A stretch of 46,749 bases of DNA from Oscillospiraceae bacterium. Lineage in GTDB: Bacteria; Bacillota; Clostridia; Oscillospirales; Oscillospiraceae. The position numbers were made by a program, and so were the translations under genes. Positions within the stretch are counted from its first letter, which is position 1. The number at the start of each line of letters is the position of its first letter. The stretch lies in contig WRMH01000020.1 in the NCBI GenBank assembly GCA_009777235.1, forward strand, positions 1 to 46,749. Direction: 5' to 3'. Shown here piece by piece: positions 1-46,749 of this stretch. The notes beneath the pieces are model-generated. The model was not told where the DNA came from. It searched no databases and saw nothing but the letters and a program-made list of their open reading frames with translations.

Positions 1-574
1 AGACTTTTTGGTTGGACTCCTTGTGGTCATTGATGTATTCAAAAAGCTCATCCAATTTTGTATCCGTATTTTTCGCGTATTCAAGAAGTTTCAACTCGAC
101 ATTGGTAATGTGTTCAAAGAGAAGTGAGTTGCTTGCGATAAAGCGCCGCATTTCAACGAAAGTTTCCATAATGCGGATACTAACTTGAATGGCCGTGTCA
201 CTACGCAGAACCGCAGATAGCATAGCAATTCCTTGTTCGGTAAAGACATATGGCATAGTCCTCCGCCCGCCTCGTTTGGAGTCATTTTCGTCATTTCGAT
301 TTGAGGTCGCAAATTGCGACCTCAAACCCTCGAATTCGTCACTTGTTAATTGGAAGCAGAATTTTTCAGGAAAGCGTGAAATATTACGCCTCACCGCTTC
401 ATTAAGTCTTTTGGTTTCTACTTGATACAGCGCGGCCAAATCACTATCAAGCATGACCTGCTGATTTTGAACGATATAAATGAGGCTTTTTATGTCAAAC
501 GGTCTCTCCACAATCGAGGAGAGTTGAATCGCATCATTATCCTCTGGTACTAATCCTTTCGTTTCTTCACTCAT
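1..574 (-). CDS. ORF6N-domain protein (3' end beyond window edge)
   Basis: An open frame of 191 codons starts at ATG 574 (GGAG five bases upstream) and runs off the left edge without a stop. The N-terminal half has the ORF6N signature: DLAALYQVETKRLNE (about residues 48-62), then NISRFPEKFCFQLT, then GGRRTMPYVFTEQGIAMLS. A helical stretch (EMRRFIASN, then KLLEYAKNTDTKLDELFEYI) follows and probably forms a coiled coil. ORF6N proteins are DNA-binding-type proteins of phages and mobile elements, related in context to KilA-N antirepressors. The role here is inferred from the family only. The gene body contains a perfect 25-bp palindrome at 301-325, between the ORF6N core and the RGGRR motif. No phage structural gene is visible, so this may be a stand-alone accessory gene. 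Confidence 0.85.
   Translation of the reverse strand, partial: MSEETKGLVPEDNDAIQLSSIVERPFDIKSLIYIVQNQQVMLDSDLAALYQVETKRLNEAVRRNISRFPEKFCFQLTSDEFEGLRSQFATSNRNDENDSKRGGRRTMPYVFTEQGIAMLSAVLRSDTAIQVSIRIMETFVEMRRFIASNSLLFEHITNVELKLLEYAKNTDTKLDELFEYINDHKESNQKV
301..325. repeat. Perfect 25-bp palindrome inside the ORF6N gene
   Basis: Arms TTGAGGTCGCAA and TTGCGACCTCAA (12 bp each) flank one central base. The palindrome codes for the short segment LRSQFATSN just before the RGGRR motif. Confidence 0.9.
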
Positions 575-764
575 GGCATCTCCATAAACTTACTATGACA
601 AATTGGCATTTCAAGTTTGCATTGAAAAAAGTAGTCGCAACAAATGTAACGCTCGCTACAACTGTCCCGCCGGTAGCGCAGAAAACGGCGACGCCTAAAC
701 GTGGCACAAGCCCACTATACCACAACCCTCAACCATCTTCCACATTTTTTTGGTATATAATCGA
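575..764. other. Non-coding gap
   Basis: This is the upstream side of the ORF6N gene. I see no convincing sigma70 promoter and no gene. A TATAAT hexamer near 755 has no -35 partner. Confidence 0.5.
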
Positions 765-866
765 CGGTCATAAAATCATTCCTCCCCGAACCACTGCGTC
801 ATCCTTGCGCAGACGGTTCGGACGCTCCGCATCCATGCTCCGCTCTCGAAATGATTTTTATGACCG
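765..866. repeat. Dispersed palindromic element, family A, copy 1
   Basis: A 102-bp unit recurs at 27145-27246 with only a few substitutions and the same length. Its ends are inverted repeats: CGGTCATAAAATCATT at the left and AATGATTTTTATGACCG at the right. An inner imperfect stem pairs CCGAACCAC-TGCG with CGCA-GACGGTTCGG. It carries no coding capacity. The structure is that of a MITE- or REP-like element. It lies between the ORF6N gene and the 3' end of the DUF4214 gene. Confidence 0.85.
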
Positions 867-914
867 CTGCTTATATAGTCAGAGCGTACGCTGCGTGGAG
901 CTTCAGACCTCTAC

Positions 915-968
915 AAAAAACGCCATGCGGGCAGTTGCAATTAGCTGTAAGATATTAGCGGCATGGCG
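915..968 (-). terminator. Probable terminator of the DUF4214 surface protein gene
   Basis: On the minus strand CGCCATGC (968-961, inside the last codons) pairs with GCATGGCG (928-921) and is followed directly by six T. The loop is about 32 nt, which is long for an intrinsic terminator. Confidence 0.5.
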
Positions 969-3424
969 TACGCGCCGCGGTCGAATACAAAGCTCAGGTT
1001 TGCCGTTGTTTGCGAGTGGCTAAATGAGCCGGTTTCTATGCCCGCAGCGGTGCACAGATTGTCAAACTCGACGGAGTTTGCAAACCCCGCAAATATCGCC
1101 TCGCGAGACTCGCCGTTCTCAAGGCGTCCCATCCAGTGCGCAAAGCCGCCCTCGTCGGGCATACGCCCAAAGAACGTCCGGTATAGCATGGTGACAAACT
1201 CTTCGTCGTCAAGCTCTAAGTTTTTTGCTTCCTCGCTAAATACAAAGGCAAACATAACATCAACCGCCGCAACCTCGCCGCTTTCTAATTTTTCCATCCA
1301 GTGGTCAAAGCCGCCCGAGTCCGGCTCTCGCCCAAAAGCATTTAGATACAAAAACTGCACAAAGTCTGTTTCCGTTTCGGGGGCTGGGGTATTGCCCGGC
1401 GTGATGGCGGGTTTTGTCGGCTCGCTGTCGGTCGGCGGCGGCGGGCCGGCGGGTGTGTGGAAAGTGCAGGGGCTTGCCGCCGTGCAGGTTCTTTCTAAGC
1501 CCGTTTCGTCGCAAACGCTGCATTCCGTGCAGTTTGCCGCCTTTGGTGTATGCCCCGCCGCTCTTGAAACTGTTGTCGTGTCTATACAGCCTTCTGTCGA
1601 ACATTCAAAAGTATCGTCGCCGGCGGTTTCGCAAGTCGCCGTGGTGCTGACAAAAACTGTGTAATTATGGTCGGGGCGTTCTGTAATCGGGCGGGTTTCA
1701 GTATGCCCCGTTTCGTTGCAGTCGCGGGTACAGCTTCTTGTTTCCACGCCGTCTGTTATGCAAGTAGGCGCAAGGGTTTCAGTATAGCCGCTGAAGCTGT
1801 GACCGAGTGCTCCAATAGTCTCGCCGCCCTCTGTTTCGCCGCAGCCCCGTGAACATTCGAGAACCGCAGTCTTGCCGTTTATCGTGCAGGTCGCGGAGAT
1901 TGCGATGGCTGTTTGAACCATATCATGCCCTAACACTCCAATAACCTCGCCGCCCTCTGTGTGGTCGCAACCCGTGCGCCTACAGGCATACAACGCCGTC
2001 GTGCCTGCCGCCGTGCAGGTAGCGGGGATTGCGGCGGCTGTTTGAACCATATCATGCCCTAACGGGTTGGTGTCTTTTTCGTCTGTTTCGCCGCAACCGT
2101 TGTCGCAGGTGGCTGTTGCTTTGCCGCCTGCTATGCAGGTCGCGGTATCGCCTGAGTATGTCGTGAAGCTGTGACCGAGTGCGCCGCTTGAAGCGGGCTT
2201 GGTGTCAGTTACGGTACAGTTATCGTGGGTACAAGTCGCGGTTTCCGTGCCGTGACCTTCGCAGGTTGCGTCGCCGTTGTGAACGTACTCGCCATAAACA
2301 TGGTCAACGCAAGTCCATTTTGCATAGAGACCTACGCTTGTTAAACCTTCTAAAGTGGAATTAAAATTCCACGACTGTGTAAAACTCGTATTTGTATACC
2401 AGCCGTCAAATACATAGCCCTCCCTTTCGGGGTCTGCGGGTCGTGTGATTGCGCCGCTCTTAACCACCTTTACGGAAGTATTGGGTCTGCCGTCCATGTA
2501 ATTAAACGCAACCGGGACTGTTTCGGCCTCGTTCACATCGTCAACCGCCGCGACAATCGAGTTTTTAACGTAGTTGAGCACAGTGCGGTCGGTATTAAAC
2601 CAATACGGTTGATAATATATACCCTGTAAATAGCCGCCCGCGCAGCTTATACAGTCATCAAGTTCACATTTACCAATGCAGTACTCATACTCCATTGCTA
2701 TGAAAGCGGCGCGATACTTCACCGCTAAATCCTCATAAACCTCTATGTCCGTGTCTATATTAACGAGAATCGATTCTAACAATCCAATAAACAAATCATC
2801 ATTTGTACCCTCAAACGTCTCATTAAAAAGCGCACCCAAATAGTCTAATATATCATAGCAATCACCGCCGCAATCTTCTTTGCAGATATTGCATAGCCCG
2901 AACAAGTCTATTTCGCCGTAATAGCTAAGGTTTTCGTTGAGCAGCCAGTTTTCATTTATTATTTCGCCTAATCGGTCCCAGACGACGCTTTGACCGGGTT
3001 TGTCTCCATATGCTTCAACATACATAAGCCTAAAGTCGCCGCTGTCTTCTATTTCGTGCCATGAAAAATACACCTCAAACTCATCCGAGCCTTTAATAAA
3101 GACCACTTCAAGGCATATATAAGTATAATAGCCAACCACATGGTCAGAATAATGCCAGTCTATCTTCCAACCGTCTTCTTCAATCGCGTCCGTAAGCAAG
3201 TTGTAAACAGCGTCCTTCTCGTTTTGGGGTAGCGTAATGCCTTCGTCAAGTAATAATTCTTCAAAATCGTACCATAAATCGTCGAGGTTTATGACGTCGT
3301 CGAGGTCAGTTCTTGCTTGCGTTAGGTCTACGCTCGCCGCGTATATCGCGCCGGGGAGTGCGGGGATAAGGGTCAGAATTACCGCTATGGCGGTGACTAA
3401 GCTGATGAGTTTTTTTGTTTTCAT
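941..3424 (-). CDS. Secreted Cys-rich repeat protein with InlB repeat and DUF4214 domains
   Basis: 827 residues; start supported by GGAG nine bases upstream. Residues 1-30 form a signal peptide ending in IYAAS. Residues 31-300 are an unrecognised acidic domain with scattered Cys (CNICKEDCGGDC, CIGKCELDDC). Residues 303-371 match the Listeria-Bacteroides (InlB B-type) repeat, with EGYVFDGWYTN and LYAKWT. Residues 372-650 hold about six Cys repeats of the type LGH..., ATC...G, C..GCGET, common in clostridial surface proteins. A Pro-rich linker (about 659-683) leads to two DUF4214 units at about 686-800 (LYLNAFGREPDSGGFDHWM and LYRTFFGRMPDEGGFAHWM). There is no sorting signal or C-terminal membrane segment, so it is secreted or held non-covalently. 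A cell-surface or S-layer-like role is inferred only. Confidence 0.85.
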   Translation of the reverse strand: MKTKKLISLVTAIAVILTLIPALPGAIYAASVDLTQARTDLDDVINLDDLWYDFEELLLDEGITLPQNEKDAVYNLLTDAIEEDGWKIDWHYSDHVVGYYTYICLEVVFIKGSDEFEVYFSWHEIEDSGDFRLMYVEAYGDKPGQSVVWDRLGEIINENWLLNENLSYYGEIDLFGLCNICKEDCGGDCYDILDYLGALFNETFEGTNDDLFIGLLESILVNIDTDIEVYEDLAVKYRAAFIAMEYEYCIGKCELDDCISCAGGYLQGIYYQPYWFNTDRTVLNYVKNSIVAAVDDVNEAETVPVAFNYMDGRPNTSVKVVKSGAITRPADPEREGYVFDGWYTNTSFTQSWNFNSTLEGLTSVGLYAKWTCVDHVYGEYVHNGDATCEGHGTETATCTHDNCTVTDTKPASSGALGHSFTTYSGDTATCIAGGKATATCDNGCGETDEKDTNPLGHDMVQTAAAIPATCTAAGTTALYACRRTGCDHTEGGEVIGVLGHDMVQTAIAISATCTINGKTAVLECSRGCGETEGGETIGALGHSFSGYTETLAPTCITDGVETRSCTRDCNETGHTETRPITERPDHNYTVFVSTTATCETAGDDTFECSTEGCIDTTTVSRAAGHTPKAANCTECSVCDETGLERTCTAASPCTFHTPAGPPPPTDSEPTKPAITPGNTPAPETETDFVQFLYLNAFGREPDSGGFDHWMEKLESGEVAAVDVMFAFVFSEEAKNLELDDEEFVTMLYRTFFGRMPDEGGFAHWMGRLENGESREAIFAGFANSVEFDNLCTAAGIETGSFSHSQTTANLSFVFDRGAYAMPLISYS

Positions 3425-3606
3425 TTGTGTTTCTCCTTTAATTTTGGTTTGTTTGGGTTGGGTGGGGTGTGCGACCTTTTGCGGGCGACCGCAAGGGTCG
3501 CCCCTGCGGGTAGAAATACAAAAACAGCTATCCGCCGCTAATTTCGGGGGATAGTTGCCTTGTTTATATGTGATTTAGCGCGCGGGAATAAAACGGTATT
3601 AAAACC
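3425..3606. other. Non-coding gap with a GC-rich hairpin
   Basis: Upstream of the DUF4214 gene. It contains a strong hairpin at 3483-3503 (GGGCGACC, loop GCAA, GGTCGCCC). No promoter is clear enough to call. Confidence 0.5.
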
Positions 3607-3690
3607 GTTTGTTTGTTTGTTTGTTTGTTTGTTTGTTTGTTTGTTTGTTTGTTTGTTTGTTTGTTTGTTTGTTTGTTTGTTTGTTTGTTT
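3607..3690. repeat. GTTT tetranucleotide microsatellite, 21 units
   Basis: 84 bases of perfect GTTT repetition. It gives a Cys-Leu-Phe-Val open frame in every plus-strand frame, so the apparent 68-codon ORF across it is an artefact. Tracts of this kind slip during replication and vary in length between cells. Confidence 0.97.
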
Positions 3691-3758
3691 GAATAATTTT
3701 GTCGCTTTCCGTCATTTCTGTCAAGCCTTTTTCAATTTTTATTTTGCGGGTTTTTGCG

Positions 3759-3990
3759 ATGTTTAGGGCATATCCTGCGTAGAGCTTTTTAGCGGAGTAA
3801 ATTAGAGAGTGTAGGCGAAATAGCGGATAAGGTCGAGCACTGTTTGAGCAAAGTGACTTTCATTGATAAAGCAAATAAAGTTCGATTTGTAGATTGAAAG
3901 TCACTTGGCGAGTTTGCGAAGACCCCGCTATGAGCTGTACAGTCTCTTTTTACGTAGGTCAAAGCTCTACGCAGGATATGACCTAAACAT
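3759..3990. repeat. 232-bp element with about 30-bp terminal inverted repeats, family C
   Basis: The left end (ATGTTTAGGGCATATCCTGC, then GTAGAGCTTT) is the reverse complement of the right end (AAAGCTCTAC, then GCAGGATATGACCTAAACAT), with one mismatch. Inside, AAGTGACTTTCA and TGAAAGTCACTT form a second inverted pair. There is no coding capacity. This is MITE-like. No second copy is seen in the window. Confidence 0.8.
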
Positions 3991-4065
3991 AAGATATTAT
4001 AACGTAGTTTGGTTGCATTTGTCAAAGGCTTTTTGAGAGTTGGTGCAAGGAGCCATATATAAAAT

Positions 4066-4094
4066 TTGACATATCGCTTCTAATGCAATAGTAT
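4066..4094 (+). promoter_or_regulatory. Promoter of the EamA transporter, apparently leaderless
   Basis: TTGACA (4066-4071), 17-bp spacer, TAGTAT (4089-4094). The -10 box ends six bases before the ATG at 4101, so transcription would begin at or beside the start codon. No ribosome site precedes the ATG within the predicted transcript. Confidence 0.6.
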
Positions 4095-4100
4095 TTATAT

Positions 4101-4958
4101 ATGGTTGTTGACAAGAAAACAGGCGCGCTGTTTATGGCGGCGGCTTCCGTGTGCTGGAGTTTCGGGGGCGTTTTTATTAAGTTTATCCCTTGGGGGGCAA
4201 TGAGCATTGTCGGCCTTAGAGCTGTGTTCGCCGCTTTGGTTTTTGTCGTGTTTCGCAAAAGCTTTCGTGTAAACCTCACTTTGGGTAACATAATTACCGC
4301 GCTTTGCCTGTCGGCAACGACTTTGCTTTATGTGTTCGCAAACAAAATGACTACCGCAGCGGCAGCAATTCTTTTGCAGTTCACGGCTCCTGTTTTTATC
4401 GTGCTGATTTATCTTGTGTTTTATCGGAAAAAGCCCTCGCTCGGCTCTGTACTTGCCATACTGCTCACGCTTGCGGGAATGTGGCTGTTCTTAATGGACG
4501 GGTTTGGAGCAGGGGGTTTTGTGGGAAATGTTTTGGCAATCATTTCCGGTCTGACTATGGCGGGGGTGTATGTCGGCAACAAGCGGGCGGATACAAATCC
4601 GCAGGACGCGTTGTTTCTGGGTTTTCTGATAAACTCATTTATTGGATTGATTTTTGCTGTGACGGAAGTGACTGCTGATTTTTCCTCATGGATTATTGTT
4701 ATACTGCTTGGGGTTGTTCAGGTGGGGCTTGCTTATGTGTTTTTCTCAAAAGCTATCAAGAGTGTTTCAGCTTTGCTCGCCTGCCTTATCTCCACCGTTG
4801 AACCTTTGTTGAACCCCCTTTGGGTCATGCTCGCAGGGTTTGCGGGGCTTTTAGATGTGACGGAGATACCGGGTCTGTTTGCCCTCGTCGGCGGCGCAAT
4901 CATAATCTGCTCTGTTGTCGGGTACAGTATTTGGGAAGACAAAGCGCCCCGAGATTAA
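4101..4958 (+). CDS. EamA-family (DMT) transporter
   Basis: 285 residues with about ten membrane segments in two five-helix halves, the usual EamA/RhaT layout and length. The N-terminus ALFMAAASVCWSFGGVFIKF and the internal repeat pattern (LLQFTAPVFIVLIYLVF in the first half, LLACLISTVEPLLNPLWVM in the second) are characteristic. Members export metabolites or amino acids; the substrate cannot be read from sequence. The start at 4101 is the first in-frame ATG and has no Shine-Dalgarno, but the -10 box sits just in front of it (possible leaderless mRNA). ATG 4134 is the alternative. It converges with the GH2 gene. Confidence 0.9.
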   Translation: MVVDKKTGALFMAAASVCWSFGGVFIKFIPWGAMSIVGLRAVFAALVFVVFRKSFRVNLTLGNIITALCLSATTLLYVFANKMTTAAAAILLQFTAPVFIVLIYLVFYRKKPSLGSVLAILLTLAGMWLFLMDGFGAGGFVGNVLAIISGLTMAGVYVGNKRADTNPQDALFLGFLINSFIGLIFAVTEVTADFSSWIIVILLGVVQVGLAYVFFSKAIKSVSALLACLISTVEPLLNPLWVMLAGFAGLLDVTEIPGLFALVGGAIIICSVVGYSIWEDKAPRD

Positions 4959-4988
4959 ATCTGAGAAATCCAGCATTTGCAGTCGTTT

Positions 4989-5019
4989 GAGGAAATGTTT
5001 AATTATTAAACATTTCCTC
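4989..5019. terminator. Palindrome between convergent genes, probable bidirectional terminator
   Basis: GAGGAAATGTTTAAT and ATTAAACATTTCCTC are perfect 15-bp arms around one base. It lies between the EamA stop (4958) and the GH2 stop (5038). There is no long T run, so termination efficiency is uncertain. Confidence 0.55.
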
Positions 5020-5037
5020 CCTCGCGAGTGTGGGTTT

Positions 5038-7641
5038 TCATTTGGAATGTTCGCGGCCTATGTCGTATACGGAGCGCACTTTCAAGTTTTTTGGATCGCC
5101 GCGCAAAATTTGCACAGTATAACTTCCGGCGTTTAAGTCAAAGAAATTATCACTGAGCAAAAAGTCCGAGCCGTCCGAGTCATCCGAGTCATCCGAGCCG
5201 CTGCCGTAAATCTCGACATTTTTCGCGAAAGCCCCCGCCGTGACGGTTATGTTATCGCCGCTTCGCTCTATGGCGAGCTTCGGGTCTGCAAAATTATAGT
5301 GCTTTGGCCTGCAAAACAACGCGCTGCCCGACGAGACTATTTTGCCGTCCGCCTCAAGCTCATAGCTGAAATAATCGGAAAGCTCGTCACAATCCGAAAA
5401 ATCAAGCTCGTCCTGCCATAGGGCGCAAAGCGCCGGAACGCTGATAAGCTCCTCGCCGCTTTTGATTATATCGGACGACGGCTTGCGAAGTGCCCATCTG
5501 ATAAGCCCCTGCGCGTCTTTTCTCGTATCGTTTGTCACCGCGAGCCTTGCGGCTTTTTTAATAGGCGCGGGCTGCCGCGTGGGAACCTCACGCTCGGTCA
5601 TCTCCCCTGTTTCATGGCATGATAACAGAAGCGGCGCGAAAAATCTTTTCGCGAAATAATGCAACGCTTTCCACCGTCCGAAATAATCAATTGACGCCCA
5701 CGACGCCACCGGCCAAATATCGTTGACCTGCCAATAAATCGTGCCCATGCAACGCCCGCGGCTGCGCCGCCAATGCTCGACGCCATAACGCAGCGCTTCG
5801 GCCTGCAAAAGCCCCGAAGCGTACAGCAAATTTTCAAAACTCGACGGATAGAGATACGAGCCCGACAGATAGTACATGATCCTGCCGTTTGCCGAGCCGT
5901 TGCGCTGGTGCATTTCCATCACACGCGAGAAAATGTTGAGGTCTTCCGGAAGCGTATATGACTTTACAGTCTCTATGCACGGGAAACTTTGAAAGCCAAA
6001 CTCGGAGACAAAGCGCGAATAACGCTCCCGATATTCGGAAAAAGGCTTTAGCTCATGCCACACCTCCCAATTATGGACATTGCCTCTGTCGTCGCTGTTC
6101 GGGTCGTCAAAGCTGCCCCCGGACGACGGCGACGACGGCCAATAAAATGTGTTCCTGTCGTGGTTTTTGACCTCTTCCGGTATGATTTGCTCAAATATGC
6201 GGATATAGTCCGCTTTTTGCTTTGGCGTTCTTTGAAACGTGTCCATGTCCTGCTGCCACTCGATTTCATTGCTTCCGCACCACAAAGCGAGGGATGCGTG
6301 GTGGCGCAGGCGTTTTACATTGTCACGAACCTCCGCCCGAATGTTTGCCTCTAATTCCGGCGTCAGCTCATATATGGCGCAGGCAAACATGAAGTCCTGC
6401 CATACCAGTATGCCAAGCTCGTCGCATATATCGTAAAATTCGTCGTCTGGATAATAGCCGCCGCCCCATACACGTATGATGTTGTAGTTTGCCAGAACGC
6501 AGTCTTCCAAAAGCCTGCGCTTTTTTTCGTATGTTATGCGCGAGAGGATATTATCTTGCGGTATGTAGTCCGCGCCCATCGCGAAAATCTTGGTGTTGTT
6601 TACTTTTATCGCGAAAGACTCTCCCCACTCGTCCTTTTCCCTGTCAACCGTCATGGTGCGCAAGCCTATCCGCCGCTCCCACACATCAAGAGCGTTTCCG
6701 TCTTTATCTATCAATGTGATTTGTATACCGTAGAGCGGTTTACCGCCGTCGCGAAGCGGCGAACCGCCGCAACGCGAGGGCGGGGGCGGTTCGAAGCCGT
6801 TTGGCCACCATAGCTGCGGGTCATTTATCACTATCGGCTCGCTGTTAAACCACGGCAGATTGTCTCCGTCATCAGCTCCCGCAGCGCCGCCGGAAGCGGA
6901 GCTGTAAAACGCCGCGCAGTCAATCTGGCAGGCGGATATTTCGCCGTCAGGCGCTGCTACGACAATGTCTATACAGCATTTTTCACCGCTGCACTCTATG
7001 TCAAACACCAGCTCTACCTTGCCATCGTCCCTGTGGTTTTGGGTTATATACACGCTGTCGAGGCTGGCTCTGTCCGCATAACCAATTGAAATGCCGCGCC
7101 AGATACCGGCGTCGGGCAGTCTCGGACCCCAGTCCCAACCAAACATGCAGTGCGCCTTGCGGATATGCGGAAATCCGCGCATGGCGTCATGCGCGCCGTC
7201 AACATTTACCTCTTCATATTTGGCGGCGATATATTTTGTGGGCGAGCGGAAAATGAGCTTTAGCTCATTGCCGCTTTTTTCGACATATTCCGTGATGTCA
7301 AATTCAAAGCGCCTGTGCATATTGTCCGCGCGGCCGACGCGGTTTCCGTTCAACTCAATGTCGCATATGGTATCGAGCCCCCGGCAAATCAGAAAAATTG
7401 GCAAACCCGGAGCAAGACCGAGCGGCACAAGGTCAAAAGTCCTTGTGAAAACAAAATCGTTGTCCATTATTTTCAAAGCGTCAAGTTCATTTGAACGCCA
7501 ATACGGGTCAGGCATCTTGCCCGCATCAAGGAGCGCGGAATATACCGAGCCCGGTATCGCAGCCGTCAATTTTTCGCCGCCGTAAGGCGCTTCTCCTACG
7601 ATTTCGAGTTTCCACTCGCCGTTTAATGATTGCAGCTTCAT
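5038..7641 (-). CDS. Glycoside hydrolase family 2, probable beta-mannosidase
   Basis: 867 residues, cytoplasmic (no signal peptide). The order is GH2 sugar-binding domain (1-190, with GFPHIRKAHCMFGWDWGPRLP typical of beta-mannosidases split around residues 156-176), immunoglobulin-like domain, then TIM barrel (about 330-670). The acid/base Glu is E459 in WCGSNE and the nucleophile is E547 in VSEFGFQS. VWGGGYYPDDEFYDICDELG precedes them as in the family. The reaction is release of terminal beta-mannose from manno-oligosaccharides or N-glycan cores. Its ATG overlaps the TGA of the upstream GH3 gene by four bases, so the two are translationally coupled. Between WWPNGF and KPLYG there is an extra stretch of about 15 residues coded by a GC-rich inverted repeat (6760-6793), where the family normally has a short turn. 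Confidence 0.92.
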   Translation of the reverse strand: MKLQSLNGEWKLEIVGEAPYGGEKLTAAIPGSVYSALLDAGKMPDPYWRSNELDALKIMDNDFVFTRTFDLVPLGLAPGLPIFLICRGLDTICDIELNGNRVGRADNMHRRFEFDITEYVEKSGNELKLIFRSPTKYIAAKYEEVNVDGAHDAMRGFPHIRKAHCMFGWDWGPRLPDAGIWRGISIGYADRASLDSVYITQNHRDDGKVELVFDIECSGEKCCIDIVVAAPDGEISACQIDCAAFYSSASGGAAGADDGDNLPWFNSEPIVINDPQLWWPNGFEPPPPSRCGGSPLRDGGKPLYGIQITLIDKDGNALDVWERRIGLRTMTVDREKDEWGESFAIKVNNTKIFAMGADYIPQDNILSRITYEKKRRLLEDCVLANYNIIRVWGGGYYPDDEFYDICDELGILVWQDFMFACAIYELTPELEANIRAEVRDNVKRLRHHASLALWCGSNEIEWQQDMDTFQRTPKQKADYIRIFEQIIPEEVKNHDRNTFYWPSSPSSGGSFDDPNSDDRGNVHNWEVWHELKPFSEYRERYSRFVSEFGFQSFPCIETVKSYTLPEDLNIFSRVMEMHQRNGSANGRIMYYLSGSYLYPSSFENLLYASGLLQAEALRYGVEHWRRSRGRCMGTIYWQVNDIWPVASWASIDYFGRWKALHYFAKRFFAPLLLSCHETGEMTEREVPTRQPAPIKKAARLAVTNDTRKDAQGLIRWALRKPSSDIIKSGEELISVPALCALWQDELDFSDCDELSDYFSYELEADGKIVSSGSALFCRPKHYNFADPKLAIERSGDNITVTAGAFAKNVEIYGSGSDDSDDSDGSDFLLSDNFFDLNAGSYTVQILRGDPKNLKVRSVYDIGREHSK

Positions 7642-9932
7642 ACATTTTCCTCATTTAATATTTCGTCCATCCATGCCTGAATATCCGCGTCTGTGACGCC
7701 CGGCATAGAACCCATTAGCCGCGTCTGGCGAAACACAAATTCCGGCACGCAGCGTATATGCTCATAATTTGAACCGTCCGCCAAAGCCTCTTCGTTGATG
7801 TTCGCGTGCTGCGGGAATTTTTTGGCGATATAGCTTAAAAATTCACCGCCCCGCTCCATGCGGCGTATATCGCGCACGGTCGTATTCGGGTTTGCCCGCT
7901 GCGGGGCTTTGACCGTAGATTTGACATATACCTCGCCGCAGAGAGCTATGTCGCGCGAGCTGCGCCCAACCATGATGATATAGTCCTCGCTCAAAACATG
8001 AAAGTCCGCAATCTGTGTGTTGTAGTAAGAAAACGCGGATTTATCGAGCGTAAACTCCACCGCTTTTGATTCGCCGGGAGCTAATGAAATTTTCGCAAAG
8101 CCGCGCAGCTCTTTCTCGGCGCGTATCAGCCTGTCGTCTATGTTTTTCTGACCCACATAGAGCTGCACTATTTCCTTGCCCGCGGCATTGCCCGTGTTCT
8201 TTATATTTGCCGTGACGGTGAGCGTCTGCGTGTCGTCTATTTTGGCGGAGCTGAGACGAAGATTGGAATATTCAAACGAAGTGTAGCTCATGCCGTGTCC
8301 AAACGGGAATAGGACTTCCATTTCCTTTTTGTCATAGTAGCGGTAGCCTACAAAAATGCCTTCGCGGTATTGCGTCGTGTCGCGCTCGCCAAAATAATAC
8401 AAATATGAGGGATTGTCGCTGAGTTTGATCGGCAGCGTTTCGGCCAGCTTGCCGCATGGGTTTACGTCTCCGAAAAGTATGTCGCAGGCGGCTCCTCCGC
8501 CCGCCTGTCCTCCGATATAGCCCTCTAAGATACCTTTTACCTCGCCTGCCCAAGGCATTTCGACCGGGGCTCCGTTCGAGAGCACGACAACAACATTCGG
8601 GTTTGCCGAGGCGACGGCCAATATCAATTTGTTCATTCCCTCCGGCATACGCATATGCAGCCTATCGTAGCCTTCGGATTCGTAGTGATGCGGGAGTCCG
8701 ACAAACACCACGCACACATCGGCGGATTTTGCCGCGCTTACAGCCTCTGCCATAAGCTGCTGTGATGGCTCGTCGCAATTTTTTACATCATATCCCTTAG
8801 AGTATGTGACAGCCGCGCAGCCGCGGGCGGCTTCGAGCGCCGAGGTGACGCGAAACGCGTTGACCGCGGAGCTTCCGCTGCCTTGATATCTCGGTTTTTC
8901 CGCCATTTCACCGATAATCGCGACCTTTGCGGTTTTTGAAAGCGGCAGTATGTTATCTTCATTTTTGAGCAGCACCATTGATTCGGAAGCGATTTTACGG
9001 GCAATCGCGTCATGCGCGTCAACGTCAAATGTCCTTGTCTCTTCGTCGCCCGTCCGGCTTTTGTCACCCTTATATTTTGATATTACCGTCAAAATGCGCT
9101 CCGCCGCGAGGTTCAGAACGGCCTCATCAAGCTCTCCCGCGCGTACCGCCCGCACGATAAGCTCATCATTGCTCGGCACGGCTGCGCCCGGCATCTCAAG
9201 GTCCATGCCCGCCTTTAGGCCAAGCACGCGGTCATTTACCGCGCCCCAGTCGCTGATAACGATTCCCTCAAAGCCCCACTCATCGCGCAGTATTTCCGTA
9301 AGCAGTCTGCGGTTTTCCGACGCGTATTCCCCGTTTAGCCTGTTATATGAGCACATTACGGTCGCCGGCTTCGCCTTTGTGATCGCTTTTTTAAACGCGG
9401 GCAGGTATATCTCGCGCAACGTCCTCTCGTCAATAACCGAGTCGCTCGACCAACGGCGAGTTTCCTGATTGTTTGCGGCAAAATGCTTTATGCTTGTGCC
9501 CACTCCCTTGCCTTGCACCCCGTCAATAAATGACGCTGCCATCTCTCCTGCCAGATACGGGTCTTCGGAAAAATACTCAAAATTGCGTCCGCACAGCGGC
9601 GAGCGTTTGATGTTCACACCCGGTCCGAGTACGATCCGCACATTTTCGGACAATGCCTCCTGCCCTATCGCCGCTCCGAGTTCGTATAAAAGCTCCCTGT
9701 CAAATGAGCACGCGCTGAGCACAGCCGGGGGGAAGCATGTCGCTTCTTTGCTCGGCCTATGCCCGGTGGATGGTCCCGACGCCACTTTACGCAAACCGTG
9801 AGGCCCGTCCGTCATCATTATTTTTGGTATATCCAAACGTTCTACAGGCTTTGTTTCCCAAAAATTCAGGCCGGAACACAGCATTGCTTTTTCCTCGAGC
9901 GTCATTTCCCCTATGAGCTTTTTAATATCCAT
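7638..9932 (-). CDS. Glycoside hydrolase family 3, probable beta-glucosidase
   Basis: 764 residues from ATG 9932; AGGAG lies ten bases before it. A TTG three codons upstream overlaps the ribosome site and is rejected. There is no signal peptide, so it is cytoplasmic. The domains are an N-terminal TIM barrel with KHFAANNQETRR and the nucleophile Asp in VISDWGAV (D228), then the alpha/beta sandwich with the acid/base Glu in ESEGYDR (about 418-424), then a C-terminal fibronectin-III-like domain (about 555-660). No PA14 insert is present. It hydrolyses terminal beta-glucosides; related sugars are possible. It is the first gene of a two-gene operon with the GH2 beta-mannosidase, which suggests intracellular breakdown of imported beta-linked oligosaccharides. 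Confidence 0.92.
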   Translation of the reverse strand: MDIKKLIGEMTLEEKAMLCSGLNFWETKPVERLDIPKIMMTDGPHGLRKVASGPSTGHRPSKEATCFPPAVLSACSFDRELLYELGAAIGQEALSENVRIVLGPGVNIKRSPLCGRNFEYFSEDPYLAGEMAASFIDGVQGKGVGTSIKHFAANNQETRRWSSDSVIDERTLREIYLPAFKKAITKAKPATVMCSYNRLNGEYASENRRLLTEILRDEWGFEGIVISDWGAVNDRVLGLKAGMDLEMPGAAVPSNDELIVRAVRAGELDEAVLNLAAERILTVISKYKGDKSRTGDEETRTFDVDAHDAIARKIASESMVLLKNEDNILPLSKTAKVAIIGEMAEKPRYQGSGSSAVNAFRVTSALEAARGCAAVTYSKGYDVKNCDEPSQQLMAEAVSAAKSADVCVVFVGLPHHYESEGYDRLHMRMPEGMNKLILAVASANPNVVVVLSNGAPVEMPWAGEVKGILEGYIGGQAGGGAACDILFGDVNPCGKLAETLPIKLSDNPSYLYYFGERDTTQYREGIFVGYRYYDKKEMEVLFPFGHGMSYTSFEYSNLRLSSAKIDDTQTLTVTANIKNTGNAAGKEIVQLYVGQKNIDDRLIRAEKELRGFAKISLAPGESKAVEFTLDKSAFSYYNTQIADFHVLSEDYIIMVGRSSRDIALCGEVYVKSTVKAPQRANPNTTVRDIRRMERGGEFLSYIAKKFPQHANINEEALADGSNYEHIRCVPEFVFRQTRLMGSMPGVTDADIQAWMDEILNEENV

Positions 9933-9988
9933 TACTTTCAATCTCCTGTTATGTTATTGTATTTAGAAAAATCCCGATTGTAATATTG

Positions 9989-10017
9989 ATTATACCAAAG
10001 CAATAAGAAAGTAACAA
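9989..10017 (-). promoter_or_regulatory. Promoter of the GH3-GH2 operon
   Basis: On the minus strand TTGTTA (10017-10012), 17-bp spacer, TATAAT (9994-9989). The leader of about 50 nt ends in AACAGGAG before ATG 9932. No clear operator is seen beside it. Confidence 0.7.
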
Positions 10018-10097
10018 TGATTTGTGACGAATACGATATTCTTTTGCATTTATAGAGAATTTGCGGTAATATGTAACTTACCGCATTAAAGAGACCT

Positions 10098-10133
10098 GTC
10101 TGCCGACAGGCAGACGGTTGACTACGGTTGACT
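10098..10133. repeat. Small hairpin and TTGACT direct repeats upstream of the NIF3-like gene
   Basis: GTCTGCC, loop GACA, GGCAGAC at 10098-10115 is followed by two copies of CGGTTGACT (from 10115 and 10125). The TTGACT hexamers could serve as -35 boxes, but no good -10 follows before the start codon. Confidence 0.4.
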
Positions 10134-10173
10134 GTTGATTTATGAACTTGTTAAAAACTATGGAGGATTTGAA

Positions 10174-10992
10174 ATGACTACGCAGCAATTGATGGATATT
10201 GCCTTAAAAACGGCAAAACTTTCCGAAATGCCCGCCGACTGCGGCATAATCGTAGAGGGCGCGGACATAAAAAGGGTGCTCATGGGGGTAGATATGGACA
10301 CGGCAGAGCTTCTTTTGGCTGATAAGCTCGCTTTTGACTGCGTTGTGAGCCATCATCCGAGAAACACCAACAACGAAATACTTGATTTGCTAAACACGCA
10401 CATTCGTAAGCTCGAAGCTCTTGGCGTGCCCCGAAACAAGAGCCAAAAGCTGCTTGAAGAGCGCAAAACCGAGCTCGGCTACAGAAATCATTCATCAAAC
10501 TCAAGGCGCACGGAAAGCGCGGCAAAGCTGATGAATATGCCGTTTATGTGCATACACACGCCCGCAGATATTATCGGAGAGCGAATCGTTCAAGAATTTT
10601 GTGATGAAAAATTCGGCGGCAAGCCCGAGACCACGGTAAAAGATGTTATTGAGGCGCTCGCGCAAATCGGCGAATATAAGGATTCCGTGCGAAAGCCCGT
10701 TATCCGAGTCGGCAGCGGAGACAGCTTCGCGGGGCGCATCTATGTTTTAATGTCTGGGCTAACAGGGCCGGGTCCGAAGATTTTAAAAGAGTATTTCGAG
10801 GCCGGCGTAGGCACTCTCGTACTCATGCATATCCCCGAAAAAGACGCTAAAGAAATCAAAGAGCAAAGCATCGGCAATGTTATCGTCGCCGGGCATATGT
10901 CGAGCGATTCTCTCGGCCTTAACAAAATCGCCGCCGAGTGGGCGAAAAAAGGCGTCGAGACTACCATGATGAGCGGCATTGTCAGCGCGTAA
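10174..10992 (+). CDS. NIF3-like (DUF34) family protein, divergent
   Basis: 272 residues from ATG 10174, chosen because GGAGG sits eight bases before it; an upstream in-frame TTG (10135) has no ribosome site. The N-terminal half (ADIKRVLMGVDMDTAELLLA, then FDCVVSHHPRN) and the C-terminal half (VLMHIPEKD, then NVIVAGHMSSDSLGLNKIA) match the two halves of the NIF3 fold. They carry the His residues expected for a dinuclear metal site (SHHP and AGHMSSD). The middle (residues about 90-190) is longer and less conserved than in YbgI/YqfO. The family is found in all domains of life and its reaction is unsettled, with GTP cyclohydrolase I-like activity proposed for some members. It is a single-gene unit closed by a strong terminator. 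Confidence 0.75.
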   Translation: MTTQQLMDIALKTAKLSEMPADCGIIVEGADIKRVLMGVDMDTAELLLADKLAFDCVVSHHPRNTNNEILDLLNTHIRKLEALGVPRNKSQKLLEERKTELGYRNHSSNSRRTESAAKLMNMPFMCIHTPADIIGERIVQEFCDEKFGGKPETTVKDVIEALAQIGEYKDSVRKPVIRVGSGDSFAGRIYVLMSGLTGPGPKILKEYFEAGVGTLVLMHIPEKDAKEIKEQSIGNVIVAGHMSSDSLGLNKIAAEWAKKGVETTMMSGIVSA

Positions 10993-11013
10993 GTTATTTT
11001 AATATATCCTCAT

Positions 11014-11050
11014 AACTCGCCGCACTTTTACAGTGTGGCGAGTTTTTTTT
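11014..11050 (+). terminator. Rho-independent terminator after the NIF3-like gene
   Basis: ACTCGCCGCAC and GTGTGGCGAGT form an 11-bp stem with one mismatch, followed by a run of T. Confidence 0.9.
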
Positions 11051-11061
11051 TGCTTACAGCA

Positions 11062-11192
11062 AGACCCTTGCGCTCGAAAGGTTGCTTTTTATCCCTACGC
11101 TCAGACAAGAGGCGCATCCATGCGCCTAACTCGCGCGCTCCGCGTCCATGCTCCGCTGACGGGACAAAAATGCAACCTTCCTCACCGGGTCT
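11062..11192. repeat. Dispersed palindromic element, family B, copy 1
   Basis: 131 bp, closely matching 36351-36491. Ends: AGACCC...AAAGGTTGC at the left and GCAACCTT...GGGTCT at the right, so the whole unit can fold into a long hairpin. An inner stem GGCGCAT-CC-ATGCGCC and a core CGCTCCGCGTCCATGCTCCGC follow. The core is also found, with one change, in family A. No coding capacity. Confidence 0.85.
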
Positions 11193-11228
11193 GGGTAATA
11201 ACTTTTTGCCCCTCACCCCTCAAATTTT

Positions 11229-11270
11229 ACCCTATAGGGTGTATCGGCAAATTTTTTATACGTCTAAAAT
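11229..11270 (+). promoter_or_regulatory. Activator-type promoter of the large adhesin gene (ACCCTATAGGGT box, site 1)
   Basis: Palindrome ACCCTATAGGGT at 11229-11240, continued by GTGTA, and a -10 box TAAAAT at 11265-11270. The distance from palindrome start to -10 is 36 bases, the same as at 21595 and 23861. No -35 consensus exists where it should be. The palindrome centre is at about -42.5 from the predicted start, the class II activator position. Confidence 0.75.
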
Positions 11271-11274
11271 ACAT

Positions 11275-11306
11275 ACATGAGCATTGGGTGAAAACCAATC
11301 TCATGT
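11275..11306 (+). promoter_or_regulatory. 5'-end stem-loop of the adhesin mRNA
   Basis: ACATGAGCATTGG pairs with CCAATCTCATGT (one bulged C), loop GTGAAAA. It begins at the predicted transcription start of site 1 and could protect the 5' end of the roughly 110-nt leader. Confidence 0.6.
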
Positions 11307-11384
11307 AAAAATCAACTGCCAGATAATTATACATTATGAATTATGAATTTATAGATTAGAAATTGTAAACCAGGAGACAAAATT

Positions 11385-14300
11385 ATGAAAACAATGATGA
11401 AAAGACCGAGTGTTTTCAATAAAGCACTATCCGTCATTCTTGTCATCGCCATAATACTCACAGCGCTTTCGCTCAGAATCGGCAAAACTTTGGCCAACCC
11501 GGCGGACGGCGCGGAAATCATCTCTTTTGAGCAGTCCGGCGTTGTTTTTGAAAAAACAGTCGAGCTTGCCACAGTTTGGGAAGATTTGGAGCTGCCGACG
11601 GAGCTGCGCGCGATTTTTGGCGCGGAAAGCAACGAGCCGGAGGAGAACGAACCTGATGGCCACGAGGCGGAGAGCGGCGAGCCGGAGGAGAATGAGCCTG
11701 ACGGCAACGAGGCGGAGAGCGGCGAGCCGGAGGAGACAGGACCTGACGGTAACGAGACAGAGAGCGGCGAGCCCGAGGAGAATGAGCCTGATATCCACGA
11801 GGCGGAGAGCGGCGAGCCCGAGGAGAATGAGCCGGAGGAAACAGAACCTGAAAAAGCTCAGACATTTGTCTTGAGTGTTCCCGTGACATGGGAGGGGCAG
11901 TATAACGGCGACGAGCCGGGAGTATACGTGCTCACTGCCAAAATCGAAGGCTACAGCTATAGCGGCGAGTTGCCGATTGCGATTATCACCGTGTCTGACA
12001 CAAGCCCTATCATGCAAAGCCCGCAAAGAAGCCCGCCGGGCACAGGCGTCACAGCAGACTATATAATTGACATAGGCGGCGGCAAGCAAGGGCAATCCCC
12101 ATACCCCGGCTATACAATATCAAACAGGGTTCTGGACTTTACCCAAGACGCAAGCGGCTTCGCTTATGAAATAATTCAGACAGCGGACACCGCGGGCTTT
12201 TGGACCTTCAATGTCCGCAATAATACGTCACTTACAATAATCCTCAGCGGACTCGGAAGCGGACACAAGATACCCGACATCTATTTTCATCTGCACGACA
12301 ACGCGGAAGTAAAGCTGTTTTTGTCGGGTGAAAACACAATAGGCAACGGATATTTCACCGTAAGAGAAAACACGAAGCTCACCATAGACAGCGCCCATTC
12401 TCCCGGAACAAAAAGCGAATCGGGCTCACTTACTATAACGAGCGACAGTTCCGGCTATGCGGCCATCGGAGGCCCAAGCGGTGCAAGCAGCGGTCTTATC
12501 ACAATAAACGGCGGTACGACGAACGCGATAAAGAAAATGCCGAGTCCCACCAGCACCGGCAAAGGCGCGGCAATCGGCGGAGGAGAAAGCGGCTCGGGTC
12601 ATGTCATAATAAACGGAGGCAAGGTTACAGCGACCATTCTAAACTCCGCAACCAGTAATAGATACGAAGCCGCCCTCATCGGCGGAGGAGGCTCCGGTCA
12701 TGGATATGTAACTATAAACGGCGGGACTGTGATCGCAAACGGTCATCCCACCAGCAATGGCGCGGCCATAGGCGGAGGCACGAGCGGCACGGGTAATGTT
12801 TTCATACACGGCGGGACTGTGATCGCGACTATTCCGAGCGGCGGTAATCCAAACGGCGGCACCACAGGCAACGGCGCTGCCATCGGAGGAGGTAGAGGAA
12901 GCGGCAGCGCTACAAGCGGTATCGGAAACGTAACTATCACGGGCGGGCATGTTATCGCAACAGGCAGAAACGGCGCCGCTATCGGAGGAGGTTTGCGCTC
13001 ATCAAACGCCACAATCAATATATCGGGCGGAATTATCGAGGCAACCACCACCCACGGAGAGGGCGCTGCCATCGGAGGCGGAGGCGGCGGAGTCGGGACA
13101 GACAAAGGCGTTATCGGCGGAAATCTCAGTATCACCATCAGCGGCGGAGTGCTCACTTTAAACGCCGAAGACGGAGCTGCCATAGGTCACGGCGGTTATG
13201 AAAGAGCAAGCGTATCCTCTCATGACGCGAAAACCAGCGGAACTTTGACCATTACAGGAGGGAAAATAACCGCAATAGTCAGACAAGGCAACGGCATAGG
13301 CACGGGCTGGGACAATAAACTTGTTCCCGAACTGCGAATTGATAAGGCCGCGGATATATTGGTATTCGGAAAAGAACGCACAGCCTACGCGGGTATTTAC
13401 GCGGGAGACAATAACGCGCAATACTTTGACGGTAAAAACCACGGCAGCGGGTACTATGTCAACTTGAATTTCCCACTCGCCGGCTCACCGATTGCGGCGG
13501 GCACTGTGTTTCTCGTCTATCTGAGAGACACGACGTCAAACCCGGTAAGAACTATAACCGCTCCTGTGGGTATCGGTATGCTCAGCTTCACTACAGGTGC
13601 CTCTAACCCTCAAGATTTCGATATATACATCAAAACCCCTGCGGGTGTACAGCAGCTCTCCCATCCGAGCAATCCCCGCCCAAATCCGCTCCCCAAACCC
13701 GAAAATGTGGTCTATAACGACACGCGTATCTATTCTGTAAACCGGACGTTTGACTATCATGAAAGCGAGCATGTACACGACACTTATTTTCGGTCTTTGC
13801 CTGTGAGGGTCGGCACGGGAGGAGGAACCGCTTACTATACGGTGGATGAAAAATACGTCAATCCGGCTGGCGAGTCCATTGGACTCGGCGACAGTTCCGC
13901 GCTCGTCGCGGCCGGCGGCACGTACAGCAAGACTGTGCTGCCCGAGCCCGCGGGCTATGCTTACAAAGGATATATCTGGGATATAAAGCCCACCGGAAAT
14001 GAACATATCAAGGGGGGGCTTCCTACAGATGAACCGATCTCGAGTGACAGGTTGATATATTTCGTCTACGATGTGTATGCGGAGGTAAATTTGACGGTCA
14101 GCAAGGAGGTTTCAGGCAGCTTTGCCGATAAATTAAAAGACTTTACATTCACAATTTACTTTACCGACAGCGACGATGCAAAGCTGCCGTCAGGCAAGAG
14201 CTTTAGCTATGACGGCGGTATGATCCCCGATTCGGGAGCAAAAGCGGCTCTTGGCGGTACTTTGACTCTGGGGCAAGGCGGATCGGATACGTTCACGCTA

Positions 14301-14633
14301 AAACACGGACAGACGATTACAATAAAAGACGTTCCCTCCGATGTTAAAATAAAAATCCTCGAGACAAAGAGCCTCGGCTACACGATGTCGTATACGGACA
14401 GCGCAAAGCCGGGCGGCTCGTATAAAAGCGATATGGAGTTTGACTTCGTGGGTATAAATGCGCGCAGATTTGATTTTCTAAACGCGGGTGATGAAATCGT
14501 TCCGACGGGCATTAGAGGCGATGGCCTGTCATTGATCTTGTTTTCATTGGCCGCCGCCGGACTTGTCCTCGCCGGCCTGATGGCGGCGGGATATGTCAAA
14601 AGAAGGTGCTCAAGAGGTTGCCTCAATCAATAA
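11385..14633 (+). CDS. Large wall-anchored adhesin with isopeptide pilin-type domain
   Basis: 1082 residues; ribosome site CAGGAGAC eight bases before ATG. The signal peptide is residues 1-36 (ending KTLA). Residues 45-210 look like a bacterial Ig-like domain (TVWEDLELPTELRAIF ... VPVTWEGQYNGDEPGVYVL) with four acidic 15-residue repeats inserted into it. Residues about 215-650 are Gly/Ser/Thr-rich beta-helix-like repeats built on INGG(K/T)V-A--G-AAIGGG. Residues about 905-1037 form a DUF7601/Spy0128-like domain (LTVSKEVSG ... IKILET ... FDFLNAG) with Lys, Glu and Asn placed for an internal isopeptide bond. The C-terminus is IVPTGI, a membrane segment and KRR, a sorting signal of PTG type instead of LPXTG. 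It is likely a surface adhesin or pilus tip. It is transcribed alone from an ACCCTATAGGGT-box promoter, apart from the pilus operon. Confidence 0.85.
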   Translation: MKTMMKRPSVFNKALSVILVIAIILTALSLRIGKTLANPADGAEIISFEQSGVVFEKTVELATVWEDLELPTELRAIFGAESNEPEENEPDGHEAESGEPEENEPDGNEAESGEPEETGPDGNETESGEPEENEPDIHEAESGEPEENEPEETEPEKAQTFVLSVPVTWEGQYNGDEPGVYVLTAKIEGYSYSGELPIAIITVSDTSPIMQSPQRSPPGTGVTADYIIDIGGGKQGQSPYPGYTISNRVLDFTQDASGFAYEIIQTADTAGFWTFNVRNNTSLTIILSGLGSGHKIPDIYFHLHDNAEVKLFLSGENTIGNGYFTVRENTKLTIDSAHSPGTKSESGSLTITSDSSGYAAIGGPSGASSGLITINGGTTNAIKKMPSPTSTGKGAAIGGGESGSGHVIINGGKVTATILNSATSNRYEAALIGGGGSGHGYVTINGGTVIANGHPTSNGAAIGGGTSGTGNVFIHGGTVIATIPSGGNPNGGTTGNGAAIGGGRGSGSATSGIGNVTITGGHVIATGRNGAAIGGGLRSSNATINISGGIIEATTTHGEGAAIGGGGGGVGTDKGVIGGNLSITISGGVLTLNAEDGAAIGHGGYERASVSSHDAKTSGTLTITGGKITAIVRQGNGIGTGWDNKLVPELRIDKAADILVFGKERTAYAGIYAGDNNAQYFDGKNHGSGYYVNLNFPLAGSPIAAGTVFLVYLRDTTSNPVRTITAPVGIGMLSFTTGASNPQDFDIYIKTPAGVQQLSHPSNPRPNPLPKPENVVYNDTRIYSVNRTFDYHESEHVHDTYFRSLPVRVGTGGGTAYYTVDEKYVNPAGESIGLGDSSALVAAGGTYSKTVLPEPAGYAYKGYIWDIKPTGNEHIKGGLPTDEPISSDRLIYFVYDVYAEVNLTVSKEVSGSFADKLKDFTFTIYFTDSDDAKLPSGKSFSYDGGMIPDSGAKAALGGTLTLGQGGSDTFTLKHGQTITIKDVPSDVKIKILETKSLGYTMSYTDSAKPGGSYKSDMEFDFVGINARRFDFLNAGDEIVPTGIRGDGLSLILFSLAAAGLVLAGLMAAGYVKRRCSRGCLNQ
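11658..11834 (+). repeat. Acidic 15-residue (45-bp) tandem repeats in the adhesin
   Basis: Four units of GNEAESGEPEENEPD type (residues 92-150), preceded by a partial unit and followed by EETEPE. The last full unit is one residue shorter. They are likely to vary in number between strains. Confidence 0.9.
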
Positions 14634-17017
14634 TCCACAGTCAAGGAGCGGTGTCCCGAAATAGTGACGGAGCTGTCTCCGACTATCGCTTCAAGCTCTT
14701 TGTCCGACAGATTCTTGATTTGCACAGATTTTTGATTTACCGTCACGGCGACAGGACAGTCTTTCCAGAAAATCTTAAATGAGATAGAGCCGATTTCTTT
14801 CGGCATACAGGGCTTAAAGGTCAAAACATCGGCGCCGAGCGCGTTTACCAAGCCCGCGAAACCATGTACGATTATCTGCCACATCCCGCCGATATTCGCA
14901 AAATGAACGCCCTCTGATGCCCGCGGCCTTGCTCCAAAGTCAATATCCATGGAATCCATCCAGTTTTTATAGGCATCCTCCGGCCGGTCAAGCCGCGCGG
15001 AAACGACGGCATTGTGGCATATTGAGTTTGACGAATCGTGAATGGTGAACGGGAAGTAATAGTCAACCGACGCGGCTATCTCTTCTTTGGTAAACGCTTC
15101 TGTGTAAAGCCCCATAAGCGCGACGACGTCAGACTGCTTGAGGCATTTTGAGCGGTAGCGCAGCTCCTGCGGCGCGTAAAAACCAAATAGCTTGGTTTTG
15201 TCTTTCCAAAGACCTTCGATGTCAAGCTCGGTATATGCCGTATCAAAACCGTCGCATTGCCAGATTATATTGCGCTTTGAGTCTTTTGGTATTGTCAGGC
15301 CGTCCGCGATTTCAGCCATAAGCCCGAGTTCTTTTTCGTCAAATTTTATCTTTTTGCAGAGCTTATCAAAAATTTGCGGAGCTTCGTTTTTGCACATTTG
15401 CGCTACGGTTCTTGCGAGCCTGAGATTTTCGCGGACGACAAAGTTTGTGTAAGCGTTATTGTTGGTGATGGGTTTGTATTCATCGGGTCCCATCACGCCG
15501 AGTATATGCCAGCCGCCGCGATGGGGAAGTTTGTTTGCCCGCCCGGTCCAGTAACGCGCCGTTTCGAGAATAATCTCCAAACCGTGATTGAAGAGGAAAT
15601 CTTTATCGAGCGTGTTTAAGTAGTAGTGCCACAGCCCGACGACGACATCCGCCGTAATATGAACCTGATGATCTGCATACTCAAACATCGGGCAAACTTC
15701 ATTGCCATAACGGTCTGTTTGCCACGGGTAGCGCGCGCCTTTATAGTTAAAGGATTTTGCGCTTTTGCGCGCGCCCTCGAGCATATGGTAGCGGTACATG
15801 GGGGTCATTTTGGCAAGCCCGGGCTGAGTGTAGATATAAAACGGCTGGAAGAAAATCTCCATATCCCAGCAAACCGAACCCAAGTACATCTCCGTAGTTG
15901 TGCCTTTGGCGCAGTTTAACGCGTGAAAATCCGTGCTTCTGGCGCGAAACAGATGATAAATGGCCTGTCTGATTGCGCGTTGGCTGTTGTATGGGGATTT
16001 GTCTTGCGCCTTTATTTGAATATCCGAGAAATCCCAGTTTTTTGCCCACCTTGCGATATGCTCTATGTGCAATGTTTCAAACCCGGCTGACGCGGCGGCG
16101 CTTATCTTTTTTATGCCCTCTTCGAGCAGATGTTCTCTGTCAAAATAGACATCAGCGATTTGCGCGGATATTTTGAGTATCTTCACTTCATCACGGTCCT
16201 TTGCGCAATCACCGCTTTGCAGATCAAACACAGTCTCCGAATAAACTTTACGTTCATGGCGCGTCGCCGTATACGTAAAATCATATTTATCGGCGGAGTT
16301 TTTTTCGCCGCATCCCGAAAAGGAGCAATCCATGCGGCTTACGGTCACTATTTTGTCGCCCAAATTTGCCGTGACGTCGCTGTAGATGATATTGCCGAAC
16401 TCTAAGACTCCCACTGTTCGGCTTATGAACTTGTCATGCCCGTTCGTGCGGACATCGTTATCAACATAGCTTTTTACTTTAACCCGCGCCTCCCCGCCGG
16501 ATATGAGGGTTATCTTGAGATGCTGGACACAGATAAATCTATCGTCGGGATTCATAAAGCGTGTAAAGAGCAGTTTTAATTTTTTACCGCGAGCTGTCTC
16601 CCAGACAAAACTGCGGTATAAGGTGGCCGTTTTCATGTTCAGCCAGCGTTTATAGTCCGTGATTTTACAGGTTTCCATGTTCAGTTTTTCGCCGTCTGAG
16701 TAAACTTCAAGACCCAAGTAATACGGAAGATTGACTATTCCTACGTTCCAGTGTGGATGCTTGCCCTGAACACGCTGGATAAATGTTCCCCAACGGCTTT
16801 TTTTGCACGGCACGACCTCGAGCGAAACATTCATTGCCAAGCGTTCATAGCTAATGTTCTGCTCATCGTCATAGAAGCCTTCCTCAAAGCCGGAGCGCGT
16901 GGTCATATAGCCCGTTCCGAGCGCCATAACCGACTCATTATGCCGCACACGCGTCACATCAAAGCTGTCTTCAATGACACACCAGTCAGGATCGATTTTG
17001 AAATTATCACCACTCAT
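14627..17017 (-). CDS. Glycoside hydrolase family 65 disaccharide phosphorylase
   Basis: 796 residues, cytoplasmic, the normal length of the family. The N-terminal beta-sandwich (1-270) is followed by the (alpha/alpha)6 barrel. GSVCWDMEIFFQPF (about 380-393) is the substrate-site signature, and the general acid is E513 in GPDEY, followed by NNNAYTNF. GH65 enzymes phosphorolyse alpha-linked disaccharides (maltose, trehalose, kojibiose, nigerose and others) with inversion to beta-glucose 1-phosphate; the linkage specificity is not readable here. It is the last gene of the sugar operon, 54 bases after pfkB. Its TGA overlaps the TAA of the convergent adhesin gene by seven bases, with no terminator between. 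The beta-phosphoglucomutase that usually accompanies this enzyme is not in the window. Confidence 0.9.
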   Translation of the reverse strand: MSGDNFKIDPDWCVIEDSFDVTRVRHNESVMALGTGYMTTRSGFEEGFYDDEQNISYERLAMNVSLEVVPCKKSRWGTFIQRVQGKHPHWNVGIVNLPYYLGLEVYSDGEKLNMETCKITDYKRWLNMKTATLYRSFVWETARGKKLKLLFTRFMNPDDRFICVQHLKITLISGGEARVKVKSYVDNDVRTNGHDKFISRTVGVLEFGNIIYSDVTANLGDKIVTVSRMDCSFSGCGEKNSADKYDFTYTATRHERKVYSETVFDLQSGDCAKDRDEVKILKISAQIADVYFDREHLLEEGIKKISAAASAGFETLHIEHIARWAKNWDFSDIQIKAQDKSPYNSQRAIRQAIYHLFRARSTDFHALNCAKGTTTEMYLGSVCWDMEIFFQPFYIYTQPGLAKMTPMYRYHMLEGARKSAKSFNYKGARYPWQTDRYGNEVCPMFEYADHQVHITADVVVGLWHYYLNTLDKDFLFNHGLEIILETARYWTGRANKLPHRGGWHILGVMGPDEYKPITNNNAYTNFVVRENLRLARTVAQMCKNEAPQIFDKLCKKIKFDEKELGLMAEIADGLTIPKDSKRNIIWQCDGFDTAYTELDIEGLWKDKTKLFGFYAPQELRYRSKCLKQSDVVALMGLYTEAFTKEEIAASVDYYFPFTIHDSSNSICHNAVVSARLDRPEDAYKNWMDSMDIDFGARPRASEGVHFANIGGMWQIIVHGFAGLVNALGADVLTFKPCMPKEIGSISFKIFWKDCPVAVTVNQKSVQIKNLSDKELEAIVGDSSVTISGHRSLTVDY

Positions 17018-17071
17018 TTTTATTTTCTCATTTCCATAACTCCCGCGAGCCGGTTTACAGTTATTTTGAGG

Positions 17072-17977
17072 TTAAACCGCATTGCTCCCGCCGGAATGTT
17101 TTTCTTTAATGCGAGTGAGCACATCTTCGTGCGTCGCGTTAAACGGGCCGTATGTTTCCATCTTTACGGAGACAAGGGCGGCGGCAAATTTTAAAGACTG
17201 TGCCGTATCGCGGCTGAGCCTTTCCGCCAAATAAGCCGCAAAAGTTGTGTCGCCGCGTCCCGTTCGCCCAATAACGCTGCTGTTTGAAAACTTTTCAAAG
17301 AAAAACGCTCCGCCCGCCCGCGCCAAAACTCCGTCCGAGCGTGTGATCATAATCTCGGGACAGCCCCATGATTCAACGATCAATGCCGCTTCTTCCAAAT
17401 CTTTTGTTCCCGTGAGGACTTCCGCTTCGACTACATCAAGTTTGACCATGGCCATTTTTGAGATTATTTCTTTTTTATCGGCAACATCGCCAAATCGGAT
17501 TTCTTTTGTGATTGGGGTTATCTGGCGAACATAGCTTTGCATATCGGTAGTAAGCCTGTGCCCTCTGGCTTTTAATCCGTCAATGAGCGCCATGTCAAAT
17601 TCGGAGTCGGAAATCCCTCCCAGATGAACATAAGCGGCCTCAAATTCGGGAACATCCTTTGTTTTGATGAGCCCCGCGGTTTTTATGAGGGTGATGTCCC
17701 GCTTATCAATATTATCTGATCTATGTGTCACGCGGGAATACGTCGTGACCGGCGCGGGTATTATAAAAACATCCACGCCCAAATCTCTCATCGGCGAAAC
17801 AATGTCTTCATCTTCAAGAGACATTTTTACCACGGCGGCTGTCTTGATTCCCAGACGTGCCGTCACCATCGCGCCGCAAAGCACTGCGCTCCCGGGCGCT
17901 ACTATGCTTTCACCGCCAAAATGATGCACTTCGTCAAACGCCATATTACCGACAAACACAATATCGTATTTTTTCAT
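17072..17977 (-). CDS. PfkB-family carbohydrate kinase
   Basis: 301 residues. The N-terminal motif is IVFVGNMAFDEVHHFGGE and the C-terminal ATP/catalytic motif is IGRTGRGDTTFAAYL, whose Asp is the catalytic base of the ribokinase fold. It phosphorylates a sugar or nucleoside; the substrate is unknown. Lying between the ABC permeases and GH65 in one operon, it probably phosphorylates a monosaccharide released from, or imported with, the operon's substrate. A strong ribosome site (GGCGGAGG, ten bases before ATG) is preceded by the hairpin leader shared with the pilus operon and the LuxR gene, so this gene has its own translation control inside the operon. Confidence 0.88.
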   Translation of the reverse strand: MKKYDIVFVGNMAFDEVHHFGGESIVAPGSAVLCGAMVTARLGIKTAAVVKMSLEDEDIVSPMRDLGVDVFIIPAPVTTYSRVTHRSDNIDKRDITLIKTAGLIKTKDVPEFEAAYVHLGGISDSEFDMALIDGLKARGHRLTTDMQSYVRQITPITKEIRFGDVADKKEIISKMAMVKLDVVEAEVLTGTKDLEEAALIVESWGCPEIMITRSDGVLARAGGAFFFEKFSNSSVIGRTGRGDTTFAAYLAERLSRDTAQSLKFAAALVSVKMETYGPFNATHEDVLTRIKEKHSGGSNAV

Positions 17978-17987
17978 AAAACATATT

Positions 17988-18018
17988 CCTCCGCCCTCTT
18001 CTTTTGAAGAGTTTTCTT
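17988..18018 (-). promoter_or_regulatory. Hairpin plus ribosome site leader, copy 1 (pfkB)
   Basis: On the minus strand: GAAAA, stem CTCTTC, loop AAAA, stem GAAGAG, then GGCGGAGG. It is almost identical to 21652-21679 and 29328-29355. The stem abuts the Shine-Dalgarno. Confidence 0.75.
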
Positions 18019-18088
18019 TAATTTGCTCGTGTTTTCACATGATTTTGATTTATCTTGAAAATTTTGATTTGAAATGTAGAGAGGGCGT

Positions 18089-18967
18089 TTAATTTTTTAT
18101 GCCCGACATGACTATACCCTCGACAAAAAAGCGTTGACCGAAAAGATAGACAATTACCGTCGGTAAAAACGTCAGGCAAGTCGCGGCAAACATTCCGGCA
18201 TAATCACTCTTGAATGAACCGAGAAAAGTGGTCAGTCCAAGCGTGAGGGTGTACATATCCTTATTTGAAATGTATATCATCTGTTGGAGCAAGTCATTCC
18301 AATTGGCGATGAATATTAAAAGCGCGACTACGATCACAGCGGGCTTTATCATCGGAAGTAAGACGGAAACCAAAATCCTTATATGACCCGCGCCATCTAT
18401 CATTGCCGCCTCGTCAAAATCCCTGGGAATGGACAGCATAAATTGCCGCAGCAGAAAAATATTGAACGCTCCCCCGCCAAAAAGAAACGGGATGATAAGA
18501 GGGTAATATGTCCCGACAAGGCCGAGCGTTGACCAGCCGATGTATAACGGAATGAGCGTCACCATAGACGGCAGAAGCATTGATCCGACACAGAGGGAGA
18601 AAATGAATTTCTTGCCTCTAAAGCGTAATCTGGCGAACGCGTAACCGCACATGATTGCGGTGGATGTGCCAAATACCACGCAGGGTACGACAATGATAAG
18701 CGTATTGCCCAGATACTTAAAAAAGTCAAAGGTCAGCGGATTGATGTCGTAATTTGACCATAGCCAGTCGGGAGGCAGCAGTACCGGAGGCCATCTGAAA
18801 ATATCCGAGCTTCTCATCAAAGACGAGCGAAATACATACCATAAAGGCATCATTACCAAAACAGCAAGGATTATTACAATGATAAGGCTGATTATGTCAA
18901 AAAACCTTTTCCGTAATTTTATTGATCTAAACGAGCCTTTTGGTATACCGCCTTTAAAGCCGCTCAT
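18089..18967 (-). CDS. ABC sugar transporter permease, MalG type
   Basis: 292 residues, six membrane segments. The EAA loop reads FDEAAMIDGAGHIRILVSVLLP, split around residues 190-211, the contact for the ATPase. It belongs to the carbohydrate uptake transporter-1 family. Its ATG overlaps the TGA of the MalF-type gene by four bases. No ATP-binding subunit is in the window, so a shared MsmK/UgpC-type ATPase elsewhere is expected. Confidence 0.92.
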   Translation of the reverse strand: MSGFKGGIPKGSFRSIKLRKRFFDIISLIIVIILAVLVMMPLWYVFRSSLMRSSDIFRWPPVLLPPDWLWSNYDINPLTFDFFKYLGNTLIIVVPCVVFGTSTAIMCGYAFARLRFRGKKFIFSLCVGSMLLPSMVTLIPLYIGWSTLGLVGTYYPLIIPFLFGGGAFNIFLLRQFMLSIPRDFDEAAMIDGAGHIRILVSVLLPMIKPAVIVVALLIFIANWNDLLQQMIYISNKDMYTLTLGLTTFLGSFKSDYAGMFAATCLTFLPTVIVYLFGQRFFVEGIVMSGIKN

Positions 18968-19914
18968 CTTCTCTCATCCTTTCCTTCGTAGAATATCCAT
19001 GCTTTTGATGTGGCAAACAAAATGAACGCAAGGATTGCCGCCACTATAAAGAAGATAAAGGCGATTGCCCCGGCTTTACCCAGCTCTCTTCCTCTAAATC
19101 CAATTTGATACATTAAGTATGACATGAACATTGTTGATTTTCCCGGTCCGCCTTTTGTGATAGCAAGCGCCGGTATGACGACTTGAATATTTATAACAAG
19201 GCTCATAAGCATATTATAAAAGATGATGGGCGTCATACATGGGATCGTGATATGTATAAAGCGTTTGATGAAATTAGCTCCGTCAATATCGGCGGCTTCG
19301 TGATACACCTTCGGTACATTTTGAAGCCCCGCAAGAAAAATAACGATCAAGTTGCCGCAAGACCAAACGGCGATCATCGTTAATGATTGCATTACAGTGT
19401 CCGAGCTGGACATAAAATAGGATTTATCAAAACCCATTTGCACAAGCAAGTAGTTGATTATGCCGCCGTCATAATTAAAGAGAAAATACCATGTTACCAT
19501 CGAGGCAGCGGCGGGTAATACATAGGGCACATAAAATACAGCCCGAAAGAAGCCCCTTGCCGGGATTTTGCGGTTTAGCAGCACGGCTATAAAAAAGGAG
19601 TAGACTATGCTGGCGAAAACTGCCATCAGAGCATAGGTCACGGTTACTGTGATAGAGTTGAGAAAGTCTATGCTCGGATTTTCGAAAATGTCAACGAAAT
19701 TATTAAGGCCGACAAACTCAGGCGAGCCGAGAGGGCTGTTTTGCACAAGATGACCGACATTCAGGTTGAAAAATCCCATGATAAAGGTGGTGAGCAGAGG
19801 TATGTAAGTAATCAGGGATAATCCAAGAAAGGCGGGGATCAAAAACAAGTAAGCCGCCCGCTCTTCTTTAATGGCATTTTCTGAATGTTTTTGCTTTCGC
19901 GTCAATTTAAGCAT
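18964..19914 (-). CDS. ABC sugar transporter permease, MalF type
   Basis: 316 residues, six membrane segments. The EAA motif is YHEAADIDGANFIKRFIHIT at about residue 210-230. It pairs with the MalG-type permease as the membrane channel for the binding protein encoded upstream. A stem-loop (20010-20048) lies between the binding-protein gene and this gene. Confidence 0.92.
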   Translation of the reverse strand: MLKLTRKQKHSENAIKEERAAYLFLIPAFLGLSLITYIPLLTTFIMGFFNLNVGHLVQNSPLGSPEFVGLNNFVDIFENPSIDFLNSITVTVTYALMAVFASIVYSFFIAVLLNRKIPARGFFRAVFYVPYVLPAAASMVTWYFLFNYDGGIINYLLVQMGFDKSYFMSSSDTVMQSLTMIAVWSCGNLIVIFLAGLQNVPKVYHEAADIDGANFIKRFIHITIPCMTPIIFYNMLMSLVINIQVVIPALAITKGGPGKSTMFMSYLMYQIGFRGRELGKAGAIAFIFFIVAAILAFILFATSKAWIFYEGKDERR

Positions 19915-20009
19915 TATACGTCTCTCTTCTACTATGGCAACCTCTTGAGCACCTTATCACGCCAATCTACCGGCGCTTTTTTAGGGAGAGCGGTTTATCA
20001 ATCGGATAA

Positions 20010-20048
20010 GGAGGTCTTCGTCGGCGCGGCATGTTAGAGAAGACCTCC
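20010..20048 (-). terminator. Intercistronic stem-loop between binding protein and permeases
   Basis: GGAGGTCTTC (20010-20019) and GAAGACCTCC (20039-20048) are perfect 10-bp arms with a 19-nt loop; flanking ATAA/TTAT can extend the stem. There is no T run, so it more likely stabilises the upstream message or partly attenuates transcription, as between malE and malF of other bacteria. Confidence 0.6.
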
Positions 20049-20078
20049 GTTATCACAAAAATCAGGGGGAGCGGGAGA

Positions 20079-21419
20079 CTATCCTGCCAGAGCGGCTTCC
20101 ATCGCGGGACGGATTGCTTCTATAACTTCTTTTGCGGTTTTGGAGCCTTGGAAAACCTCAACTAAAGCCGGCTGCAATACGCCGGTATACACTTCATATG
20201 TGTTTGGTGTGTAGTACCACGCCGTGGATTTTGTTATGTTTAAATCCATCGCGACGTCAACAATAGCTGTTTTATAGGCGTCTCCGAGCGGAACGCGGAC
20301 AGGGGACGCGTCAATCCATGCCGGCAGCTTCGCGTCATCATACCAGCTAAGCAGGTTTGGCATCCACCAGCCTTCGATAATCGGACCCATGTTGTTTTCG
20401 GGATCGTTGTACCATCTCAAAAAGGCCGCGGTTTCTTCCGGGTATTGGGTTGTGGCAAACATTGCGGCAGGGCCGGCTGTTGCTATGTTTGCTTTTTGCT
20501 TCATGTAGGGAAGTACGGCTACTTGATAATTTACGTCTTCAAAGAATCCTCTAAAGCCTGTGACCCATTGACCGTCCGTACCCATCGCCGTATCTCCTCT
20601 GCCGACAGACAAGAAGAATCCGTCGTCTACCGTTCCGTCGTTAAAGGGGGCTACTTTGTGTACTAAATGCAGGTCCGCAATCATTTGTATAGCTTCAATC
20701 GCGGCGTCGTCAAAGACAATAGATTTGCCGTCCTGTGAGAAGAAACGGCCGCCGTTTGACAGCGCAAAGGCTTCAAGCTGCCATGTGTAGGTGTTTACCG
20801 AGCCGCCGTATTGGACGATGTTGTTTGCGTCAAAGTCCGCGTCGTCGGGATTATTGCCGTTTGCGTCAAATGTGAGTGATTTGGCGACCGCGACAAACTC
20901 ATCCCAAGTCCACGCGTTTGCGCTCACCGCGGGAGGATATGCTACCCCTGCCGCGTCAAATATGTCGGGGTTGTACCATATCGCAAGCACTTCGTTGGCT
21001 GAGGAGTAAGCGACGGGCTCTCCTTCATTTTTGAAGATGACGTAGTCGAGGGGTTTTTCCGACGCTCCCGCATAGACGTCATAGGTGCTCAAAAGGCCAT
21101 CTCTTGCCCAGCCGATAGCGGTGTCCTCAGCGACCATGCCGCAGTCGGGCATTTCGTTGTTTGCCGCCATGACTTGAAGTCTTTCAACATAGTCGTCGCG
21201 GCCGATTTGCAGAGCGGTGACATAAACTTTGTCTTGCATATTGTTGTAGACGTCGAGGGCTGCTTGCGTCGTTTCCTGCTCCGCAGGGTCTCCCCACAGC
21301 GAGAACACAAGTTGGATAGGTCCGTCAGAAGCGGGGTCTGCTTTGTCGCCACATGCCGTGATAAGCGCGAAAAGCATAAGACTGGCGAGAATCAGCGCGA
21401 TATAACGTGATTTCTTCAT
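20079..21419 (-). CDS. Sugar ABC transporter solute-binding lipoprotein (family 1)
   Basis: 446 residues. The lipobox LITAC gives an acylated Cys23 after a typical signal peptide. The mature part is a family 1 extracellular binding protein, with IQLVFSLWGDPAEQETTQAA near the start and AWYYTPNTYEVYTGVLQPAL near the end. Ribosome site GGAGG precedes the ATG. It is first in the operon SBP, MalF, MalG, PfkB, GH65, which suggests uptake of a di- or oligosaccharide that GH65 then phosphorolyses. Expression comes from a consensus promoter overlapped by a LacI-type operator, so induction by its sugar is likely (inference). Confidence 0.93.
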   Translation of the reverse strand: MKKSRYIALILASLMLFALITACGDKADPASDGPIQLVFSLWGDPAEQETTQAALDVYNNMQDKVYVTALQIGRDDYVERLQVMAANNEMPDCGMVAEDTAIGWARDGLLSTYDVYAGASEKPLDYVIFKNEGEPVAYSSANEVLAIWYNPDIFDAAGVAYPPAVSANAWTWDEFVAVAKSLTFDANGNNPDDADFDANNIVQYGGSVNTYTWQLEAFALSNGGRFFSQDGKSIVFDDAAIEAIQMIADLHLVHKVAPFNDGTVDDGFFLSVGRGDTAMGTDGQWVTGFRGFFEDVNYQVAVLPYMKQKANIATAGPAAMFATTQYPEETAAFLRWYNDPENNMGPIIEGWWMPNLLSWYDDAKLPAWIDASPVRVPLGDAYKTAIVDVAMDLNITKSTAWYYTPNTYEVYTGVLQPALVEVFQGSKTAKEVIEAIRPAMEAALAG

Positions 21420-21520
21420 TTTGTTCCTCCATTTTTAAAATTTATTTTGATTGCGCGCGCCGCGCAAATGGACACGGTTTTAATCAAATCAATTGTGTTA
21501 GCCCCCGGCTTAAAAAATCC

Positions 21521-21536
21521 ATCTAAACGATTAGAT
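21521..21536 (-). promoter_or_regulatory. LacI-family type operator
   Basis: ATCTAAACGATTAGAT: perfect ATCTAA/TTAGAT arms around a central CG, the LacI/GalR operator pattern. It covers the start of the binding-protein transcript just downstream of the -10 box. No LacI-family gene is in the window. Confidence 0.65.
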
Positions 21537-21544
21537 TAAGTTTC

Positions 21545-21573
21545 ATTATAAATATATTATTGCCCTTTGTCAA
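21545..21573 (-). promoter_or_regulatory. Consensus promoter of the ABC/PfkB/GH65 operon
   Basis: On the minus strand TTGACA (21573-21568), 17-bp spacer, TATAAT (21550-21545): both hexamers perfect. It is divergent from the pilus-operon promoter, whose box lies 22 bases behind the -35. Confidence 0.9.
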
Positions 21574-21594
21574 CACTATATTTTCAAGAACTTT

Positions 21595-21636
21595 ACCCTA
21601 TAGGGTGTAGCGCGGGTTTTCTGCAAAGCGTAGAAT
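21595..21636 (+). promoter_or_regulatory. Activator-type promoter of the pilus operon (ACCCTATAGGGT box, site 2)
   Basis: Palindrome ACCCTATAGGGT (21595-21606) followed by GTGTAGCG, and a -10 TAGAAT at 21631-21636. The 36-base offset equals that of the other two sites. No -35 hexamer. Predicted start near 21643. Confidence 0.75.
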
Positions 21637-21651
21637 ACGGACAAATAAAAG

Positions 21652-21679
21652 AAAACTCTTCAAATGAAGAGGATGGAGG
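21652..21679 (+). promoter_or_regulatory. Hairpin plus ribosome site leader, copy 2 (pilus operon)
   Basis: AAAA, stem CTCTTC, loop AAAT, stem GAAGAG, then GATGGAGG eight bases before ATG 21688. It lies within about ten bases of the predicted 5' end of the operon mRNA. Confidence 0.75.
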
Positions 21680-21687
21680 TCATAAAA

Positions 21688-21828
21688 ATGGAACGGGCAA
21701 TTGAAGCGAGAATAACAGCGTTAAGGGAACTGCTCGAAGAAAAGCTCTCGCACAATCCGCACTCACAGGAGTATGTAGATTCCGTAGTGGAAAAGATATT
21801 TATGGATAACCAATTGGGCCTTGCGTAA
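21688..21828 (+). CDS. Small protein, first gene of the pilus operon
   Basis: 46 residues, starting MERAIEARITALRELLEEKL and ending VEKIFMDNQLGLA. It has an excellent ribosome site (GGAGG, eight bases) inside the shared hairpin leader, so it is very likely translated. It is predicted as two charged helices, with no signal peptide or membrane segment. A faint likeness to Spo0E-type small phosphatases (helix, HN-P turn, helix) is too weak to name it. Its place directly behind the regulated promoter and 50 bases before the SipA-like gene suggests a regulatory or chaperone role, or simply a leader function. Confidence 0.6.
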   Translation: MERAIEARITALRELLEEKLSHNPHSQEYVDSVVEKIFMDNQLGLA

Positions 21829-21878
21829 AGCCGTGATTTTCGATAAAGGGAACAAGCAAACATTTGAGGTAATTTTAT

Positions 21879-22619
21879 ATGGTTAAAACGATTGAAGAAT
21901 TAAACAGGGAGTTTGCATCGGCCAAAACACGGCTCGCGTCGGAAGCAAAGAAAAAAACAAAAAGCGCCGGGATGCCAAGCCAAAAACCAATGCGTGCCGA
22001 AGATACGATTTTGCAAGCCCAACGCGCTGAGATACCAAACCAAGCGGCAGCGAGCACCGAAGAGCAGGAAACAAAAAATCAGGCGAAAAACGCCAAAGAA
22101 ATGAGCGCGAAAAAATCCCGCAAAGGCGGAGTTGGCAAAGAACTCCTTTTGCTTGGGTTTAAAATCGCTTTGCTGGCATCCTCTGCGGCGGTCGTTTTGA
22201 CATTTTTGTTCGGATTTGCGCGAATGGGCGACCCGGCAATGGACCCCGCCATAAAGGACGGCGACTTGGTTTTATTCCACCGATATACAAAGGCGGGATA
22301 TTTGCCCGGTGATGTTATCGCTTTTTCCATAGACGATTCGGTTCAGATAAGGCGCGTCACCGCGACAGCCGGAGATACTGTTGATATTGAAGACGGACGC
22401 CTTGTGATAAACGGATCGCCGCAGCAAGAGCTGGGTATTTACCAAAATACGGACAGATACGAGCAGGGGGTGAGCTTTCCTCTCACCGTACCCTCCGGGC
22501 AAATATTTGTCTTGGGCGATAACAGGGCAGGGTCTACCGACAGCCGAATCTACGGCTGCATTGAGATAGATGATACGCTCGGCAAGGTGATGACGATACT
22601 TCGCCGAAGAGGAATCTGA
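21879..22619 (+). CDS. Catalytically inactive signal peptidase I homologue (SipA-like pilus factor)
   Basis: 246 residues. Residues 1-85 are a charged cytoplasmic, probably coiled-coil extension; residues about 88-110 form one membrane segment; the rest is the S26 signal peptidase fold. The catalytic-Ser motif (normally G-SM-P) reads GDPAMDP, with Ala at 120 where the nucleophile should be. The general-base Lys motif (IKR in active enzymes) reads QIRRV, with Arg at 158. The structural box VLGDNRAGSTDSRIYG (201-216) is intact. Loss of both dyad residues with a preserved fold is what is known for SipA of streptococcal pilus islands, which acts as a pilus assembly chaperone. GAGG precedes the ATG. 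It is followed after 32 bases by the sortase-peptidase fusion. Confidence 0.85.
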   Translation: MVKTIEELNREFASAKTRLASEAKKKTKSAGMPSQKPMRAEDTILQAQRAEIPNQAAASTEEQETKNQAKNAKEMSAKKSRKGGVGKELLLLGFKIALLASSAAVVLTFLFGFARMGDPAMDPAIKDGDLVLFHRYTKAGYLPGDVIAFSIDDSVQIRRVTATAGDTVDIEDGRLVINGSPQQELGIYQNTDRYEQGVSFPLTVPSGQIFVLGDNRAGSTDSRIYGCIEIDDTLGKVMTILRRRGI

Positions 22620-22651
22620 TATAAGGAATACAGCACAAGGAGGTATGGCTA

Positions 22652-23869
22652 ATGAAGTCAAAATCAGTAAAAGCGATAAAAGGCATTAACGGCATAATCA
22701 ATTATGCCGTGCTCATCGTTGTAATATTGCTCTTTTTATTCGCGGCCTATGCCTTATGGGATTCAAATCAATTGTACGCGGGCGCGGACAAAAGCAACTA
22801 CTCCGTATATAAGCCCACGCCGGAGGATCAGGGAAAATCGTTTGCCGAGCTTGTGGCAATCAACCCGGAGGTGTTCGCGTGGCTGACCGTATACGGGACA
22901 AGCATAGATTACCCCGTGACGCAAGGGCCGGACAACATGAAATATGTAAACACAAGCGCCGAGGGACGATATTCGCTCTCCGGGGCTATTTTCTTGGACT
23001 CGCGCAATAGTAAGGATTTTAGCGATTTCAACAGCATAATCTACGGCCATCATATGGCAAAAAATGTTATGTTTGGCGAAATTGACGACTTTCGCGATAA
23101 GGAAAAATTCGAGGCGCATAGATACGGGAGCATTTACTATGACGGACAGTATCATCAAATTGAGTTTTTTGCCTTTCTCCACACGGATGCTTATGACGGG
23201 GAAGTATTTTCCGCAAACGTAAACGAATCGGAGCGCGGGCGGTATCTTGAAAGTATTTTCGCGAAATCCTTACATATAAGGGATATCGGCGTTACAACAA
23301 ACGACCGTATCATATTGCTCAGTACCTGTTCTGCCGATTCAACGAACGGGCGCGATATTTTGGCGGGAATAATAACAGACGAGCCGCATACCCAGTTTCG
23401 CGAGGACGTCAAAGACGAAGGCTCGGACAATAGCTCAAAGACCACAAGAGTAACTTTGTCAAACTATTCCTTTTTTACCGTGCTGACGACCAGTATGCAA
23501 AAAGAAATACCGCAAGGCTCTTTGATAGTTACGGTTCGCACAGACCCGGCAAAGCTTCAAATCGGAGATAACATTACATTCATGAAAGACTATAACACGG
23601 CTATAACTCATAAAATCACAGATATTTATGAAAACCATCAAAACAGCTCGCAAAGAGGCTTTCAGACCAAAGGGACGGATAATGACCGCCCTGACGAGCA
23701 TATAGTTTTGGAGATGAGCGTAGTCGGAAAAGTCGTACTCGTAATTCCGGCGGCGGGAGCTGTCATGGAATTTATCGCAAAAAATCTGCTCCTGTTTGCG
23801 GCGGCAATCATTTTTGGCGTGATCGCCACTATTTTGATAAAGAAAAAGGCACGGAAAAATACCCGATAG
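22652..23869 (+). CDS. Class B sortase fused to a SipW-type signal peptidase
   Basis: 405 residues. Residues 15-38 form a membrane anchor. Residues 60-245 are a class B sortase: WLTVYGTSIDYPVTQG, catalytic His133 in IYGHHM, Cys226 in LLSTCS and Arg234 in NGRDI. Residues 270-365 are a signal peptidase of the SipW/ER type: TVLTTSMQKEIPQGSLI with Ser281, GDNITFM, catalytic His320 in TAITHKI, GFQTKGTDNDRPD and VVGKVVLVIP. A second membrane segment (about 375-395) and a Lys/Arg tail close it. Both active sites look complete, so one protein could cleave signal peptides and attach or polymerise pilins. Ribosome site AAGGAGG. The stop codon lies inside the palindrome of the next promoter. The usual Gly before the Ser (SGSM) is Thr here. 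Confidence 0.88.
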   Translation: MKSKSVKAIKGINGIINYAVLIVVILLFLFAAYALWDSNQLYAGADKSNYSVYKPTPEDQGKSFAELVAINPEVFAWLTVYGTSIDYPVTQGPDNMKYVNTSAEGRYSLSGAIFLDSRNSKDFSDFNSIIYGHHMAKNVMFGEIDDFRDKEKFEAHRYGSIYYDGQYHQIEFFAFLHTDAYDGEVFSANVNESERGRYLESIFAKSLHIRDIGVTTNDRIILLSTCSADSTNGRDILAGIITDEPHTQFREDVKDEGSDNSSKTTRVTLSNYSFFTVLTTSMQKEIPQGSLIVTVRTDPAKLQIGDNITFMKDYNTAITHKITDIYENHQNSSQRGFQTKGTDNDRPDEHIVLEMSVVGKVVLVIPAAGAVMEFIAKNLLLFAAAIIFGVIATILIKKKARKNTR

Positions 23870-23902
23870 GGTGTAGCGGCGATTTTTTGACAAAACTAAA
23901 AT
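23861..23902 (+). promoter_or_regulatory. Activator-type promoter of the main pilin gene (ACCCGATAGGGT box, site 3)
   Basis: ACCCGATAGGGT (23861-23872, one mismatch from the other sites) followed by GTGTAGCGG, and a -10 TAAAAT at 23897-23902, again 36 bases from the box start. It overlaps the TAG of the sortase fusion gene. The leader to ATG 24037 is about 130 nt, A-rich and G-poor, with a small hairpin GGAAG-ATA-CTTCC before AAGGAG. Confidence 0.75.
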
Positions 23903-24036
23903 AAAAGCAAGAAAACCAAAGCACACGCAAAAACACACGCAAGAAAAACACAAAAATAAAACTGCAACACAAAAAGAAAACAAAAACACGGGCAGGAAGA
24001 TACTTCCCGGCTCAAAAGAAAAGGAGAAAAAACAAA

Positions 24037-25422
24037 ATGACTACAGTGCACAGAAAAGGATTAAAAATCATGGGGAGCATAGCCATAGCCGCTTTAATGC
24101 TGCTTAGTATGCTCACCACAGCTCTCGCAAAAGATTATTCGGAGGGCTTTGACGCGGACAATCAGGCAAAGGCTTCAATCACAAAAGTCTTCGCCATGCC
24201 GAAAGGCACCACCACACCCGCGGTGACATTCACATTTACTTTCACACCGCTCGGTATGAAGGTGAGCGGAGTTACGGGAACTGATACGACGGGAATTCCG
24301 GCCATCGGACCGAAAACCGTCACATTTACAAGAGGCGAAGAACCCGATGAGAACACCGGGGGCCTGACGTATATAGATGACAAGGACGGCACAAAATACG
24401 TCATAAAAGAAACCGACGACTTCATTGCACATCTTACACCGGCGAGCTTTGCGACAAACGGAGCGGGCATCTATGTCTACCTTGTAGAGGAGACCTATGG
24501 AGGACAAACTATTGTCAGCGCGGATGAAAAAGAGAAAACTTATTACTCATCGGCAAAATACCTCCTGGAGGTTTGGGTAAGCGTGGATGAAGACGGTAAA
24601 CTCTACGTGCAATACGTCAGCCCAATCACCATCAAAGAGTATCTCGATGTCTATTACGAGGGCACCGAGGGCGGCGACAAGATTGACCCCACGCCGGGCG
24701 AATGGAGAACCAAGCCGTATGAAACCCTCAAAGACGGCTTCTCGCAGCTAATCTTTACAAATAAATATTGGAAAACTGACGGCGAAGACCCCGGCAAAAC
24801 CGCTCTTGAGATTATAAAAGAGGTTGACGGTAACGACGGTGAACACGGCAAATATTTTACCTTTAATGTAAAGGTCATTCAACCTGCCGTCATACCGCTT
24901 GACCCTGACAATCCCGTATTTGAAACTTACCGCGCATACGTGGTTGATACTGACGGAACAATCGTAAAAGCCGTAAATAATGAGTATCATAACGGCACGA
25001 TTTCAGGCACGGATGCGCACGGAGATTATTATATCTTCACATCTGATACAACAAAGACGGTGCTTCTAAAGCACAACCAAAAACTCATCTTTGTTGATTT
25101 GCATGTAGGCGCTGACGTGGAAGTGACCGAAACCGGCGACAAGGATTACAAGCCGGCATATAAACACTTCCTCAGCCTCGACACATATCCCGGAACTATC
25201 GGCGCTGCTTGGGGATTTCCGCTAAATCCCGACGATGACGACCCTCACTACCTGCCGGAGGGCACAAACCAAAACGAGGTTACGTTTACAAACACCCGTA
25301 CAGGCGCGACTCCGACGGGAATCAGCGTTGACGACCTTCCATACTTCACACTCATTGGCTTGGGCGCGGCGGGTTTTGTAGGCTTTTTGGCGGTAAAGCT
25401 CCGCAAAGGCAAAGACACATAA
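24037..25422 (+). CDS. Major pilin-like surface protein with PTG sorting signal
   Basis: 461 residues; AAGGAG precedes the ATG. The signal peptide is residues 1-31 (ending TALAK). It has two Spy0128-like/DUF7601 pilin domains. The first covers about 40-250 (ASITKVFAMP ... YLVEETYGG ... LIFTNKYW) and the second about 255-425 (ALEIIKEVDG ... VEVTETGD ... VTFTNTRTG). Each has Lys on the first strand, Glu in the middle and Asn on the last strand, the arrangement of intramolecular isopeptide bonds. The C-terminus is ATPTGI, a 20-residue membrane segment and KLRKGKDT: the same PTGI motif as the large adhesin, not LPXTG. It is likely the polymerised shaft pilin. It has its own box-type promoter inside the operon, so it can be made in excess of the enzymes. 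Confidence 0.87.
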   Translation: MTTVHRKGLKIMGSIAIAALMLLSMLTTALAKDYSEGFDADNQAKASITKVFAMPKGTTTPAVTFTFTFTPLGMKVSGVTGTDTTGIPAIGPKTVTFTRGEEPDENTGGLTYIDDKDGTKYVIKETDDFIAHLTPASFATNGAGIYVYLVEETYGGQTIVSADEKEKTYYSSAKYLLEVWVSVDEDGKLYVQYVSPITIKEYLDVYYEGTEGGDKIDPTPGEWRTKPYETLKDGFSQLIFTNKYWKTDGEDPGKTALEIIKEVDGNDGEHGKYFTFNVKVIQPAVIPLDPDNPVFETYRAYVVDTDGTIVKAVNNEYHNGTISGTDAHGDYYIFTSDTTKTVLLKHNQKLIFVDLHVGADVEVTETGDKDYKPAYKHFLSLDTYPGTIGAAWGFPLNPDDDDPHYLPEGTNQNEVTFTNTRTGATPTGISVDDLPYFTLIGLGAAGFVGFLAVKLRKGKDT

Positions 25423-25431
25423 GCAAGCGGG

Positions 25432-25457
25432 CGTGAGGGCGGATATCCGCCCTCACG
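25432..25457. terminator. Perfect 26-bp palindrome after the main pilin gene
   Basis: CGTGAGGGCGGAT and ATCCGCCCTCACG, directly after the pilin stop. No T run follows, so it is more likely an attenuator or RNA-processing stem that separates abundant pilin mRNA from the downstream genes. Confidence 0.65.
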
Positions 25458-25560
25458 TTAAAATAAAAGGCATAAGCGAACTGTCCAATTGGGGCAATTT
25501 AAAATAAGAACGCTTCTGAAAATGTAAAATACGGCGTTTTTAAGATGAAAGCAGGCAATC

Positions 25561-26322
25561 ATGAACAAAGCAGCGATGAAAAAAAAGTTAATAATATTCA
25601 TAGCCGCGGCGCTTTGGGCAATGATAGGCATCACCGCATCAATCGCAAATGCTGCGGACGGCGAAGTCAATCTGACAGTCAAGCAAATCTATAATATATC
25701 GGATAATGAACATGATGATACCGCCGAGTACATATTCAAAGCGTTAAAAGCAGGCAATCCAATGCCCTTTGCGGCAAACGGGAAAGACGAATTCAGCTTT
25801 ACGATAAAAGGCAGCCAAAGCATAAATATAGGGCCGATCATCTTCACCAATCCGGGCATATACCGATACGAAATATCACTCAAAACAGAAATTGACACGG
25901 CCGTATGGCGCGTTTACCTTATTGAAGTACATGTAGACAGCGAGCTAAACGCTTATGTCATAGTCTATTATGAAAACGGGGCTAAGGCGGATGAGATACT
26001 GTTTATCTACGGCTTTGATCCCACCCCCGCGCCGACCGACCCCACGCCAAACCCGCCGGGCACCCCCGACCCCCACGAAACCCCAGACCCGTACAGGCCG
26101 CCCGTTTCACCCACCCCCGACGGGCATGACATCGAGTACAGACCATATCCGCCGGACACGCCGTCCCCGCCCGGAGGCGACGGGCCAAAGACGGGAGACA
26201 ACAGCAATACATTGCAAAACACTATCTTATTATGCGCGGGCGCGGCGTTGGTTCTTGGGGCAATCATAATCCTCGCGGCGGATAAAAAAGCCAAAAGAAA
26301 GCAAAAAAGGAGAAGACAATGA
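25561..26322 (+). CDS. Small pilin-like protein with GPKTG sorting signal
   Basis: 253 residues. The signal peptide is about 1-30 (SIANAAD). Residues 33-160 form one Spy0128-like domain (VNLTVKQIYN ... IYRYEISLK ... DEILFIYGFDP). The strand that normally ends in F-N carries FIYGF, so the isopeptide Asn seems to be missing. Residues about 163-214 are a Pro-rich wall-spanning region with several Pro-Pro and Thr-Pro steps. The C-terminus is GPKTGDN, a membrane segment and a strongly basic tail, close to the PPKTG type of sorting signal and different from the PTGI of its neighbours. It is likely the basal pilin that anchors the fibre. The ribosome site is weak, and its TGA overlaps the ATG of the next sortase by four bases. 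Confidence 0.82.
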   Translation: MNKAAMKKKLIIFIAAALWAMIGITASIANAADGEVNLTVKQIYNISDNEHDDTAEYIFKALKAGNPMPFAANGKDEFSFTIKGSQSINIGPIIFTNPGIYRYEISLKTEIDTAVWRVYLIEVHVDSELNAYVIVYYENGAKADEILFIYGFDPTPAPTDPTPNPPGTPDPHETPDPYRPPVSPTPDGHDIEYRPYPPDTPSPPGGDGPKTGDNSNTLQNTILLCAGAALVLGAIIILAADKKAKRKQKRRRQ

Positions 26323-27122
26323 GCAAGATACTAGCGGTCATGGCCTTGTTTATCGGCCTTGCCCTCGCGGGATATGCCGGGAAAGGATTGCTTGATACAC
26401 AAAAAATGAACGAACAAGGGCAAAAAGCGTATAGTCAGATAAGAGAGAGCATAAAAAAAAGCTCCTCGGGCGATTTATCCGGCTTTGCCGATTCCGGCAG
26501 CTCAAATGATACGGGCTATCTCACAGACGCCTCGGGCTATGATGTGATTGCGGTACCGGAGCTATTTATTGATTTTGATATGCTCGCGCAAATAAACACA
26601 GACGCGGCGGCATGGCTGTATTCCCCCGGCACGGTGATAGATTATCCCGTTATGAGAGCGGACGATTACAGTTTTTATCTAAATCATCTGCCCGACAAAA
26701 GCGTAAATAAAAATGGGTCGCTGTTTATAGATTATAACAACAGTCCCGATTTTAAAGATTTTTTGACGGTGATATACGGCCATCATATGAAGTCCGGTGA
26801 AATGTTCGGCAGCTTGGTCAAATATAAGGAGCAAGAGTATTTTGACGATCACCCTTTTATGTATCTTTACACAAATGGCAGTAATTACCGCATAGATATT
26901 GCGTATGGCTTTGTGATCTCGGCGCGGGACTGGTCAGATAATGGGTTTATGTATGAGGAAAATTTACCCGCGCTGTTATCATATGCTCAAAAAAACACTA
27001 CGTTTTTTAGTGAAATGGAGGGCGGATATACGCAAAACGAGCGGATAATCGCCCTGTCAACCTGTTCATATGAATATAGCGACGCCCGCTATGTCATCAT
27101 CGGTATTTTGCGGGAAGCATAG
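26319..27122 (+). CDS. Class B sortase
   Basis: 267 residues with an N-terminal membrane anchor (4-21). The catalytic set is His155 in VIYGHHM, Cys249 in ALSTCS and Arg257 in DARYV. The sortase B landmarks WLYSPGTVIDYPVMR and GSLFIDYNNSPDF are present. It has no C-terminal extension, unlike the other sortase of this operon. Translationally coupled to the GPKTG protein, it is likely the housekeeping-type sortase that anchors the basal pilin, while the fusion enzyme handles PTGI proteins (inference from gene pairing). Confidence 0.9.
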   Translation: MSKILAVMALFIGLALAGYAGKGLLDTQKMNEQGQKAYSQIRESIKKSSSGDLSGFADSGSSNDTGYLTDASGYDVIAVPELFIDFDMLAQINTDAAAWLYSPGTVIDYPVMRADDYSFYLNHLPDKSVNKNGSLFIDYNNSPDFKDFLTVIYGHHMKSGEMFGSLVKYKEQEYFDDHPFMYLYTNGSNYRIDIAYGFVISARDWSDNGFMYEENLPALLSYAQKNTTFFSEMEGGYTQNERIIALSTCSYEYSDARYVIIGILREA

Positions 27123-27144
27123 ATACCCCGCCTCTATTCTTTCA

Positions 27145-27246
27145 CGGTCATAAAATCATTCCTCCCCGAACCACTGCGTCATCCGTGCGCAGACGGTTCG
27201 GACGCTCCGCATCCATGCTCCGCTCTCGGAACGATTTTTATGACCG
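27145..27246. repeat. Dispersed palindromic element, family A, copy 2
   Basis: 102 bp, the same length and ends as 765-866. It sits in the convergent gap between the sortase gene and the metallopeptidase gene and may serve as a bidirectional terminator there. Confidence 0.85.
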
Positions 27247-27269
27247 CTTTGCTGTGGATTGCATTATAA

Positions 27270-28382
27270 TCAGCTTATGCAAAAGAGCGCGGCGCATTTA
27301 TCTGAAACAAATTGATACGTCAAATCGCGAATATACAAAACTTTATCGCGCAGCGGCACATTTTCGGGATTGGATAGCCGCGAGCGCATTTTTTCCGAGT
27401 CTTGCACAAGCAGCTCAAATATGGTCGCAATATCCTCATATACATCAGCCATACCGTATGCGCAGGCGAAAACGCCGCCGTGAAGCTCCTCTTTAAACTC
27501 GCTGTTATAGCTGTCGCCGACATATCCGTAAGGCCGGCTTAATTTTGTCATGCCGTCCTCAACACTTCCTCGCCCGTAGGATTCGTTAATGATAAATTGC
27601 ACGCTATGACCCAATTCATGCGCTAAAATTCCGGCGGTAGCCTTGCTTTTTGAAGGATTTTCGTCAAATCGCAGGCAAATGACCAAATCAGACGTCCACC
27701 GGGCGGAGCCTCCGTTGCGATCCCACAGCGGTTCGAGCCGGATTATAAACGAAGAACCGTACTGTTTGTATCGCAAAACCAAATCTCGTATGAAATCTGC
27801 CGAAAAGGCTTTCAGGCAGCGGGTGATTTCTTCTCCGGCTGCGGCTCCGTTTGCTTTGTTAAGGCATCCTTCGGGGTCTTCGATCACAATCGAATATTCG
27901 TCATAAATGCCTGTGATAAATGAATCGGACGCAAACGCTCCCGCGCAGGCGGTGTCGGTATCGGCGGCGGGCGGCGTACCTGCGGCGGCGGTGCTGGCGG
28001 CGACGCCGGTGTTGGGGTTAGCGTTGGAATTAGCGGCGGTGCAGGGCGGCGCCGGCATACCTGATTTAGAAATTTTGGCAGGGATGCTCGAACCCGTACC
28101 GGAAGAGAGCGGCATATAGTAATCTGACGAGGCGCCGCCGTCGGCGGAGACGACCGCACCGTCGGCACTCGCCGAGCTAAAATCACCTCGCGCCGATGTA
28201 CACCCGCCGCCGCCCGCAAGGCTCAGGTCGTCGGGGGCGGTCTCTTCAAAAGCGGCGGCGGCATACGCATACGATGTCTCATGGTAAATGGCGTAAACAT
28301 ACGCGCCAATGCCGCCAAACAAAATAAGAGCCGAAATAACGCAAGCGAGGAAACCAAAAATACCAAACTTTTTAATTTTCAT
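27270..28382 (-). CDS. Membrane-anchored zinc metallopeptidase, HELGH type
   Basis: 370 residues from ATG 28382, chosen for AGGAGA ten bases upstream; longer frames lack a ribosome site. Residues 6-32 form an N-terminal membrane anchor. Residues 45-145 are low-complexity Ala/Gly/Ser/Pro. Residues about 155-365 form the peptidase: HELGH (255-259), with YEDIATIFE (315-323) supplying the likely downstream Glu ligand, as in gluzincin-like and anthrax-lethal-factor-like families. The exact family is not recognised. It converges with the pilus operon, so an extracellular or wall-facing peptidase acting on pilus proteins is conceivable; the Pro-Pro steps of the GPKTG protein are a possible target. 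That is speculation. Confidence 0.75.
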   Translation of the reverse strand: MKIKKFGIFGFLACVISALILFGGIGAYVYAIYHETSYAYAAAAFEETAPDDLSLAGGGGCTSARGDFSSASADGAVVSADGGASSDYYMPLSSGTGSSIPAKISKSGMPAPPCTAANSNANPNTGVAASTAAAGTPPAADTDTACAGAFASDSFITGIYDEYSIVIEDPEGCLNKANGAAAGEEITRCLKAFSADFIRDLVLRYKQYGSSFIIRLEPLWDRNGGSARWTSDLVICLRFDENPSKSKATAGILAHELGHSVQFIINESYGRGSVEDGMTKLSRPYGYVGDSYNSEFKEELHGGVFACAYGMADVYEDIATIFELLVQDSEKMRSRLSNPENVPLRDKVLYIRDLTYQFVSDKCAALFCIS

Positions 28383-28459
28383 CAAAGCAGCTCTCCTATG
28401 GGCATAAAGCCCCGTCCCCTGTACATTTTTGCTACCTGTTTGATTGCGTTTCGTTTCAT
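28382..28459 (-). CDS. Possible 25-codon upstream ORF coupled to the metallopeptidase
   Basis: ATG 28459 begins a short basic peptide (MKRNAIKQVAKMYRGRG...) whose TGA overlaps the metallopeptidase ATG as TGATG. The ribosome site of the peptidase lies inside it. No Shine-Dalgarno precedes the short ORF, and a TATAAT sits just upstream (28475-28470). Translation is unproven. Confidence 0.25.
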   Translation of the reverse strand: MKRNAIKQVAKMYRGRGFMPIGELL

Positions 28460-28609
28460 TTTGTCTTTTATTATAGAGCCATGCTTGATATGGGCTTTTT
28501 GAGAATTTGAGAACCTGAATAACGCCGCCCTTTGCCACTTTGCTGTCAGCAACGTCAAGTAATCTTTACGATTATTAGACTGTAAATCCTTGTGTACTTT
28601 AGTACGTCT

Positions 28610-28638
28610 ATTGTACTCCCCTTTTGCGAGTAAAGCAA
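28610..28638 (-). promoter_or_regulatory. Possible promoter of the metallopeptidase gene
   Basis: On the minus strand TTGCTT (28638-28633), 17-bp spacer, TACAAT (28615-28610). It would give a leader of about 220 nt. A GTACT-TT-AGTAC inverted repeat lies near the predicted start. Confidence 0.45.
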
Positions 28639-28648
28639 GGAAAATGAG

Positions 28649-28673
28649 TATTTTCAGCAATATGCTGAAAATA
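28649..28673. promoter_or_regulatory. 25-bp palindromic operator-like site
   Basis: TATTTTCAGCA and TGCTGAAAATA are perfect 11-bp arms around ATA. The site lies between the divergent metallopeptidase and DivIVA-like promoters. The shape resembles operators of Xre/HTH repressors. No such regulator gene is adjacent. Confidence 0.55.
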
Positions 28674-28683
28674 TAAGTAAATG

Positions 28684-28712
28684 TTGACAATTCAAGGGTT
28701 AAATGGTTAAAT
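28684..28712 (+). promoter_or_regulatory. Promoter of the DivIVA-like gene
   Basis: TTGACA (28684-28689), 17-bp spacer, TTAAAT (28707-28712). The leader to ATG 28799 is about 80 nt. Confidence 0.6.
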
Positions 28713-28798
28713 GAATTGCGAAATGGTGAAATTTACCGTGCTATACATCATATCGGCGGGGTATTTTTTACTTATCGGCGGAAAAACGAGGTGACAAT

Positions 28799-29299
28799 AT
28801 GACAAAATCAGAAGAAACAGACGTTTCGTTCGACACTCAATTTAACGGATATAATAAAAAGCAGGTTGACTTTTATATTGAAAATCTCGCCGAGGAGTAT
28901 GAGAAGCTATACGGTGAGTATAGCGAGCTTTCCGCAAAGCACGAAGCCTTAAAAGCCGAGCTTGCAAAATCAGAGCAAAACGCTTTGGAGCAGTCAAAGG
29001 CAAACGCCGAGGTCATAGCGGCGGCTCTTGCCGACGCGGAGACGATAGCGCAAAAAACCTTAAAAACCGCAACGAAAACCGCCAAAGAGAAAAAGGCCGA
29101 GGCCGAGGCGGAAGCAAAGGAAATTATCAAAGAGGCTTATCTGGAAAAAGCAAAAATGATAGTGCAGGCTGAGGAACTTTTGGAAAAAGCCGAATCGGAA
29201 AATGCTCTCGCGGGCAAGATTCGCAAAGAGATGGACGACGCTCTCAGATCATCGGTGCATAAGCTGCAAAAGATGATGACCGATAGTAACGGTGTTTGA
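28799..29299 (+). CDS. DivIVA-domain coiled-coil protein
   Basis: 166 residues; GAGGTGA lies before the ATG. The N-terminal FDTQFNGYNKKQVDFYIENL matches the DivIVA membrane-binding start (F..--GYD--VD-fl). The rest is a long Ala/Glu/Lys coiled coil (about 30-160). DivIVA proteins mark curved membranes at poles and septa and recruit other factors. It is shorter than cell-division DivIVA, so it may be a paralogue. It lies 64 bases upstream of the MalT/LuxR activator. Confidence 0.8.
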   Translation: MTKSEETDVSFDTQFNGYNKKQVDFYIENLAEEYEKLYGEYSELSAKHEALKAELAKSEQNALEQSKANAEVIAAALADAETIAQKTLKTATKTAKEKKAEAEAEAKEIIKEAYLEKAKMIVQAEELLEKAESENALAGKIRKEMDDALRSSVHKLQKMMTDSNGV

Positions 29300-29327
29300 G
29301 CGGTATGCCCGATTGCCGCCATAGTGG

Positions 29328-29355
29328 AAAACTCTTCAAAAGAAGAGGATGGAGG
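29328..29355 (+). promoter_or_regulatory. Hairpin plus ribosome site leader, copy 3 (LuxR activator)
   Basis: GAAAA, stem CTCTTC, loop AAAA, stem GAAGAG, then GATGGAGG eight bases before ATG 29364. It differs from copy 2 by one loop base. Confidence 0.75.
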
Positions 29356-29363
29356 TTACTTAG

Positions 29364-31937
29364 ATGAAATCTATTTATCATTCCGAAAACAATCACTTTG
29401 CGGATGCGTTGCCGCGCCCTCGGATAGATAAAATTCTCGAAGAGGCGATAAAAGGCAAGCTCTTATATGTGATCGCGGGCACAGGCTACGGAAAAACACA
29501 GGCAGTGCACTCTTTTATTGAAAATCAGACCGATGCCGTTGTCAGATGGATACAGCTCACAGAGGGCGACAACATGGTTTCGCGATACTGGGAAAACCTT
29601 ACCCATGTCATTTCATTTGACAACCCGGATTTGGCAAAAGAGCTTTTAGAATTTGGATTTCCCGATACATCAACGCGGTTTAAGCAATTTGCGAACATTC
29701 TAAAACGCACGGAGCATCGGGCGCTCAAAACATATCTCGTTTTGGACGACTTTCATGTGATCCACAATGAACAAGCTCTCTTATTTGCCGAACGCTGCGC
29801 TCATTTGCATATTCCCGGGGCGTGCGTAATTATAATCTCAAGAAACGAACCCGCCATAAACGCGGTTTCCTTACTCAGCAGAGGTGAAATCAATTATATC
29901 ACCGAGGACGATCTGCGCTTTACGGGCGACGAGATATATGATTTCCTTAACAACCAGGGGATCGCTTTTTCCCGAAAGCATATAGACCGCGTTTCAGACG
30001 CCACCAAGGGTTGGGCGTTTGCTATTTCCTTGTTTTCCTTATCTTTGTCCCGAAATCCAAAAAATCTCGATTTGGCGGCGGAGAGCATGAAGCAAAATAT
30101 TTTTCGCCTGATGGAAACCGAAGCGTTCAACGATTTTCCCGAAAAAACGAAAAAACTCCTCATAAAGTTTTCGATGATCTCCGATCTTCCTCTTTCCATA
30201 TTGGGTGATTTTTCTATCGAGGGCGATTTGTTGCGCGAGGCTCCGCAACTCGCATCCTTTGTGTGGTATGACAGCTTTACGGCTTCTCAGCGGGTTCATC
30301 CGCTGTATTGGGAATTTTTGAAATCAAAGCAAAATTTATTGACCCCCGAGCAAAAGCGCGATACATTCCAAAAGGCCGCAAAATGGTGCGTTGATAATGG
30401 TTTTAACCATGATGCCATGTATTATTTTGCGCAGTTAAACGACTATGAACGCATGACGGAGCTTTTATTTTCCCATCCGTTCAAATTGCCGCATGATGCC
30501 TGCGAGTATTACTTGGATATAATTTTAAACCTTGCGCCGCCAAAAGATAAGGACAGCAATATCAACTATATGATTTTGATTGATTACTTTGTGCCGCTTT
30601 TGCTTATGGGAATGGGGCAATACCAACAGGCTGAGGAAAGAGCTTTGGGCGTGGTGAGCAAATGGAAGGATATAAAGACTCCGCAGGCTATCAAGCTATT
30701 GTCCATGACCTACAGCAACTTGACCTATATTGATATGCACACCTGCACGGCAACGCACCGATACAACGCGCCGATATACATAGAAAAGGCCGTTGAGTAT
30801 TTCAAGCTCAGCTCGCTGCCGCCGTCAAAGACATCCGGGGCTTTTAGGACAGCCGATACCCGTTCGCTTGCCTGTTTGGTGGGAGAGGGGGCCGGTGAAG
30901 GTGATTTTGAGGTGTTTTCAAACGCGGCGAGGCGGACCAACAGCTTTATTGAGAAAACTTATCACAACACGTACTATGGCTATGAAGATTTGGTGGCGTG
31001 CGAACTGGCGTTTTTCAAAAATCTGCCCGATGAGGCGGGGCGCGCCGCTCATACCGCGATATTGAAAGCCCGCGAAAAGAATCAATACAGCATTGAGGCT
31101 ATGGCGTCGCAGTATTTACTGAGATTATCCGTCGCCCGGGGCGATTATCCGCAAGCTAAACAGGTCTTGAAGCAAATGGAATCGCGCCTTGAAAATTTCG
31201 ATTTTTGGAACAGGCATCTGCTTTTTGACCTTTATACGGGATTCTTTTATGCCTCGATAAATCTTCCCGAGCTTGTGCCGTCATGGTTGATTTTGAACGA
31301 AGCGGAAGCGACATCCGGGGTTCGGCTGCCGATTTGGGAGATGGTCGTATGCGCAAAAAGCCATATGGCGGCGGGAAAGTATGCGCAGGCACTGACAGTT
31401 CTCGCGGGCTCATACCCCAGAGTTCCTGTCGAGCGGTATGTTTTTGGCGAGATAACCTTTTCGCTGTTAGCGGCGGCGGCGCGTCTGCAAACCGGAGATA
31501 AAGACGGAGCCGCGCAGGATTTTTACAAAGCGTACTTACTTTCATACGGCGGGGTATTTGAAATGCCGTTTGTTGAGCTTGGAAAGCATATGCGGTATTT
31601 GGCCGCTCTTACGTCCGGCGATGAAAATTGCCCCGTCCCCGAGCAGTGGCTTAACGCAGTCGTCCGCAAGGCGTCTATCCATGCCAAGAAAGCGGCGGTG
31701 CTGACAAAGGCTGTGAAAAGCGAGAAGAAGATTGATGATTCCATTGGTTTATCCGAACGTGAAAAAGAAGTGCTCGGAGATGTGTATCACGGCCTGTCGC
31801 GGGAGGAGATCGCGGTAAACCGCTATCTGTCCGTAAATACCGTCAAGAAAATACTGCAATCTATCTACATCAAATTAGACGCCTCAAACAATGTAGACGC
31901 TATCCGTATCGCTTTGAATAATAATCTCATTGAGTGA
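29364..31937 (+). CDS. MalT-type LuxR-family transcriptional activator (STAND ATPase)
   Basis: 857 residues. The N-terminal NTPase has Walker A VIAGTGYGKT (36-45) and Walker B YLVLDDFH (about 124-131). A winged-helix region and long TPR-like helical repeats (about 330-760) follow. The C-terminal LuxR/GerE helix-turn-helix reads SEREKEVLGDVYHGLSREEI and continues with VNTVKKILQSIYIKL (about 795-850). MalT-type proteins bind an inducer and ATP, oligomerise and activate transcription from sites near -40. It is the best candidate for the protein that reads the ACCCTATAGGGT box in front of the adhesin, pilus operon and pilin genes. Its own leader carries the same hairpin as the pilus operon. Its 3' end overlaps the convergent dihydroorotase gene by 11 bases. 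Confidence 0.9.
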   Translation: MKSIYHSENNHFADALPRPRIDKILEEAIKGKLLYVIAGTGYGKTQAVHSFIENQTDAVVRWIQLTEGDNMVSRYWENLTHVISFDNPDLAKELLEFGFPDTSTRFKQFANILKRTEHRALKTYLVLDDFHVIHNEQALLFAERCAHLHIPGACVIIISRNEPAINAVSLLSRGEINYITEDDLRFTGDEIYDFLNNQGIAFSRKHIDRVSDATKGWAFAISLFSLSLSRNPKNLDLAAESMKQNIFRLMETEAFNDFPEKTKKLLIKFSMISDLPLSILGDFSIEGDLLREAPQLASFVWYDSFTASQRVHPLYWEFLKSKQNLLTPEQKRDTFQKAAKWCVDNGFNHDAMYYFAQLNDYERMTELLFSHPFKLPHDACEYYLDIILNLAPPKDKDSNINYMILIDYFVPLLLMGMGQYQQAEERALGVVSKWKDIKTPQAIKLLSMTYSNLTYIDMHTCTATHRYNAPIYIEKAVEYFKLSSLPPSKTSGAFRTADTRSLACLVGEGAGEGDFEVFSNAARRTNSFIEKTYHNTYYGYEDLVACELAFFKNLPDEAGRAAHTAILKAREKNQYSIEAMASQYLLRLSVARGDYPQAKQVLKQMESRLENFDFWNRHLLFDLYTGFFYASINLPELVPSWLILNEAEATSGVRLPIWEMVVCAKSHMAAGKYAQALTVLAGSYPRVPVERYVFGEITFSLLAAAARLQTGDKDGAAQDFYKAYLLSYGGVFEMPFVELGKHMRYLAALTSGDENCPVPEQWLNAVVRKASIHAKKAAVLTKAVKSEKKIDDSIGLSEREKEVLGDVYHGLSREEIAVNRYLSVNTVKKILQSIYIKLDASNNVDAIRIALNNNLIE

Positions 31938-32997
31938 CCGGATAAACCGCCTTGCCCCGGTATATCGTTTGCTTTACTCTGCCGCGCAGCACCGCTCCGG
32001 CATACGGCGTGTTGCGCGATTTTGACTCAAACCGCGTCGGGTCAACCGTCCACTCTTCATTCGGGTCAAAAACTATTTTATCTGCCGCTAAATCTGACAG
32101 CTTTATACCCAATATCGCGGCGGGATTTATGGACATGAGCCGTATAATATCGTCTATGCCGAGCTTTCCCGTGTGATACAGGTATGTCAAAGCCACCGCA
32201 AAGGCTGTTTCCAATCCGATTATCCCGTTTGGAGCTTTGCCGATTGGCAGGGCTTTTTCTTTTGCCGAATGCGGCGCGTGATCTGTCGCTATCGCGTCAA
32301 TCGTGCCGTCGCATAAGCCTTCTATTATCGCCTCGACGTCTTTTTTCTCGCGCAGCGGCGGATTCATTTGAGCCATCGTGCCCTGTTTTGTGATTTCCTC
32401 TTGCGTGAGGGAAAAATAGTGTGGGCATGTTTCCGCCGTCACCTTTACCCCTTTTGCTTTTGCGCGGCGGATTATATCAACGGTTTTTGCGGTGCTTACA
32501 TGGGCGATATGTATTCTCGCGTCAAGCTCGGCGGCAAGCCTGATGTCGCGCCGCGCCATCGGAGCTTCGTCCTCGCAGTGGCTGATGATGAGCATATCAT
32601 GCTCTTTTGCCAGCTCTAAAGCGCGGCGCATGACGCTCTCGTCCAAAACAGGCATACCGTCGTCCGACAAGGCCACAGCTCCGGCTCTTTTTAGCGACGC
32701 AAAATCCGTGAGCTTTTCGCCGCGCTGCCCGACGGTCACGGCGCCGATTGGCAGTACGCGGATTTTTGATTGTTCGGCTTTTCGCGAGATATAGCGAATC
32801 AGCTCTGCGTTATCCGCGGCGGGCAGCGTGTTTGGCATACAGCAAACGGTTGTAAATCCGCCCGCCGCCGCCGCCGACGACCCGGAGAGTATATCTTCTT
32901 TGTATTCATATCCCGGCTCGCGAAAATGCACGTGCATATCTATAAGGCCGGGCGCAATTTCAAAATTTGCGCTGTTTTCCGGTCTACTCAAGCTCAT
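31927..32997 (-). CDS. pyrC: Dihydroorotase, short N-terminus
   Basis: 356 residues. It converts carbamoyl-aspartate to dihydroorotate in pyrimidine synthesis. The metal ligands are present: DMHVHFREPG (His22, His24), ALSDDG, ISHCED, IHIAHVSTA and ATDHAPHS. The family normally has 40-50 residues of N-terminal beta-sandwich before the D-HVH motif; here only 20 remain. ATG 32997 overlaps the last codons of tgt by 14 bases, so no longer start is possible without running into tgt. It is translationally coupled to tgt and convergent with the LuxR gene. Confidence 0.88.
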   Translation of the reverse strand: MSLSRPENSANFEIAPGLIDMHVHFREPGYEYKEDILSGSSAAAAGGFTTVCCMPNTLPAADNAELIRYISRKAEQSKIRVLPIGAVTVGQRGEKLTDFASLKRAGAVALSDDGMPVLDESVMRRALELAKEHDMLIISHCEDEAPMARRDIRLAAELDARIHIAHVSTAKTVDIIRRAKAKGVKVTAETCPHYFSLTQEEITKQGTMAQMNPPLREKKDVEAIIEGLCDGTIDAIATDHAPHSAKEKALPIGKAPNGIIGLETAFAVALTYLYHTGKLGIDDIIRLMSINPAAILGIKLSDLAADKIVFDPNEEWTVDPTRFESKSRNTPYAGAVLRGRVKQTIYRGKAVYPVTQ

Positions 32998-34105
32998 TCA
33001 CCTGCCTTCTGAGCTGCTCAAACGTCCCGTCCTCTATTGACAGGCGAATACGCTCCATAAGCTCATTATAGAAGTATAAATTATGCAAAACGGCAAGACG
33101 CAAGCCGAGCATTTCCCCCGCTTTGAACAAATGCCTGATATATGCCCGCGTAAAACTACGGCACACCGGGCATTTGCACCCGCTGTCCGGCGGATTTTCA
33201 TCGTCGGCAAACCTTTCATTTTTTATATTGAGGCTCCCCTCGCTCCATGTATATATCTTTCCGTGCCTGCCGTTGCGGGCGGGCATTACGCAGTCGAAGA
33301 AATCAATGCCGCGCGCCACACATTCCACAATGTTTTGGGGCGTGCCGACGCCCATGAGATAACGCGGTTTATCCTCCGGCATATGCTCCTCGACGACTTC
33401 TATCGTATCGTACATTTGCCGTGTCGTCTCGCCCACGGCAAGCCCGCCGATAGCGTAACCTTTAAGGTCAAGCTCCGCTATGCGTTTCATATGTGAGGCT
33501 CTGACGTCTGGATAAACGGCTCCCTGATTTATGCCCCAAAGCGCCGCCTCGCCCGTTTCGCGCTCCGCCAGGCGTTTTTGCTTTGAGGCTTCCTCCTTGC
33601 ATCTGACAAGCCAGCGGTAAGTCCGCTCGCAAGATCGCTCAACATATGGGCGCGGCGACGGTATCTGTACACATTCATCAAATGCCATCATAATATCCGA
33701 CCCGAGATTTGCCTGTATCCGTATCGAATCTTCCGGCGACATGAATATCTTCCGCCCGTCTATATGCGAGTTGAAAAAGACGCCCTCTTCGGTTATTTTT
33801 CGCAGCCCTGCAAGCGAGAATATTTGAAATCCCCCGCTGTCGGTGAGTATGGGTCCGTTCCATTTCATAAACCCGTGCAGCCCGCCCATACGGGAGATAA
33901 GCTCATCGCCCGGGCGCAAATGCAAATGATAGGTGTTGCATAAAGCGACTTGGCAGCCGGTATCAAGCAAATCGTGGCTCGACAAGGCGCCTTTTATAGC
34001 CGCCTGCGTCGCGACATTCATAAACACGGGTGTCCGGATAACGCCATGCGCCGTTTTATACTCTCCCCTGCGCGCCCGTTTTTGATTTCCTATAAGTCTG
34101 AACAT
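32984..34105 (-). CDS. tgt: Queuine/preQ1 tRNA-ribosyltransferase
   Basis: 373 residues, full length. It exchanges G34 of GUN-anticodon tRNAs for the queuosine precursor preQ1. Motifs: LTDSGGFQIFSL with Asp89, IGGLAVGE, FDCVMPARNGRHG with the nucleophilic Asp, and the zinc site CKCPVCRSF plus the downstream His (FTRAYIRHL). ATG 34105 has no Shine-Dalgarno and stands six bases from a -10 box, so the message may be leaderless. No other queuosine gene is in the window. Confidence 0.96.
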   Translation of the reverse strand: MFRLIGNQKRARRGEYKTAHGVIRTPVFMNVATQAAIKGALSSHDLLDTGCQVALCNTYHLHLRPGDELISRMGGLHGFMKWNGPILTDSGGFQIFSLAGLRKITEEGVFFNSHIDGRKIFMSPEDSIRIQANLGSDIMMAFDECVQIPSPRPYVERSCERTYRWLVRCKEEASKQKRLAERETGEAALWGINQGAVYPDVRASHMKRIAELDLKGYAIGGLAVGETTRQMYDTIEVVEEHMPEDKPRYLMGVGTPQNIVECVARGIDFFDCVMPARNGRHGKIYTWSEGSLNIKNERFADDENPPDSGCKCPVCRSFTRAYIRHLFKAGEMLGLRLAVLHNLYFYNELMERIRLSIEDGTFEQLRRQVNELE

Positions 34106-34111
34106 ATTATG

Positions 34112-34140
34112 ATTTTACCAAATTACGGCTCATAGGTAAA
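34112..34140 (-). promoter_or_regulatory. Promoter of tgt-pyrC, apparently leaderless
   Basis: On the minus strand TTTACC (34140-34135), 17-bp spacer, TAAAAT (34117-34112), then six bases to the ATG of tgt. The geometry is the same as at the EamA promoter. Confidence 0.55.
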
Positions 34141-34173
34141 GCGTTTTTGCGATTGGCTGACGCCGGGTGCAAT

Positions 34174-34202
34174 TTGACAGGTGACATCTGCCGCTGTATA
34201 AT
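34174..34202 (+). promoter_or_regulatory. Consensus promoter of hepT-mntA
   Basis: TTGACA (34174-34179), 17-bp spacer, TATAAT (34197-34202), both perfect. It is divergent from the tgt promoter. Confidence 0.88.
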
Positions 34203-34245
34203 TTGTTTGTAGCAATACGGCAAACGACTTGGAGGAGTTCATAGC

Positions 34246-34635
34246 ATGAAACGCTCGGCGAGATTAGATTTAATTTGCATTGACAAAATATTGAAATACA
34301 TTCAAACCATGCTCAATGCGTATTTCACTTATCAAATCAACAGCGCGGATGATTTGGCAAATAATGATTTATGTCAGCTTGCCATAACACAAATTATCAC
34401 GAATATTTATGAGCTGAAACTAAAAATCCGGGAAGAAACCCTCGCGCAAACGCCGTTGTTTGCCAAGATCGGCTTGAAAGCCGCAAGGAATATTGCCAGT
34501 CACGATTATGACGGCTTAGATTTTGACATAATATACAGACGGACGATTCAACTGACACGGCAAGAAATATCCGATGAATTGGAGGCGGTTAGAAATGTTG
34601 TCAGGCAAGGCGATTCAAGCAATCCTCAGAGCTGA
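34246..34635 (+). CDS. hepT: HepT-type HEPN RNase toxin
   Basis: 129 residues; ribosome site GGAGG. All-helical HEPN/DUF86 protein with the catalytic RX4HXY motif RNIASHDY (Arg81, His86, Tyr88). In the type VII HepT/MntA systems the RNase is silenced when the partner nucleotidyltransferase adds AMP to the motif Tyr. The partner gene begins inside this one, in another frame. The strong promoter fits a toxin-antitoxin pair. Confidence 0.88.
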   Translation: MKRSARLDLICIDKILKYIQTMLNAYFTYQINSADDLANNDLCQLAITQIITNIYELKLKIREETLAQTPLFAKIGLKAARNIASHDYDGLDFDIIYRRTIQLTRQEISDELEAVRNVVRQGDSSNPQS

Positions 34636-34918
34636 GCACTATCCTTATATCACAAGAGTCGGGGTATTTGGCTCTCACGCCCGCAGCGAGGAAACGAGTG
34701 CCAGCGATATTGACATTTTGATTGACTACGATAACAGCTCAGACGGATTCTTGGATGATTTGGACGGGTATATGGAAGATATTGAGCAGTTGTTTCATGG
34801 CGAGATCGATTATATTACGATGCCGGGACTGATGAAGTCAAGCAATGAAGCATTCAGAAGCGAAATTCTTCGTGACATCGTTTGGGTTTATAATGCAAAT
34901 GGTGCGGTTATTGCCTAA
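34595..34918 (+). CDS. mntA: MntA-type nucleotidyltransferase antitoxin
   Basis: 107 residues from ATG 34595, supported by GGAGG nine bases upstream; it overlaps hepT by 41 bases. The minimal nucleotidyltransferase motif GSX10DXD is complete: GSHARSEETSASDIDILID (Gly26, Ser27, Asp38, Asp40). The predicted reaction is AMPylation of the HepT Tyr. It is followed after 35 bases by the dihydropyrimidinase gene, which has no obvious promoter of its own. Confidence 0.88.
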   Translation: MLSGKAIQAILRAEHYPYITRVGVFGSHARSEETSASDIDILIDYDNSSDGFLDDLDGYMEDIEQLFHGEIDYITMPGLMKSSNEAFRSEILRDIVWVYNANGAVIA

Positions 34919-34953
34919 TGACAGAGATTGAACATTTTCGAGAGATATGAGAT

Positions 34954-36318
34954 ATGAAGCTGCTTATTAAAAACGGTACTATTGTCAATGCCGCTGATAG
35001 CTTTACCGGCGACGTTTTGATCGCTCACGGAAAGATTGCCGCGGTTTGGAAGCGCGGCGAAGAAAATAAGGATGCCACGGCTGATGAAACGGTTGACGCT
35101 TCGGGTCTGCTTGTTTTGCCCGGCGCCATTGACGCGCATGTGCATTTTGAATTGCCTTTCGGCAACATAGCTTCGGCCGATGATTTTTATGCGGGCACGC
35201 GAGCCGCCGCCTGCGGCGCGGTGACGACCATCATAGATTTTGTAACGCCGGACAAAGGCGAAAGCCTTATGGAGGCTTTTACTATCCGGAAAAAAGCCGC
35301 CGAGGAGAAATCCTGCGTAGATTATGGTTTCCATATGTCTCTTCCGTTTGTGACGGATAACGTCATGGAGGAGATGGATAGCGCCGTGAGCGCGGGTATG
35401 AGCAGTTTTAAGGTGTTTATGACCTATGCGTTCAGAGTTTCCGATAATGAGTTCTTTAGAACCTTATCGCGCTGCAAGGAGCTTGGCGCCCTTACAATGG
35501 TGCACGCGGAAGCGCATGACGAGCTTACGGCTCTCAAATCCGAATTTATAGCAAGCGGCAAGACCGACAGTTGGCATCATTACAAGAGCAGACCCGAATC
35601 CGTTGAGACTTTTGGCGTGAGGCGAGCTATTGAGCTTGCCGCAAAAGCCGGCGCTCCTTTGTATATCGTGCATTTGGCAAGCGCCGGGGGCATGGCGGAG
35701 GTCGAGGAGGCGAGACGCTATGGGCAAATAGTCTATGCGGAAACCTGTCCGCAATACCTGCACTTTACCAGCGGCGTTTATAGAAGAGGCGACGGCCAAA
35801 ACTTTGTCTGCTCACCGCCCATCAAAGGCAAGCACAGTCAAAAAGCGCTTTGGCGAGGCATAAAAAACGGCGGCATCTCTACGGTCGCCACAGATCACTG
35901 CCCCTTTACGCTCGCGCAAAAAGCAAAGGGCAAGGCCGATTTTACTAAAACCCCAAACGGCGTCATGGGTACTGAAAATCTATTTCCGTATATGCTCAGC
36001 GAGGCAAACAGCGGACGCATTACATTCATGAAAGCTGTGGAGCTTTGCTGTCAAAATCCGGCGAAAATCTTTGGTTTATCTGATGCAAAGGGCACTATCG
36101 CCGCCGGAAAAGACGCGGACATAGTGCTTTATGACCCAAACCGCGACTACACGATCACACAGGCGGATATGCACTCTGACGTTGACTATACCATATGGGA
36201 GGGGGTCGCTTTGAAAGGCTATCCCACACGCACCTATTTGCGCGGCTGTCTGATATATAAAGACGGCGAGTTTCTTGGCAAAAGAGGTTTCGGAAGATAT
36301 TTACCGCGCCACCTATGA
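34954..36318 (+). CDS. Dihydropyrimidinase/hydantoinase-type amidohydrolase
   Basis: 454 residues, the usual length. Cyclic amidohydrolase: the N-terminal beta-sandwich begins LLIKNGTIVNAADSF; metal ligands are DAHVHF (His62, His64), carboxylated Lys153 in SSFKVFMTY, MVHAEAHDE, IVHLASAGG and ATDHCPF. It opens cyclic imides such as dihydrouracil or hydantoins; phenylhydantoinase or allantoinase-like specificity cannot be excluded. The ribosome site (GAGAG) is weak. Read-through from the hepT promoter is likely. No other reductive pyrimidine degradation gene is nearby. Confidence 0.9.
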   Translation: MKLLIKNGTIVNAADSFTGDVLIAHGKIAAVWKRGEENKDATADETVDASGLLVLPGAIDAHVHFELPFGNIASADDFYAGTRAAACGAVTTIIDFVTPDKGESLMEAFTIRKKAAEEKSCVDYGFHMSLPFVTDNVMEEMDSAVSAGMSSFKVFMTYAFRVSDNEFFRTLSRCKELGALTMVHAEAHDELTALKSEFIASGKTDSWHHYKSRPESVETFGVRRAIELAAKAGAPLYIVHLASAGGMAEVEEARRYGQIVYAETCPQYLHFTSGVYRRGDGQNFVCSPPIKGKHSQKALWRGIKNGGISTVATDHCPFTLAQKAKGKADFTKTPNGVMGTENLFPYMLSEANSGRITFMKAVELCCQNPAKIFGLSDAKGTIAAGKDADIVLYDPNRDYTITQADMHSDVDYTIWEGVALKGYPTRTYLRGCLIYKDGEFLGKRGFGRYLPRHL

Positions 36319-36350
36319 AAGAACACTCGCTAACTGCTTGGTTACAGCAC

Positions 36351-36491
36351 AGACCCTTGCGCTCGAAAGGCTGTTTTTTATCCCTACGCTCAAACAAGAG
36401 GCGCATCCATGCGCCTAACTCGCGCGCTCCGCGTCCATGCTCCGCTTCCACGCTTCGCTTTAACAAAAATACAGCCTTCCTCACCGGGTCT
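36351..36491. repeat. Dispersed palindromic element, family B, copy 2
   Basis: 141 bp, matching 11062-11192. The outer stem is AAAGGCTGT with ACAGCCTT; in copy 1 it is AAAGGTTGC with GCAACCTT, so both arms changed together at two positions. The copy carries a 10-base longer loop. Confidence 0.85.
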
Positions 36492-36497
36492 GGAAAA

Positions 36498-36551
36498 CGG
36501 CGCACTTCGCCGCTTGACAAGTAGCGGCGCACTTCGTCACTTGACAAGCAG
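36498..36551. repeat. Tandem 27-bp repeat carrying a -35 box, upstream of pheS
   Basis: Two units (36498-36524 and 36525-36551), each starting CGGCGCACTTCG and containing CTTGACAAG; a partial third start (TGGCGAAGG) follows. The second TTGACA is the -35 of the pheS promoter. Confidence 0.75.
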
Positions 36552-36568
36552 TGGCGAAGGGGTATAAT
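36541..36568 (+). promoter_or_regulatory. Promoter of pheST
   Basis: TTGACA (36541-36546), 16-bp spacer, TATAAT (36563-36568). I looked for a T-box leader, common before pheST in Bacillota; there is no room for one between this promoter and pheS. Confidence 0.75.
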
Positions 36569-36618
36569 TTGATACAATACATATTTTGATAAAAACGAGA
36601 GGGTCAAGGCAAGAGCTG

Positions 36619-37656
36619 ATGAAAGAAAAATTGGAACAAATATTCGCAGACGGGCAGGCGCGTATTGAAAACGCTTTATCTGCCTCTGCGCTCGCGGATG
36701 TTAAGGCATATTTGCTCGGAAAGCAAGGGGCTATCACCGAGGCGTTAAAAGAGATACCAAAGCTCGATGCTTCGCTTCGCGCGGAGATTGGGCGCGCCGC
36801 CAATGACTTGAAGAACAAATTTACGGAGCTTATTGACGCGAAGCGAGAGGAAATAAGCCTCAAGGCCGCCGAAATCCCCAGCGATTTCGACCTTACAATT
36901 CCCGGCGCCCCCCCTGTCAGCGGTGCTTTGCACCCGATTACGCAAATGTGTTATGACCTCAACGATACATTTCGCAGCATGGGCTTTGAGATATTTGAGG
37001 AATCTGACATCACAAGCGAGCTTTACGCTTTTGATAACCTGAATTTTCCGCCCGATCACCCTGCCCGAGAGAGCATGGACACGTATTGGATCGCCGGGCA
37101 CGAGCATGGGCGAGGAGGCGAAAGGCTTTGTCTGCGTCCGCATTTGACCGGAGCCAGTGTCAGATATATGCAAACGCGCAAGCCCCCGTACAGATTTGTC
37201 TATCCCGGACGCGCATACCGCAACGAGGCGACCGATGCCAGGCATGAGCGGGCATTTTTCCAGTATGAGGCGCTGATAGTGGATCGTGATTTTACGTTTT
37301 CCTCAGGAAAAGTAATGATAAAAAGTATTTTGTCGAAGATTTTTGGACGTGACGTACCGGTGAGAATGCGTATTGGATTTTTCCCGTTTGTCGAGCCGGG
37401 TTTTGAAATTGATATGGGCTGCTTGGTTTGCGGCGGGGCAGGCTGTAGTGTTTGTAAGCATGTTGGCTGGATCGAGATCATGCCCGGCGGCACACCGCAT
37501 CCCAACGTGCTCCGCGCGGCAGGGCTTGACCCGGACGAATATACGGGTTTTTATGTGAATATCGGACTTGACCGGCTGACTATGATGCGCTGTGAAATTG
37601 ATGACGTGCGCCTGTTTCGCGGCGGCGACCTGCGATTTTTGCGCCAGTTTTGCTAA
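36619..37656 (+). CDS. pheS: Phenylalanine-tRNA ligase alpha subunit
   Basis: 345 residues from ATG 36619; a TTG 11 codons upstream lies too close to the -10 box to be the start. An N-terminal coiled coil (1-90) is followed by the class II catalytic core: motif 2 region YRFVYPGRAYRNEATDARH and motif 3 NIGLDRLTMMRCEIDD. The insert CLVCGGAGCSVCKHVGW with four Cys is typical of clostridial PheS. The usual GMVHPNVL reads GTPHPNVL. It forms an alpha2-beta2 enzyme with PheT, encoded 106 bases downstream. Confidence 0.96.
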   Translation: MKEKLEQIFADGQARIENALSASALADVKAYLLGKQGAITEALKEIPKLDASLRAEIGRAANDLKNKFTELIDAKREEISLKAAEIPSDFDLTIPGAPPVSGALHPITQMCYDLNDTFRSMGFEIFEESDITSELYAFDNLNFPPDHPARESMDTYWIAGHEHGRGGERLCLRPHLTGASVRYMQTRKPPYRFVYPGRAYRNEATDARHERAFFQYEALIVDRDFTFSSGKVMIKSILSKIFGRDVPVRMRIGFFPFVEPGFEIDMGCLVCGGAGCSVCKHVGWIEIMPGGTPHPNVLRAAGLDPDEYTGFYVNIGLDRLTMMRCEIDDVRLFRGGDLRFLRQFC

Positions 37657-37762
37657 ATAACGTACCTCTCCGGCCACTTCTCAAAAAAGTCTGACGAACC
37701 GTCACATCTTCATAAAATGAGCGGACAGACACAAGCGTCAGCACCGAAAGGATGAACATAAA

Positions 37763-40453
37763 TTGAAAATATCGCTAAACTGGATAAAAGACTATATTAC
37801 GCTGCCGCAAGACATCACGCTTTCCAAGCTCGCTTATGACCTCACCATGTCTACGGTGGAAGTAGAAGAGATACACGACCTTAGCCTGCAATTTGAAGAT
37901 ATGGCCGTCGGGGTGGTGCGTGAGGTGCTCCCCCATCCCGATGCTGATAAACTCGTAGTTTGCACGGTTGATGTCGGCGACCGGGATGGCGGCGGTACAG
38001 ACGCTTGCGATGCGGGCGAAGCTATTTTGCGGCAAATCGTCTGCGGCGGAATCAACGTCGCGGAAGGCATGAAGGTTGCGGTTGCTCGTCCGGGTTCAAA
38101 AGTGCGCTGGCACGGCGAGGGAGACCTTGTCGAGCTGAAAAAAGTAAAGGTTCGCGGCGTGGAGAGCTACGGCATGATATGCTCTTCGAGCGAAATAGGG
38201 CTTTTTGACCTTTTCCCATATACGGACGAGGCGACAATAATGGATATTTCCGAGTTTGAGGCAAATGCCGGAACACCTCTCGCCAAAGCGCTCGGACTCG
38301 ACGACATAATACTCGAAATTGATAACAAATCACTCACAAACCGTCCCGATCTTTGGGGGCATTACGGCATTGCGCGAGAAATATCCGCCATATACGGACT
38401 TGAGTTAAAGGAGATTTCGCCATATGACGCTCGCGCAAAAACAGACCTCATCCCAAAATCAAACCGGGAAGCCTTTCAAATCACAATCGCCGACCCGGAG
38501 CTTTGCCCGAGGTACATCGGCATCCGTATTGAGGGCATATCAATAAACCCCGCGCCTTTTCACATTCAAAGCCGCATATGGCGCGTGGGTATGCGCCCCA
38601 TAAACGCCATTGTTGACATAACAAACTACGTCATGCTTGCCACAGGGCAGCCGACACACGCGTTTGACGCCGACATCGTCAGCGGAAATATCAATATCCG
38701 CCGCGCCAAAGATAAGGAAGACCTGCTTTTGCTCGATAAAACGAAATTATCACTCACGCCCGACGACCTCGTTATCGCGGACGAAAAGGAAGCTATTGCT
38801 TTAGCGGGCGTCATGGGCGGTGAAAAAGATTCAATTTTGCAAAGTACGAAAAATGTAATACTCGAAGTCGCAAACTTCAACGCCCTTAGCGTGCGGCGCA
38901 CATCAATGCGTTTTGACGTACGCACGGGGGCCGCGACCAGATTTGAAAAGGGCATAGACCCCGAGCGGGCGGACATCGCTTTATCCGTAGCTATGGATAT
39001 GTTTTCGGCATTTTTCCCGAATATGGAAGTCACCGGATATCACGATAATTACCCAAACAAGCTGCAACAGAAAGAAATATTCGTATCGCACAGCTGGCTT
39101 GAAAAGCGGCTCGGAATGAAAATGTCACGCGACTATATAACAAGGTTGCTTGAACGCTTGGGCTTTGAAGTGAGCTTTGATTTGAATGTTCCCGATTGTG
39201 CGAACGCCGCTGCCGCTGACCCGGGCGGCGATCTCATGCGAGTGCTGACCCCCACTTGGCGCTCTACGGGCGATGTCGGCATACCCGATGATATCGTCGA
39301 AGAGGTCGCGAGAATACACGGGCTTGAGAATTTCGAGCCCGCCCCGATAGTCACCGCTTTCTCCCGCGCCATTAACCAGCCTGAAATTGAAATAGACAGA
39401 AAAATCCGTGAATATCTCGCTTTCCGGTGCGGAATGAATGAGATATATAGCTATCCGTGGGTCGCCGATGAGTATATTTCCGCCGTGTTTGGCAGCGAGG
39501 CTTTGATATCCGGCGCGGATATGCTTAAAATGTCATCTCCGCCCGCGCCCAATGAAAGATTTTTGCGCTCGTCGCTCCTGCCGGGCCTGTGCAAAGCAGT
39601 GTCTGATAATTTACGTTTTATAGGCGAGTTTGCGATATTCGAATCGGCGCAGGTGTTTTTTGACCGTGACTACAGCTCCGTTTACGACAAGCGCGAATCG
39701 CTGCCCTTGCAGCGCAGGCACGTCGCCGGGGCGTTTGTGGCGGAACGCGATAAATATGGCGATGTTTTTCGCCGCGCAAAAGGGGCAATCGAGGCAATGT
39801 CGCGAAATATCCATATTGAGCCTATAATATTGCGGCAATGCGACAGCAGCGCAAAACCTTTTTGGGCGGACGACACCATTTGGCAGACTATCACAACAAG
39901 TGACCCGGCAAGTAACCCGACAAATAACGCAGTGAAGGACGGCGGCGATTTGGCGGCTGATAACGCAAACATCAGCGGCGGCTCGGCAATCGGCATGTTG
40001 GGGCTGCTTTCGCAAAAAGCCGCGCAAGGGTGCGGAATAAAAAATGCGGCCGTGCTGCTTTTTGAGCTTGATATTGACGCGCTCTCGCCGCTCTTGTCCC
40101 GTACCAATACGTTTTCTCATATTCCCGAATACCCGATGACCGAGTATGATGTGTCTTTATTGTTTGACAGCAGCGTTAAATGGGAGGATATACATAATAC
40201 CGCCTGTGCAAACAGGTCTTCACACATGGGTAAATCCGCCCCACAAGGGAGCGGTCAGGGCAGCAATCTGCGCGGCGTCTCTTTCGTTGAGGAATATAAG
40301 GGCAAGCAGATTCCCGACGGCAAAAAATCAGTCACCATCAGGCTTCTAATCGGGTCGCCAAAAAAGACCTTGACGTCTGAGGAAATCGAATCCCAAGCCG
40401 GAGCCACGGTAAAACGCCTGTGCAAAGCCTTGGGCGGCGAGCTCAGGGCGTAG
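37763..40453 (+). CDS. pheT: Phenylalanine-tRNA ligase beta subunit
   Basis: 896 residues from TTG 37763 (AAAGGA ten bases before). The protein begins MKISLNWIKDYI, as in the family. An EMAP-type tRNA-binding domain (about 40-160, GVVREVLPHPDADKL) is followed by B3/B4 (about 220-390, with NAIVDITNYVMLATGQPTHAFD and RFEKGIDPE), B5, the catalytic-like domain, and FDX-ACB at the C-terminus (SHIPEYPMTEYDVSLLFDSS ... VTIRLLIGSPKKTLTSEEI). It is about 90 residues longer than usual because of low-complexity inserts near 710-740 (SNPTNNAVKDGGDLAADNAN) and 815-840 (NRSSHMGKSAPQGSGQGSN). These are probably surface loops. Confidence 0.96.
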   Translation: MKISLNWIKDYITLPQDITLSKLAYDLTMSTVEVEEIHDLSLQFEDMAVGVVREVLPHPDADKLVVCTVDVGDRDGGGTDACDAGEAILRQIVCGGINVAEGMKVAVARPGSKVRWHGEGDLVELKKVKVRGVESYGMICSSSEIGLFDLFPYTDEATIMDISEFEANAGTPLAKALGLDDIILEIDNKSLTNRPDLWGHYGIAREISAIYGLELKEISPYDARAKTDLIPKSNREAFQITIADPELCPRYIGIRIEGISINPAPFHIQSRIWRVGMRPINAIVDITNYVMLATGQPTHAFDADIVSGNINIRRAKDKEDLLLLDKTKLSLTPDDLVIADEKEAIALAGVMGGEKDSILQSTKNVILEVANFNALSVRRTSMRFDVRTGAATRFEKGIDPERADIALSVAMDMFSAFFPNMEVTGYHDNYPNKLQQKEIFVSHSWLEKRLGMKMSRDYITRLLERLGFEVSFDLNVPDCANAAAADPGGDLMRVLTPTWRSTGDVGIPDDIVEEVARIHGLENFEPAPIVTAFSRAINQPEIEIDRKIREYLAFRCGMNEIYSYPWVADEYISAVFGSEALISGADMLKMSSPPAPNERFLRSSLLPGLCKAVSDNLRFIGEFAIFESAQVFFDRDYSSVYDKRESLPLQRRHVAGAFVAERDKYGDVFRRAKGAIEAMSRNIHIEPIILRQCDSSAKPFWADDTIWQTITTSDPASNPTNNAVKDGGDLAADNANISGGSAIGMLGLLSQKAAQGCGIKNAAVLLFELDIDALSPLLSRTNTFSHIPEYPMTEYDVSLLFDSSVKWEDIHNTACANRSSHMGKSAPQGSGQGSNLRGVSFVEEYKGKQIPDGKKSVTIRLLIGSPKKTLTSEEIESQAGATVKRLCKALGGELRA

Positions 40454-40864
40454 GAGTCAGGGGGCTAACCGGGGCAGCAAGGGCGGCGCGGCTCTTTCGG
40501 CTATATTCCACGGTTTCATTCTATTTCCACATCTTCGCGTCCACTGTGGAACTTACTTTGAGAATTTACTTATAGGTCAAAAATACGCAAAAAATGCAAA
40601 ATTTTATTGCATTTTGCCGCCATTTATGATAAATTAACGACCGCAAGGCCATAATCAAGGGCCGCAGCGACCGTGACGGTGCTCGAACACTATCACGGCG
40701 AATGTAGGGACTAAGTAAAACATCTGCCTACAGACACGGAAAAACCGCCGCTACAACCTCTATCAGTATACCTTTTCATCTCGGTATTTACAAGCTGATT
40801 TTGTGGCTTCGCGGCAGGCTATCCGCAATAAACGCTGAATTAAACATCGGCGCGTATGTAGGTA
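40454..40864. other. Non-coding gap after pheT
   Basis: About 410 bases without a gene. A small inverted pair GCAAAAT/ATTTTGC lies near 40597. No clear terminator for pheST, promoter or RNA gene is visible. Confidence 0.5.
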
Positions 40865-41017
40865 GAGCCAACTTCGTTGGCTCAGGCAATCACTTGCGTG
40901 ATTGCTCCGGGTATGATATGCCCCCTCTGCGTGCGTTTTTATTATGGCCTTTTGCGAAAAGGGTGGCTTTTGCACGCACCCCAAACGGAGCAACGTCCGC
41001 AAACGGAGCGGAGCAAT
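40865..41017. repeat. Cluster of hairpins upstream of the DUF6273 lipoprotein gene
   Basis: Two tight hairpins, GAGCCAA-CTTCG-TTGGCTC (40865-40883) and GCAATCAC-TTGC-GTGATTGC (40886-40905), are followed by a nested set: ATTGCTCCG (40901) with CGGAGCAAT (41017), TGCGTGC (40928) with GCACGCA (40978), and CCTTTT-GCG-AAAAGG (40948-40962). It could be a mobile palindromic element or a structured RNA. It ends 42 bases before the next ATG. Confidence 0.6.
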
Positions 41018-41059
41018 CCGAAAAGTCATTGAAATTAAAAGCAAAAGGAGAGATAACCC

Positions 41060-41683
41060 ATGAAGAAACTATTGACATTACTGCTCATTGCCGCGCTCGC
41101 ATTATCGCTCACTATGACGCTCGCCGCCTGTGGTGGTGACGGCAGCAATGGGGGCGACACACCCATTGCCGCAAATATCGGCGATGTTATTCCATTCGGT
41201 GGATATAATTGGCGTGTATTGGACGTACAGGGCGGAAAGGCATTTATTATCAGCGAAGACATATTGGAACGACGCCCATATCATGAACCCGGCGGCCGCA
41301 TAACATGGGAAAATAGCACAATTCGCAATTATCTGAACAGCGAATTTTTGAGCAGCTTCAGCCAAGCCGACCAAGCAAAGATAAGTGAAACAACAGTAAT
41401 CAACAATAATAATCCAACTTACGATACACCCGGCGGCAACAACACAGTAGACAAAGTTTTTCTGCTTAGCATATACGAAGCTGGACGATATTTCGAAAAC
41501 GATTCGGCAAGGATAGCGTATGATTCAGACGGCGAAGCTGTCTGGTGGTGGCTTCGGTCGCCCGGCGACTATAGTTATTATGCCGCGTTCGTCAACAACG
41601 TCGGCTACCTCAACCACAACGGCGGCAATGTCAACAACAATATTCCCGGCGTTCGTCCCGCTTTGTGGCTAAATCTGGATTGA
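41060..41683 (+). CDS. DUF6273 lipoprotein with Asn-rich C-terminal tail
   Basis: 207 residues; AAAGGAG precedes the ATG. The lipobox TLAAC gives acylated Cys24. The mature part matches DUF6273: YNWRVLDVQGGKAFIISED, RITWENSTIRNYLNSEF, TPGGNNTVDKVFLLSIYEA, WWWLRSPG, and GVRPALWLNLD at the end. Between WWLRSPG and VRPALW lies an Asn/Tyr/Gly-rich strip (FVNNVGYLNHNGGNVNNN) coded largely by AAC/AAT. In this fold, related to C-type-lectin/FGE-like domains, that is the segment made variable by diversity-generating retroelements in some bacteria. No reverse transcriptase or template repeat is seen here. Cell-surface ligand binding is inferred. Confidence 0.8.
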   Translation: MKKLLTLLLIAALALSLTMTLAACGGDGSNGGDTPIAANIGDVIPFGGYNWRVLDVQGGKAFIISEDILERRPYHEPGGRITWENSTIRNYLNSEFLSSFSQADQAKISETTVINNNNPTYDTPGGNNTVDKVFLLSIYEAGRYFENDSARIAYDSDGEAVWWWLRSPGDYSYYAAFVNNVGYLNHNGGNVNNNIPGVRPALWLNLD

Positions 41684-41734
41684 AGCACTTGCCCTCATTG
41701 CGGAAACAAAGATATTTTTTCGTTGGGCGACGGT

Positions 41735-42724
41735 ATGATGAGTTTTTCTTCGCTCCCTGCGCAAACGTATCAAACCGTGTTTGCTTATTTTCGTGCGGAG
41801 ATGCTGCATTGCGTTGAAAAAGGCGGCACAGAAAAAGACTTGATAGACACGTTAAAAGAATACGTCGTTGCGGCGGCTGACATTGATGCCTATTTCAATT
41901 TTTATATGGACATATTTGTCGTTATACTCGCCAGTCTGTTTCTTCAAAAAGATAAGTTTTTAAGAGAAATCCCCGGATTGCTGCGGAAATTCCTATTTGA
42001 CGGCGGCGAAGGTTTCGATATTGAGAGTATCGACTTAACCGACAGAGCCGAAGCGTCAAACACAGTCGCAGGGCTGCTTACCCGTGATATAGTCCGGCGG
42101 CAAACGCGTCTTAAAGATGATTTTAGCATAATTGTCAGCAATGCCTCGGATTTTAAAAACTTAGTACCGTTACAACGACTGTATCTATTATCGAAGCAAG
42201 GGCGTAATTATTTGTCGGGGGAGTTTAAGACAAGGCTTGCACCTGATTATTCGCTTATCCAAACAGAAAATGATTTAGGCAAAATAAAATCCACCCTGCT
42301 CGAAAACAAGGTGGATATTGTGGAAATGGTCGATATTTGCAGTCTTGACGATTTGTTGAGTTATGAACTCTATCACACGCTAAAATCGAATATGCTGATA
42401 CGTTGTTGCAAACATTGCGGTGAGTTTTTTGTTGTTCGAGGTCGGATTGATACCGAATACTGCGATAGAATCAAGCTGGGCGAGAACAAGCCGTGTTCAA
42501 TTATCGGGGCGACACGCAGTTATTGGGGGAGTAAAGAGGGTGATGTCATTTACACGGCGTTTCAAAAGGCGTACAAGCGTATGCACTCCCGTCAGCGTGT
42601 TAAAAAAATAACGCAGACCGAGTTTTACGAGTGGTCGGAGGAAGCACGCCGAAAACGGGGCGAGTGTGAAGCAGGGCAGATTTCGCTTGATGACTTCAAG
42701 GCTTGGCTTGGGAATAAAAGATAA
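41735..42724 (+). CDS. DUF6076 protein with C-terminal zinc finger
   Basis: 329 residues from ATG 41735; an in-frame TTG at 41723 is possible, and neither has a good ribosome site. The C-terminal third holds CKHCGEFFVVRGRIDTEYC and a second Cys further on (KPCSIIGATRSYW), a zinc-finger-like motif found with DUF6076, followed by a basic helix (KRMHSRQRVKK) and FYEWSEEARRKR. The N-terminal 220 residues are helical with no recognised domain. Function unknown; nucleic-acid binding is plausible. The reading frame continues upstream, without a start codon, through CPHCGNKDIF to the TGA of the lipoprotein gene, hinting that an original N-terminal zinc ribbon was cut off. Confidence 0.7.
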   Translation: MMSFSSLPAQTYQTVFAYFRAEMLHCVEKGGTEKDLIDTLKEYVVAAADIDAYFNFYMDIFVVILASLFLQKDKFLREIPGLLRKFLFDGGEGFDIESIDLTDRAEASNTVAGLLTRDIVRRQTRLKDDFSIIVSNASDFKNLVPLQRLYLLSKQGRNYLSGEFKTRLAPDYSLIQTENDLGKIKSTLLENKVDIVEMVDICSLDDLLSYELYHTLKSNMLIRCCKHCGEFFVVRGRIDTEYCDRIKLGENKPCSIIGATRSYWGSKEGDVIYTAFQKAYKRMHSRQRVKKITQTEFYEWSEEARRKRGECEAGQISLDDFKAWLGNKR

Positions 42725-42804
42725 TTTATTTTTTATTTTTCAAAACTCGGTGTAGAAATTTTCATAATTTTATGGTAGAATGATAATGATAGGAGTTGAG
42801 TTTT

Positions 42805-43626
42805 TTGAGTAACAGTAAGCCCTTGCTGCCTGTAAAGTCAGATTTTGTGTTCAAGCTGATTTTCGGCGACCAGAAAAACGTTGATATACTGGCGGATTTT
42901 CTTAAATCCGTTTTGGATATACCTGATGAGGAATACGACCGACTAACTGTGGTTGACCCTCATGTTAAAAAAGAGTTCAAAGATGATAAATACGGCATTT
43001 TCGACGTTAAAATTCACACAAGAAGCGGCAACGTAATTCAGGTGGAGATTCAGGTCGAGCCTATACCCGATATGATACCCCGTATTATTTACGGGCAGTC
43101 GAAAATGGTAACGGAACAGATTAAATCGGGGCAGGATTGGGGAGTTATAAACAAGGTCGTATCAATCATTATTTTGGATTATGATTTTGTAAAGGGCACC
43201 GAACAGTATCACCACAAGTTCCGCAACCGCACCGAGGACGGTATAGAATTTACAGATTTAACCGAGATAAACACGCTTGAACTTTCCAAATTGCCGTCTG
43301 ATACGGACAGTTCGGCGCTTTGGAACTGGATGAAATTCATAAAATCTGATGACGGGGAGGTTTTGGATATGATAGCAGAAAGAAATCCGCAAATTAGAAA
43401 AGCCGTCGGCGTTCTCAAAGAACTGTCGGCTGATGAGCGTACCCGTATGTTGTTTGACGAGAGAGAAAAGGCAAGAAGAGATGTTGCGTCAAGGATGGCG
43501 GGGGCAAGGCGTGACGGTCATATTGATGTTGCTAAAAATCTTGTAAAAATGGGTATGACGATTGATTCGATAATTCAAGCCACAGGATTATCAAAAGAAG
43601 AAATAAAGTCGTTGCAAAACACTTAA
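42805..43626 (+). CDS. Rpn family PD-(D/E)XK nuclease
   Basis: 273 residues from TTG 42805 (AGGAG nine bases upstream; the TTG at 42796 touches the ribosome site). Begins LLPVKSDFVFKLIFGDQKN, the Rpn/PDDEXK_2 start. The nuclease core is GIFDVKIHTRSGNVIQVEIQ with the Asp and the E-x-Q pair. The C-terminus has the helical tail with MAGARRDGHIDVAKNLVKMG. Rpn proteins promote RecA-independent recombination through DNA cleavage and are often scattered in accessory regions. Complete and probably functional. Confidence 0.88.
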   Translation: MSNSKPLLPVKSDFVFKLIFGDQKNVDILADFLKSVLDIPDEEYDRLTVVDPHVKKEFKDDKYGIFDVKIHTRSGNVIQVEIQVEPIPDMIPRIIYGQSKMVTEQIKSGQDWGVINKVVSIIILDYDFVKGTEQYHHKFRNRTEDGIEFTDLTEINTLELSKLPSDTDSSALWNWMKFIKSDDGEVLDMIAERNPQIRKAVGVLKELSADERTRMLFDEREKARRDVASRMAGARRDGHIDVAKNLVKMGMTIDSIIQATGLSKEEIKSLQNT

Positions 43627-43641
43627 CAAAGGGTTGGTTTT

Positions 43642-45312
43642 ATGGGGATATTTTTATTTGTTATTGGAACGCTGTTATTATTAGGTATAGGAACGGTAGT
43701 AGCCTATTTTGTAATTGAGGAATCTCCTGAAGATTTTTATTACCGCACGCTGGGCAGCTTTTATTTAATGACTGCGTTAATTTTTGTGTACTGTTTTTTT
43801 GGAGATTCTGTTTTTGGCGAAATTGCAAAAAGCTGGATTGTATTTGCATTTACGATATTATTCTGTCTGTATCTACTTTTATATGTTATCTTTTATGTTG
43901 ACTCAGATGAACTTAACGTCAGACTTTTATTACTTGTGCCAATAGTTGGTATCGAAATATGGCAATTAGTCCATATATGGTCTGTCGTTTGGACGGCTAT
44001 TGTAAAATTATTGGGGATTTTAATTAACAATACCTTTGTTTCGTCATTATTTGCTTTTTTAATTATTTCATTTACAGTATCTTATATTAACAAACAACGC
44101 TATAAAAGCAAGTTAAGAAGGGAATTGTATCATTCCAGATATTCTTCTAATCGTTCTGACTTTTCATTTGGTTTATATAATAAATCGTTTGATAGCTCTG
44201 GAAATATACCAGATGATATTATATTTTTAGTTATGAAAATGTATCAATATGCTAAAGATGACCGCCTTAGTCCCAGTCGGATAAATGCTTTTCTTATGAG
44301 ATATGAAGATGATATACCACCATCTATCAGAAATAGGGTCATGGACAGGTTTATGGAATCGTATCATTTACATAACATGGAATACTTGAATTTATTAGAG
44401 TTTGCAACTTTATTGTTTCCGGAATATTTTGGAAGCTATAAAATGGCTTCGACTTCAAGTAAATACGATTTTAGACTTTTTGAGGAATATTACGAATTGT
44501 CGCAGCGTAGCATGAGTAAAAATAAAATGCAATTTGAAGAACTAAACGCCAAAATCGACAAATTATCCAAAATATTAGTGGACAAGCCTTTGGAAATTGT
44601 TGAAAGCATAGACATTATAAGTGACAATACGCAGTCGTCCATGGGACAATACAATCAGTCTATTGTCCGTGAAATAGCTCACCTTATAAAGACCCCATTA
44701 CTTACAATAAATACTACTATAAAAAATTTGCAAAGCAATAAAAATGAGCATCTTTCGGATATTCAAAAAGGAAAAATGGCAATAATAAGAGATAACGTAC
44801 AAACAATTAATCTTATTATTGATGCTTACAGGAAGTTAGAAACATTATCTGAAACCTCCGTTAGTGATGCGATAGTTCCGCATTTAAAAACTGCGATTAT
44901 CTCATTGTGTGAATCAAGTGGAAAATCAATAAAAACACAAATAGGGGATTTCCCCGAAAAATTAAGCGTTCACGGGAATAATGTAATAACAATATTATTA
45001 TTGCCGCTAATAAATAATGCTATTGAAGCATCGCCCGAAAACTCTGATTTAAAAGTTTTCTGTAATGAAAAAACAGAAGGGTATTTAATAACTGTTGAGA
45101 ATAAATGCAAAGTACCACCGAAACAAAACGATTTAGATAAAGATGGTTTTTCTACAAAACCAGAAGGTGGCGAGGGTTTAAGAAGTATAAGACGAATTGC
45201 GAAATCTATTGGAATAAAATTCAAGATTGTCGCATATAATAAAGATAAAAAAGTAATTGCTACATTAACTATTCCAAAAAATACAGAGACTGTGGGAGGA
45301 GAAACTGCATGA
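43642..45312 (+). CDS. Membrane sensor histidine kinase, AT-rich
   Basis: 556 residues. The N-terminal 155 residues hold about five hydrophobic segments with no extracellular sensor domain. A linker (160-330) leads to the phosphoacceptor His347 in VREIAHLIKTPLL, then the ATPase domain with N box LINNAIEASPE, KPEGGEGLRSIRRIAK as the G2 region and a short C-terminus. GHKL type. The region is clearly more AT-rich than the housekeeping genes, with many AAA, ATA and TTA codons, suggesting transfer. The next gene overlaps by four bases and encodes its response regulator. The signal is unknown. Confidence 0.85.
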   Translation: MGIFLFVIGTLLLLGIGTVVAYFVIEESPEDFYYRTLGSFYLMTALIFVYCFFGDSVFGEIAKSWIVFAFTILFCLYLLLYVIFYVDSDELNVRLLLLVPIVGIEIWQLVHIWSVVWTAIVKLLGILINNTFVSSLFAFLIISFTVSYINKQRYKSKLRRELYHSRYSSNRSDFSFGLYNKSFDSSGNIPDDIIFLVMKMYQYAKDDRLSPSRINAFLMRYEDDIPPSIRNRVMDRFMESYHLHNMEYLNLLEFATLLFPEYFGSYKMASTSSKYDFRLFEEYYELSQRSMSKNKMQFEELNAKIDKLSKILVDKPLEIVESIDIISDNTQSSMGQYNQSIVREIAHLIKTPLLTINTTIKNLQSNKNEHLSDIQKGKMAIIRDNVQTINLIIDAYRKLETLSETSVSDAIVPHLKTAIISLCESSGKSIKTQIGDFPEKLSVHGNNVITILLLPLINNAIEASPENSDLKVFCNEKTEGYLITVENKCKVPPKQNDLDKDGFSTKPEGGEGLRSIRRIAKSIGIKFKIVAYNKDKKVIATLTIPKNTETVGGETA

Positions 45313-46289
45313 ATAATCGTAGTAATGCTCATGTTTTACTTGTCGATGATAATGAAGATTTTGCAAGAGAATATGCTGAAACATTGCAAAATCAATGTGG
45401 AGCTACGGTTATTTACGCAGCTTCCTCTGATAATGCAATAAAAATGTTTAAAAATAACTCAATAAAAGTGGTCATATTAGATCAGAAGATGGACCCTATA
45501 AAAGGTACTGAAATGTTCAAAATATTGAAAAAAATCGACCCGAAAGTGGGAACAATTCTTCTGACTACCGAAGCCGAACGTCGGGATTTAACAGAAGCAA
45601 CAAATATTGGTTTTGACTATGCTTTACTAAAAGAAGAACCTGATATTGAATCACTGCCTATAAAAATACTTCTTTTAATTATGAGGTATAATTCTTATGC
45701 GTTAATTGGCAATGAACCATTATTTTATAAACACAAAAGCGGAGGTCTTTTGAGGAGAAATGATATTGTTGAATATTTTATCATGGGGTACGAAACTCTT
45801 GACGAATCTTATGTTTTTCCCGATAGTTGGATTACTCGCAATTTTATAGAAAAAGGAACAACTCTTACATTGGAAGAAGAATTAAATATTGAAAAAGAGT
45901 TTAATTTTAAAGATAGTTTTAAAATAATTAGCGAAAACAATCTTGGTTTCAGTATTGATGAAACAATTAAATTCACATCCAACCTCGCTCTAAAAATGGA
46001 ACATGATTTTGAAAGTACCTATACTGAGAGTTTGAAAAAAGTTATGAAAAGAAAAGTCCAGCTTGATATAGACAGTAGCATTACAAATATACTTTCTCGT
46101 GTTTATGAATATACAAAGGTATTTCGTATGGTCAAGGTGTTTCTTAAAAAAATATGTTCTTGTTGCCAAGGAAGTTCAATAGATGCAATTACAGCATTTT
46201 TGCCTGTTCCTATTGTTAGGTACAGAATTCGCGAATATTATGATGACGGAACTAACAAAGAACGAGAATCTGGTGAAATTCGCGGTTAA
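45309..46289 (+). CDS. Response regulator with unrecognised output domain
   Basis: 326 residues; strong GGAGGAG before the overlapping ATG. Residues 7-120 are a receiver domain: VLLVDDNEDF with the acidic pair, phosphoacceptor Asp58 in VVILDQKMD, LLTTEAE, and Lys108 in YALLKEE. Residues about 125-326 match no DNA-binding or enzyme family I know. They are helical, with DSSITNILSRVYEYTKVF and a Cys-containing patch KKICSCCQGSS near the end. Coupled to the histidine kinase and equally AT-rich. The output could be protein-protein or RNA-directed; this is open. Confidence 0.8.
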   Translation: MNNRSNAHVLLVDDNEDFAREYAETLQNQCGATVIYAASSDNAIKMFKNNSIKVVILDQKMDPIKGTEMFKILKKIDPKVGTILLTTEAERRDLTEATNIGFDYALLKEEPDIESLPIKILLLIMRYNSYALIGNEPLFYKHKSGGLLRRNDIVEYFIMGYETLDESYVFPDSWITRNFIEKGTTLTLEEELNIEKEFNFKDSFKIISENNLGFSIDETIKFTSNLALKMEHDFESTYTESLKKVMKRKVQLDIDSSITNILSRVYEYTKVFRMVKVFLKKICSCCQGSSIDAITAFLPVPIVRYRIREYYDDGTNKERESGEIRG

Positions 46290-46297
46290 GTCATTTT

Positions 46298-46354
46298 ATA
46301 AAAATAACCCTCTAAGAATTTTATTAAATATAGTGCTTTGAGGGTTATTTTTAT
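46298..46354. terminator. Bidirectional terminator
   Basis: ATAAAAATAACCCTC (46298-46312) and GAGGGTTATTTTTAT (46340-46354) are perfect 15-bp arms with a 27-nt loop; T-rich on both strands. It closes the kinase-regulator operon and the opposing small transcript. Confidence 0.75.
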
Positions 46355-46526
46355 CAGCCGCCAAAATCCAATATTATAATAGGTCGTGCATAATGGTGTA
46401 CTCCGCGCCCTGTTCACAGCACTTCTTCGGCAAAGCAAATGATAGGAGACGCCGTTAGAGCAACGGCGTCTCATCTCTGAATTTTCGGACTGAGCCGCCA
46501 TGCAAAAAGCGGCAGTTCCTTTTTAT
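46298..46526 (-). ncRNA. Candidate small RNA of about 230 nt
   Basis: A near-consensus minus-strand promoter (46533-46561) and the terminator at 46298-46354 bracket a short unit. It contains a very stable hairpin, GAGACGCCGTT-loop-AACGGCGTCTC (46446-46472). A 71-codon frame (46501-46286) crosses the unit but has no ribosome site, resembles nothing, and would extend through the terminator. Confidence 0.45.
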
Positions 46527-46532
46527 ATTTTT

Positions 46533-46561
46533 AGTATACAAAACGGGCAAACGCATGTCAA
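46533..46561 (-). promoter_or_regulatory. Promoter of the candidate small RNA
   Basis: On the minus strand TTGACA (46561-46556), 17-bp spacer, TATACT (46538-46533). Confidence 0.7.
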
Positions 46562-46749
46562 CAATTATAGATTACTACAATTATAGATTTTTCGCGATTG
46601 TAGGCTATTTCTCAAACTTAGAGTAAAATATTAATTGGCAAAAGCAAGAAAAAGGAGACAGAAAAAGGGAAGAGAACGAATCCACTTCCCCAGCATACAG
46701 GAATTCAGTAAAATGGGATAGCTTACAAACCATAACTGAAGGAGTATGC
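46562..46749. other. Right-edge stretch without a supported gene
   Basis: Contains a direct repeat ACAATTATAGATT (46561-46573 and 46577-46589, period 16) next to the small-RNA promoter. The rest is purine-rich. A short basic frame from TTG near 46635 ends in TAG after 25 codons and is not called. Confidence 0.4.

Follow-up and report, generated by a model that had tools for sequence, protein, structure and literature searches.

The 46,749-nucleotide stretch of DNA analysed here (the window) carries a large predicted surface adhesin gene, a predicted sortase-dependent pilus cluster and a gene for a regulator that we call LuxR-A. Three short sequence boxes, each followed by a -10 element, define the promoters P1, P2 and P3. 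The features are listed by their coordinates in the window.

11229..11243, + strand: box P1, ACCCTATAGGGTGTA, upstream of the large adhesin gene; matched by the palindrome and composite patterns and by the 40-box consensus
11265..11270, + strand: -10 element of P1, TAAAAT
11385..14633, + strand: large predicted surface adhesin, pilus ancillary-like, the putative target of P1 (Pfam DUF7601, 3.2e-20)
21595..21609, + strand: box P2, ACCCTATAGGGTGTA, upstream of the pilus operon; matched by the palindrome and composite patterns
21631..21636, + strand: -10 element of P2, TAGAAT
21688..21828, + strand: small ORF of 46 amino acids, the first after P2; no Pfam match
21879..22619, + strand: signal peptidase I-like protein of the pilus operon, from profile matches
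22652..23869, + strand: class B sortase fused to a signal-peptidase-like domain (TIGR03064 at residues 12-236 and TIGR02228 at 270-395, both above cut-off)
23861..23875, + strand: box P3, ACCCGATAGGGTGTA, upstream of the main pilin gene; its first nine nucleotides coincide with the 3' end of the sortase gene
23897..23902, + strand: -10 element of P3, TAAAAT
24037..25422, + strand: predicted main pilin, the putative target of P3 (DUF7601; C-terminal TPTGI sorting-like signal, by eye)
25561..26322, + strand: further protein of the pilus cluster; no Pfam match, weak match below cut-off to a sortase-dependent surface protein family
26319..27122, + strand: second sortase, class B-like (143 bits, just below the cut-off of 153.75; Pfam Sortase above cut-off)
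28684..28712, + strand: sigma-A-like promoter TTGACA-17-TTAAAT, preceding the DivIVA-luxR gene pair
28799..29299, + strand: DivIVA-domain protein gene, directly upstream of luxR
29364..31937, + strand: LuxR-A, a MalT-type STAND regulator proposed to act as activator at the boxes (Walker A at about residues 38-45, MalT-like TPR region, GerE at 796-850)

The product of the adhesin gene has a signal peptide-like start and, by eye, a C-terminal VPTGI sorting-like signal; its match to NCBIfam pilus_ancill_1 (4.7e-9) is below the cut-off of that family. The promoter of the DivIVA-luxR pair has a -35 element, unlike P1, P2 and P3.

The palindrome is exact at 11229 and 21595 and has one mismatch at 23861, and all three copies are on the + strand. 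The initial annotation had claimed that they share one offset from the -10 element and, by eye, that the window holds no other copy. Both claims were borne out: the -10 hexamer starts exactly 36 nucleotides after the start of the box at P1, P2 and P3, and a search allowing up to two mismatches found just these three sites (mean of 0.70 in shuffled sequence; 4 of 100 shuffles reach three). In such a search, the 12-mer alone is only mildly unusual. The composite pattern ACCC-N4-GGGTGTA-N21-TANAAT likewise has exactly three matches in the window. When up to three mismatches are allowed, it has five matches (the three boxes and two sites with three mismatches), compared with a mean of 0.16 in shuffles, none of which (0 of 100) reaches five. 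A further copy of the core ACCC-N4-GGGTGTA, at 13635 within the adhesin gene, has no -10 element at the offset. Box P3 covers the final nine coding bases, including the TAG stop codon, of the sortase gene, and P3 is therefore a promoter inside the pilus cluster.

A logo of 40 boxes from the window and its relatives shows that conservation is not limited to the palindrome: the unit comprises, in order, a T-rich stretch, ACCC, four bases that are mostly A or T, GGGTGTAG and a -10 element resembling TANAAT. The -10 columns of this logo are selected, since it omits 10 of the 50 core matches from genomes with LuxR-A, namely, six other cores inside ORFs, both strands of one site in genome G003, the reverse reading of a site in G005, and G357:C5, which lacks a -10 element at the offset. 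The box centre is located 30.5 nucleotides before the first -10 base, that is, at about -42.5 if that base is taken as -12. This predicted position, near -41.5/-42.5 and in the place of the -35 element, is the one that characterizes class II activation, in agreement with the initial annotation. Its statement that no -35 consensus is present also holds: when TTGACA was sought at a spacing of 16-18 from the -10 element in the 40 boxes, the best match was two of six positions in 26 boxes, three in 12 and four in 2, which does not exceed random expectation.

The initial annotation had also proposed a genome-wide search for the box with a -10 element at the same distance. In the genome from which the window derives (2,626,098 bases, or 2.63 Mb, in 58 contigs; 92% complete), this search found the combination to be rare, with no site besides P1, P2 and P3, and thereby supports the proposal of a small regulon of three promoters. 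Two other core matches (13635 and one more) are inside ORFs and lack a -10 element at the offset. With up to two mismatches, ACCCNATAGGGTGTA has seven matches in the whole genome (the three boxes, two of these boxes read in reverse, and two others with two mismatches each). A backward control pattern has 11 matches under the same conditions, and therefore exact matches alone stand out.

LuxR-A has the features of a MalT-type STAND/LAL regulator: a Walker A module, a TPR/SUPR sensor and a C-terminal GerE domain. GerE (PF00196) is matched at residues 796-850 with 37.6 bits against a cut-off of 23.5. The Walker A residues G41-Y-G-K-T45 are invariant in eight of eight LuxR-A members, and G.GKT is present in all 18 full-length LuxR-A proteins (two of 31 rows were left out of the tree). 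MalT (8bob) is the best PDB match both by sequence (residues 21-377, E 5.5e-16) and by fold (E 1.2e-9, with a low TM-score of 0.45 by target); the structure model used is of moderate quality (mean pLDDT 67.7). TPR_MalT is matched at E 0.001 or better in eight of eight members. The score of the LuxR-A in the window, 27.7, is below the gathering score of 45, and support for this region comes from the family and from the helical model. Against the NCBIfam MalT equivalog, LuxR-A scores 167.8 bits, far below the cut-off of 537 bits, and by this test is not a MalT orthologue. No Pfam match to a receiver domain (Response_reg) or to an autoinducer-binding domain was found in the LuxR-A of the window.

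The distribution of the box follows that of LuxR-A. Close orthologues are encoded by 11 of 19 genomes of the genus, and the box with a -10 element is present in 10 of these 11 and in none of the other eight (Fisher p 1.2e-4), where three of the eight genomes scored as lacking LuxR-A are less than 80% complete, and the cases are mostly from one genus and one habitat type and hence not phylogenetically independent. In a sample of 300 genomes of the family, the box with TANAAT occurs in six of six genomes with LuxR-A and in 0 of 294 others, five of which match the looser TANNNT. A pattern scan of 84,980 species that was blind to the regulator matched 15 genomes, 14 of which encode LuxR-A; the remaining match is a Halomonas. 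Genome G366, found afterwards and belonging to another family, encodes LuxR-A with two boxes just downstream (one with one mismatch), each with TAAAAT at N21.

The box is also often adjacent to the regulator gene. An exact core lies 72-239 bp after the luxR stop codon for 14 of 23 LuxR-A copies (counted by hand; 14 relatives). Five copies have no box just downstream (those of the window, G003, G006a, G001 and G011b), and the second copy in G015 runs off its contig. By a hand count over the relatives and the window, the first ORFs after 25 of 40 boxes include a gene for a pilin, a signal peptidase, a sortase or an adhesin-type protein. The other 15 are not clearly before surface genes, and nine of these are ambiguous or at contig ends. 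The rest precede luxR itself (G357), genes for a zinc-ribbon protein (G005), a histidine kinase (G352) or a LytTR regulator (G356), or, in G005 and G011, MCP genes located after luxR. In G010, two box targets have a WxL-like C-terminus.

G010 is the sole LuxR-A genome of the genus without a canonical box with a -10 element. Five boxes with a symmetric change, ACAG-N4-CTGTGTA, are present instead, and all five have TAAAAT at N21. In 26 other genomes this core has 18 copies, none with TANAAT at N20/21 (Fisher p 3e-5). Its count in G010 is by itself unremarkable (five, versus four for a backward control), and the -10 element is what sets these sites apart. Among symmetric variants of the arms, only the CC and AG arms are found with TANAAT at N20/21, in loci gathered largely by those same patterns. 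The LuxR-A of G010 differs within the GerE domain at residues 816, 820, 828 (K828N) and 835, which are invariant in 20 other copies; no LuxR-A copy besides that of G010 has more than two changes at otherwise invariant GerE positions. G010 thus appears to be a natural instance of regulator-operator coevolution, representing a single event, and provides a testable natural case in which a GerE-domain regulator and its operators jointly change specificity.

On this comparative evidence, we consider it very probable that the box is the operator of LuxR-A, acting as class II activator of a small surface-adhesion regulon, and the attribution of the boxes to LuxR-A in particular is well supported by comparative genomics. 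The initial annotation had named this protein as the likely activator, a proposal strengthened by the phyletic distribution, the luxR-adjacent boxes and the matched change in G010. Another regulator co-inherited with LuxR-A, either the LuxR-B paralogue or an unlinked protein, might bind the box instead. The link to LuxR-A is one of sequence correlation only, and in G003 the boxed pilus cluster is beside the LuxR-B gene and more than 50 kb from LuxR-A. However, in G018 and G052, which encode LuxR-B but not LuxR-A, the box with a -10 element does not occur, and that combination is absent from all nine genomes of the family sample that have LuxR-B alone (these are among the 294 above). Moreover, luxR-A genes have a box just downstream in 14 relatives, the altered boxes of G010 coincide with changes in the LuxR-A DNA-binding domain, and the pairing of LuxR-A and box is kept in G366 and in a Turicibacter record. 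We therefore judge a co-inherited regulator to be improbable. Palindromes at the same offset were also sought in 16 LuxR-B loci; of the three matches, one is the box already known from G003, and the other two have arms that are unrelated.

It is similarly improbable that LuxR-A represses at the box, or both represses and activates. The right half-site in the logo extends into the -35 region, where a bound protein could block RNA polymerase in another state. Yet the target promoters lack a -35 element, and such promoters need help rather than blocking. The spacing is also tight, as activators need: when cores were searched without regard to a -10 element in 19 genomes with LuxR-A, TANAAT was found at N20/21 in 29 of 50 and at other offsets in three (TANNNT in 39 of 50), and in 11 genomes without LuxR-A it was found at N20/21 in none of nine cores. 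In addition, MalT itself is an activator, according to a published study (PMC4381067).

The fixed distance from box to -10 element and the missing -35 element could also be explained if the box were a core promoter element of an alternative sigma factor, but the box is an inverted repeat near -42.5, the -10 element is TANAAT-like, and the distribution tracks a GerE-domain protein, which makes this explanation very unlikely. Chance, or duplication of a promoter segment without regulatory meaning, has in its favor the mild rarity of the 12-mer (three matches reached in 4 of 100 shuffles) and is the least credible explanation, for 100 shuffles never reached the composite level, the flanks of P1, P2 and P3 by eye share nothing beyond the box and a T-rich spacer, and chance is refuted by the recurrence of the box in relatives and by the variant boxes of G010, which keep their -10 elements.

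If the box is the LuxR-A operator, a signal would bind the TPR sensor of LuxR-A, which would exchange nucleotide and multimerise like MalT; the latter multimerises upon inducer and binds its boxes cooperatively (PMC4381067). As a dimer, the GerE domains would recognize the inverted repeat ACCC-N4-GGGTGTA, and the repeat, at about -42.5, would take the place of the missing -35 element, so that the activator contacts RNA polymerase at the TANAAT -10 element. The large adhesin and the pilus assembly operon, which encodes the signal peptidase and the sortase, would be switched on jointly, and P3, as a second promoter within the cluster, would supply extra main pilin. In this scheme we infer that LuxR-A binds the box directly, activates and does not repress, multimerises and responds to a signal.

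MalT of Escherichia coli has, like LuxR-A, a Walker A nucleotide-binding module, a TPR-type sensor and a C-terminal GerE/LuxR domain. MalT boxes are short asymmetric sites present in several copies, whereas LuxR-A is predicted to have as its operator a single inverted repeat centred at about -42.5, and its predicted targets are, unlike those of MalT, adhesins and pili. The LuxR of quorum sensing resembles LuxR-A in its GerE DNA-binding domain, inverted repeat and class II position, and the lux box lies at about -42.5. However, the lux box differs from the LuxR-A box in sequence and length, and LuxR-A has no matched autoinducer-binding domain. Streptococcal FCT-type pilus loci, like the window, cluster a signal-peptidase-like protein, a class B sortase, a major pilin and an ancillary-like adhesin. 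The regulators of FCT-type loci, RofA/Nra and MsmR, belong to families other than the MalT-type, and the proposed regulator of the pilus locus in the window is instead a MalT-type protein. The GerE domain of NarL belongs to the same superfamily as that of LuxR-A. In a study of NarL of E. coli (PMC4549865), an engineered 7-2-7 site is given as TACCCCTAAAGGGGTA, and NarL sites are located at -40 to -49 (napF) and -38 to -47 (yeaR). Site TACCCCTAAAGGGGTA has the same layout as the LuxR-A box, with C-runs and G-runs around four A/T-rich bases. Unlike NarL, LuxR-A has no matched receiver, the right half of its box is extended (GGGTGTAG), and the control logic is different.

The exact 12-mer was not found in the open-licence papers searched, and the open-licence matches listed for LuxR/MalT with sortase pili, or for GGGTGTA with LuxR, do not describe this regulon; the box has no match in viruses (0 in IMG/VR). 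An operator and targets can now be assigned, as predictions, to a MalT-type STAND regulator of uncultured gut Bacillota, making LuxR-A a candidate master switch for attachment. Together, the box and its -10 element make a simple pattern of high specificity, and searches with it predict further genes that are controlled in the same way. We give about even chances to a broader proposal, in which a MalT-type STAND protein would make up a transferable, self-contained module together with a palindromic class II operator of its own. Such a module would be common to termite-gut Bacillota of several families (including Defluviitaleaceae and Turicibacter records) and wired to varied surface display (sortase pili, large adhesins and WxL-like proteins), with one lineage rewriting its operators and DNA-binding domain together.

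We also inspected the 5' regions after the boxes. Folds compared by eye revealed no shared structure that would indicate a conserved leader RNA; a strong hairpin behind P1 is not common to the other leaders. A hairpin-plus-RBS leader, CTCTTCAAANGAAGAGGATGGAGGT, precedes both the first ORF after P2 and luxR, and was considered as part of the regulon and judged to be a local ribosome-binding-site feature. With three mismatches it also occurs before the gene at 17072-17977 (- strand), and it occurs once on another contig. Across 120 loci it was found in four, all from the window's own genome.

The initial annotation reported three palindromes at a fixed distance from a -10 box. These are present in the window, and at each of the three promoters (P1, P2 and P3), the first base of TANAAT lies exactly 36 nt beyond that of the box. 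The boxes, their targets, and the proposed regulator are as follows (box starts or ranges, forward strand):

11229: box P1, ACCCTATAGGGTGTA, then TANAAT at 36 nt; target, a 1082-aa adhesin that carries DUF7601 and, at its C-terminus, a sorting-like signal (VPTGI)
21595: box P2, ACCCTATAGGGTGTA, then TANAAT at 36 nt; targets, in order, an ORF of 46 aa, a protein resembling signal peptidase, and a fusion of a class B sortase with a signal-peptidase-like domain
23861: box P3, ACCCGATAGGGTGTA, then TANAAT at 36 nt; target, the main pilin, 461 aa, with DUF7601 and TPTGI
28684-28712: promoter of the DivIVA-luxR pair, TTGACA-17-TTAAAT, with a good -35, in contrast to the three targets
29364-31937: MalT/LuxR-type protein (with its close orthologues, LuxR-A), encoded 2.2 kb past the pilus cluster, behind the DivIVA-domain gene

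The sortase fusion protein (22652-23869) scores above the cut-offs of both TIGR03064 (class B sortase) and TIGR02228 (signal peptidase-like), and box P3 overlaps the last 9 coding bases of its gene. In G001, a relative's genome, the second half of this fusion corresponds to a separate ORF. Beyond the main pilin lie one more cluster protein and then a second sortase.

On its own, with two mismatches allowed, the 12-mer palindrome is only mildly rare: the window has three matches, compared with a shuffle mean of 0.70, and three were reached in 4 of 100 shuffles. The composite ACCC-N4-GGGTGTA-N21-TANAAT has three exact matches, and five with up to three mismatches (shuffle mean 0.16; five reached in 0 of 100 shuffles). 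We also searched the organism's own genome (2,626,098 bases in 58 contigs, 92% complete), as the initial annotation had suggested. The core ACCC-N4-GGGTGTA occurs there five times, as the three boxes and two copies within ORFs (at 13635 in the adhesin gene, and on contig C2), neither with a -10 at the offset; thus, in this 92% complete genome, no core beyond the three boxes has one. With up to two mismatches, seven matches are found versus 11 for a backward control pattern, and therefore the weight rests on exact matches only.

LuxR-A was defined as the close orthologues with 43-64% identity to the window protein (20 copies aligned, 3 incomplete). In a midpoint-rooted tree of 29 rows, from which two short or distant ones were omitted, they form a single, fully supported clade separate from the more distant paralogues, LuxR-B (roughly 24-36% identity). 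In the genus, 11 of 19 genomes encode LuxR-A; outside it, so do two genomes of a sister genus (G027 and G230) and one of another family (G366). Within the genus, a box with its -10 was found in 10/11 genomes with LuxR-A versus 0/8 without (Fisher p 1.2e-4; three of these eight are under 80% complete). In a 300-genome family sample, the TANAAT pattern occurs in 6/6 genomes with LuxR-A and 0/294 without, including none of the nine that have only LuxR-B, and the looser TANNNT pattern occurs in 11 genomes (6/6 and 5/294). An operator for LuxR-B was sought and not found.

A search of 84,980 species for the strict pattern, including the -10, was blind to the regulator and possibly did not cover the window's own genome. 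It returned 21 stretches in 15 genomes, and by our own rough estimate a few chance matches are to be expected. Fourteen of the 15 encode LuxR-A (two as incomplete copies, and G001 as a cut copy), and the exception, a Halomonas, shows no more than a weak partial match. The 14 are recorded as Oscillospiraceae (12), Defluviitaleaceae (1) and Turicibacter (1). Because the scan genomes are relatives and neighbours, these counts are not independent events. The bin prefixes Th196, Lab288, Emb289 and Co191 match sample codes of a higher-termite gut study (PMC7024585).

Spacing was also assessed without requiring a -10, on the full set of 59 core matches from 30 genomes picked by LuxR-A status. In the 19 LuxR-A genomes, TANAAT lies 20 or 21 nt past the core (N20 or N21) in 29 of 50 cases, which include two sites counted on both strands, and elsewhere between offsets 10 and 44 in three; in the 11 genomes without LuxR-A, it follows none of nine cores. 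The logo of 40 boxes from 18 genomes consists of T-rich DNA, ACCC, four mostly A/T bases, GGGTGTAG, and then the -10, with spacing assigned as N21 in 30, N20 in eight and N23 in two. Of the two half-sites, the right one is longer and extends over the -35 region, and TTGACA-like -35 matches at box promoters are no better than random. The layout resembles the NarL 7-2-7 site TACCCCTAAAGGGGTA (PMC4549865).

By our own tally, 25 of these 40 boxes have a surface gene (DUF7601 adhesin, signal peptidase, pilin, sortase or similar) among the first ORFs, including a Turicibacter protein with a Pectate_lyase_5 adhesive domain. Of the other 15, nine are ambiguous or at contig ends, and six precede a gene for a methyl-accepting chemotaxis protein (one in G005 and one in G011), a zinc-ribbon protein (G005), a histidine kinase (G352) or a LytTR response regulator (G356), or luxR itself (G357). 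The regulon therefore appears to serve mainly, not exclusively, surface display. In G230, an Rrf2 regulator gene stands between one box and an adhesin. In G003 (contig C8, ~74-88 kb; L043, L175), a boxed pilus cluster adjoins a LuxR-B paralogue, >50 kb from the LuxR-A gene.

An exact core also lies 72-239 bp past the luxR-A stop codon in 14 of 23 copies. G015 (one of whose luxR-A copies runs off the contig end) and G366 have a one-mismatch box at this place, and G010 has an altered one; none was seen there for the window, G003, G001, or the individual copies G006a and G011b. G366, found later by protein search, has two boxes just 3' of luxR-A, one exact and one with one mismatch, both followed by TAAAAT at N21. 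In G005 and G011 (L183:5285-7081, L184:4635-6416), the box 3' of luxR-A stands before the chemotaxis gene, with a best -10 that is either displaced or weaker (TAATA at N23, or CATAAT at N21). The Turicibacter record has an additional box 5' of luxR itself, which suggests feedback there.

G010 is the sole LuxR-A genome in the genus without a canonical box and -10; 3' of its luxR-A stands ACAGTTTCCTGTGTA-N21-TAAAAT. The variant core ACAG-N4-CTGTGTA (AG-arm) occurs five times in G010, with TAAAAT at N21 in 5/5, and 18 times in 26 other genomes, with TANAAT at N20 or N21 in none (Fisher p 3e-5); the looser TANNNT fits two of the 18. The number of cores is itself unremarkable (five versus four matches of the backward control), and the -10 is what distinguishes the G010 sites. 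In the G010 stretches examined, the -10 follows 5/5 AG-arm and 0/1 canonical CC-arm cores. The GerE region of G010 LuxR-A (790-857) carries I816M, R820H, K828N and Y835F, at positions identical in the 20 other copies; any other LuxR-A copy shows at most two such changes, and the majority show none. Residue 828 falls within a helix modelled at 824-839 (moderate confidence there), is aligned to the TVK lysine of VraR, and presumably corresponds to a lysine with which NarL contacts DNA. A WxL-like motif closes two of the G010 target proteins, and a third box has a WxL-interacting protein gene behind it. G010 thus appears to be a natural specificity switch of regulator and box, and no other evidence points as strongly to LuxR-A itself as the probable reader of the box. 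As far as sequence tells, the earlier interpretation of a small regulon with the MalT/LuxR protein as activator was right; this analysis adds the measured rarity, the cross-genome link to the regulator, and the putative G010 switch.

LuxR-A has an invariant Walker A motif, a MalT-like TPR region and, in the window protein, a GerE domain at residues 796-850. Its closest solved structure by both sequence and fold is MalT 8bob (moderate model, mean pLDDT 67.7). It was rejected as a MalT orthologue, scoring below the NCBIfam MalT equivalog cut-off. According to PMC4381067, the MalT inducer acts on the TPR sensor, followed by multimerisation and cooperative binding to boxes; by analogy, LuxR-A would be activated by an inducer at its TPR sensor, multimerise and bind its boxes cooperatively.

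The intergenic region of P2 also contains a perfect TTGACA-17-TATAAT promoter (21573-21545, minus strand) toward a solute-binding-protein gene (20079-21419), behind which lie two permeases (BPD_transp_1), a PfkB-type kinase and a GH65 enzyme. By our arithmetic, box P2 is at about -62.5 relative to this promoter, a class I position, and sugar uptake is possibly tied to the regulon. A hairpin and ribosome-binding-site leader stands both at 21656-21680 (plus strand), before the first P2 ORF, and at 29332-29356 (plus strand), before luxR; it recurs with three mismatches at 17987-18011 (minus strand), before the gene at 17072-17977 (minus strand), and a fourth copy is on another contig. A strong hairpin (11275-11310; -16.1 kcal/mol, 70-nt stretch folded) lies where the P1 transcript should begin, and none of this type was seen in folds compared behind other boxes. 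At 42000-46289, G+C falls to 0.31-0.41; this stretch, with a PDDEXK-type transposase-family gene and a GHKL-domain kinase/response-regulator pair, is likely an acquired segment.
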